In this document: in pieces, positions 1 to 35,700 of the stretch
Layout of the letters: the number at the start of each line of letters is the position of its first letter
How positions within the stretch are numbered: position 1 is the first letter of the stretch
Virus record (IMG/VR): IMGVR_UViG_3300048800_000035
Coordinates: 1-35,700 of that record
Length of the DNA stretch: 35,700 bases
Strand: one strand, 5' to 3'
Origin: a virus
The notes under the pieces: generated by a model
Told to the model about the DNA's origin: nothing
Databases searched by the model: none
What the model saw: the letters and a program-made list of their open reading frames with translations, nothing else
Position numbers and translations under genes: made by a program

Positions 1-336
1 GGCTCAAGTCGGGGCTCAAGTCAGGGCTCAAGTCGGGGATCAAGTCGGGGCTCAAGTCGGGGCTCAAGTCGGGGATCAAGTCTGGGATCAAGTCAGGGCT
101 CAAGTCTGGGCTCAAGTCTGGGATCAAGTCAGGGCTCAAGTCGGGGATCAAGTCAGGGCTCAAGTCTGGGATCAAGTCTGGGCTCAGGTCAGGGCTCAAG
201 TCTGGGATCAAGTCAGGGCTCAAGTCAGGGATCAAGTCAGGGATCAAGTCTGGGATCAAGTCAGGGCTCAAGTCAGGGCTCAAGTCGGGGCTCAAGTCTG
301 GGATCAAGTCGGGGCTCAAGTCGGGGCTCAAGTCTG
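1..336 (+). repeat. 28 tandem 12-bp repeats inside the DUF6745 gene
   Basis: Twenty-eight uninterrupted 12-bp units of the form GG[C/A]TCAAGTC[G/A/T]G run from the window edge. Only unit position 3 (C or A) and position 11 (G, A or T) vary, apart from one A-to-G change near 187. The array is in the reading frame of the downstream gene and encodes a tetrapeptide repeat [A/D]-Q-V-[G/R/W]. All three plus frames are open through the array, but only frame 2 continues into the conserved domain. The array probably extends left of the window. Confidence 0.95.
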
Positions 337-1015
337 GGATGCTAATTATGGACAACACGACGCCAATTGGGTTGGGTGGGCCGAATATTTCTGGCAAGAA
401 CTGAAAATCCCAAACACTGACAAGATTTCCGGTTTAGTGCATGTTAGCCAGGCATGCGGTTGGTGGTGGGCTTTCAAAAATGCGGTAATTATTACCGATA
501 GGCCATGCGAATTGCATCGTGACGAACAGGGGCGCTTGCATAACCCATCTGGAGCTGCTATCTTGTATCCTGATGGGTGGGGGGTGTATGCTATCCACGG
601 CGTTCGAGTTCCAGAACCAATCATCCTTCGCCCAGATTCAATCACGGTCCAACAAATTGATGGCGAACAAAACGCCGAGGTCAAGCGTATTATGATCGAC
701 CAGTATGGCCCGTCGCGATTCCTGATTGATGGAAACGCTAAGGAACTCCACAAGGACGCCTGGGGTCGGCTTTTGCGCCGAGAGGTTTCCGGGGATGAGG
801 CAATTTTGATGGTGGAGGTTGAAAACTCAACGCCAGAGCCTAGTGGCGAAAAGCGCCTGTATTATCTCCGAGTTGATCCCAACCTGCGTCCCATGAAGCT
901 CGGACCAGATGGAACGCGCAGTTTCGGGCAACCACAGAAGATGACGGCGCACAATGCAATTTCCAGCACGTTTGGTTTGCGGGGCGAAGAATACAAGCCA
1001 CTGATTGAGAGTTAG
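2..1015 (+). CDS. DUF6745 domain protein with N-terminal tetrapeptide repeats, 5' partial
   Basis: The frame is open from base 2, so the start lies outside the window. The first 112 residues are [A/D]QV[G/R/W] repeats. They run directly into a GQHDANW segment, then a GWWW motif near base 460, [16 protein letters not shown], a [17 protein letters not shown] segment, an IDQYG segment and NSTPEP. This order matches what I recall of DUF6745 proteins, found in bacteria and phages with similar Q-V repeats before the domain. The function of the family is unknown. An internal ATG at 437 would cut off the first part of the conserved domain, so it is not the true start. The gene ends with TAG 3 bases before the next start. 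Confidence 0.8.
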
Positions 1016-1017
1016 GA

Positions 1018-1227
1018 GTGAACAAGCCCATTGGTTTCTCTAACACCCACCTCCAATTCCTGCACAAAGTATCTGATGCTGGTGTAGCCGATCACATGCT
1101 GGCGAGGTGGCTTGCAGGGGCCTTTCCGGAATTGGGATACGCCAAGGCTAAGACGTATCGAGATTATTGGGTGAGTATAACCAGTGGCGAGAAGCACCAA
1201 GTCAAGAAGCATCCGAAGCTCAAATAG
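1018..1227 (+). CDS. Small hypothetical protein, 69 aa
   Basis: Starts with GTG two bases after the previous stop and ends with TAG inside the ribosome-binding region of the next gene. The protein is basic and predicted mostly helical, with an ARWLAGAFPEL segment and a lysine-rich C-terminus. No family is recognised. Position in a run of short, tightly spaced genes supports that it is expressed, but the GTG start has no ideal Shine-Dalgarno sequence. Confidence 0.55.
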   Translation: MNKPIGFSNTHLQFLHKVSDAGVADHMLARWLAGAFPELGYAKAKTYRDYWVSITSGEKHQVKKHPKLK

Positions 1228-1234
1228 GAGACAC

Positions 1235-1471
1235 ATGCTACCTACAGCAGATATGATGAGATGGCTCAAGGCGCAGGGGGCCGAGAAGGTTCTAAAGTTT
1301 CCAAGTGGCAATATGATGTTCTTCCGGCGTTCCGTTTCCATGAAAAGCAAGAATAGGGTTTACTGGTCCTGTATGAGTGTGGAAGTGGTGGACGGCGGCT
1401 ACCTGCGAGACGGAGATACATTCCTGTTATGCGATCCGCCACCTACCGCTGCGGAGTATTTCGATGGCTAA
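1235..1471 (+). CDS. Small hypothetical protein, 78 aa
   Basis: ATG at 1235 is chosen over an upstream in-frame start at 1184 because AGGAG lies at 1226-1230 with good spacing and the upstream start would overlap the previous gene. The product contains a methionine-rich stretch (NMMFF) and a C-terminal LLCDPPP segment. The family is not recognised. Its stop overlaps the next ATG by 8 bases, suggesting translational coupling. Confidence 0.6.
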   Translation: MLPTADMMRWLKAQGAEKVLKFPSGNMMFFRRSVSMKSKNRVYWSCMSVEVVDGGYLRDGDTFLLCDPPPTAAEYFDG

Positions 1472-1691
1472 AGTAACTGCGCTGGGAATCTTTCATACGC
1501 CGATGGGCAGGTTTCTAAAGTTCTCCTGTGGCTGTGGCGAGGAATCTGTTAGGGAGCATGATCGTAAGCACGAACACTACGCGACTTCCTCGAACGTTGT
1601 GGAGGGGAAAGTTATGAAGCCGGTGTGGTGTACCTTCGAGTGCGACTATGTATTTGAAGCGCGACCCATTGAAGTCGAGTTGGGAGACTAA
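1464..1691 (+). CDS. Small cysteine-containing hypothetical protein, 75 aa
   Basis: Starts at ATG 1464, overlapping the previous gene by 8 bases. It has C-G-C near residue 21 and a later C-T-F-E-C, which together could bind one zinc ion. Several histidines (HDRKHEHY) lie between them. No known family is recognised. The in-frame extension to 1377 is a shadow of the upstream gene and is excluded. Confidence 0.6.
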   Translation: MAKVTALGIFHTPMGRFLKFSCGCGEESVREHDRKHEHYATSSNVVEGKVMKPVWCTFECDYVFEARPIEVELGD

Positions 1692-1692
1692 C

Positions 1693-2118
1693 GTGCCAGA
1701 TGAAGTTGATTTAGACTCTCTTGTTGGAAAACACTGGCTAACCGCCGTCGATATGCTGAATGAGACTGTCAAGAAATACGGCTACGATGAGGCCTGTGAG
1801 ACATTGCGGTTCGTCTTGGACGGAAAAACATACGTCGCGGTTCAAGACCCCGGTGACGGATACCGCTCATCTATGGAGAAGTTTTTCGTCTCAGATGACG
1901 TTGTTTCTAACGCCTTCCAGGCGACAGAAGTAATAGCAACAAAGAGGGGGGATGGCCCAGACTCATACACCGTAAATGACACGCTAGAACTGCGCGATAT
2001 TGCGAACGGGAAACTCGTCCTGTCTGTAGGAACTGACAACACCGACGACTATTACCCGTCATGGGTTGGCGAGTGGATTCCCGAAAACTTACACCTAAAC
2101 GATGGCAAGGAGAACTAA
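1693..2118 (+). CDS. Hypothetical acidic protein, 141 aa
   Basis: GTG at 1693 is preferred because GGGAG at 1682-1686 is well placed. The ATG at 1648 would overlap the previous gene deeply. The sequence begins with an acidic leader, then a conserved-looking LVGKHWLTAVDM block, and later an FVLDGKTYVAVQDPGDGYRS block that suggests a small beta-rich fold. The family is not identified. It ends directly before the next gene, with AAGGAG at 2107-2112 inside its 3' end. Confidence 0.65.
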   Translation: MPDEVDLDSLVGKHWLTAVDMLNETVKKYGYDEACETLRFVLDGKTYVAVQDPGDGYRSSMEKFFVSDDVVSNAFQATEVIATKRGDGPDSYTVNDTLELRDIANGKLVLSVGTDNTDDYYPSWVGEWIPENLHLNDGKEN

Positions 2119-2394
2119 ATGGCTGGACGTAGACCACTCGGAAATGAGCGCATGAAGCCCAACGGACTCAGCGCGGAGTTAGATTTATGGTTCACGGCGC
2201 ACGCCAAGACGCTGGGGAAGTCGGCAATGGCCTTGAAAAGGGAAGTTTTGGAAGAATACCGCCGTGTTACGCAGATTCAAATGTCAACGCTGGACAACAA
2301 GCCAGGAGTCGGCTACGTTGTTACCGTTCCTGTTGAAGTTATCGACTACGCCTCGGTTGGTGGTGATGCTCAAACACTAGTGCAAGCCGAGTAG
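2119..2394 (+). CDS. Small protein, possible ribbon-helix-helix DNA binder, 91 aa
   Basis: ATG at 2119 follows the previous TAA directly and has AAGGAG 6 bases upstream. Residues 14-48 (LSAELDLWFTAHAKTLGK onward) resemble the strand-helix-turn-helix of ribbon-helix-helix repressors, but this is a weak, pattern-based idea. The C-terminal half has a VVTVPVEV strand. Its last 18 bases overlap the end of the convergent minus-strand gene, so no terminator separates the two opposing transcription units. Confidence 0.6.
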   Translation: MAGRRPLGNERMKPNGLSAELDLWFTAHAKTLGKSAMALKREVLEEYRRVTQIQMSTLDNKPGVGYVVTVPVEVIDYASVGGDAQTLVQAE

Positions 2395-3477
2395 GGTAGT
2401 TACCTGTTGTTTTTCAGCGTCGGTTAGTCCCCAGGTAAGAGGGGATGGGCCGGTGTACTCGGCGGTACGGTTGTTCACCATCACGTCGAGCAAGTCGTGA
2501 GGCATCTGGGCAAACAAGTTTCTACCGTTCTTGTGGCCAACAGTAGCTACAGCGTTTAGGAATTGCTGGTTTGTCACGTCATCAACCTTGTCTTTCTCGG
2601 CAATCTGGTAGGCCAGAAGTTCGGCGGATTCGTAAAATGGAGTGTAGTCGGCTTGCTGCCAGTTGGTAGACGGATCGCAAGTGAAGCCGGCGAATCCAAG
2701 CAAGTACGGCTCTTGTCGAGCGCGAACATCGTACCATTTGAAACGTTCTAGCGTACTAGCATTTGATTGACTGGAATATCCGCCACCCGCGTAAAATTCG
2801 GAGATAAACAGTGGCACAACTTCATTGCGCTGTTCGAGTAGGGAGTAAATATACCTGTGTCTAAAGTTGCAAGCGCCAGCACCAGCTACACGCGGGGAAT
2901 CTGGAATGAGATCGCCGTACCAAAGATCAACCGGCTGCATCTCAAGGACACCCTCATGCGTGTCGTAAATATGGCCTCCGCGCTTGATGTAACCGAACAA
3001 GCCAGTATTGACAAGTCTGACCATATCCGTCCACTCGGGGCACCCTTGCGGGAGACACGGCAGGGCAAGGTGAATATGCCGCTGATCCGCTTCTTTGACA
3101 AGTTCAATCAGCGCCAGTCCAAGTCCATCGTAATGCCCCTTTGGATCGGGTTCGTTCTGGACAGTGAAGTAATCTACCGCTTTCAACTGCGCGTCGTTGG
3201 CGTTGTTAAAAATCAGGTCAATCGACTCTTTGGCAAACTGTTCGCGCCGAGCTTGGTTCCAACTGCCCACATCCTGACAGCCCTCCCAATCGCCTACGGG
3301 GTTGATATATCGAGCAACCGTCTTGGTTCTAGGCTCAATCTGTTTCACAAAGACAAGCGGGGATGCGTCGTCCACAAATTTGACGACCGGATAGTAAAAC
3401 CCGTTAGCCTTGGCGCGTTTCACAAGATCGAGCGTATGGTTCGGATTTATGCTGTGAATAGAGATTTTACTACTCAT
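2377..3477 (-). CDS. Glycoside hydrolase-like TIM-barrel protein, 366 aa
   Basis: The sequence has the layout of a clan GH-A (beta/alpha)8 glycosidase. An Asn-Glu pair in TVQNEPDP (E109) stands where the acid/base after strand 4 is expected. A second glutamate in FISEFYAGGG (E227) stands where the nucleophile after strand 7 is expected. The substrate cannot be read from the sequence. No signal peptide is visible. In a phage it may be a virion-associated depolymerase or lysis-related enzyme, or an accessory gene of host benefit. It runs against its neighbours, converges on the 91-aa gene with an 18-bp overlap, and its ATG overlaps the upstream endonuclease stop by 4 bases, so the two minus-strand genes form one unit. 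Confidence 0.65.
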   Translation of the reverse strand: MSSKISIHSINPNHTLDLVKRAKANGFYYPVVKFVDDASPLVFVKQIEPRTKTVARYINPVGDWEGCQDVGSWNQARREQFAKESIDLIFNNANDAQLKAVDYFTVQNEPDPKGHYDGLGLALIELVKEADQRHIHLALPCLPQGCPEWTDMVRLVNTGLFGYIKRGGHIYDTHEGVLEMQPVDLWYGDLIPDSPRVAGAGACNFRHRYIYSLLEQRNEVVPLFISEFYAGGGYSSQSNASTLERFKWYDVRARQEPYLLGFAGFTCDPSTNWQQADYTPFYESAELLAYQIAEKDKVDDVTNQQFLNAVATVGHKNGRNLFAQMPHDLLDVMVNNRTAEYTGPSPLTWGLTDAEKQQVTTLLGLH

Positions 3478-3950
3478 ATCTTTTCTTCAACTGGATTTAG
3501 CCTGGCGAATTCACCGAAAATCTCAAGAGCCTTTCGGTTGTATGCGCGAGCAGCATCTTCCTCATTGTCAAATCGTCCCAAGTTGTTAGTTTTATGGTTT
3601 GTCTTTAGTTTAGCAAACCATTTCTCTCTGTTTTTATCCCAGCAAACACCCTTGTACTTGGAGGTGTGGGGAGTGATCTGTTGGTTTGCGTTGTTTTGCG
3701 AGCGCGTTGCAGGGCGAAGGTTCTCTCGCCTATTGTCTAGTCCATCACCGTTCTTGTGGTCTATATCCATGCCATTCGGAAACCCAAGTATCAGCCGGTG
3801 CATGTGAAATGGGACTGATTCACTCTGGGTGCCAGCGTACCACCTATTGTTCTCGTGCTGAATTGCATACCATTTATACCGTGATACTAGTTCAAAGTCA
3901 CAATCATCTACTAGGGCAATGCAACCATGAGTAAGCTGAATTTGTTTCAT
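3474..3950 (-). CDS. HNH-AP2 homing endonuclease, 158 aa
   Basis: The N-terminal half carries the HNH core: H51-R52, the DH pair D64-H65 in DIDHKNGDGLDNRRENLR, and N77. Residues 97-151 form an AP2/ERF-type DNA-binding domain (SKYKGVCW, then LGRFDNEEDAARAYNRKA and FGEFARLN). This pairing is well known in free-standing phage homing endonucleases, which cut an intron-less or endonuclease-less allele and spread by repair. The gene is complete. It has no Shine-Dalgarno sequence; instead a promoter lies exactly 6 nt before the ATG, so the mRNA is probably leaderless. It is coupled by a 4-bp overlap to the glycoside hydrolase-like gene. Confidence 0.9.
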   Translation of the reverse strand: MKQIQLTHGCIALVDDCDFELVSRYKWYAIQHENNRWYAGTQSESVPFHMHRLILGFPNGMDIDHKNGDGLDNRRENLRPATRSQNNANQQITPHTSKYKGVCWDKNREKWFAKLKTNHKTNNLGRFDNEEDAARAYNRKALEIFGEFARLNPVEEKI

Positions 3951-3956
3951 AGAATA

Positions 3957-3984
3957 ATTGTATCATATCGAAACAGGAGGTCAA
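3957..3984 (-). promoter_or_regulatory. Leaderless promoter of the HNH-AP2 gene
   Basis: Read on the minus strand: -35 TTGACC at 3984-3979, a 16-bp spacer, and extended -10 TGATACAAT with TACAAT at 3962-3957. Only 6 bases (3956-3951) separate the -10 from the ATG at 3950, which places transcription start at or next to the A of ATG. No ribosome binding site could fit. Confidence 0.7.
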
Positions 3985-4057
3985 TGATTGGACGATTCGC
4001 CGTGAGCGCCGTACTGAGTGCCTTTTGTCATAGCACTATTATATCACCTGACATTCG

Positions 4058-4195
4058 GTGAATTACCTCCTGGTTGAATTTCTCGGCAAGACTATTCCAA
4101 CCATCGGCGCGTTGTTGATCGGGCTGATTGCTGGCGAAGTAACGATTCCGAGTGCGATTGTTGTTAGGATTCTAAAGACATTTGGTGTAATGTGA
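4058..4195 (+). CDS. Small single-pass membrane protein, 45 aa
   Basis: GTG at 4058 opens a 45-codon frame with a hydrophobic core (IGALLIGLIAGE) long enough for one transmembrane helix, followed by an IVVRILKTFG segment. The stop overlaps the next GTG as GTGA, the coupling used throughout this window, which supports it as a real gene. It could be a holin-like or other small membrane protein, but one helix and no lysis neighbours make this uncertain. A possible -10 TATTAT lies at 4037-4042 in the intergenic gap. Confidence 0.55.
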   Translation: MNYLLVEFLGKTIPTIGALLIGLIAGEVTIPSAIVVRILKTFGVM

Positions 4196-4644
4196 AAACG
4201 ATCATCGGAAACTTACTCGAAATCGAGCATGGCATCCTTGGGCATCAAACGAATCTTTATCATACAATGGGGCATGGAATCGCACGACAAATTGCTATGA
4301 AGTGGCCCAAGGTGGAGCTGGAGTACATCGACTATGACGGAGAATTGGGGGATTGCCAGTTAGTCCAAGTTAAACCAGGATTGCTGGTGGCCAACCTGTT
4401 CGGACAAGACGGGATTGGGCGCAACTGTCGAAAAACTCACTACGGCGCATTATCCCTTGCGCTTACTAGGCTCGGCAGACATTCCGGCGATCTAGATTTG
4501 CCTGTTTTTCTGCCGTGGAAAATGTCAAGTGATTTGGCCGGAGGCAACTGGGATATTGTCTCGGAATTGATTGAGTTTTTGGTTCCCGCTGCAACTATTG
4601 TAAAACTGCCGCGATATGATCGTGTAACTGGAATGCCAGCATGA
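4192..4644 (+). CDS. Macro-domain (ADP-ribose-binding) protein, 150 aa
   Basis: The sequence follows the macro-domain pattern: an N-terminal IIGNLLE strand, GHQTNLYHTMGHGIARQI in place of the usual N-aa-N and GGGVAGAI region, then a KPGLLVANLFGQDG strand, a KTHYGALSLAL helix, and VFLPWKMSSDLAGGNWDIV near the C-terminus. Macro domains bind ADP-ribose, and many remove it from proteins, nucleic acids or ADP-ribose-1''-phosphate. In phages such proteins may reverse ADP-ribosylation by host defence or handle tRNA-splicing by-products, which fits the RNA ligases in this window. The start is GTG inside a GTGA overlap. Confidence 0.75.
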   Translation: MKTIIGNLLEIEHGILGHQTNLYHTMGHGIARQIAMKWPKVELEYIDYDGELGDCQLVQVKPGLLVANLFGQDGIGRNCRKTHYGALSLALTRLGRHSGDLDLPVFLPWKMSSDLAGGNWDIVSELIEFLVPAATIVKLPRYDRVTGMPA

Positions 4645-4889
4645 AAGAGCTTTTGCATGGAATGTACTGGTTCTATAAGGGCCTCCCCACCGAGACAACG
4701 GTACGCGAGGCGGTCAGTTTCTATCGGGCTAAGTATCCGTCGAGCATAGTCACGGCGATATATGCTAATCCGTCAGAAGTAGGGGAGTTGTATAATGTCG
4801 ATGGACTTCCCGTTAGACCGGAGCGAACGGTCATCAAGGGCAACTTGTACATTTCCGTTAGTGGCGGATCGTATGAGAATCAATCATAA
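4641..4889 (+). CDS. Hypothetical protein, 82 aa
   Basis: Starts in an ATGA overlap with the macro-domain gene. The VREAVSFYRAKYP helix and the YANPSEVGEL and VRPERTVIKGNLYISV segments look like a compact alpha/beta fold. No family is recognised. Coupling to the macro-domain gene suggests joint expression, but gives no function. Confidence 0.65.
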   Translation: MKELLHGMYWFYKGLPTETTVREAVSFYRAKYPSSIVTAIYANPSEVGELYNVDGLPVRPERTVIKGNLYISVSGGSYENQS

Positions 4890-4971
4890 GGGCGCACTAT
4901 TTATCTCTGTTCTGATTGTGGCAGTAGTGATATTGGGCATGATGGTCTATGTGCCAGGAGCGTTCCGGTGA
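4873..4971 (+). CDS. Tiny single-pass membrane protein, 32 aa
   Basis: ATG at 4873 lies in the end of the previous gene (17-base overlap) and the stop forms a GTGA overlap with the next gene. The product is MRINHKGA, then about 22 hydrophobic residues (FISVLIVAVVILGMMVYV), then a short tail. Codon-perfect overlap on the 3' side supports it. Function unknown; it would insert in the inner membrane with a positive N-terminus. Confidence 0.5.
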   Translation: MRINHKGALFISVLIVAVVILGMMVYVPGAFR

Positions 4972-5612
4972 AAGAAATACCGCTAATTTTCTCCGCCGAC
5001 AGTGTAAATGCTATTCTCGCCGGAACCAAAACACAGACACGGCGCGTTATGAATCCGCAACCGCACACTGGTTTGCGCCAGTCGCCATTTGTTCCAAGTG
5101 GCGTTGAAGATGGGCATGGGCGAGAAATGAAGTTGCGCTTTGCGCCGGGCGATTTGATTTGGGTAAGGGAAACGTGGGGTGCAGTATGGCCCATTGACAA
5201 AGAAGATGTTGATCTCGAAGAATGCAAGATCGAGTATCGCGCCGACTTACCTGTAGGCTGTACCGATTATCCGGGCCAGTGGCCCAAAGAAGATGCACAG
5301 GGCAGCGATGAGGCCCCCAAGTGGAAATCGCCCATGTTTATGCCTCGGTGGGCCAGTCGAATAACGCTCGAAGTAACCGAGGTTCGTATTCAAGTGTTGA
5401 GGCAGATTAGCGAACAAGACGCTATGGCCGAGGGCGTGACTATTCCAGAACACAAACAGGGAACAGTCAGGCTGCCTCACGGCGGAGCACCAGTTTTGAA
5501 AACATCCTTCGCGTCTGAATTTGCTACCGCTTGGGATAAGATCAACGGCAAAAAACATCCTTACGACAGCGACCCGTTTGTGTGGTGTCTTACGTTCGAG
5601 AGGATAGCATGA
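4968..5612 (+). CDS. ASCH-like phage protein, 214 aa
   Basis: Matches a common phage family related to ASCH domains. Features are an N-terminal IFSADSVNAILAGTKTQTRR block, a FAPGDLIWVRETWG block (the family's GD-x-LWVRE motif), FMPRWASRITLEVTEVR, then ISEQDAMAEGV, and a C-terminal DPFVWCLTFERI. ASCH domains have a PUA-like barrel and are thought to bind RNA or modified nucleotides; some hydrolyse N4-acetylcytidine. Length is normal for the phage group. The GTG start overlaps the 32-aa gene by GTGA and the stop overlaps the next ATG. The exact activity is unknown. Confidence 0.75.
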   Translation: MKEIPLIFSADSVNAILAGTKTQTRRVMNPQPHTGLRQSPFVPSGVEDGHGREMKLRFAPGDLIWVRETWGAVWPIDKEDVDLEECKIEYRADLPVGCTDYPGQWPKEDAQGSDEAPKWKSPMFMPRWASRITLEVTEVRIQVLRQISEQDAMAEGVTIPEHKQGTVRLPHGGAPVLKTSFASEFATAWDKINGKKHPYDSDPFVWCLTFERIA

Positions 5613-5794
5613 CAGTCAGGATACATTCATCGAGGAAACAAATGCTGAGGTATCTAAAGTTGGCTGTCATGGCAGCTTACGAGCGCCGAACCCTTGACGC
5701 CTGGTTGAATCTAGTTCAAGCCACTCGCTATGCACCCTTGGTCTATCTAGATCGTTGCCTACATTATCGCGCTGTATACGGGAACCTGAAATGA
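5609..5794 (+). CDS. Small hypothetical protein, 61 aa
   Basis: ATG at 5609 overlaps the ASCH-like gene as ATGA; the longer frame from 5582 is a shadow. The protein is basic and helical (RKQMLRYLKLAVMAAYERR), with several aromatic residues near the end. Family not recognised. The stop overlaps the next ATG by 4 bases. Confidence 0.6.
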   Translation: MTVRIHSSRKQMLRYLKLAVMAAYERRTLDAWLNLVQATRYAPLVYLDRCLHYRAVYGNLK

Positions 5795-6120
5795 CAGTCA
5801 AAATCTACCAACTCAAAGACATCGGCCGTGAAGTTCACATGATGGGCAAGTATGTCGGGGTGAGTTTCCACCTCAAACACACCTCCCGCGTTGCCACCGA
5901 CAAGAACACCAAAACCATCACTGAGACGTGGAGGGCAGACTACGCCTCCGCGCCGTATATCAATTTCTATGACATTCGGCAGGGAAGTGATGGTGAATAC
6001 TACAAAGACGATGACAGTCCGGTTCAGGGAGGCTTGAATCTAAAATCGGCTATAACTGTAGCTGTCGAACTCAAGCAAGCCTGTGACTACATCCAAAACA
6101 AGTGGTGGGAAAGTGAATAA
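5791..6120 (+). CDS. Hypothetical protein, 109 aa
   Basis: ATG at 5791 overlaps the previous stop as ATGA. The sequence starts with MTVKIYQLKDIG, has a beta-rich middle, and an acidic loop (GEYYKDDDSPV) before a helix ending in a DYIQNKWW segment. No known family or catalytic motif is recognised. Confidence 0.6.
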   Translation: MTVKIYQLKDIGREVHMMGKYVGVSFHLKHTSRVATDKNTKTITETWRADYASAPYINFYDIRQGSDGEYYKDDDSPVQGGLNLKSAITVAVELKQACDYIQNKWWESE

Positions 6121-6271
6121 GGCAGACAGGAAGATCATAGCCGTCTTTATGAAACTGATTATAAACATCCTACAAGACATTCACGAAATGAAGGCTCCTT
6201 GGCCTGTTTCGAGCAGATTACAGGTAGAAACATTCCACAAACTACTAAAGGAGTGGGAAAGTAAGGCTTGA
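6113..6271 (+). CDS. Small helical protein, 52 aa
   Basis: GTG at 6113 lies inside the end of the previous gene, with GGTGGG upstream as a weak ribosome site. The product is mostly helical (KIIAVFMKLIINILQDIHEM) and ends in KLLKEWESKA. No family is recognised. Its 3' end contains the -35 element of the promoter for the following non-coding RNA region. Confidence 0.5.
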   Translation: MNKADRKIIAVFMKLIINILQDIHEMKAPWPVSSRLQVETFHKLLKEWESKA

Positions 6272-6296
6272 CACGGCGCAAAAGCGGAAGTAAAAT
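6268..6296 (+). promoter_or_regulatory. Near-consensus sigma70-type promoter
   Basis: Perfect -35 TTGACA at 6268-6273, a 17-bp spacer, and -10 TAAAAT at 6291-6296, one base from consensus. It is the best promoter match I see in the window. Transcription would start near 6303. No coding gene begins for almost 400 bases, so it should drive the structured RNA that follows. Confidence 0.75.
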
Positions 6297-6302
6297 CTGT
6301 TC

Positions 6303-6446
6303 GTTGCTGAATAAGCAATAGGTCGTCTGGCGGCGGCTGTCAAGAGAAGCAACAAGTAAAAGCGGTTTTTCGATACGCTGGTTGGCTACTTTGTTGCTAA
6401 GGCCGCCAGCCTGCGCCATCTGGCGTATCGAAAGATCGCTTTTTTA
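6303..6446 (+). ncRNA. Candidate structured small RNA, about 145 nt
   Basis: The region begins at the predicted start of a strong promoter and ends in a T-run at 6440-6445. No plus-strand gene is seen in it. Visible pairings are: TTGCT 6304-6308 with AGCAA 6314-6318; CTGGCGGC 6327-6334 with GCCGCCAG 6402-6409; AGCAACAAGTA 6348-6358 with 6387-6398 (one bulged T); and a 21-bp stem of 6358-6378 with 6423-6443 that has only two G-U pairs and no mismatch. A GGTTGGC/GCCAGCC hairpin (6380-6386 with 6405-6411) fits inside that stem's loop. The 21-bp stem crosses the middle pairings, so the RNA could switch between two folds or form a pseudoknot. It matches no RNA family I can name. Confidence 0.55.
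6358..6445 (+). terminator. Long hairpin with T-run
   Basis: The arms 6358-6378 and 6423-6443 pair over 21 bp with two G-U wobbles, and six T residues follow the GC part of the stem at 6440-6445. The 44-nt loop is longer than in a simple intrinsic terminator, but it contains its own 7-bp hairpin. Because the lower stem is A-rich on one side and T-rich on the other, it could act in both directions. Confidence 0.45.
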
Positions 6447-6695
6447 TTACATTGAGGATGGACAGCGCCTTTATACGGCAGCTGTTTATAAATAGCCAGT
6501 TCGGTATCCCCTAATTGGAACCGTACCCTGTAAAGATGATGTGAGTCGAGCACAGTACCTAATTTCTTGACCTCGACCTCGGGTAAGTCGGACACCCCGA
6601 CGAGCCAGTAACAAAGTTAGAAGAATAGCGAACAAGCCCCCTATCGTTGCGGGCCTATTTGATTGCACCATTCTCGTTTGCCGGCCAGGGCGGTT
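6447..6695. other. Non-coding stretch after the candidate RNA
   Basis: No convincing plus-strand gene lies here. A minus-strand 69-codon frame (6595-6386, GTG start) has a protein-like sequence but no Shine-Dalgarno site, and it runs into the RNA hairpin. The stretch may be the 5' leader of the gene at 6696. A short GCCC/GGGC pairing occurs around 6635-6655. I see no tRNA. Confidence 0.4.
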
Positions 6696-6917
6696 ATGAC
6701 TCTGGAATACCTGTCGGGAGACGGGAGCATTGTGATATTCAATGTGTTTTACCCCCAGGAGATTAGCCCGGTTGCGGGCTATGCCGACATGGGAAAGCAG
6801 GGAAGGTTGGGCATTTCACCGGATGCACTGGCAACCATCTTGAAAGAGTTACCTGCAAGTACCCCGAAACGAAAGCGAGTGCGGCTCCATACAGCAAACT
6901 TGCTCAGTGAGGCTTAA
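6696..6917 (+). CDS. Hypothetical protein, 73 aa
   Basis: ATG at 6696 is preferred over an in-frame TTG at 6663. The protein begins MTLEYLSGDGSIVIFNVFYP, which suggests two beta strands, and ends in a basic KRKRVRLHTANLL stretch. Family unknown. The stop codon sits in the loop of an 8-bp hairpin at 6906-6930. Confidence 0.55.
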   Translation: MTLEYLSGDGSIVIFNVFYPQEISPVAGYADMGKQGRLGISPDALATILKELPASTPKRKRVRLHTANLLSEA

Positions 6918-6930
6918 GCAAGGCCTCACT
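6906..6930 (+). other. Hairpin around a stop codon
   Basis: AGTGAGGC at 6906-6913 pairs perfectly with GCCTCACT at 6923-6930 around a 9-nt loop that contains the TAA stop. No T-run follows, so it is a weak terminator candidate; it may protect the 3' end of the message or mark the edge of the following GIY-YIG gene. Confidence 0.4.
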
Positions 6931-6968
6931 CCGCTTCATGCTCACCACCAGCAAATGAAAGAGACAAG

Positions 6969-7340
6969 ATGGGAAAAGGAAACTGGGCAAGAAACAAGGA
7001 AAGAAATAAAAGATTACCAACCCCGACATCGGATGGCACAATAGGCTATGTATATGTTTTTCACCTTGGGATGGATAACATATACAAAATAGGCCATTCT
7101 GGAAATGTTCCATCTAGGTTAAAATCACTTGCAGCGTCGAATCCAAAAATAACTGCCAGAATAGCCAGTCGTGTTGATAATATGTTCAAAAGGGAATACT
7201 TCCTGCACAAAAAATACAAGAAACAGAGAGTGGAACGTGAGTGTTTTCGGCTAGAACGTAGCGATCTTAGTTTTATTCAGTCCTATTTGGACAAAAACAA
7301 ACCGATTCCGTTTATTGACCCAACATCTCTTTCTGAATGA
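6969..7340 (+). CDS. GIY-YIG superfamily protein (T5orf172/MUG113 type), 123 aa
   Basis: Residues 24-110 fit the T5orf172/MUG113 branch of GIY-YIG proteins: GYVYVFHLGMDNIYKIGHS, then PSRLKSLAASNP, then a REYFLHKKYKKQRVERECFRL segment. The glutamate of VERECF and the arginine of VPSRL match conserved positions of the family. These proteins are thought to be nucleases; some act with mobile elements. The base composition is more A-rich than its neighbours, hinting at separate acquisition. A weak ribosome site (AAAGAGAC) precedes ATG 6969. Unlike the other endonucleases here, no close -10 element is seen. The stop overlaps the next ATG as ATGA. Confidence 0.75.
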   Translation: MGKGNWARNKERNKRLPTPTSDGTIGYVYVFHLGMDNIYKIGHSGNVPSRLKSLAASNPKITARIASRVDNMFKREYFLHKKYKKQRVERECFRLERSDLSFIQSYLDKNKPIPFIDPTSLSE

Positions 7341-7768
7341 CCATCAAGCGTGGCACCGCGAAAGGCATCTGCCGAAGTTGCAAGCACGACAAACCCGACC
7401 TCTACGCCGGATACTGTGGGGACTGTCGAGCAGCGTATGGGCGCAAGACAAACGGGATCACGGCGGATTCAAAAAACTGGCACGAGCAGCACGAACTTGA
7501 GAAAATAGACTACGCGAAGAAAGTCAAATCGGGCGAGGCCGAGAAACAACTTCCTCCAAAATCATCGGTTGAAAAAGACGCGCTGGAACTCCGAATCGCC
7601 TATTTTCACATTCGACGCGCCGTAACCGAGTTGTTAGTCGAACTAGACAAGGTTGGATACTCCGTTCCTGACACGATGAAACACTACAAGAACTTCGGCG
7701 GATTGAGTGAGCCTTTCAGTTCGCTTGACCGTATTCGTCGTCTGCTTGAAAAACAACCTAGCGAATAA
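7337..7768 (+). CDS. Zinc-ribbon hypothetical protein, 143 aa
   Basis: Starts in an ATGA overlap with the GIY-YIG gene. The N-terminus has two CxxC pairs (CRSC near residue 12 and CGDC near residue 27), a classic single zinc ribbon. A charged helical middle and a C-terminal helix (LDRIRRLLEKQ) follow. It may bind nucleic acid, but no family is recognised. A leaderless promoter for the next gene lies after its stop. Confidence 0.65.
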   Translation: MTIKRGTAKGICRSCKHDKPDLYAGYCGDCRAAYGRKTNGITADSKNWHEQHELEKIDYAKKVKSGEAEKQLPPKSSVEKDALELRIAYFHIRRAVTELLVELDKVGYSVPDTMKHYKNFGGLSEPFSSLDRIRRLLEKQPSE

Positions 7769-7780
7769 TCAGATTGCCTG

Positions 7781-7809
7781 TTGACTTTCAGACAATGTGG
7801 AATTACATT
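7781..7809 (+). promoter_or_regulatory. Leaderless promoter of the 92-aa gene
   Basis: -35 TTGACT at 7781-7786, a 17-bp spacer, and -10 TACATT at 7804-7809. Exactly 6 bases (7810-7815) precede ATG 7816, so transcription should start at the start codon. It lies in the only gap between 6969 and 9037 larger than a few bases. Confidence 0.7.
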
Positions 7810-7815
7810 TGACCT

Positions 7816-8094
7816 ATGGACAAACTTGACGCAAACGCATGGAAGGTACTAGCCGACCTTCTCGAACTGGCCGGTGATGAGTTTTCCAATCACGGCTGTA
7901 ATGACTACTCACTTCCCAACACGCCGGAAAACTTGGAATTTATGAACGCTATGCTCCACTGGAACGCACCCGATGGAACGCCAGACGAATACCTGATTCA
8001 ACTAAGCCCAGACCGAACGGAAATATACACTTCCGATTCATTCCTCATAGCATACTTTGAGCACCTTGCTAAAGAACTGGCGGGGATTGAATGA
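7816..8094 (+). CDS. Hypothetical acidic protein, 92 aa
   Basis: Heads a run of overlapping genes and has its own leaderless promoter; no Shine-Dalgarno sequence is present. A helical N-terminus (WKVLADLLELAGDEFSNHGCND) is followed by a conserved-looking MLHWNAPDG segment and a C-terminal helix. Similar short proteins with an F-S-N-H-G-C-N-D motif occur in phages and bacteria as far as I recall, with unknown function. The stop overlaps the next gene as ATGA. Confidence 0.65.
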   Translation: MDKLDANAWKVLADLLELAGDEFSNHGCNDYSLPNTPENLEFMNAMLHWNAPDGTPDEYLIQLSPDRTEIYTSDSFLIAYFEHLAKELAGIE

Positions 8095-8543
8095 TCCAGC
8101 CCAACGAGCAGGACATCACCGATATGATTACCTGCGGGCAGATGGGCCGCATCTGGCATTGGCGCAAGGTCTACTACGCTCTAAAAAATCGTATGTTGCT
8201 ACTCTACGCCGTTCCTGACGGATGGGACTTGCAGGTTTGGTATGATGATGCCTGGTTAGGCGGTTACGGGGATATGCAAGATGATGAGCCGTGGGCTTGC
8301 CATCAACACATTCTTGAACGCTATATGCTCAATGGACACTTGTTTCACAAGCCGACCGATGAATTTTCCTACTGGAATCAATACAGCGCAACCAAACAAA
8401 GTGTAAATTTCGAGCACCTGAAACTAAACTGCAAGTATAAAATTGAGGGCAAGAAAAAGGGGATTTACACCGTGGTTGGGTTTCAAGCACTCAAGCGCCT
8501 TTTACGTCGCCATCCGTATGCCTTGAGAGGCGAGCTTGTATGA
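8091..8543 (+). CDS. Hypothetical protein, 150 aa
   Basis: Starts and ends in ATGA overlaps. It is rich in Trp and Tyr (MGRIWHWRKVYYAL, then WDLQVWYDDAWLGGYGD). No catalytic motif or family is recognised. Position suggests early or middle expression with its neighbours. Confidence 0.6.
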   Translation: MIQPNEQDITDMITCGQMGRIWHWRKVYYALKNRMLLLYAVPDGWDLQVWYDDAWLGGYGDMQDDEPWACHQHILERYMLNGHLFHKPTDEFSYWNQYSATKQSVNFEHLKLNCKYKIEGKKKGIYTVVGFQALKRLLRRHPYALRGELV

Positions 8544-8764
8544 AACCCATTCACGACCAGACCGTCGAAGAACTCGTTCTCACAGCGTCCATTTTTGAAC
8601 TGCGCGTCGTGATTGCCGAACTAGAAGCCGGGAAGCGCAAAGAGCAACTTGAACTTATCGGTGTTCCAGCGTATGAAAGTCCGATGAAGTTGTTGCCAGA
8701 CGCCCTGGAGTTTGGATGTGTGTACACAGACATCGAAAATTCACTCCCTATCCAAAAGGGCTAA
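8540..8764 (+). CDS. Small hypothetical protein, 74 aa
   Basis: ATG overlaps the previous stop as ATGA, and the TAA is followed directly by the next ATG. The first half is a long acidic helix (VEELVLTASIFELRVVIAELEAGK); the second half has no clear structure. Function unknown. Confidence 0.6.
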   Translation: MKPIHDQTVEELVLTASIFELRVVIAELEAGKRKEQLELIGVPAYESPMKLLPDALEFGCVYTDIENSLPIQKG

Positions 8765-9037
8765 ATGATCGAATTATGCTGCATCTGCCACGAGGTACTG
8801 ATTCCCACGTCCTTCGACAAGCATGGGTTGATTATTGCCGTTGGTATTGGTTGTCCCGACCAGCACTACGCCAAGGTCTTTGGGAACGGCGTGATGAGTG
8901 AGATTGTGGACGGGATGTGGTTCTCCTGCCACGTTACTGCGCCGATGAAAACTAAAGTCGGATGGCAGCATTTGATAAACAGGGCCGTGTTCAAGGCGTG
9001 CCGGAAGTATCGCGTCAAAATAGACCGCATCGAGTGA
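8765..9037 (+). CDS. Small cysteine-containing protein, 90 aa
   Basis: Follows the previous gene with no gap. It has C-C-I-C-H near the start, a further Cys at residue 30 and a later S-C-H, which might bind a metal. The C-terminus is basic (FKACRKYRVKIDR). No family is recognised. A long minus-strand open frame covers this area but is rejected. Confidence 0.55.
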   Translation: MIELCCICHEVLIPTSFDKHGLIIAVGIGCPDQHYAKVFGNGVMSEIVDGMWFSCHVTAPMKTKVGWQHLINRAVFKACRKYRVKIDRIE

Positions 9038-9040
9038 GGC

Positions 9041-9376
9041 ATGACAAACAATCCGAAGGATAAGCAACGCGAGGCGAACAAGAGGTTCTTGGCTAAGCAC
9101 GGCAAGGAGTACATTGCTACCGCACACCAGCGCCACATAGACAAGATGAACGGCGCTGATATTAAGGACAGGCGGTTGAAGGTTGCTAATGAGTGTACTA
9201 TTGTCAGCGATCCCGACGAAAGTTGCAATTTCAACAAAGGCGCTGTTGTAGATAACGTTAAGGAAATGCTGGCAAGTGGTTCTTTTTCCAATGGAACAGT
9301 TGTAAATAAGTTGGGTAAATTGTACCGAGTATCGGGCGTTATAAATCAGAAGTTGGTTCTGGTAAATGACGCCTAG
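9041..9376 (+). CDS. Basic hypothetical protein, 111 aa
   Basis: ATG 9041 is preceded by GAGG, which lies over the end of the previous gene. The N-terminal half is lysine- and arginine-rich and helical (NPKDKQREANKRFLAKHGKEY). The C-terminal half looks like strands (NGTVVNKLGKLYRVSGVI). Family unknown. It overlaps the RNase H start by 11 bases. Confidence 0.6.
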   Translation: MTNNPKDKQREANKRFLAKHGKEYIATAHQRHIDKMNGADIKDRRLKVANECTIVSDPDESCNFNKGAVVDNVKEMLASGSFSNGTVVNKLGKLYRVSGVINQKLVLVNDA

Positions 9377-9815
9377 CGTAAAAATAATCACCGATGGCTC
9401 CGCGCTGAGTACGGGTAGCGTGGGAGGATGGGCGGCTATCCTACAGTACGATGTGAACGGAGTAATGATTGAGAAGGAATTGAGTGGGCGTATTGACCTT
9501 GCTACAAACCAACGCGCCGAGCTACAAGCTGTGATTGAAGGGCTGAAAGCACTCAAACAATCCTGCGCCGTCGAGTTGATTAGTGACAGCGAGTATGTTG
9601 TTAAGGGATCAAATTATTGGTTGGCCCGTTGGGTTTACAAGGGATGGTGTACCAAAGGCCACAAACCCGTTGCCAATCTAGACCTTTGGAAACAAATCTA
9701 TGAGTTGAAACAATTGCACCAGGTAAAGGCAACTTGGGTAAAGGGGCACAGTTCAAATCCTTGGAACAACAGATGTGACGAGTTAGCAAATCAAGCACGT
9801 CTATCTGTTGTATAA
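9366..9815 (+). CDS. rnhA: Ribonuclease HI, 149 aa
   Basis: Degrades the RNA strand of RNA-DNA hybrids, for example primers on the lagging strand. The active-site residues of the family are present: D10 in TDGSA, E52 in NQRAELQAV, D74 in SDSEYV and D138 in RCDELANQA, with H128 in the WVKGHS loop. The length is normal for RNase HI. A long basic helix (WLARWVYKGW) corresponds to the handle region. The start overlaps the previous gene by 11 bases. The TAA stop lies inside a TATAAT sequence at 9811-9816, a possible -10 for the next gene. Confidence 0.92.
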   Translation: MTPSVKIITDGSALSTGSVGGWAAILQYDVNGVMIEKELSGRIDLATNQRAELQAVIEGLKALKQSCAVELISDSEYVVKGSNYWLARWVYKGWCTKGHKPVANLDLWKQIYELKQLHQVKATWVKGHSSNPWNNRCDELANQARLSVV

Positions 9816-9816
9816 T
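9811..9816 (+). promoter_or_regulatory. Possible -10 element before the RNA ligase gene
   Basis: A perfect TATAAT covers the rnhA stop codon. No good -35 is found at 16-18 bp, so the call is weak. The resulting leader of about 20 nt would contain GGAG at 9832-9835 before GTG 9843. Confidence 0.3.
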
Positions 9817-9842
9817 CTGGCCTCGCATTTTCGGAGAGCAAC

Positions 9843-11114
9843 GTGACCTACAAAGCCATCGTATGCAAGTTGACGAATACCAGAAAGCACCCCGGCGCAG
9901 ACCGTTTGGCAATTTCGACCGTCAATGGATTTCAGGTGATCGTTGGGCTGGACGCCAAAGATGGAGATGTGGGTCTGTTCTTCAATACCGATGGAAGATT
10001 GTCGGAACCCTATTGCCAGAAGAACGATTTATTGAGAAGGAAGGCGGCAGACGGGACAAATGCTGGTGGCATGTTCGACGCCAACAGAAAAGTTCGTGCC
10101 CAACGCTTGCGGGGGGAAATTAGCGACGGATACTTTGCGTCATTGGATTCAGTCAAGTTCACTGGCTATAATGTTTCCAAGTTGAAAGTTGGCGATGAAT
10201 TTTCAGAACTCAACGGCGTAGAAATTTGTCGCAAGTACGAGACCCAAGCTACACTCAACGCCCGCGCCAAGCAGGCCGGCAAGCAAGCCCGTACCGAACT
10301 CAAGATGTTCCGCAAGCACTTCGAGACGGAGCAATTTCGAAACGTGGCCGAGAAGATTCCAGCAGGGGCTTTGCTAATCATAAGTGAAAAATTTCACGGA
10401 AGTTCACATCGCACTACGCGAACACTTGATAACAAGAAACTGCACCCGCTGGTGGAGTGGGGCTATCGCAAGTTGAAACGCCCATTGCCTCGCGAGTGGA
10501 AGTACCTACACGGGAGCCGCAACATTATTCTCGACGGTGGGTTGAATGATCCGTATTACAATTCCCAATTCCGCCAGTCTGCTGTAAATAAGTTGGAGGG
10601 TAATTTACACAAGGGCGAAGTGGTGTATCTTGAGATTGTGGGGTACATCAACGACACGACGCCTATCATGCCTGTTCACAATTCTGGTAAGACGAAAGAC
10701 AAAGAACTGATAAAGACCTACGGCAAAGAGATGGTCTATCGGTATGGGAATGTGCCTGGCCAATGCTCTCCCGCCGTCTACCGTATCGTAATGACAAACG
10801 AGGACGGCATTCAGACCGAGTTGTCATGGGAGCAAGTCAAACGGCGCTGTAAAGAACTCAACATCCCGACAGTTCCAGAAGTCATTGCGCCGTTTGTTTA
10901 CGATGGGGATTCAAAAGCACTCAGGGCATTGTGCGAGAAGTTATCGGTCGGCCCGTCGCTGCTGGATAAGACACACATTCGAGAAGGTGTGTGTATCCGA
11001 GTTGAGTCGGCGTCTATGTTCACCATTGCCAAGCTCAAGAACTTCACCTTTCTCGAACTCGAATCAAATCAGAAGGATGATGATACAGTTGTGGACATTG
11101 AGGAGGCTGCATGA
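9843..11114 (+). CDS. RNA ligase, DRB0094/Rnl5-like, 423 aa
   Basis: Nucleotidyltransferase that seals RNA or RNA-DNA nicks using ATP. The N-terminal ~120 residues form an OB-fold module (YKAIVCKL, HPGADRLAISTVNGFQVIVG), and a GGMFDANRKVRAQRLRGEISDG segment is typical of the Deinococcus DRB0094 ligase group. Motif I is K183-F-H-G in ISEKFHGSSHR, with K183 as the expected AMP-linked lysine. E264 lies in YLEIVGY (motif IIIa), E381-G in EGVCIRVE (motif IV) and K397/K399 in AKLKNF (motif V). It starts with GTG after GGAG. Together with RtcB at the window end it gives two unrelated ligases, which suggests repair of broken tRNA or mRNA during infection. Confidence 0.85.
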   Translation: MTYKAIVCKLTNTRKHPGADRLAISTVNGFQVIVGLDAKDGDVGLFFNTDGRLSEPYCQKNDLLRRKAADGTNAGGMFDANRKVRAQRLRGEISDGYFASLDSVKFTGYNVSKLKVGDEFSELNGVEICRKYETQATLNARAKQAGKQARTELKMFRKHFETEQFRNVAEKIPAGALLIISEKFHGSSHRTTRTLDNKKLHPLVEWGYRKLKRPLPREWKYLHGSRNIILDGGLNDPYYNSQFRQSAVNKLEGNLHKGEVVYLEIVGYINDTTPIMPVHNSGKTKDKELIKTYGKEMVYRYGNVPGQCSPAVYRIVMTNEDGIQTELSWEQVKRRCKELNIPTVPEVIAPFVYDGDSKALRALCEKLSVGPSLLDKTHIREGVCIRVESASMFTIAKLKNFTFLELESNQKDDDTVVDIEEAA

Positions 11115-11317
11115 TAGACATTGATCGCAACCGCCGTTATGCTAGACTGATGACGCTCGCCAAGAAACCGGACGACTCCATGATTGCTTACCTATGGATT
11201 TCTGCCTCCCGGTGGGAAACTTACATCGGCGCTATGCGTTACCTAAAACAGAACAATCTATCTGTATCCGAACCCGCTGTAAATTTGCATTTACATAATG
11301 TTGCTAGGGAGCTTTGA
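11111..11317 (+). CDS. Small hypothetical protein, 68 aa
   Basis: Starts in an ATGA overlap with the ligase gene and ends as TGATG with the lysozyme gene. The protein is helical with no known motif (SMIAYLWISASRWETYIGAMRYL). Function unknown; GGGAG in its last codons serves the next gene. Confidence 0.6.
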   Translation: MIDIDRNRRYARLMTLAKKPDDSMIAYLWISASRWETYIGAMRYLKQNNLSVSEPAVNLHLHNVAREL

Positions 11318-12018
11318 TGACCACCATTACCCTGTCTGAAAGTTTGCCCGCTGGAACTTACACCCTTGCGCCGATTGCCTCTCCTGTTGCTGGGCCAAAC
11401 GGTGACGTTGGCGTTGACCTTAGCACTTTCAACGATGTGAAGGACTTTCTTGCAATCAAGAACGCTGGAAAGAAGGTCTTGATTCATCGTTGCACACTAG
11501 GCTCGACTGGCCTCGACAAACAGTATCGAAACCGCTGGCCGGAAATTGTCCAAACCAAGTTTGATTTCTACGGCATCTACCACCTGTTCATTCCCGGTGT
11601 GTCGGGGAAAGCGCAGTACGATAACTTGATGGCCGTCACGCAGGGGGACCTCGGGAACTACCCTCTCACCGTTGACGTGGAGCCTATTCCCGATGGACAG
11701 ACCTATCCCAATCCGATGACAGATGTTATTGCGCCGCTCCGCGATATGCTCTCGCTCATCAAGGCGACCTATAAACCGATCATCTACACGCGGGCAAGCG
11801 CGGCGACAATTATGGGATTTGACAAGGAAACTTGGTTGCTGGACTATCCGCTTCATACAGCCAACTATACGTTGACTGGAACGGCGCTGGTTTCCGATCC
11901 GTGGCACAGCGCGGCCAAGATGCAATTTGCCTGGCAGCACTGGAACAAAGGTGTTGTGCCAGGGGTGTTGGGGAACGTGGACCTGGATAGTTACACTGGA
12001 CTGCCCTTTACGGCATGA
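11317..12018 (+). CDS. GH25-type lysozyme (endolysin-like), 233 aa
   Basis: Glycosyl hydrolase family 25 muramidases cut the sugar backbone of peptidoglycan. The first strand has VGVDLS (D34), the second IHRCTLGSTGLDKQY, and the family's DxE pair is D120-V-E122 in LTVDVEP. Later come IIYTRAS, a WLLDY strand and a final WQHW and NVDLDSY. About 30 residues precede the barrel, with no signal peptide. Start ATG 11317 is preferred over TTG 11314 because GGGAG has better spacing. It stands among replication genes rather than beside an obvious holin, so it may be the lysis enzyme or a virion protein. Confidence 0.8.
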   Translation: MTTITLSESLPAGTYTLAPIASPVAGPNGDVGVDLSTFNDVKDFLAIKNAGKKVLIHRCTLGSTGLDKQYRNRWPEIVQTKFDFYGIYHLFIPGVSGKAQYDNLMAVTQGDLGNYPLTVDVEPIPDGQTYPNPMTDVIAPLRDMLSLIKATYKPIIYTRASAATIMGFDKETWLLDYPLHTANYTLTGTALVSDPWHSAAKMQFAWQHWNKGVVPGVLGNVDLDSYTGLPFTA

Positions 12019-12497
12019 GAGTCCCGGCGTGGAAACAGCAGACCGCTATAGCCGATGAGTTTGGACAATCGTTCTCGGAAGTCATAAGGGACTATCGCCG
12101 GGACGGGTACGAGTGGAAAACAATCGCCGGCTCACTCGAAATACCATACTCCGCTCTTAGGCGATGGGTCAAAGAACTTGAACTAGAAGATGGGGTAAGA
12201 AACGGCGCAAGCCACAAGTCCTTTATTCCGCAGAGGGCAAAAGAACTTGGCTACCCTAGTATCCAAGCGATGATTGTTGAATATCGTGGCAATGGGAAGA
12301 TGCTCAAAGAACTTGCCGCCGACATCGGATGCCATGCGTCAAAGTTGTATGTTTACATGCCGGAAGATGTCAAGGGGTTGTGGGTATTAGACCCAAGCCA
12401 ACGGAAGAACAACAACGTCTACAAGCGTAAAAAGACAAAGGGTTTATGGGCCTTAGATAGATATGGGACCAACCGAACTAACTCAACTGGGACTTGA
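12015..12497 (+). CDS. Double helix-turn-helix DNA-binding protein, 160 aa
   Basis: Two helix-turn-helix-like segments are seen: residues about 18-53 (FSEVIRDYRRDGYEWKTIAG, then SALRRWVKEL) and about 83-115 (MIVEYRGNGKMLKELAADIG, then ASKLYVYMP). The tail has two related GLW-L-D segments within a basic stretch. This resembles phage regulators or DNA-binding modules from homing endonucleases that lack a nuclease domain. The start is in an ATGA overlap and the end overlaps the primase gene by 35 bases. Confidence 0.65.
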   Translation: MRVPAWKQQTAIADEFGQSFSEVIRDYRRDGYEWKTIAGSLEIPYSALRRWVKELELEDGVRNGASHKSFIPQRAKELGYPSIQAMIVEYRGNGKMLKELAADIGCHASKLYVYMPEDVKGLWVLDPSQRKNNNVYKRKKTKGLWALDRYGTNRTNSTGT

Positions 12498-13371
12498 CTC
12501 GATTGCTTTCAAAAGATCGGACTCTATCAGTTGGCGAGGCCCATGCCCTTTTTGTAAAGGTACAAGACGGTTTACGATTTGGACATGGCGTCCATTCCCA
12601 CACTGGAATTACGTATGTGATGGATGCGGTAAGAAGGGATGGGCAGACCAACTCAACTCATCCCTTGCCAGGGACATATCCGCCGAACTCAAGGCGGAAT
12701 GGGATCACATACGCCGTGAAGAACAAAAGAGGCAAGATGGATTACTACTTCATCGACGTAAAAGATTTGCCGACAGCCGTCTTTGGGAAACTTATCACGC
12801 TCGACTAACACAGTATCACCGCACGATACTACGCCAATGGGGTATAGAGGATGCCTGGCAGGACTATCTCCAAATAGGTTTCGTAAGTCACAAGTATTAC
12901 TGGAACGAAAAGATGCGGCACTCACCGGCGATTTCGTTTCCCTACTTTGGCCCCGATTGGGAGCCAATTACCATGCAGTACCGACTCATGGGCGAGGGGA
13001 TAGAGGACAGATACCGATTTGAAAAGGGACTAGGCACTCACTTCTACAACCCAACGCCGGATGAGCCTATCGGGGAGGACGTGGTGATTGTGGAGGGTGT
13101 CAAGAAGTCCATTGTCCTGTGCATAAAGGGACGGTTGAACTTGAAAGTATTGGCTATCCCCAGCAAGTCAGACTTCGGCGGGATAGAGGCGGCTGTGAAG
13201 AATTGCGTCAGGAAGTGGGTGCTGCTTGACCCGGACTCCATTACACAATCGGCTAAATTGGCATCAAGGATCGACGGGAAGGACATCACCCCTATGTTAG
13301 ACGCCAAGGTGGACGATTATTTGCTGGCGGTGCCTTGCGGCTGGAAGAACCTACGGGAAATCGTGGCATGA
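12463..13371 (+). CDS. DnaG-like primase with zinc ribbon and TOPRIM, 302 aa
   Basis: Makes RNA primers for DNA replication. An N-terminal zinc ribbon has C28-PF-C31 and C52-DG-C55. The TOPRIM part has E211 in VVIVEGVKKS and the D256-P-D258 pair in WVLLDPDS. A basic linker of about 50 residues lies between. It is much shorter than bacterial DnaG and has no helicase-binding domain, as expected for a phage primase. The start overlaps the HTH gene by 35 bases and the stop overlaps the methyltransferase start as ATGA. The helicase two genes later is its likely partner. Confidence 0.82.
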   Translation: MGPTELTQLGLDSIAFKRSDSISWRGPCPFCKGTRRFTIWTWRPFPHWNYVCDGCGKKGWADQLNSSLARDISAELKAEWDHIRREEQKRQDGLLLHRRKRFADSRLWETYHARLTQYHRTILRQWGIEDAWQDYLQIGFVSHKYYWNEKMRHSPAISFPYFGPDWEPITMQYRLMGEGIEDRYRFEKGLGTHFYNPTPDEPIGEDVVIVEGVKKSIVLCIKGRLNLKVLAIPSKSDFGGIEAAVKNCVRKWVLLDPDSITQSAKLASRIDGKDITPMLDAKVDDYLLAVPCGWKNLREIVA

Positions 13372-14021
13372 GCGTTGTAAATTTACAATTCGGGGACTGC
13401 TTGGACATCCTGCCCACCTTGACTGGTATAGACGCTGTAATAACCGATCCGCCGTATGGGATCAATGGCGGATCGGGACATATAAATCTTGAGCGAGGTA
13501 AGGGAAATTACGGCGAACTGGAAGATACCCCTGAATACATTCGCGATGTAATAGTTCCGATTGTGTGCCGACTGATTGATGCTTGTGGATGCGTAGTTCT
13601 CACCCCAGGCAATAAGAACTTCTCTCTCTACCCACAGCCGGATAGTTTTGGCGTATTTTACCAACCAGCGTCAGTTGGCTTGCAAGTGTTCGGTAACTGT
13701 GATGCTCAACCAATCTTTTACTACGGCAAGAACCCAACCAAGAAAAACATGGGCACAAAATTATCATGGCAACTAACCGAAGCGCCGGAAAAGAACGGGC
13801 ACCCCTGTGTCAAACCGATAAAGGCATGGACTAAGTTGGTTGCCGCCGTGACCCTGCCCGGCATGACGGTATTCGATCCTTTTATGGGCAGCGGCACGAC
13901 CGGCGTAGCCTGTATAAATCTCGGACTCAATTTTATCGGTTGTGAAATTGACGAAGGTTATTTCAAGATTGCCGAGCGCCGTATCCGAGAAGCGCAGTCC
14001 CAACTCAGGCTTGAGATATGA
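13368..14021 (+). CDS. DNA methyltransferase (N4-cytosine/N6-adenine type), 217 aa
   Basis: Transfers a methyl group from S-adenosylmethionine to an exocyclic amine in DNA. Motif IV DPPY is at residues 27-30, and the SAM-binding FMGSGTTG follows at 172-179, the order of the beta class. HPCVKPIKAW precedes motif I, as in this class. The target-recognition region between them is short. No restriction partner is visible nearby, so it is likely an orphan enzyme that protects phage DNA or regulates it. The start is ATG 13368 in an ATGA overlap. Confidence 0.88.
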   Translation: MSVVNLQFGDCLDILPTLTGIDAVITDPPYGINGGSGHINLERGKGNYGELEDTPEYIRDVIVPIVCRLIDACGCVVLTPGNKNFSLYPQPDSFGVFYQPASVGLQVFGNCDAQPIFYYGKNPTKKNMGTKLSWQLTEAPEKNGHPCVKPIKAWTKLVAAVTLPGMTVFDPFMGSGTTGVACINLGLNFIGCEIDEGYFKIAERRIREAQSQLRLEI

Positions 14022-14428
14022 CCAAAACCAAAGTCTATTCCCCCATCCAGATTCTAGCCTTCAAGTTTGTGAAGGAAATACTAGGCAGGGAGTTCGACTT
14101 TCGTTTTGACCGCCGTTGGATGGCTGAGGCGAAGAGAATATGTGAACCAGAAGAAGGCTATCCAATAAGTCCAGATATGGTATGGGGTTGTTTGAAGTGT
14201 CTACAGATGGGCATGTTCGGATTTGACAAGCAGATTCAATCGCTTTGGCTCGTGACGTATGGCGAACCACCTTACATTACGCAGTATGCAGAGTACATTG
14301 CACAACCACCATCTTTCTATCTGTCCGATCAAGTTAAAGATTGGGAGAAACTAACCAACAAAACCGCATACCCTGATGCCAGCGATGGTATAATGGTGAC
14401 TTCAACTTTTACACCCACACTGGAATAA
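14018..14428 (+). CDS. Hypothetical protein between methyltransferase and helicase, 136 aa
   Basis: ATGA overlap at the start. The sequence has an aromatic-rich helical first half (QILAFKFVKEILGREFDFRFDRRW) and a central MVWGCLKCLQMGMFGF segment. No family is recognised. Its position between primase, methyltransferase and helicase hints at a replication accessory role such as helicase loading, but nothing in the sequence proves it. An extended -10 element for the helicase gene lies in its 3' end. Confidence 0.6.
   Translation: MTKTKVYSPIQILAFKFVKEILGREFDFRFDRRWMAEAKRICEPEEGYPISPDMVWGCLKCLQMGMFGFDKQIQSLWLVTYGEPPYITQYAEYIAQPPSFYLSDQVKDWEKLTNKTAYPDASDGIMVTSTFTPTLE
14386..14394 (+). promoter_or_regulatory. 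Possible extended -10 promoter before helicase
   Basis: TGGTATAAT is a perfect extended -10 (TGnTATAAT). The -35 region (GCATAC at 17 bp) is poor. Transcription would begin near 14401 and leave a leader of about 30 nt before ATG 14432, without a strong Shine-Dalgarno site. Confidence 0.4.
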
Positions 14429-14431
14429 AAT

Positions 14432-15745
14432 ATGATCGACAGTCTTGACTCCGCGCTGGTAACACTTGTCAGCCACGGCGAAGTAGATAATCTTATTCGG
14501 AACGGATGTCAGATTGATTGGATAGTGGACGATGATGCTAAGTTGATTTATTTGGCAGCGGTTGAGATGCTACATGGGCCTCGGCCAATTTCTCCAAACA
14601 GAATTAACTTGCTTGCAAATTGCTGGGGGCAACTGAAAGACCAAAAGACAATCAAGCAACTGGTTAGTCTCAACGGAACAGGCGAGGCCTCGGCTCCAAT
14701 CATTGCCGACAAGCTCCTCAACCGCTACCTCGGCAACAACGCCAAAAAATCCGTATCGAAGTTTTCAACCCTCCTGTCTCAAAAACCAAACGAAGCAAAG
14801 AATTTTTTACCGCAGTTCCTAATCGAGATGGAACATCTATCGAAGTCTGGACAAGCATACGACCCAAGACCGTCAGCCCACAAGGGTTCCATCGTTCCGC
14901 CCATACTTTTCAAAAGCAGGTTATCGGCGCTGAATGAAATATTCGGTGGCAAGGCGCAGGATGGTGGAGGCTATCGCAAGGGATGGTGGGCATTGTGGAT
15001 GGGGGCGACAGGACGCGGGAAAACCTCTTGGGGTTACAGCATGACCGTGGATGGCATCTTGCAGGATAAGAAGGTCGTTTTTATTTCCAAAGAACGGCAG
15101 GAACAAGTCAGAGCCAGAGTGTTACTTGGATTGACTGGGCTAACCCTAGACGAAATCGGGAAAGAGAAGGCGGCACAGCAAACACCCATTACGGATGCCG
15201 ATGGCGAAGTAGCAATGGTTCGGGATCGTATGGGTAATGTCATTGGCCCTTGGCATGAAGTCGAAACGCGCCAAAAGATTCTCACTCAATACTCCGAGAA
15301 GGTTGAGCGGCTTTTGAGACTTTACGATTGGTCGTTCTCGCCGCACCGACAAGTAAAAGCAATTATCTCCGCCGAGAAACCGGATATGGTCAACGGCGAT
15401 TTCTACGATGTGACTGATGTAGTTGGGAATGACAAGGTAGTGGGGTTGGGGGTTATCTCACGCGAGAACGAAAAGATTGCTCACGAAACGGGCGTTCACT
15501 TCAACGGATTCTTTCAGATTGCCGGCCAGGAAAAGAAAGACTACGAGAAGAATGACTCACATGCCATATCCGGTCCGTTCGGGAGTTCGATGGCTACGCA
15601 GTTTGCGGATACTGTATTGCAAACTAAGTGGGACAGACAACCAAACATGCAACATACACGCCGTAACAAGTGCCGCTTGGGTGGACTTGAGGACAGTTGG
15701 GTGATGCGGTTTGACCCCCAACGGTGGCTTTTCTTCGACAAATAA
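14432..15745 (+). CDS. DnaB-like replicative helicase, 437 aa
   Basis: RecA-fold helicase that unwinds the replication fork with the upstream primase. The Walker A motif is GATGRGKTS at 191-199, preceded by the GYRKGWWALWM strand. The KKVVFISKERQ strand follows, where DnaB proteins have their conserved glutamate. Later come a DFYDVTDVVGND segment, GFFQIAGQEKK, and SMATQFADTVLQ near the expected arginine-finger region. The first 140 residues are helical and stand in for the DnaB N-terminal domain. The family call rests on the P-loop, context and length. Confidence 0.72.
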   Translation: MIDSLDSALVTLVSHGEVDNLIRNGCQIDWIVDDDAKLIYLAAVEMLHGPRPISPNRINLLANCWGQLKDQKTIKQLVSLNGTGEASAPIIADKLLNRYLGNNAKKSVSKFSTLLSQKPNEAKNFLPQFLIEMEHLSKSGQAYDPRPSAHKGSIVPPILFKSRLSALNEIFGGKAQDGGGYRKGWWALWMGATGRGKTSWGYSMTVDGILQDKKVVFISKERQEQVRARVLLGLTGLTLDEIGKEKAAQQTPITDADGEVAMVRDRMGNVIGPWHEVETRQKILTQYSEKVERLLRLYDWSFSPHRQVKAIISAEKPDMVNGDFYDVTDVVGNDKVVGLGVISRENEKIAHETGVHFNGFFQIAGQEKKDYEKNDSHAISGPFGSSMATQFADTVLQTKWDRQPNMQHTRRNKCRLGGLEDSWVMRFDPQRWLFFDK

Positions 15746-15762
15746 CTCCCCAATATTGCCTA

Positions 15763-15791
15763 TTGCAATCTAAATAGAATGTTGTTATATT
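15763..15791 (+). promoter_or_regulatory. Promoter before the recombination operon
   Basis: -35 TTGCAA at 15763-15768, a 17-bp spacer, and -10 TATATT at 15786-15791, inside an AT-rich gap of 83 bases. Predicted transcription start is near 15798, giving a leader of about 30 nt before GTG 15829. It probably starts the message for the Sak4-like gene and downstream genes. Confidence 0.6.
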
Positions 15792-15828
15792 ATACACATT
15801 GATATTCAACTAGCCGAAAACGACTAAC

Positions 15829-16083
15829 GTGAACTCCTATCCCCGTCGCTCCACATTTCTCGGCCACCTCATTTCGTCGTTACCCAATCACGCACTTTGC
15901 GCCGAATGTCATTCTATTCTGATCTACGCTTGCGGGTTGGATACAGAGGTTCTAACCTGCGCTAAAGAACAATTGCATGTTGGACTGGTAGATCGTAAGG
16001 ATGTTGTGATTGAACCAGTCGTTTTGTCGTTCACTCGCCAGCAGCAAGCACTCGGAATCGCGTCACTCTTTGGAGAAGAATAA
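15829..16083 (+). CDS. Hypothetical protein upstream of Sak4-like gene, 84 aa
   Basis: GTG at 15829 follows the promoter by about 30 bases; no strong Shine-Dalgarno is seen. The stop overlaps the next ATG as TAATG. It has one C-x-x-C pair (CAEC near residue 24) and two further cysteines, and a C-terminal FTRQQQALGIASLFGE. Function unknown. The tight link to the ATPase suggests a recombination accessory. Confidence 0.55.
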   Translation: MNSYPRRSTFLGHLISSLPNHALCAECHSILIYACGLDTEVLTCAKEQLHVGLVDRKDVVIEPVVLSFTRQQQALGIASLFGEE

Positions 16084-17411
16084 TGCCTACGTTTCTCTTT
16101 CAAAAGGCCAGTAAGCGCAAAGTCAAGGCCCGCATCGCTATTGATGGGCCATCTGGTTCAGGTAAAACTTACAGCGCCCTGATTGCCGCTACTGTTCTGG
16201 CCGAGGGCGGCAGGATTGCGGTGATTGACACCGAGCATGGTTCGGCATCTCTCTATTCAGACGAGTTCGATTTCGACGTTCTGGAACTGACCAACTTCAA
16301 TCCACGAAACTACATCGAGTCGATTGCGGCGGCAGCACAAGAAGGCTACGCCGTTGTAGTGATCGACAGTCTTTCCCATGCGTGGGAAGGGGCGGGTGGT
16401 GCCTTGGAATTGGTTGAGGATGCTACCAAACGCAGCAAGAGTGGCAACAGTTACACAGCCTGGCATGACGTGACTCCGTTACAGCGCGACATGATTGATG
16501 CCATGCTCCAAAGCAAGTGTCACGTCATTGCTACGATGCGCTCCAAGATGGAGTACGTTCAAGAGAAAGACAACAACGGCAAGACGATTATTCGTAAGGT
16601 TGGACTTGCGCCGGTCCAGCGGCAAGGTACTGAGTATGAATTCTCAATCGTTGCCGACATGGATACCGACCACAATCTTGTCGTGAGCAAGTCTCGTTGC
16701 AAGGCTATGGCCGACAAGGTTCAAAACAAACCCGACGCTAAGTTCTGGAAAGTGTTTCTGGACTGGCTCAATTCCGGCGCTGACGATGAACCAAAAACTG
16801 CATTCAAGTCTGAGATTCCACCTTCTCCTCCTGCTCCTGATACTGTATCCGCCGAACCAACTAGTAGAAAGGTTGATCCGTCTGGGGTGACAGACGCGGT
16901 TGCTCCCGTTAAGCGACCGATGGTTTTCCGATTTACCCATCGGGGGCAGAATGAGAAGGTGGAGCACGCCAGTGACGACGATGTTGTGGGAAATGCACTT
17001 ACTAAAGAGCCGCTAAAGACTTGGTTCGATGAGGTAATCGTCAAGTCATTCAACGCCAAGACTCACTACTACAACCATATCGACCATCATTTCGGAAAGA
17101 AGTCGGCGCTGAATCTGACCTGGGGCATGCTTGGCTGTCTTTCGGATCATGTGATTGCTGGTGTCGAGTATCCGAAAGAATACAATCCAACGCCGAAGAA
17201 GGAACCCAAGTCGAAGTCAGTTGAGGCGGCTGTCGATCCCATCATGGTTGAATTTGTGGAAAATATGTGCAAAAAGTTCAATGTGACTGAACTTCCTGCA
17301 CAAGTTTTGTCCGAAATTACTACGGCAGTCAAGCAAGGCATGTTCTCTCTTGAAAACAAAGATGACGTTGATGCGATTGAACTGACCATTTCCGAGGCGC
17401 TACCTAAGTGA
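16083..17411 (+). CDS. Sak4-like AAA/RecA-core ATPase with long C-terminal extension, 442 aa
   Basis: Sak4 proteins are phage recombination ATPases with a RecA core. Walker A is GPSGSGKT at 22-29, then a RIAVIDTEHGSASLYSD strand typical of this group. Walker B is VVVIDSLSHAW at 91-101, and a WHDVTPLQRDMIDAML segment leads to the HVIATMRSK strand. The core ends near residue 230 (KFWKVFLDWLNSG). About 200 further residues follow: a Pro/Ala/Ser-rich linker and a folded-looking domain (KTWFDEVIVKSFNAKTHYYNHIDHHFGKKS). Such tails can contact single-stranded DNA or a binding protein. The start overlaps the upstream TAA by one base. Confidence 0.82.
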   Translation: MPTFLFQKASKRKVKARIAIDGPSGSGKTYSALIAATVLAEGGRIAVIDTEHGSASLYSDEFDFDVLELTNFNPRNYIESIAAAAQEGYAVVVIDSLSHAWEGAGGALELVEDATKRSKSGNSYTAWHDVTPLQRDMIDAMLQSKCHVIATMRSKMEYVQEKDNNGKTIIRKVGLAPVQRQGTEYEFSIVADMDTDHNLVVSKSRCKAMADKVQNKPDAKFWKVFLDWLNSGADDEPKTAFKSEIPPSPPAPDTVSAEPTSRKVDPSGVTDAVAPVKRPMVFRFTHRGQNEKVEHASDDDVVGNALTKEPLKTWFDEVIVKSFNAKTHYYNHIDHHFGKKSALNLTWGMLGCLSDHVIAGVEYPKEYNPTPKKEPKSKSVEAAVDPIMVEFVENMCKKFNVTELPAQVLSEITTAVKQGMFSLENKDDVDAIELTISEALPK

Positions 17412-18190
17412 CCGGGGAAGTCAGGACTCTCACCTACCCCGACGAGTGGTTGGCAGATATTGAGGATGCGCTTGCTCATCCCGAAAAGTTTAGGTTTGCG
17501 GGTTACGACGAACTGACTGAACCGGGTGGTATTGCAAGAGAACAAAGGAACATCGTCGTTCCGGCTTTTCTGGCAGAGCAATTTGATCTGTTTCACAGTC
17601 GCGCAATTTCCCATGCTGTTACCAAGGGACAGCATGAGGCCGCAGCGTTGTTGAACTTCTATATTGTGTTGAAATACAGATTGTGGCGCGGCGGAGAGTT
17701 CCACACCAGGCTTGAGTACATCGAGGAAGTAACCAACCAACCCTTCTCGGTAGCCAGTAGCACGATTGACCACTATTGTAGTCACATTGACGACCTGCTT
17801 GAACAAAAGATGCCACTACGGTTGATCGTCAATGCGCTGGGCATGGCTAAGGGGGCGACGGCGCGAGTTGCGAAGATGGGACAAGAAGTTATCCCAAACG
17901 GTAATCGGGAAGGGTTACTAGAAACAATCTCCGACCTGTCACCCGCCGAGGCGCATCGCTTCCTTGACGATCTGGAACAGAAAGACGTGATAGCTGGCAT
18001 CTCTGCTAACTATGTTGAGGATACCAGTCGGTTGGTCTTGGAGGTTCTTGTGACTCACCCAATGCCACAGGGGGCCAAAGACGCATCGCGGGACAGGTAC
18101 TACATCACCTGTCTGGACTGTCCGAAAGAAGTAGCGATGTGGCTCTGTGAGAAAACACACGTCCGGGCGACACGGCGGGAGTTCAAGTAA
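17408..18190 (+). CDS. Hypothetical protein downstream of Sak4-like gene, 260 aa
   Basis: GTG start in a GTGA overlap. The middle part (SVASSTIDHYCSHIDDLLEQ, then LRLIVNALGMAKGATARVAKM) could be a helical DNA-binding region, but no family is recognised. A late CLDC pair precedes a basic C-terminus (RATRREFK). The link to the recombinase suggests a DNA role. Its TAA overlaps the first glycosyltransferase ATG as TAATG, joining replication and sugar genes in one operon. Confidence 0.6.
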   Translation: MTGEVRTLTYPDEWLADIEDALAHPEKFRFAGYDELTEPGGIAREQRNIVVPAFLAEQFDLFHSRAISHAVTKGQHEAAALLNFYIVLKYRLWRGGEFHTRLEYIEEVTNQPFSVASSTIDHYCSHIDDLLEQKMPLRLIVNALGMAKGATARVAKMGQEVIPNGNREGLLETISDLSPAEAHRFLDDLEQKDVIAGISANYVEDTSRLVLEVLVTHPMPQGAKDASRDRYYITCLDCPKEVAMWLCEKTHVRATRREFK

Positions 18191-19476
18191 TGAGAATCCT
18201 TCTACTGGCCGATCACATGTGGAGGGACGTGGCCGGACTCGCCTCAACCCAAGTCCAGATCGAATCAATCTCCGATCACCACGTACAGATTTGCGACATT
18301 CACCTGTTCCCGCAGATGGTGGATGTATTCAAGCCAAATTTGGTAGTGATAAACGGACTCCACGACAGGGGGCGCAATCACTTGGTTGATACGGTCAGAC
18401 GGCGAGGGGGATTGTGCGCTGTACTTGCTTCCGAAGGAAGACCAAATACTGTCGAGCAACTAGACTGGACAGCGAGACAGTGGCCCGCAGAACTATGTGA
18501 CTTATACCTATCTTGGAGCGAGTGGTTTGATAAGGAACTACAAAGCAGGGTGCCATCGGCGGTTACGGGATGCCCTCGTTTCGACCACTACTTCCGTCCG
18601 TTCAATCGGGCCAAGACTATTTCGGAGTGGGGACTTGACCCAGATAAACCGATTGTGACGGTAGCAAGCAGCTTCCCGCAAGCCAAGTTTGCTGATTCAG
18701 GCGGAGACTTCTTGGTACAGGACTGGAAGAACCTCGGCGTATCCCAAATGGATATGTTCAAAGACCCGAGGGCAGTTGCGAAACTGGAAAAGACGGCGCT
18801 TGAAAGATTTTCTGTTTGGATAAGCGCCTTGCACTCCGAGAATCCGGGTATCCAGATTGTCCTAAAGCCACATCCCGCTGAGAACATTCAGTTTTGGCAG
18901 GAGCTTTCGGAATCAATTCACATCGTACTGAGTGACTATATTCAAACGATGTTGTCTATCTCGGACGTGCATGTGGCTAGAGTGGGGTGCCTGACAGTCC
19001 CAGAGGCGTGGTTATTCAATAAGCGTGTTGTACAGTGTCGCATGGGGAATGAAGTAGTAGATGGAGCCAGCGCCGCCGCTTTTGATCTTGGCTATCAAGT
19101 ATCAGACTTGCAAGACTTCCTCTTGGAAACTTCGGCGGGGTTGTCTTTGGGCGATTACGATTCAGATAGCATGTCCGACGACATTCAAGAATACGGGCGA
19201 AAGTATTTAGGGCCGATACCCGATTCCAGCAAGCGCGTAGCCAAGGCGCTGGTCAAGTTACTGGAAGAAAAGAACCCCAAGTTGGCATTTGATTTCACCC
19301 ATGCCGACAACATCGCGGTGAGGCAGTTGCTAGTACGACACGACATTGAACATGCCACTCCGAAGTTTGACCATATCAACCAGTTCTCGAAAGACGTAAT
19401 TCTGACCCGAATTGAAGAGGCCTTGCAGAAGGAGAGGAATTGGAATGAGCAAGAAAACCGACAAGTTGTTTGCTGA
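18190..19476 (+). CDS. GT-B glycosyltransferase-like surface-carbohydrate protein, 428 aa
   Basis: The N-terminal half has Rossmann-like strands (MRILLLADHMW, NLVVINGLHDR). The second half has VTVASSFPQAKF and a VLKPHPAEN motif, typical of GT-B enzymes related to polysialyl- and CDP-glycerol transferases and surface-carbohydrate biosynthesis proteins. A later VPEAWLFNKRVV segment fits the donor site loop. Donor and acceptor are unknown. A CMP-linked nonulosonate made downstream is one possible donor, but this is inference. The C-terminal ~80 residues are helical. Confidence 0.62.
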   Translation: MRILLLADHMWRDVAGLASTQVQIESISDHHVQICDIHLFPQMVDVFKPNLVVINGLHDRGRNHLVDTVRRRGGLCAVLASEGRPNTVEQLDWTARQWPAELCDLYLSWSEWFDKELQSRVPSAVTGCPRFDHYFRPFNRAKTISEWGLDPDKPIVTVASSFPQAKFADSGGDFLVQDWKNLGVSQMDMFKDPRAVAKLEKTALERFSVWISALHSENPGIQIVLKPHPAENIQFWQELSESIHIVLSDYIQTMLSISDVHVARVGCLTVPEAWLFNKRVVQCRMGNEVVDGASAAAFDLGYQVSDLQDFLLETSAGLSLGDYDSDSMSDDIQEYGRKYLGPIPDSSKRVAKALVKLLEEKNPKLAFDFTHADNIAVRQLLVRHDIEHATPKFDHINQFSKDVILTRIEEALQKERNWNEQENRQVVC

Positions 19477-19690
19477 ATATGCAGGCAAGGTAACGTCAGA
19501 TGTGTTTCTCGACGGGAACTATTCTGTTGTTTTATTGACGCACAAGAAGGTTCGAGTTATCGGGATTGCGAAAAGAAATCCTGAAAGCGATGTGTATATT
19601 GCGGAGCGTGGTGTTGAGATTGCTACTGCCCGCGCCCTACAAAATCTCGACAAACAAGTTCACCCGCGCCGTTACAAGAAAGTAAAATGA
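19445..19690 (+). CDS. Small basic hypothetical protein, 81 aa
   Basis: ATG at 19445, with AGGAGAGG upstream, lies inside the end of the previous gene (32-base overlap). The protein is basic with a VVLLTHKKVRVIGIAKRN strand pair and a C-terminal RRYKKVK. The stop overlaps the next ATG as ATGA. Function unknown. Confidence 0.6.
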   Translation: MSKKTDKLFAEYAGKVTSDVFLDGNYSVVLLTHKKVRVIGIAKRNPESDVYIAERGVEIATARALQNLDKQVHPRRYKKVK

Positions 19691-20640
19691 ACTTAGTTTT
19701 ATTCACAACTACCAGCCATCTCCTAGAGCATCTTGCCCTAGAGTCTATTCGGCTACACGAGACAGTTGTGGTAGATACGGACGACGCAACGCACAATCGC
19801 TTGACCGAGATCGGCATTAGCAGTATCCCCCTACGGAGTCCTGGCGACAAGGGGTGGGGCGAGCGGGACGCTGCCTTCGCTAAACTCGCCATGCCGGGAA
19901 CGCAACTACTCGAACCCTTCGACGGAACCGGTCTGCCGATGTGGAAGGTGATGTCGATTGACCGGCTAAACTTTTGGTACAGGGGCAAGCAGGCGAAGAA
20001 TCAGTATGAGTCGATCATGGCCCTTGAATGGGACAAGGCGCTTGTGCCGCTGGACATGCACAATCCCTTGCCGTTTGCGCTGGCGAGGCATTCGGATCGG
20101 TACGCCATTGGCGTACAAGTATCGACCCTCCGAACTAGGGAGTGGTATGACTTGCTCTCAACTCACACGGCGCAGTTCAACGAGTGGAAAGTCGGACAAC
20201 CTATCGAACAAAAGTGGTTAGCTAAGTTTGGCATACAATCCGACTTAGTACAGATTGAACCAGAACCAGTGGTAGAATTGCCATCGCAAGACAGCAAGAA
20301 GGCGATGCGTAAGGGGTTGGGCATACCTGAGGGGTATAAGGTTGGACTGGTGTTCTTTGACTCTCAATGCGAGTGGGAGTTTAGGCAGTTGATCCCGACG
20401 CTTCACTCGATGTACCAATTGATATACGTTTACCCGTTACATCCTTACGACTTGCGTAACTTGCAAGACCTTGGGGTAATCGGTGGGCAGATGAAGATAG
20501 CAGATAGTCTTTCGATTGAGACAGCGTGTGATGAGGCCGTTGTGATGCGGTTTGAGTACAATACTATCAAGGGCCGCGCCATACCCGTTAGGGTGATGGA
20601 CATTGCGGGAAGATTTTTGTCGCAGGAGTTATCTAGTTAG
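19687..20640 (+). CDS. Possible GT-B-like sugar-transfer protein, 317 aa
   Basis: The N-terminal strand-helix (LVLFTTTSHLLEHLALESIRL) and the C-terminal half, with KVGLVFFDSQCEWEFRQLI and QLIYVYPLHPYDL, resemble a two-domain GT-B layout. The YPLHP stands where the KPHP-type motif occurs in the neighbouring enzymes. Identity is uncertain, and it rests partly on its place between glycosyltransferases. An ATGA overlap couples it to the 81-aa gene. Confidence 0.5.
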   Translation: MNLVLFTTTSHLLEHLALESIRLHETVVVDTDDATHNRLTEIGISSIPLRSPGDKGWGERDAAFAKLAMPGTQLLEPFDGTGLPMWKVMSIDRLNFWYRGKQAKNQYESIMALEWDKALVPLDMHNPLPFALARHSDRYAIGVQVSTLRTREWYDLLSTHTAQFNEWKVGQPIEQKWLAKFGIQSDLVQIEPEPVVELPSQDSKKAMRKGLGIPEGYKVGLVFFDSQCEWEFRQLIPTLHSMYQLIYVYPLHPYDLRNLQDLGVIGGQMKIADSLSIETACDEAVVMRFEYNTIKGRAIPVRVMDIAGRFLSQELSS

Positions 20641-20652
20641 GAGGATACAGAC

Positions 20653-20817
20653 TTGGACATTGGCCGTATCGTAAAAACAATCACAATTCCATTACCCGAA
20701 GAACGCCCGCAGGCTATTCCGTTGCCCGCCGAGAATCCGTTTAGCAAGCCCGCAGAGAAGCCAGTCGAGGCCCCTGGTTGGCCCATAAAGATTGCGGAGC
20801 CATCTAAGGCCGAGTAA
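20653..20817 (+). CDS. Small Pro/Glu-rich protein with TTG start, 54 aa
   Basis: TTG at 20653 is preceded by a perfect AGGAGG at 20639-20644 with 8-bp spacing, which decides the start. The stop overlaps the next ATG as TAATG. The sequence (MDIGRIVKTITIPLPEE, then ten prolines) is probably disordered after a first strand. As I recall, short M-[DE]-I-G-[RK]-I proteins of this sort recur in actinobacteria and phages, of unknown role. Confidence 0.6.
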   Translation: MDIGRIVKTITIPLPEERPQAIPLPAENPFSKPAEKPVEAPGWPIKIAEPSKAE

Positions 20818-21488
20818 TGTCCCTGTTGGGTTGCAGGTTCGTAAAGTGGGACCACGAGAAAAAGGCGGTTACATCTGTATCCGCCGAGTTTGTTTGGAAT
20901 GGCACGCAGATGCAAGCCACGTGCGATGACGACATGCGGAAGTGGCAAGTCTATTGGACTGGCGTACCCATGTTAACATTCTCAAGTAAGGTTGTTGGCA
21001 ATTCCATTGAAATGACGGCAACCTATCCCGTAGCAGAACAACACTCCGAATCCTGCCCTGCGGAGGTCTGTAAATGCGGGTTCTGGAATCTACATGATCT
21101 TCGTGCTGCCGGCTCAGTCATGCGCGATGAGATTGATGACGGCGTAATGATCCTCACTGAATCAAACGGAAAGATTGTCCTGCATGACAATGGGTTTCGT
21201 TCGGAATACTGCAAGCCCGTTGCCGTAGTTTATCCATTCACCTACAAAATGGAAACTAAATGGTTTATGTCGGAAGATGTGTACCGAACGGTGGGCAGAT
21301 ATGACGCCGGACTGCCAATCGAGGGCAATAGTGTTTGGGTAAAGAAGGTTCGAGTACGAGCCATGTATGGACATACCCAATCTTACGAGTCCATCATGGT
21401 ATCCCTCAAGCTCCGTATCCCCGCTATTGCGCCGTCCGAGGCTACCGATATGCTTCGCAACAGTCGGATGGAGAATAACCTTCTGTGA
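20817..21488 (+). CDS. Hypothetical protein, 223 aa
   Basis: ATG in a TAATG overlap and stop in a GTGA overlap. It is beta-rich (VTSVSAEFVWNG, then KWQVYWTGVPMLTFSS). A cysteine cluster C-P-A-E-V-C-K-C-G-F-W near residue 80 could bind zinc or iron, followed by a helix and more strands. No family is recognised. Confidence 0.55.
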   Translation: MSLLGCRFVKWDHEKKAVTSVSAEFVWNGTQMQATCDDDMRKWQVYWTGVPMLTFSSKVVGNSIEMTATYPVAEQHSESCPAEVCKCGFWNLHDLRAAGSVMRDEIDDGVMILTESNGKIVLHDNGFRSEYCKPVAVVYPFTYKMETKWFMSEDVYRTVGRYDAGLPIEGNSVWVKKVRVRAMYGHTQSYESIMVSLKLRIPAIAPSEATDMLRNSRMENNLL

Positions 21489-21787
21489 TAAAACTGGAAA
21501 CGGTTGCAGAACTGCGCGATCACGCCAAACAACCAGCGGCTAAAGAAGCCCTAAATGTTCTGTTGATAAATGGCTTGTCGCCGCAAGAGATGGCTACATA
21601 CGCCTGGATTGCCCTGCACAAAGATATTTCTACAAACGATCTTTGTGAGGCGGTAGGGCGACCACAGAACCACATTGGTAATATCGTATCGAAGTTACTT
21701 CGACTCGGCTTGGTAGTTCGCGTGGTTGATAGCAAAGCGGAGTGGAAATACCTGTATCGCATAGCCGGTTTCACCAATAAGCCTTGA
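21485..21787 (+). CDS. Winged-helix (MarR-like) regulator, 100 aa
   Basis: The whole protein reads as a winged helix: a helix ATYAWIALHKDI, then STNDLCEAVGRPQNHIGNIVSKLLRLGLVVRV (helix-turn-helix and first wing strand) and a short KYLYRIAG strand. Such proteins regulate transcription. GTG starts in a GTGA overlap. Its stop region holds the -35 of the next gene's promoter. Confidence 0.68.
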   Translation: MIKLETVAELRDHAKQPAAKEALNVLLINGLSPQEMATYAWIALHKDISTNDLCEAVGRPQNHIGNIVSKLLRLGLVVRVVDSKAEWKYLYRIAGFTNKP

Positions 21788-21812
21788 TAGAATGGGCGTT
21801 CTATGCTATATT
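21784..21812 (+). promoter_or_regulatory. Leaderless promoter of the GIY-YIG endonuclease
   Basis: -35 TTGATA at 21784-21789, a 17-bp spacer, and extended -10 TGCTATATT with TATATT at 21807-21812. Exactly 6 bases (21813-21818) precede ATG 21819. This geometry argues against the in-frame ATG at 21792, which lies between the -35 and -10 and would not be transcribed. Confidence 0.7.
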
Positions 21813-21818
21813 GTGGGC

Positions 21819-22601
21819 ATGGAAAATGACATCATGTATATTTATGCCTTAGTTGATCCGCGAGACAATAAAACAAGATATGTTGGTGTTACCAAGGACC
21901 CCCTAAATAGATTCCGGTCCCACCTGCGAGTTAATCAATCCGTGATGCGTCATGGTAAAAAAAGATGCGAGTGGATTGCGGAACTAAGGGAAGGTAGACT
22001 TGCTCCAAAAATGATTATCCTAGAGGAGTCCGACTGGGATAATTGGCAAAAGGCTGAACAATGGTGGATTCGCCATATGCGCGAGACTGGCTATGATCTT
22101 CTAAATGTCAACAACGGTGGAATCGGTCCAAACTCGATCAGTGATGAAACTAGAGCGAGTATGAGAAAATCACACTTGGGTGTTCACACTAGGCCGATGT
22201 CCGAAACCCATAAGAAGTCTCTTATAGCCAGTCGGAGAAAATTAATACCTACTCAAGTGTCAGAGATAAGAGTCTTGTTGGCAACTCGCGCTGATTTGAA
22301 TACAAAAGAGATTGGGTTGATGTATAACGTTCATTATGGAATAATAAACCAGATAGCATATCACAGGGGTTATTCCGAGTTTACTGATGGCGACGGGTTG
22401 CAAGATGCAATTGATTCCAAGAAACGCTGCAATACCCATCCCCAGAGACGGGGTGATTTAGTTTCGCATGATGTGGTTAGGGAGGTGAGATCATTGGCCG
22501 ATAAGGGGATTAGAATTATAAAAATATCTGAAATGGTTAATATAAAATATTACACAGCATTGAGTATCATTCGTCGCCAAACATATAAGTTGGTGAAGTG
22601 A
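21819..22601 (+). CDS. GIY-YIG homing endonuclease with NUMOD3 and HTH modules, 260 aa
   Basis: Site-specific nuclease that spreads its own gene. Residues 6-95 form the GIY-YIG domain: YIYALVD, then TRYVGVTKDPLNRFRSH with R31, and E80 in QKAEQWWI as the expected metal-binding glutamate. Residues 108-139 are a NUMOD3 DNA-binding motif (SISDETRASMRKSHLG, PMSETHKKSL). Two HTH-like repeats follow, about 145-185 and 215-257. The start is set to ATG 21819 by the promoter, 9 codons inside the longest frame. The stop forms a GTGA overlap with the following glycosyltransferase. The gene is more AT-rich than its neighbours, a sign of transfer. Confidence 0.88.
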   Translation: MENDIMYIYALVDPRDNKTRYVGVTKDPLNRFRSHLRVNQSVMRHGKKRCEWIAELREGRLAPKMIILEESDWDNWQKAEQWWIRHMRETGYDLLNVNNGGIGPNSISDETRASMRKSHLGVHTRPMSETHKKSLIASRRKLIPTQVSEIRVLLATRADLNTKEIGLMYNVHYGIINQIAYHRGYSEFTDGDGLQDAIDSKKRCNTHPQRRGDLVSHDVVREVRSLADKGIRIIKISEMVNIKYYTALSIIRRQTYKLVK

Positions 22602-23797
22602 AGAAATTTTCTATCTTTTGTGGCCGAGAGCATCATTATAAAAGACTTCACTCGGTAGTATCCGAATTGGAAAACAGGGGATGCGAAACCGGTTTTTATA
22701 TCAGCGACAATGGTTGGAACATTGATCCTGCTAGTGCATATTTGACTAGGTATGGGCAGACATTCAAACACTCGTTGGACTATTATTCACCAGATAGCAC
22801 ACCAGTCGTATCAAACATGGTACAAAAAGCCTTGCTTGGGTTTGGAATACCAGAGTTCGATAATGACTTGTTTGGTTCCATAGACCCCCATTCAATTGTT
22901 TATGCGCTTCGTGAATTCTCTGAATTTCTAGTTGCGACTGACAAGATGCTTGATATAGAAAAACCAGACAGTGTGCTAATTTTGCACTCGAATAATGCGT
23001 GGTGTCGCGCACTTGCCTATCTTTGCTCCGAAAGACAAATTCCAGTTTCGTCTTTTCAAGAGGGGCTACTTCGCAACAGGGATCAAGAGACACAGGGAAA
23101 ACAATCATCGGCGGCCGACTATGTTTCAACACTGTTTGTTTGGTCAGAAGCATCCAGGCAAGCCTACCTTGCCGCTGGCATCCCAGAAGAAAAGATCGTC
23201 GTTACGGGAATGTCACACCTTGACCAGTATCTAACGCTGATTCAAGAGGGAAAGATCAACAAGCCTTACATCAAGGCACAGTTTGGATTCAGGCCTAGCC
23301 AGACGCTTATCACACTCGCCCTGCCACAACTTTCCCGCTTTGACGGCGATGTGAATGTGACGCTTACCCAAATGTCCGAGTGGGCATCTAAGAACTTAGT
23401 CCAACTAGCTATCAGACTCCATCCATTCGAGTCACCAGACTCCGTTATGTCATTGCAAAACGGCATAAAGAATCCGATGGTGAAAGTCATTACGCAGGGA
23501 GAGTTGCCAGAGTTGATTTTAGCGTCGGATGTGGTAGTATCCCAACATTCTACGGCGGCAGTTGAGGCGCTGGCGTTGGGCGTTCCACTGGCGGAGATCG
23601 ACCTGAGTAATTTTGGCGTACTCGAATCTTTGGCCTCTCAGCATGTTGCAATCAGTATCAACAGTGGCGAGTTGGATAAACTTCTCAAGCCGATGGATGG
23701 CATCATTCCGCAGGTGCTTGTGCCGTGGAAAGTAACCAACCTGGGGCAGTTGGACGGACACGCGACGGAACGAATTGTGGATAGGTTGCTGGCGTAA
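22598..23797 (+). CDS. GT-B glycosyltransferase-like protein, 399 aa
   Basis: The sequence follows the GT-B layout of UDP-sugar epimerase and polysialyltransferase-like enzymes: FSIFCGREHHYKRLHSVV at the start, and PVSSFQEGLLRNR and TLFVWSEASRQAYLAAGIP in the middle. It then has the interdomain VVTGMSHLDQY, a LAIRLHPFESPDS strand with an RLHP motif, and ASDVVVSQHSTAAVEALALGVP in the donor-site region. The sugar donor is unknown. GTG starts in a GTGA overlap with the GIY-YIG gene, so its translation now depends on the mobile gene or the shared message. TAATG joins it to the next gene. Confidence 0.68.
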   Translation: MKKFSIFCGREHHYKRLHSVVSELENRGCETGFYISDNGWNIDPASAYLTRYGQTFKHSLDYYSPDSTPVVSNMVQKALLGFGIPEFDNDLFGSIDPHSIVYALREFSEFLVATDKMLDIEKPDSVLILHSNNAWCRALAYLCSERQIPVSSFQEGLLRNRDQETQGKQSSAADYVSTLFVWSEASRQAYLAAGIPEEKIVVTGMSHLDQYLTLIQEGKINKPYIKAQFGFRPSQTLITLALPQLSRFDGDVNVTLTQMSEWASKNLVQLAIRLHPFESPDSVMSLQNGIKNPMVKVITQGELPELILASDVVVSQHSTAAVEALALGVPLAEIDLSNFGVLESLASQHVAISINSGELDKLLKPMDGIIPQVLVPWKVTNLGQLDGHATERIVDRLLA

Positions 23798-25029
23798 TGC
23801 AGATTAGCCTAATAATTCCAACGCATAATCGAAGCGGGGCGCTCACAAGACATCTTGAAATGCTTGCGCGACAGACACTTGACCCAGCGTTGTTTGAGAT
23901 TGTCGTGGTGCAAGACGGCGTGGATACAATCATGCTCCCCGATATAAAGCGCCGTTCTGAAAAGAACATGCAGTTGAAGGTTGTTGAGTCGGAACACAAG
24001 GGGCCAGCGGCAGCAAGAAACCTCGGCGCGAAGTATGCTGATGGAAACGTGCTATGCTTTGTTGGAGACGACACATTTCCACATCGCAGCTTGCTCTACA
24101 GACATTGGCTACAACATTTCAGCATGGCAAGTAATGGACAAGTAGGGGCGGTACAGGGGTATACGGACTGGTGGGCAGACCTTCCGCCATTAGACTTCGA
24201 GAACTTTTTGTTGGAGTCTGGACTACAAGCAAACTGGTCTAGTCTCAAGAACGACAATGGCACTTGGAAAACAGACGCCAGTGGGTTTTGCCTGACAACT
24301 AACTTCTCGATTGCTAAGTCCGAGTTTGAAAGACTCGGCGGATTCAGCGAAGAGTTTCCCCACGCCGCTTGGGAGGACGTGGAGTTTGGCTACAAGGGAA
24401 CCAAGTTCGGCCTCAAGACTGCTTTTGAACCACAAGCTGTCAATCATCACGCTCACCGGCAGACGTTCGACGGGTATGTTGTAAGGAACCTGAAAGAGGG
24501 GGCGAGTAGGATTATCCTGTCTGGGTTACATCCCGAATCGGCGTGGGGATTGCTTGATCCGAATGCACTTCGGGAAACAAACAGTGGAATGTTTCAAGAG
24601 GCCGTGACTGTGGCACGGGAATTGAACCACGCCCATGCACCTGACATACAGAAACTTCGCAAGGAACGCTGGCAACGAGTCTTACAGTTAGCAAGCCTTG
24701 AAGGGATACGCAGGGGCATTGCCGAGAAGTCTAAGAAGTATCCGGTGTGGCAGGCAATTCAACACCTTCACCTGCAAGAACAGACCCAGCATGTCGTGAC
24801 AACGGCTAGGAACATCGAGACTGGCAATCTTGCTTACGCCGAGACAAGCGCGGAGTGGGCCTTACAAGCCAACATGGACAACTGGGCGCTGTGGATGGTG
24901 AGGGCGGAAGTAAGCAAGGTGATGGGAGATAAAGTCTCGGCGCTGAGATATGCTTCTACTGGAACCAAGTTGGGGCCTGGCGAGGCGTGGCCGATAGAAT
25001 TTATCAAATCAATAAGTGAGGCGCAATGA
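23797..25029 (+). CDS. GT2 (GT-A fold) glycosyltransferase, 410 aa
   Basis: A typical family 2 transferase: SLIIPTHNRSGALTRHLEML nucleotide-binding start, VVVQDG, a GPAAARNLGAKYADGNVLCFVGDDT region with the metal-binding GDD, and an LGGFSEEFPHAAWEDVEFGYK motif with the ED that holds the catalytic base. The last ~150 residues are helical and repeat-like (NLAYAETSAEWALQANMDNWALWMVRAEVSK), suggesting a short TPR-like tail. Donor and acceptor cannot be predicted. ATGA couples it to the next gene. Confidence 0.85.
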   Translation: MQISLIIPTHNRSGALTRHLEMLARQTLDPALFEIVVVQDGVDTIMLPDIKRRSEKNMQLKVVESEHKGPAAARNLGAKYADGNVLCFVGDDTFPHRSLLYRHWLQHFSMASNGQVGAVQGYTDWWADLPPLDFENFLLESGLQANWSSLKNDNGTWKTDASGFCLTTNFSIAKSEFERLGGFSEEFPHAAWEDVEFGYKGTKFGLKTAFEPQAVNHHAHRQTFDGYVVRNLKEGASRIILSGLHPESAWGLLDPNALRETNSGMFQEAVTVARELNHAHAPDIQKLRKERWQRVLQLASLEGIRRGIAEKSKKYPVWQAIQHLHLQEQTQHVVTTARNIETGNLAYAETSAEWALQANMDNWALWMVRAEVSKVMGDKVSALRYASTGTKLGPGEAWPIEFIKSISEAQ

Positions 25030-25208
25030 CAGCCCTTGAAATGGTTGACGGAAAGTATTACGAGCAGGGAAGTGATGAATATCAATTAGCAATCGAGAAC
25101 ATGGCCAAGGAATACCCACAAGCCAAGACCGAATGTTTGCTGGTAAGACAATTCTGGAACCAGAGGGTAAATCTAGAACGTGCCGTTGTGCTGGCGGGAA
25201 CCAAGTGA
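25026..25208 (+). CDS. Small hypothetical protein, 60 aa
   Basis: Starts as ATGA after the GT2 gene and ends as GTGA before the Ntn-hydrolase gene. It is helical and acidic-basic mixed (YQLAIENMAKEYPQAK, LVRQFWNQRVNLERA). Function unknown. Two precise overlaps support expression. Confidence 0.6.
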   Translation: MTALEMVDGKYYEQGSDEYQLAIENMAKEYPQAKTECLLVRQFWNQRVNLERAVVLAGTK

Positions 25209-25762
25209 CTTGCATTGCTGGTATCGTTGAACCAAGTAAACGTGTTGTTTGGATTGGCGGGGACTCAGCAGCCACAAGCGGGTACGATCTCTCCATTGTC
25301 CTCGACACAAAGGTTTTCTACCACACGGGTACTAATTTCATCGTCGGTTGTTGTGGGAGCGTTAGGGCTACCAACGTCATACGTTACAAAATGACGCCTC
25401 CCGAACCAACCACTGACGACGATATGGCCTACATGGTCACTGGGTTTGTAGAGTCACTCAGGGAATCCCTCAAAGCCGCAGGTAACACCGTAAAGAACGA
25501 CGAAATGGAGTGGACTGGCGTTCAACTTCTAGTTGGTTATCACGCGAAGTTGTTTATGATCGACTCGGACTATCAGGTAAGGGAGGTTGTAACAGGTTAC
25601 GACTCTATCGGCGCTGGGGCCGACCTTGCTCTTGGAGCGTTATATGCCACTGCTGGAACGGGCGCCAAGAAGCGTATGACATTAGCAATGGAAGCGGCGG
25701 CGGTTCACAATACGGCTTGCCGACCACCCTTTTCAATATTGCGTGCGCGGTGGAGCGAATGA
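25205..25762 (+). CDS. Proteasome-beta/HslV-like Ntn hydrolase, 185 aa
   Basis: N-terminal nucleophile hydrolase fold. The correct start is GTG 25205 in a GTGA overlap, which puts Thr directly after the initiator Met (M-T-C-I-A-G-I-V). Removal of Met would expose Thr1 as the nucleophile, as in proteasome beta and HslV. WIGGDSAATSG and LDTKVF (the lysine matching Lys33) follow, then FIVGCCGSVRATNVIRY and, later, DSIGAGADLALGALYATAGTGAKKRM. No propeptide is present. It may be a protease, an amidase or a structural relative. It lies between a glycosyltransferase and a homing endonuclease, and the C-terminal few residues overlap the endonuclease's upstream frame. Confidence 0.78.
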   Translation: MTCIAGIVEPSKRVVWIGGDSAATSGYDLSIVLDTKVFYHTGTNFIVGCCGSVRATNVIRYKMTPPEPTTDDDMAYMVTGFVESLRESLKAAGNTVKNDEMEWTGVQLLVGYHAKLFMIDSDYQVREVVTGYDSIGAGADLALGALYATAGTGAKKRMTLAMEAAAVHNTACRPPFSILRARWSE

Positions 25763-25770
25763 ATTGGCAC

Positions 25771-25799
25771 TTCCAAACAAGAAAGATTGGGGATACAAT
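25771..25799 (+). promoter_or_regulatory. Probable leaderless promoter of the zinc-ribbon HNH gene
   Basis: -10 TACAAT at 25794-25799 lies exactly 6 bases before ATG 25806. The -35 at 17 bp is weak (TTCCAA, 25771-25776). The spacing matches the other three leaderless sites in the window, which is the main support. Confidence 0.5.
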
Positions 25800-25805
25800 G
25801 AAGAA

Positions 25806-26906
25806 ATGTTTGAAATTAAGCGCAGAGTAGACAGCAAACTCCCCGACAAAGAAACTCTACAAACCCTATATTGGAGTGAAATGTTGACCATGCGGGAGAT
25901 AGCAGATCGCTATGACACGCATCCCGCTACCGTCTTGTACCATCTTCGCAAGCAAAATATTCAGATAAGAGACAGAAGCGAATCGTCAATAATTGCAACC
26001 AGCAAGGGTAGGCGGTCGCATGGCAAGCGCAAATCCCCGGAGGCTGAATATACCATCGACGGTAAAATAATTTGTGATGCTTGCAAAGTTCCGAAGGACA
26101 AGAAGGAGTTTAGAGATAGGCCCGATACCAAGCGTGGAGTTTCTAGGCGATGTAACAGTTGCGCTACTGCGCGTGGTCAGTTGTGGAAACGCAGAAAGGA
26201 AATGTATCAGCGGGGAGTGGCGCTGTGCGCTAGATGTATTCGATGGTTGCCATTGGCGGAGTTCTCGGCAGACAAGACCAACTATAAATATGGTATTGCT
26301 GCTACTTGTAAAAGGTGTTCTTCTACCAATGCTGAATACCACGACTATCTTGTAGAGCGAGAAACATTGCTATCTTTCGGGATGAAATATTGTCCCGCTT
26401 GTGAACTCGTTTTCAGTGTTGACAAATTTGGGCCTCACTCCGCGTCGACGGATAAACTACAATCTGTTTGCAAAAAGTGTCGTTGGAAAATGAACAATGC
26501 GTTGTATCGACAGAAAAACCCGGAAATAAAGAGGGGCTTTTCTTCTGACGAATTGAAATTGCGGAGGAAGCAAACCGTCAAGCGGTTCTATCAAAATCAC
26601 AAGGAAATAATTCTTGTAAAACACAAATTGCGTATAGCGCGCAAGCGGAGTGGCGACGGCGGTTATACCATTGACCAGTGGACCATGTTGGTTTCTTTTT
26701 ACTCGCCCAATGGGGAATGTGTTTGTTGCAAAAAGAATGAATTGCGTCTCGGCCCGGATCACGTTAAGGCATTGGCGCGAGGCGGAAGTGGTCTTATCTT
26801 TAACATTCAGCCGATGTGTTTACCGTGCAACAATAAAAAACACGTTCGGGAAATAGAATATCGGTTTGACGGTGGCGTATATGCCAGATCGCTGATGGGA
26901 ATATAA
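25806..26906 (+). CDS. HNH homing endonuclease with HTH and three zinc ribbons, 366 aa
   Basis: The N-terminal 50 residues hold an HTH (YWSEMLTMREIADRYDTHPATVLYHLRKQ). Three repeated zinc-ribbon units follow, each CxxC, about 20 residues with an F, then CxxC: CDACKVPKDKKEF, CARCIRWLPLAEF and CPACELVFSVDKF. A basic linker leads to a C-terminal HNH domain with CVCC, the DH of LGPDHVKALARGG, FNIQPMCLPCNNKK and two bound-metal cysteine pairs. This domain order is typical of phage homing endonucleases. ATG 25806 is chosen because of the -10 at 6 nt; a GTG at 25743 is possible. The stop is TAATG with the next glycosyltransferase. It is AT-richer than its neighbours. Confidence 0.87.
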   Translation: MFEIKRRVDSKLPDKETLQTLYWSEMLTMREIADRYDTHPATVLYHLRKQNIQIRDRSESSIIATSKGRRSHGKRKSPEAEYTIDGKIICDACKVPKDKKEFRDRPDTKRGVSRRCNSCATARGQLWKRRKEMYQRGVALCARCIRWLPLAEFSADKTNYKYGIAATCKRCSSTNAEYHDYLVERETLLSFGMKYCPACELVFSVDKFGPHSASTDKLQSVCKKCRWKMNNALYRQKNPEIKRGFSSDELKLRRKQTVKRFYQNHKEIILVKHKLRIARKRSGDGGYTIDQWTMLVSFYSPNGECVCCKKNELRLGPDHVKALARGGSGLIFNIQPMCLPCNNKKHVREIEYRFDGGVYARSLMGI

Positions 26907-28039
26907 TGCAAATTTGCCACATATTTGCTGACGGTTTCAGCGAGCTGAATTCCACGCAGTTCCGTGGGATTATATTCATTGATGCTCTCAATCGGGCAGG
27001 GCACTCCGCCAGTCTTATCGGGGTCGAAAATTGGATGAAGGATACTTGTCGCGAAAAATTGGCAAGTGCCGATCTTATTGTTGTTGAGCGCATCCTTGTA
27101 GAAGAGGCGGTCGAAAGAGCGTCGTTTTGGAAGTCGCGTGGCAAGGCGATTGTTATTGACATTGATGATTCATATTCTCTCCTGCAACCATTTGAAGAAT
27201 CGGGGAACCAGGCCGCTAAATTCTGGAAACTCGGAATGGTTGATGTGAATTACGGCAATGGCATTACCTATTCCAAGAAACTTGCCGTATCCCCACTGGA
27301 TCAATTCCGACAGGGCTTGAAATATTGCACTGGACTGACTTCGCCCTCGCGTATTCTGAACGAAGATTGGAAGATGTATGCCCCCACCTGGGTACTGCCT
27401 AACTATTTGGACTCCCGCCGATATTTGCCCCACAAGAATATAAAAATCAAGTCCAGAGCAGATGAATTGATTATTGGATGGGGCGGGAGCATGTCTCATA
27501 AATTGTCGTTCGAGCGTAGTGGTGTAGCAATCGCCCTGCGCCGTGTCCTAAAGAGGCACAAGAATGTCAAATTCATGCTCTGCGGAGATAAAAGGATTCT
27601 CGACATCGTGAAACTTCCGCCGGAGCAAGTGGTATTCAGGAACTATGTGACCTATCAGGAATGGCCTAAGTCTGCCAAGAGTTTTGACATCGGCCTTGCT
27701 CCATTACAGGGCCGCTATGACTCGTCGCGATCCGAGATCAAGGCCGAGGAATACTCGACACTGGCTATTCCATTTGTGGCTACTGGATGTCCAACCTACG
27801 AACGGTTTGAACAGAAGAACATCGGTCTTTACGTACAGGATTCATTGGAGTATGATGCGGCAACTGTTGAGAAGCGTGCTGTAGAATGGGAACAGAAGTT
27901 GGAAGATATTATTACCCACTACGCCGATTACAAACAAAAGGCGCTTGATGATTCAGTCAACCTTGCGCCGTATTGGTGGGTTGATAATAGGGTCCAAGAT
28001 ATTGTAAAGACATACGAAAGCATCATCGCACATGGCTAG
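26906..28039 (+). CDS. GT4-like glycosyltransferase, 377 aa
   Basis: GT-B enzyme with an N-terminal FIDALNRAGHSASLI region and a central LTSPSRILNEDWKMYAPTWVLPNYLD (the interdomain strand of GT4 enzymes). The C-terminal domain has IIGWGGSMSHKLSFE, VKFMLCGDKR, VVFRNYVTYQEWPKSAKSFDIGLAPLQ and SEIKAEEYSTLAIPFVATGCPTYE, where the ExxxxE-like donor site is replaced by K-A-E-E. Donor unknown. It starts as TAATG after the HNH gene and overlaps the dehydratase gene by 8 bases. Confidence 0.82.
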   Translation: MQICHIFADGFSELNSTQFRGIIFIDALNRAGHSASLIGVENWMKDTCREKLASADLIVVERILVEEAVERASFWKSRGKAIVIDIDDSYSLLQPFEESGNQAAKFWKLGMVDVNYGNGITYSKKLAVSPLDQFRQGLKYCTGLTSPSRILNEDWKMYAPTWVLPNYLDSRRYLPHKNIKIKSRADELIIGWGGSMSHKLSFERSGVAIALRRVLKRHKNVKFMLCGDKRILDIVKLPPEQVVFRNYVTYQEWPKSAKSFDIGLAPLQGRYDSSRSEIKAEEYSTLAIPFVATGCPTYERFEQKNIGLYVQDSLEYDAATVEKRAVEWEQKLEDIITHYADYKQKALDDSVNLAPYWWVDNRVQDIVKTYESIIAHG

Positions 28040-28985
28040 TATATTGTTGGTCGGCGGAAGCGGCTTCATTGGTAGCCACATTTCACGCTACTTGCTTGAC
28101 AATCCCGAATATGATCGAGTTGTTATCCTATCAAGGGACTGGCACAAACAACTGGCCCTGCGGAAATCTCTAGGTAATCCAGATAAGTTCCGCTGGTTCA
28201 TTGGGGACATTCGGGACAAAGATAGACTCACAAGAGCCTTCAACGGTATTGATGTAATTGTACACGCCGGGGCGATTAAGGATCAAGTGTCGTCAGCTTA
28301 CAATCCTCGTGAAACGATGCTCACAAATGTGGTTGGAACACAGAATGTTATTGACGCGGCGATTGATTGTGGCGTGAAAAAAGTCTTGTTTATTAGCAGT
28401 GATAAGGGCACTGCACCCATTTCTTGCTACGGACACAGTAAGGCTATGGGAGAATCCCTGATTGTTGCTGCCAACACCTATTCACCTAATGGAACCAGGT
28501 TTGCTTCTTGCAGATATGGCAACGTGGTAAATTCCGCATCAAGTGTTTTGCCAATCTTTAGGCAACAGCGCGAAACAGGTACTCTCTCAATTACCGATCC
28601 GCGCTCAACAAGGTTCTGGATTACGCCGGAGCAAGCAGTTTTGTTGATATTTAAAAGCCTTGCAGAGATGCTTGGCGGCGAGGTGTTCGTTCCAAAACTT
28701 CCAGCATCACTGATTATTGACCTCGCTACAGCGGTTGCGCCAGAGGCCAAGATTGATATTATCGGCTTGCGCGTGGCTGAAAAGATTCACGAAATCATGG
28801 TCAACAATGTCGAGGCGGGCAGGACGCAAGACGTTGGATGGGGATACCGCATTGAGCCGGAGTTCAAGTTTTGGGATTCCACCGTAGCCTATCCGTCTGG
28901 TTCCCCTGTGCCGTGGGACTGGACTTACTCCTCTGCCTCGGCCACTCGCCTCACCGTGGAACAACTTCGGGCGATGATCGAATGA
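28032..28985 (+). CDS. pseB: PseB-like UDP-sugar 4,6-dehydratase/5-epimerase, 317 aa
   Basis: Extended short-chain dehydrogenase with NAD(P)-binding GGSGFIG at 8-14, GDIRD at 58-62, and the FISSDKGTAPISCYGHSK region: D124, K125 and Y133 match the Asp-Lys-Tyr set of PseB/FlaA1 enzymes, and YxxxK is Y133-K137. A later RYGNVVNSASSVLPIF and RFWITPEQAV are typical of PseB and CapD-like dehydratases. PseB converts UDP-GlcNAc to UDP-4-keto-6-deoxy-L-AltNAc, the first step to pseudaminic acid. Other 4,6-dehydratase activities are possible. Downstream genes strongly favour the pseudaminic-type route. Confidence 0.82.
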   Translation: MASILLVGGSGFIGSHISRYLLDNPEYDRVVILSRDWHKQLALRKSLGNPDKFRWFIGDIRDKDRLTRAFNGIDVIVHAGAIKDQVSSAYNPRETMLTNVVGTQNVIDAAIDCGVKKVLFISSDKGTAPISCYGHSKAMGESLIVAANTYSPNGTRFASCRYGNVVNSASSVLPIFRQQRETGTLSITDPRSTRFWITPEQAVLLIFKSLAEMLGGEVFVPKLPASLIIDLATAVAPEAKIDIIGLRVAEKIHEIMVNNVEAGRTQDVGWGYRIEPEFKFWDSTVAYPSGSPVPWDWTYSSASATRLTVEQLRAMIE

Positions 28986-29353
28986 TGAACGCCTTTGAAC
29001 TTACAGCGCAAGAACTTGGAATTACCGTGGCCGAGGTAGAGTGGGCCGTAAAGATTTCAGTTGTACATCGTAAGCATCGCAAGCAACTTAGGGAGAGACA
29101 GCGCATGGCAAATGCTGAGGCGCTGAATAAACACGAATTGGCAGAGGCTAAAGCGAAATATCCCAATCAGTGTTTCTGCATTGAGGAAGGACTTGATCCC
29201 AAGCACGATTGGAATAGCGATAAACTTATCCGCTACGACAAGAAGCGGAGATATACATATCTTGGATTCTCGACCGAGGAGTTCTATGATGATCCGATAT
29301 ATACATGCTCCACTTGCGGCAAGGAATGGCGCATTCGGATAGCAATAGCATGA
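28982..29353 (+). CDS. Small zinc-binding hypothetical protein, 123 aa
   Basis: ATG 28982 overlaps the pseB stop as ATGA; a second ATG follows at 28985. A highly basic helix (HRKHRKQLRERQRMANAEAL) is followed by C-F-C and a C-terminal CSTCGKEW, which together could form a zinc site. Unknown role. It interrupts the pathway genes. Confidence 0.6.
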   Translation: MMNAFELTAQELGITVAEVEWAVKISVVHRKHRKQLRERQRMANAEALNKHELAEAKAKYPNQCFCIEEGLDPKHDWNSDKLIRYDKKRRYTYLGFSTEEFYDDPIYTCSTCGKEWRIRIAIA

Positions 29354-29859
29354 TTCACAACTTCATCTGGTGGTTTGACAACACGGCTGACGCTTACACT
29401 CAATCTGTCATCGGAAACTTTACCGCCGATCTGATTCTATTCAGTCTGCCTGCGCTGTGGGTGTTCTTGAGGACTATACGGCAGGGCCGTATCTTGAAGA
29501 ACTTCGGTCGTGAGATGAAGGTAAGTCCAGACGGGCAGGCGGCGGTAAATGCTGTTGACGGTGAGATTCTTATGGCCGGCAAGGGCGGTATTGAGAACCT
29601 CACTCATACTAAGGCGGTCGAAGAAAACCCCCTGTTTGCTTCCAATTCAAAGTGGATCGCCTTTCAGAGGCAGGTTGAGGGGGCGTGGGAAGTGTGGGCA
29701 ATCGACGTTGAAACTCGCAAGACCGTTAGCCTTGGAACGGTTGCCGGAGACAAGCGCCGAATGATTGAGTGGCAACCGAACAACGATCTTGTTATTCAGA
29801 TGGGCGGAACGTACCTAACGGTTTACCAGCAAGAGATTGAAAAGAGACTCAAGCAATAG
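29350..29859 (+). CDS. Membrane-anchored protein with TolB/WD40-like C-terminal part, 169 aa
   Basis: The first 45 residues contain one transmembrane helix (TADLILFSLPALWVFLRTI), then a positive stretch. The rest looks like two beta-propeller blades: MKVSPDGQAAVNAVDGEI, then SNSKWIAFQRQVEGAWEVWAIDVETRK and IEWQPNNDLVIQM. This is too short for a full propeller. Its role in a sugar cluster is unknown. It starts as ATGA. Confidence 0.6.
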   Translation: MIHNFIWWFDNTADAYTQSVIGNFTADLILFSLPALWVFLRTIRQGRILKNFGREMKVSPDGQAAVNAVDGEILMAGKGGIENLTHTKAVEENPLFASNSKWIAFQRQVEGAWEVWAIDVETRKTVSLGTVAGDKRRMIEWQPNNDLVIQMGGTYLTVYQQEIEKRLKQ

Positions 29860-29892
29860 GATTATGTCAATGCAAATTTACAACGGTGAATT

Positions 29893-30975
29893 ATGCAAGG
29901 TGTAATACCGTACTCGACGAGTTTTATCACCGATGAGGACAAGAAGGCGGTGCTGGCCGTTCTGGATTCCAACTGGCTCACTCGCGGCAAGTTGACCAAG
30001 GAACTTGAGGCCAAACTCTGTGAACTGACGGGCAAGAAACATGCCGTAATGGTCAACAATGGGACTACTGCATTGTTGGCGGCGGTTGAGGCAACGCATA
30101 CCTTTGATGTTTATACTCCTGTTCTGACGTTTTCGGCTGTAGCAAATGCAGCGGAGATGGCATCTACCCAGCCTGAAATACATTTCCACGATGTTTGTGA
30201 AGATACGCTTTGTGTAGATTGGAACCAGTCCGCAGGCATTGATGGAACAATAGTCGCAATGGATTATGCGGGCTATCCGAGTCTTAGATCGTGGCCTCCG
30301 CATTATATGGGTGATATTGTTTTGGATGCCGCTCACAGTATCGGGGCAACGATCAACGGTGAACCCAATACTAAGTTTGCCAACATTGCCACTTATTCCT
30401 TCCATCCTACTAAAACGGTAACGTCCGCTGAGGGTGGGGCCATCGTTTGCGATAGTGATAGTATCTATGAGGAATTACTTCTTCTCCGGAACAACGGTAT
30501 TGACATTAAGACTGGATTGCGCGTTACAACCGGGTTGAACTTGCATTGCGACGAACTCTCCTGTGCCCTACTCCTGTCGCAACTAACCCGACTGAAATCC
30601 AACATTGCCCGCAAGCATGAAATCGCCAAGATGTATATGGATAGGTGGAAAGATGATCTGCGCCTCATTCTTCCTGTCTACGATGAGGGACATGCCTTCC
30701 ACCTGTATCCCGTTCGACTGTCTACCGCCGTGAATTGCACCGTTGAGGAATTTCGTGCCAAGTTATTGACTTACGGCGTTGCTAGCCAAAGACATTACCG
30801 ATTGTTGAGCAACATGCCTATCTATGCCTACATGAATTTGGACGGTTGTTACCCCGTAGCAGAACGCGCTTACGAAAGGCTTGTGTCAATCCCCATGTAC
30901 GCGGGCTTAGACGATAACCAAGTTCGCATTGTTATGAACGCAGTAGATGGGAGCTTAGATGCCTACTCAAGATAG
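29893..30975 (+). CDS. pseC: PseC-like DegT/DnrJ/EryC1/StrS aminotransferase, 360 aa
   Basis: PLP-dependent sugar aminotransferase. NNGTTAL at 55-61 holds phosphate; D145 in VLDAAHS pairs with the PLP ring nitrogen; K174 in YSFHPTKTVTSAEGG is the Schiff-base lysine. The length and the start (SFITDEDKKAVLAVLDSNWLTRGKL) are typical. PseC adds an amino group from glutamate at C4 of the PseB product. About 33 bases separate it from the previous gene, with a short frame of 13 codons (29864-29905) overlapping its ATG. It overlaps the next gene by 17 bases. Confidence 0.85.
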   Translation: MQGVIPYSTSFITDEDKKAVLAVLDSNWLTRGKLTKELEAKLCELTGKKHAVMVNNGTTALLAAVEATHTFDVYTPVLTFSAVANAAEMASTQPEIHFHDVCEDTLCVDWNQSAGIDGTIVAMDYAGYPSLRSWPPHYMGDIVLDAAHSIGATINGEPNTKFANIATYSFHPTKTVTSAEGGAIVCDSDSIYEELLLLRNNGIDIKTGLRVTTGLNLHCDELSCALLLSQLTRLKSNIARKHEIAKMYMDRWKDDLRLILPVYDEGHAFHLYPVRLSTAVNCTVEEFRAKLLTYGVASQRHYRLLSNMPIYAYMNLDGCYPVAERAYERLVSIPMYAGLDDNQVRIVMNAVDGSLDAYSR

Positions 30976-31171
30976 CAGTTGGTTTGTTGCAACGTGGAAA
31001 AGCGATAGTTGGGGGGAAGTGTCTGAATCGTATCTATACAAGGAACAGGCACTCAACTGGCTTGACAACAAGAAGTCGGCGGAGAAGGTAGTTGACTCTG
31101 CTATTCATACTTTTCCAAACTTTCGGACGGCGCAGTATTACCGTAAGCACGGGGAATATTACCACCAATGA
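30959..31171 (+). CDS. Small hypothetical protein, 70 aa
   Basis: ATG 30959 lies 17 bases inside pseC and the stop overlaps pseF as ATGA. The sequence is Trp/Tyr-rich (DSSWFVATWKSDSWGEVSESYLY) with a LNWLDNKKSAEKVV helix. No family recognised. Its tight placement suggests co-expression. Confidence 0.55.
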   Translation: MPTQDSSWFVATWKSDSWGEVSESYLYKEQALNWLDNKKSAEKVVDSAIHTFPNFRTAQYYRKHGEYYHQ

Positions 31172-31866
31172 ATGTAGCGATCATTCCGGCCAGGGGAAAC
31201 AGTAAGTCGGTCGCCCGGAAGAATCTTCGCCCACTGGCGGGCAAGCCCCTTTTACAATGGACGATTGACGCCGCCAAAGAAGCCAACGTATTCGATCACA
31301 TCGTTCTTACTTCCGAGGATGACGAGATATTGAAACTTGGTTTGCGAAACAATATTATGACGCTGGTTCGCCAACCCTGGCTAAGTCAGGATTTCGTGCA
31401 ATCATCGGAGGTTGCGCTTGACGCTTTACGCCAGTTGCAGTTGGCTAATATCTATCCTGATATAGTGACGATCTTGCAACCAACCTCTCCGTTTAGAACG
31501 GCGGAAGATATTGGCGGTGCCGTAGACCTATTCAATAACTGGGACTTGCCGATTGAGAAACGCGGAACCATCATCTCGGCGTATAAAAGCGCCAAGTATC
31601 ATTGGCACGACGAGGGTTGGAACGACAAGCCTCTGTACCACAATCCAGAAAAGAGGTTGGGCCGACAGTGGGAATCTGATATGGGTGTATTTGTGGAACA
31701 GGGGGCAGTCTACATCGTTTCTGCTAATCGTTTCGGCAGAGAAGGTCAGTACAGACTTCCGCCGTACCAGATTTTTGAGATGTCGGAAAGTCATTCGATT
31801 GACCTAGACTCGCCAGAGGAGTTTGAACAAGCGGAACACATGCTTGAAAGAGGACTTGTGAAGTGA
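31168..31866 (+). CDS. pseF: PseF-like CMP-nonulosonic acid cytidylyltransferase, 232 aa
   Basis: Activates the finished nine-carbon acid with CTP to its CMP form. The N-terminal IIPARGNSKSVARKNLRPLAGKPL matches the CTP-binding motif of NeuA/PseF enzymes. It is followed by HIVLTSEDDEIL, SSEVALDALRQL, a TILQPTSPFRT strand and a late IDLDSPEEFEQAE with the metal-binding aspartates. Length is as expected for the single-domain group. ATGA start and GTGA end. Confidence 0.85.
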   Translation: MNVAIIPARGNSKSVARKNLRPLAGKPLLQWTIDAAKEANVFDHIVLTSEDDEILKLGLRNNIMTLVRQPWLSQDFVQSSEVALDALRQLQLANIYPDIVTILQPTSPFRTAEDIGGAVDLFNNWDLPIEKRGTIISAYKSAKYHWHDEGWNDKPLYHNPEKRLGRQWESDMGVFVEQGAVYIVSANRFGREGQYRLPPYQIFEMSESHSIDLDSPEEFEQAEHMLERGLVK

Positions 31867-32540
31867 AGATAGCCCTGCTTGCTAAACCGTCCCACGAGTC
31901 AAGTCAGTTGTATCAATACCTGCTTGGGCGAGGGCATGTGGTTTGGCAGACAGATGAGAAAGTCACGGCGAAAGAACTGTCGAGATACGACATTGGGGTC
32001 AGCTGGTTCTACAAATTCATACTTCGCCAACCAGAACTTGATGCGGTGAAACTGGGTATAGCCAACAATCACATAGGTTTTTTGCCCGAGGGCAGAGGGG
32101 CCAACCCGAACATCTGGCCGATAGCGCATCGTATTCAAGCGGGTGTCACGCTTCACTACATGACGGCAGGTGTAGATGAGGGGCCAATCATCGCAAGACA
32201 ACCAATCGAGATAGAGGCAATCGACACTTCCAAGACGCTCTACAACAAACTTGTAGAGGCGCAGTACAATCTATTTCTTATGTGGTGGCCGTCGATTGAA
32301 CTTCTAGGCAACCAAGGACTTCGAGCACCATCTTTCGCCCAGGAAGAGGGAGCTTGGCATACTTACAGGGTCAAAGATACAGAGTGGTTTGACGACCTTG
32401 ATAATCGGTACGGCGACTCTGCAAGGCTTATGATCGACCAACTCAGGGCCAGAACCTTTCCGCCGTACAATGGTTGCTACTTTCGCGATCCAAAGACTGG
32501 CAAGAAGGTCTTTGTGGACGTGTCATTACGCTATGAATAA
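31863..32540 (+). CDS. Formyltransferase in the PseH position, 225 aa
   Basis: Belongs to the methionyl-tRNA/sugar formyltransferase fold that uses 10-formyl-tetrahydrofolate. The motif NNHIGFLPEGRGANPNIW gives N68 and H70, and D105 in AGVDEGPII completes the Asn-His-Asp triad. The N-terminal half is the folate-binding domain; the C-terminal domain is short and ends in TFPPYNGCYFRD, as in sugar N-formyltransferases. It is shorter than Fmt (about 310 aa). It lies between pseF and pseG, where the acetyltransferase PseH might be expected. The likely task is to formylate the C4 amino group of the PseC product. Substrate is inferred from context only. Confidence 0.8.
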   Translation: MKIALLAKPSHESSQLYQYLLGRGHVVWQTDEKVTAKELSRYDIGVSWFYKFILRQPELDAVKLGIANNHIGFLPEGRGANPNIWPIAHRIQAGVTLHYMTAGVDEGPIIARQPIEIEAIDTSKTLYNKLVEAQYNLFLMWWPSIELLGNQGLRAPSFAQEEGAWHTYRVKDTEWFDDLDNRYGDSARLMIDQLRARTFPPYNGCYFRDPKTGKKVFVDVSLRYE

Positions 32541-33243
32541 TCCGATTTTGTACCTCCACGCCGACTTGAACTGTGGACTGGGCCACAGAAGGCGTCTAGA
32601 AACGCTACAGACGGCTTGGGACGCGCCTAGCGAGTGGTTTGGTACAGATATACCCTCTGTTGCTGGAATTTGCGTGGTGGACGATTATTGCTTCACTGTA
32701 CAATCGTTCCAAGAATTGAAGGCAAACGGGCATTTGGTTGCCTACTTTACCGAGTTCGCGAACGATTATCCAGTGGATATTCTAATCAATCAAAACATCG
32801 GCGCGGAGAAGTTGAAGTACAATGCGCCTATTCAGTTACTCGGCACTCGTTTCTTCATGCTCCGACAGGAATATTTGACTGTCCAGAAGTACGGGCATGG
32901 TGCGATCTTCGATGCTGATTCGGTAGATAGAAAACTGTCACCGCTTGAGTTTGGTCAGACGATGGCGGAAGCTAAGGCTATCATTTGTTCCGCAGGGATT
33001 ACCGCTTACGAGGCACTGTATCTTGAGAAGCCCTTACTGCTGAGAATGTCGGCAGAGAACCAGCGCCGAACGTATGAGGGGTTGATTGATAACGGCTACG
33101 CAATACCATATAATGACATCGCAATAGAAAGGTTGAGTTACGGATGGATTCCAACAGTGAAGTCGGGAAGAAACCTCGTGGACGGCCTCGGGCCGAGTCG
33201 CGTTTGCCAAGCACTCCGCCTGATGTGGGAACAGACCCACTAA
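32533..33243 (+). CDS. pseG: PseG-like UDP-sugar hydrolase, 236 aa
   Basis: GT-B-like enzyme that removes UDP from the di-N-acylated altropyranose before aldol condensation. NCGLGHRRR (H18, matching the catalytic His of PseG) is the conserved GxGHxxR motif, and SAGITAYEALYLEKPLLLRM near residue 165 matches the donor-binding loop. At 236 residues it is shorter than the usual ~275, mainly through a reduced first domain. The start is ATG 32533, overlapping the previous stop by 8 bases. Its last 100 bases may also be read by the next gene. Confidence 0.78.
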   Translation: MNNPILYLHADLNCGLGHRRRLETLQTAWDAPSEWFGTDIPSVAGICVVDDYCFTVQSFQELKANGHLVAYFTEFANDYPVDILINQNIGAEKLKYNAPIQLLGTRFFMLRQEYLTVQKYGHGAIFDADSVDRKLSPLEFGQTMAEAKAIICSAGITAYEALYLEKPLLLRMSAENQRRTYEGLIDNGYAIPYNDIAIERLSYGWIPTVKSGRNLVDGLGPSRVCQALRLMWEQTH

Positions 33244-33425
33244 TCTACGGTGTGTGGTTGAACAAGCATCTTGATTGGTTGAAGTACACCAGCGGCGAGA
33301 TTGTCTATTCCGATTACCTCGGATTGGCAAGGGCGGAATTGACCTCTTACGAGCGGAACGGCGGAAGTCATGCTAAGGTTATGATTATCGGGGCAGACGG
33401 TGAGCCGCAGGAACTAAATGACTAA
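33144..33425 (+). CDS. Hypothetical protein with AT-hook-like start, 93 aa
   Basis: From ATG 33144 the product begins MDSNSEVGKKPRGRPRAES, which contains the GRPR core of an AT hook that could bind the minor groove of AT-rich DNA. This start overlaps pseG by 100 bases. A GTG at 33225 would reduce the overlap to 19 bases and remove the motif, giving 66 residues with VWLNKHLDWLKYTSG. No good Shine-Dalgarno supports either. The stop overlaps the next gene by 8 bases. Confidence 0.5.
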   Translation: MDSNSEVGKKPRGRPRAESRLPSTPPDVGTDPLIYGVWLNKHLDWLKYTSGEIVYSDYLGLARAELTSYERNGGSHAKVMIIGADGEPQELND

Positions 33426-34245
33426 AACATTAATCATCGCTGAAATTGGATCAAGCCACAATTCTTCATTCGACAGGGCTGTTGCTCTGATTGATGCTGC
33501 CGCTGACGCCGGGGCCGACTACGCCAAGTTCCAACTATTCACTGGCGATGATCTTTGGAGTCGAGAGCCGGAACTGACCAACACCCGCAAGGTCGCTTTG
33601 CCCGAGGCGTGGATTCCCAAACTCATGCAACGGTGTGTTGACAAGAAAATTGCCTTTCTGTGTACGCCGTTCTCGCCTCATGCGGTTGAGGTATTGCGGA
33701 AGAACGGCGCAACGTCCTACAAGATTTCGTCGGGTGACATTACCTATCGGCCCCTACTCGAAGCGGTGGCGGAAACCCATCGGCTAGTCTACCTATCGGT
33801 TGGAGCATCCACCTTTGAGGAAATAGACGCCGCACTTGCAATTCTAAAGAACGCCGAGGACGTGGTAATTCTGCATTGTGTTCCAGAATACCCCGCCACG
33901 CCTGCTACTGCTAATATGCGCCGTATCCTAGACCTCATTGAACGCTACAAGTTGGGCAAGAACATTGGAGTTGGTTTGTCGAGCCACCTTCGCGAGTGGT
34001 GGGTTGACGTTGCTGCGGTTCCATTCGGACTCACTTGCATCGAGAAGCACATTGATACGGTCGGAAAGACAGGGCCGGAAGGGGGGCATTCACTTGACCC
34101 ATTTGAGTTTACGCAGTTTGTTACGGCGGTTCGGGAAGTTGAACAAGCGATGGAAGTCCATAAAGAGTTCACTGAGGGCGAAGTCTATGCGCGTCTCAAC
34201 TATCGCAGGAATCCGACATATTGGACTCGTCCACTCCAATCTTGA
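33418..34245 (+). CDS. pseI: NeuB/PseI-like nonulosonic acid synthase without SAF domain, 275 aa
   Basis: Condenses a six-carbon sugar with phosphoenolpyruvate to a nine-carbon acid. The TIM barrel starts with IIAEIGSSHNSS and GADYAKFQ, then FLCTPFSPHAVEVL, YKISSGDI, and the two His residues expected to hold the metal: H211 in IEKHID and H224 in EGGHSL. The protein ends near residue 275, so the C-terminal SAF (antifreeze-like) domain of the usual ~340-aa enzymes is missing. The usual D-H-x-x-S-L-E is altered to G-G-H-S-L-D. A second homologue follows, and either could be the true PseI. Confidence 0.78.
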   Translation: MTKTLIIAEIGSSHNSSFDRAVALIDAAADAGADYAKFQLFTGDDLWSREPELTNTRKVALPEAWIPKLMQRCVDKKIAFLCTPFSPHAVEVLRKNGATSYKISSGDITYRPLLEAVAETHRLVYLSVGASTFEEIDAALAILKNAEDVVILHCVPEYPATPATANMRRILDLIERYKLGKNIGVGLSSHLREWWVDVAAVPFGLTCIEKHIDTVGKTGPEGGHSLDPFEFTQFVTAVREVEQAMEVHKEFTEGEVYARLNYRRNPTYWTRPLQS

Positions 34246-34336
34246 TCCGCTGGACTGGTATCTATTCTTGCATGGGGCTAGAATCGTCCTGTTTATTCTT
34301 GCCATTCTAATTATCAGTTACTTTCTAAAGCGATAA
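34187..34336 (+). CDS. Small single-pass membrane protein, 49 aa
   Basis: ATG 34187 lies 59 bases inside the synthase gene, with GAGGG upstream. After a polar N-terminus there is a hydrophobic segment (IVLFILAILIISYFL) near the C-terminus and a final K-R, as in a tail-anchored protein. It fills the whole space between two synthase genes; stop and next ATG are one base apart. Function unknown. Confidence 0.5.
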   Translation: MRVSTIAGIRHIGLVHSNLDPLDWYLFLHGARIVLFILAILIISYFLKR

Positions 34337-34337
34337 C

Positions 34338-35174
34338 ATGACAAAACTTTGGGCCGAGATTGGGATAAACCACCAAGGCAGCGTTGAGATTGCTATAAAG
34401 ATGATTGACGCCGCCCAACGCGCCGGGGCTGATTTAGTCAAGTTCCAAATGCGCGTTCCAGAACTTGCCGTTCCAAAATCACAGTGGGATAAGCCGAAGG
34501 TTTGGCAAGGCCAAGAAATGACTTACCTAGAATACAAGAAGAAGTTGGAACTATCTCGCGACGATTACTATCGCATAGATCGACATTGCGCCGAGGTGGG
34601 GATAAATTGGACCGCCTCGGTATGGGATTATGAGAGCGCGGTGTTCCTCGTATCCTTTGCCGACCGCATCCCGTTTATCAAAATCCCCAGTGCCAAGTTG
34701 ACTGACCACGTGCTTTTGAAACAAGTATCTCGCGGGTTCAATATGCCGATTGTTCTAAGCACCGGAATGTCAACCGTGGATGAGATTGAGGCAGCAATTG
34801 ATGTAATTCCGTCCGAGAACCTTGTAATGCTCCTGCATTGCAACAGTTCATATCCAGCGTGTGATGCAGAGCAGAACCTAAGCGTGATTGAAACACTCAG
34901 ACAAGACTTCAACTTTCCAGTTGGGTTTTCGTCCCACCACAAGTCGCCATTCCCAGCCCTGTATGCGGCGGCGAGATATGGCGTTCCCGCTGTAGAAACG
35001 CATTTCACATTAGATAGAAGTTGGGAGGGAACCGATCATGCCAGTTCTCTTGAATCTGATGGACTCGAATTACTCGCTAGGGAGTTTCTGCGCATCCCAA
35101 TTGTTCTGGGCGACGGGCAAAAAGTCGTTTACGATTCAGAACTTCCGAGCAGGCTCAAGTTGAGAGGCTACTAA
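34338..35174 (+). CDS. Second NeuB/PseI-like synthase without SAF domain, 278 aa
   Basis: A paralogue of the upstream synthase that is closer to the family consensus. It has WAEIGINHQGS, GADLVKFQMR, FIKIPSAKLTD, the STGMSTVDEIEAAI loop, LLHCNSSYP, FPVGFSSHH, VETHFTLDR with H222, and GTDHASSLE with H234. The SAF domain is absent here too. The two copies share little beyond the core motifs, so they are old paralogues or separate gains. They might make two acids or act together. The stop overlaps rtcB as TAATG. Confidence 0.82.
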   Translation: MTKLWAEIGINHQGSVEIAIKMIDAAQRAGADLVKFQMRVPELAVPKSQWDKPKVWQGQEMTYLEYKKKLELSRDDYYRIDRHCAEVGINWTASVWDYESAVFLVSFADRIPFIKIPSAKLTDHVLLKQVSRGFNMPIVLSTGMSTVDEIEAAIDVIPSENLVMLLHCNSSYPACDAEQNLSVIETLRQDFNFPVGFSSHHKSPFPALYAAARYGVPAVETHFTLDRSWEGTDHASSLESDGLELLAREFLRIPIVLGDGQKVVYDSELPSRLKLRGY

Positions 35175-35700
35175 TGTACCAATTGATTGATGGTATTCCA
35201 GTGTGGGGCCATGCCGAAGAAGGGGCGCTGCGTCAGATAAAAGTGTGTGCGGCGAATCCAAGTGTTTATAAAGCAATGCTTATGGCAGATAATCACCCCG
35301 GATATGGAGTTCCCATTGGGGGTGTGGTTGCTTATCGCGATGCTATCAGTCCAACCGGCGTTGGTTTTGATATCGGCTGTGGAAATCGAGCCTCAAGGCT
35401 TAACCTGCGGGCAGATGCTATCCTGCCTCGCATGAATGAAATTATGGACGAGGTATCCAGCACTCTGTCGTTTGGAATTGGACGCAAGAATAACGAAACC
35501 GTCGATCACGAATTATTTCACGATGATCCAGCTTGGTCTATTAGAATCGTTCACTCGCTAAAACAAAATGCACAGAATCAACTAGGAACCATCGGATCGG
35601 GAAATCACTATATTAACATTTTCTCCGATGAAACCGGAGACGTGTGGGTTGGAGTACACTTTGGTTCTAGGGGATTCGGCCATAAAATCGCAACCCACTA
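35174..35700 (+). CDS. rtcB: RtcB-type RNA ligase, 3' partial
   Basis: RtcB joins RNA 2',3'-cyclic phosphate or 3'-phosphate ends to 5'-OH ends with GTP and Mn2+. The first 175 residues are in the window. Visible motifs are ADNHPGYGVPIGGV, GVGFDIGCGNRASR with the metal-binding Asp and Cys, GTIGSGNHYIN and VHFGSRGFGHKIA. The match is clear and the frame is open to the window edge. Start ATG 35174 overlaps the synthase stop. It lacks the longer N-terminus of E. coli RtcB, as many phage forms do. It would repair tRNAs cut by host anticodon nucleases. Confidence 0.93.
   Translation, partial: MYQLIDGIPVWGHAEEGALRQIKVCAANPSVYKAMLMADNHPGYGVPIGGVVAYRDAISPTGVGFDIGCGNRASRLNLRADAILPRMNEIMDEVSSTLSFGIGRKNNETVDHELFHDDPAWSIRIVHSLKQNAQNQLGTIGSGNHYINIFSDETGDVWVGVHFGSRGFGHKIATH

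Follow-up and report, generated by a model that had tools for sequence, protein, structure and literature searches.

The locus described here raises the question of whether a phage can carry an apparently whole route from UDP-GlcNAc to a CMP-activated, sialic-acid-like sugar in which a formyltransferase takes the place of the N-acetyltransferase PseH. Such a route would go beyond the phage enzymes already known to alter the pseudaminic acid capsules of their hosts (PMC12053666).

A pathway locus with a formyltransferase at the pseH position

The window, that is, the whole stretch of 35,700 nucleotides that was analyzed (positions 1 to 35,700 of IMG/VR record IMGVR_UViG_3300048800_000035), belongs to a 99,998-bp contig of a tailed phage, which encodes capsid, portal, terminase, and tape-measure proteins and carries the same tandem repeat at both ends; the contig is probably near complete. 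The order and coordinates proposed in an earlier sequence-only reading are borne out by the ORF list, in which seven pathway ORFs at positions 28032 to 35174, all on the plus strand, encode homologs of PseB, PseC, and PseF, a formyltransferase, a homolog of PseG, and two NeuB/PseI-type synthases (Table 1). Their family matches are far beyond chance, although the NCBIfam equivalog cutoffs are not reached by PseB, PseC, PseF, PseG, or either synthase. Two unrelated ORFs separate PseB from PseC and one separates PseG from the first synthase. As the earlier reading held, each step from UDP-GlcNAc to the CMP-sugar has a homolog, with the formyltransferase replacing PseH. That reading would have been refuted by a PseH encoded just outside the window; on the whole 99,998-bp contig, none was found, either as a match to TIGR03585 at an E value of ≤1 or as a relative of phage PseH-like acetyltransferases used as queries.

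Table 1. Pathway ORFs, intervening ORFs, and upstream glycosyltransferases (GTs), with positions in the window
Feature	Coordinates	Strand	Length (aa)	Matches and motifs
BFO_1060-family/surface-carbohydrate GT	18190..19476	+		NF046086 133 bits, TIGR04396 97 bits, below cutoff; SEG and KPHP motifs
GT-like ORF	19687..20640	+		No Pfam, PHROGs, or NCBIfam match; HP motif present
Second BFO_1060-family GT	22598..23797	+		NF046086 70 bits, TIGR04396 63 bits, below cutoff; QEG and RLHP motifs
GT2-family GT	23797..25029	+		PF00535 3e-15
GT4-like GT overlapping PseB start	26906..28039	+		phrog_7162 1e-14; PF13692 2e-4, below cutoff
PseB-like UDP-GlcNAc 4,6-dehydratase (inverting type)	28032..28985	+	317	TIGR03589 6e-96, 321 bits
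Small ORF between PseB and PseC	28910..29353	+		No NCBIfam family; weak zinc-ribbon match below cutoff
ORF between PseB and PseC, weak PD40/TolB-like match	29305..29859	+		PF07676 8e-4, below cutoff
PseC-like PLP aminotransferase	29893..30975	+	360	TIGR03588 6e-68, 229 bits
PseF-like CMP-nonulosonate cytidylyltransferase	31168..31866	+	232	TIGR03584 6e-25; PF02348 1.7e-15
PseJ-like N-formyltransferase	31863..32540	+	225	PF00551 3e-13; PF18216 3e-13; PDB PseJ 4e-20
Short PseG-like UDP-sugar hydrolase	32533..33243	+		TIGR03590 4e-15, 56 bits
Small ORF between PseG and synthase A	33144..33425	+		ORF list alone
NeuB/PseI-like synthase A	33418..34245	+	275	PF03102 8e-54
NeuB/PseI-like synthase B	34338..35174	+	278	PF03102 9e-63

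Bacterial PseJ provides a known precedent for formylation instead of acetylation in the synthesis of pseudaminic acid. The Asn-His-Asp triad of the phage formyltransferase, previously described as intact, is indeed so: N68, H70, and D105 are invariant in all 21 aligned sequences. Its best sequence matches in the PDB are the PseJ entries 6ci2 and 6ci4 (4e-20), the latter being PseJ soaked with UDP-4-amino-4,6-dideoxy-L-AltNAc, i.e., the product of PseC. The position of its gene is that of pseH in the Tannerella order pseBCFHGI. The predicted substitution of PseH by a formyltransferase is thus known bacterial chemistry, and we regard it as sound because of the resemblance to PseJ, the pseH position in Tannerella, and the Neobacillus locus described below; the lack of a PseH on the contig further supports it.

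The reading that we favor, and consider fairly probable, is that the phage encodes a streamlined route to a CMP-7-N-formyl-pseudaminic-like acid, which the upstream GTs transfer for glycan decoration; we infer for it the following substrates, stereochemistry, activities, and acceptor. The PseB- and PseC-like enzymes would convert UDP-GlcNAc to UDP-4-amino-4,6-dideoxy-AltNAc, the 4-amino group of which (the future N-7) would receive a formyl group from the PseJ-like enzyme in place of the acetyl group that PseH adds. After removal of UDP by the short PseG-like enzyme, condensation of the sugar with phosphoenolpyruvate would be the task of one or both NeuB-type synthases, and activation with CMP that of the PseF-like enzyme. 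Upstream GT-B enzymes would then transfer the sugar, most likely onto proteins of the phage particle that are synthesized in the cytoplasm.

Glycosyltransferases and the destination of the sugar

The proposal that the five upstream GTs use the sugar holds for two of them as candidates. The GTs at 18190 and 22598 belong to the BFO_1060/surface-carbohydrate family, as does one GT beside the Neobacillus PseJ locus, and this shared family makes them candidate users, although family membership is no proof of use. Both are homologous to the family even though their scores (133 and 70 bits) do not reach the NCBIfam cutoff of 200 bits. An E-G pair and an HP motif, resembling those described for sialyltransferases and for GtfS (PMC6388019), are the only features here that recall a CMP-nonulosonate transferase. 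An AlphaFold model of the GT at 18190 was set aside, with a pLDDT of 39 on a three-sequence alignment.

The sugar probably serves to decorate the phage's own particles. A virion with an N-formylated nonulosonic acid, as proposed here, is that of HRPV-1, whose protein VP4 bears 5-N-formyl-legionaminic acid, but this sugar is credited to the archaeal host and the pathway is not virus-encoded (PMC6137143). It is possible, if rather unlikely, that the phage sugar is instead placed on the host surface, for lysogenic conversion or superinfection exclusion, as the known phage enzymes acting on host capsules might suggest and as the GT2 and GT-B enzymes, which could extend host glycans, would allow. 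However, neither a Wzx-type flippase nor a PF02397 initiating transferase was found on the contig, and no integrase was seen among the families scanned. With no thymidylate-synthase-type hydroxymethylase (PF00303) found either, neither base modification nor a self-contained host-surface route finds further support here. If the favored route is confirmed, it becomes testable whether phages glycosylate their own virions with sialic-acid-like sugars.

Stereochemistry and the reduced enzymes of the nonulosonate branch

By homology, the early enzymes point to the pseudaminic series. PseB scores 321 bits on TIGR03589 (cutoff, 407.75), with FnlA second at 183, and keeps the catalytic segment SSDK...CYGHSK when aligned with Neobacillus PseB; PseC scores 229 bits on TIGR03588 (cutoff, 423.5) compared to 120 on the LegC model and keeps the PLP-lysine segment SFHPTK. 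PseF reaches 88 bits on TIGR03584, with a cutoff of 205.7. The synthases, in contrast, appear by sequence to resemble NeuB more closely than PseI (195 versus 159 bits for synthase A and 217 versus 140 for synthase B, the PseI cutoff being 340.25), unlike the Neobacillus PseI, which scores 505 bits on the PseI model and 305 on the NeuB model. This difference at the synthase step could mean that the product is an N-formylated nonulosonic acid of another stereoisomer than pseudaminic acid, which we consider unlikely, as the inverting PseB and PseC models clearly outscore FnlA/LegB and LegC, a preference that would place the sugar in the L-altro series, provided that specificity tracks homology.

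The late enzymes are also reduced. Both synthases contain the NeuB TIM-barrel domain (PF03102) and, in the alignment, end upstream of the SAF (antifreeze-like) domain, for which the contig has no match at an E value of ≤5; the GPDH motif is altered to GPEGGH in synthase A, while synthase B has its barrel active-site motifs intact. PseG, with 56 bits on TIGR03590 (cutoff, 153.55), is strongly shortened: it lacks two internal stretches of the bacterial enzyme and is not a full-length two-domain protein. It measures 257 amino acids from the longest start and 236 from the ATG at 32533, the more likely start, which overlaps the stop of the formyltransferase gene. It retains the motifs GLGHRRR, VVDDY, AGITAYE, and ENQ, including the catalytic GxGH and the C-terminal ENQ. 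The shortened PseG, the SAF-less synthases, and the changed motif of synthase A could be signs of a decayed nonulosonate branch in which the UDP-4-formamido sugar itself serves as donor for the GTs; PseG and the synthases would then be relics or have other roles. We think this quite improbable, given that every frame is open, the genes are densely packed, the CMP-transferase is retained, and synthase B keeps its motifs and falls within a clade of SAF-less phage synthases supported at 100/99. Moreover, a solved NeuB homolog of Leptospira (6ncs), at 290 amino acids, is close in length to a SAF-less enzyme. In the tree, synthase A groups on long branches with the synthase of phage contig L033, which lacks SAF too. 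With SAF absent from both synthases and from a phage clade, its dispensability becomes testable if the favored route is confirmed.

The formyltransferase carries at residues 186 to 224 a dTDP-4-amino-sugar-type C-terminal element, PF18216 (N_formyltrans_C), that is missing from the aligned viral and bacterial PseJ-like relatives; because of this departure from the short PseJ architecture, we call the enzyme PseJ-like and do not file it as PseJ. Among solved structures it appears closest to PseJ by sequence, and in its predicted fold PseJ ties with the F-domain of LgrA: the structure model (pLDDT, 80) gives VIA Z scores of 21.5 with PseJ, 22.7 with the LgrA F-domain, and at most 18.5 with dTDP-sugar formyltransferases, values to be read in light of the alignment of PseJ-like sequences on which the model was built. 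That the enzyme belongs with the dTDP-4-amino-sugar formyltransferases (VioF/Rv3404c) and works in another pathway, as the PF18216 element, 92 bits on the equivalog NF005755 (cutoff, 238), and the first rank of Rv3404c by Foldseek E value might suggest, is highly improbable in view of the PseJ matches and Z scores, the 106 bits scored on a profile of PseJ-like sequences that excluded the window, a phmmer search that found no second PseB relative on the contig, and the overlap of its ORF with those of both PseF and PseG.

The 7-N-formyl pseudaminic-like product of the earlier reading is therefore retained in part: a formyltransferase in the place of PseH favors it, whereas a strictly pseudaminic acid is put in doubt by the NeuB-leaning, SAF-less synthases, the short PseG, and the dTDP-type C-terminal element.

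Related loci in bacteria and in other phages

PseJ of Anoxybacillus kamchatkensis (6ci2, 6ci4, 6ci5, and 6edk) shares with the window enzyme the triad, the fold, the pathway neighbors, a GA-D/N-PN-I/L-W motif, and an FxxxWP segment; the phage-borne enzyme differs in its extra N_formyltrans_C element and is about 32% identical over the aligned part. A chromosomal locus of Neobacillus (L042), with the order pseBC-F-G-J-I, likewise combines PseB, PseC, a cytidylyltransferase, PseG, a formyltransferase, and PseI with a nearby TIGR04396-family GT. Unlike the window, it encodes full-length enzymes, of which PseB, PseC, PseG, and PseI score above the cutoffs, PseG precedes the formyltransferase, and there is a single PseI with SAF. 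Tannerella forsythia carries pseBCFHGI together with the Pse transferase GtfS (PMC6120980, PMC6388019). Its gene order is that of the phage, with the acetyltransferase gene pseH standing where the phage has the formyltransferase (PMC6120980), but PseH performs N-acyl transfer, the locus serves cellular protein O-glycosylation, and the sugar is Pse5Am7Gra.

Such a phage operon had been thought unusual. This view is not supported, as a scan of IMG/VR recovered PseJ-like formyltransferases at 31 further loci; in 12 of these, genes resembling PseB, PseC, and NeuB lie at a distance of up to about 10 kb. The loci were recovered only with a two-sequence formyltransferase alignment as the query; when the formyltransferase, PseB, synthase B, or the GT at 22598 was used alone to scan IMG/VR, no relatives came up. 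A collection of cultured phages yielded no clear full-length PseJ-like match. Pseudomonas phage Y5 (H3/H14), considered as a cultured phage with PseC and a formyltransferase, was set aside, as the neighborhood, judged from unannotated ORFs, reads as a bacterial arn-type locus and the record is labeled UNVERIFIED.

That the same enzyme classes turn up again in many viral contigs that look unrelated suggests a trait common among phages. In L013, L020, L023, L027, L030, and L033, among others, PseB, PseC, NeuB, and formyltransferase classes adjoin as in the window. These contigs differ from it in having mostly one SAF-bearing synthase instead of two SAF-less ones, a PseG detected only in L033, and formyltransferases without the extra C-terminal domain. 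It is possible, though less likely than not, that diverse tailed phages make an N-formylated nonulosonic acid with reduced enzymes (a short PseG and SAF-less, maybe paired, synthases) and use it to coat their own particles, as a virus-encoded counterpart of the formyl-legionaminic acid that HRPV-1 receives from its host. Among 16 marine-type relatives, PF07068 and PF03237 mark 3 as tailed phages, the rest being classed by IMG/VR itself.

The phage genome and its seven-gene cluster

The window covers bases 1-35700 of an IMG/VR contig of 99,998 bp. The contig is that of a tailed phage, encoding a major head protein (phrog_10, 5e-65), a terminase, a tape measure protein and a portal protein (PF04860), and deposited phages offer only distant relatives for its terminase and capsid. 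Because both ends fall inside the same degenerate 12-bp tandem repeat, which encodes (A/D)QV(G/R/W) units within an open frame, we infer that the contig, classed as linear in the record, probably represents almost all of a circularly permuted genome that was broken at the repeat. It also encodes two RNA ligase-like proteins and a radical SAM protein (see table).

Profile searches confirmed the seven ORFs recognized from the sequence alone, all in one orientation and matching PseB, PseC, PseF, a formyltransferase, PseG and two NeuB-type synthases (A and B, in that order). The top NCBIfam models for the PseB, PseC, PseF and PseG ORFs are Pse models, with every score below the curated cut-off, so the Pse names denote likeness and not equivalog membership. 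Apart from the synthases, each pathway enzyme is present on the contig in a single copy. Two unrelated ORFs lie between PseB and PseC; the formyltransferase start overlaps PseF and the PseG start overlaps the formyltransferase stop codon (TATGAATAA), overlaps that appear to be arranged as in a translationally coupled operon.

PseG keeps the GxGH, DxY, AGxTxYE and ENQ motifs and lacks two internal stretches. In the alignment, both synthases terminate ahead of SAF, the C-terminal antifreeze-like domain of NeuB/PseI synthases, and a search of the whole contig for this domain found nothing. Synthase B groups with sequences from a Kyanoviridae record and from a large uncultured phage in a clade that lacks SAF (support 100/99); the solved structures include a 290-residue NeuB homologue from Leptospira (6ncs). 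The short PseG, the SAF-less synthases, the GPEGGH of synthase A at the position of its relatives' GPDH, and the higher score of the NeuB than of the PseI model for both synthases make the exact product uncertain.

A formyltransferase in place of PseH

The locus of Tannerella forsythia runs pseB, pseC, pseF, pseH, pseG, pseI, with hypothetical ORFs in between (PMC6120980) and the Pse transferase gene gtfS downstream (PMC6120980; PMC6388019). The phage genes follow this order, except that a formyltransferase occupies the pseH position. A PseH-type acetyltransferase beyond the window, which the sequence-only reading had named as evidence against itself, was sought over the whole contig: profile search gave no PseH match at E ≤ 1, and no relatives of phage PseH-like acetyltransferases were found there. 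In a Neobacillus chromosomal locus, PseB, PseC, PseG and PseI score above cut-offs, together with a cytidylyltransferase and a formyltransferase like PseJ, the bacterial N-formyltransferase; a Thermosyntropha MAG carries the matching end of a locus of this kind. The proposed replacement of PseH is thus sound and represents established bacterial chemistry. Overall, what the sequence-only reading observed is confirmed and its interpretation is supported in part: the cluster is the known PseJ-type pathway in a streamlined form carried by a phage.

The Asn-His-Asp triad (N68, H70, D105) noted earlier is indeed intact, being invariant in an alignment of 21 relatives. By PDB sequence search the nearest solved structures are PseJ entries (4e-20), one of which, per its title, was soaked with UDP-4-amino-4,6-dideoxy-L-AltNAc, the PseC product. 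An enzyme of the dTDP-sugar type is less well supported: the dTDP-Qui4N model gives 92 bits, below its cut-off, and a PseJ-like profile built without the window gives 106 bits. In structural comparisons, the AlphaFold model (pLDDT 80) reached Z scores of 22.7 with the LgrA F-domain, 21.5 with PseJ and at most 18.5 with dTDP-sugar enzymes, while Foldseek E-values rank Rv3404c first and PseJ third. Since the AlphaFold input was itself an alignment of PseJ-like sequences, and given this rank order, the predicted fold leans towards PseJ without deciding the matter. Compared with PseJ, the phage enzyme has an extra C-terminal PF18216 element, not seen in the PseJ-like relatives aligned with it.

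Possible use of the sugar

Of the five glycosyltransferase-like genes upstream of the cluster, those at 18190 and 22598 each encode both an E-G pair and an HP motif, reminiscent of those reported in sialyltransferases and in GtfS (PMC6388019). The surface-carbohydrate glycosyltransferase family has a strong member (341 bits) close to the Neobacillus PseJ locus. Searches for a Wzx-type flippase, a PF02397 initiating transferase and a PF00303 enzyme gave no match, and this lowers the likelihood of a host-surface route that is self-contained, and of hydroxymethyl-base modification. By inference, we favour virion decoration as the use of the sugar. The HRPV-1 spike protein bears 5-N-formyl-legionaminic acid linked to adsorption (PMC6137143), a precedent for a formylated nonulosonic acid on a virion, although there the sugar is made by the host.

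Recurrence in other viral loci

The view that such a phage operon would be unusual found no support in an IMG/VR scan with a two-sequence formyltransferase alignment, which yielded 31 viral loci with a PseJ-like formyltransferase, 12 of them with PseB-, PseC- and NeuB-like genes nearby (L013, L020, L023, L025, L027-L032, L035 and L037). SAF-type and SAF-less synthases occur together in seven (L013, L020, L023, L025, where split, L027, L028 and L032), and this duo may be a paired enzyme. PseH-like matches occur in 7 of the 31 loci, none above cut-off, and PseG was detected in one only, the terminase-bearing L033. Among the loci checked, L010, L012, L016, L033, L013, L030 and L040 proved to carry phage structural genes. 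With the replacement chemistry already known, what merits follow-up is that a virus encodes the whole route, that this route recurs, that the synthases lack SAF and that PseG is short.

Very short NeuB/PseI-like ORFs (210-230 aa) sit between the PseJ-like formyltransferase and a PseB-like gene in three loci, adjoining phage packaging and head genes in L010 and L016. In L023, a deacetylase and a second formyltransferase-like gene precede the PseJ-like one, and their products could exchange the sugar's acetyl group for a formyl group; L033 reads similarly.

Coordinates of the features discussed
Feature	Position	Remark
Terminal repeat	1-338; last ~300 bases of 99,998 bp	12 bp
RNA ligase-like gene	9843-11114	
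Glycosyltransferase	18190	BFO_1060 family 133 bits, surface-carbohydrate family 97 bits; both below cut-offs
Glycosyltransferase-like gene	19687	no family match in Pfam, PHROGs or NCBIfam
Glycosyltransferase	22598	BFO_1060 family 70 bits, surface-carbohydrate family 63 bits; both below cut-offs
Glycosyltransferase	23797	GT2
Glycosyltransferase	26906	GT4-like
Seven-gene cluster	28032-35174	
RtcB RNA ligase	35174 onward, as far as 36370	immediately 3' of synthase B
Radical SAM protein	77528-78562	
Short NeuB/PseI-like ORF	L010:10962-11609	
Short NeuB/PseI-like ORF	L016:1205-1894	
Short NeuB/PseI-like ORF	L036:1262-1897	
LmbE-type deacetylase beside second formyltransferase-like gene	L023:8641-9940	deacetylase BshB1-like, 69 bits
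Similar arrangement	L033:5746-7091	
PseJ-like formyltransferase adjoining PseH-like acetyltransferase	L034:10481-11053	acetyltransferase 62 bits, below cut-off; phage contig
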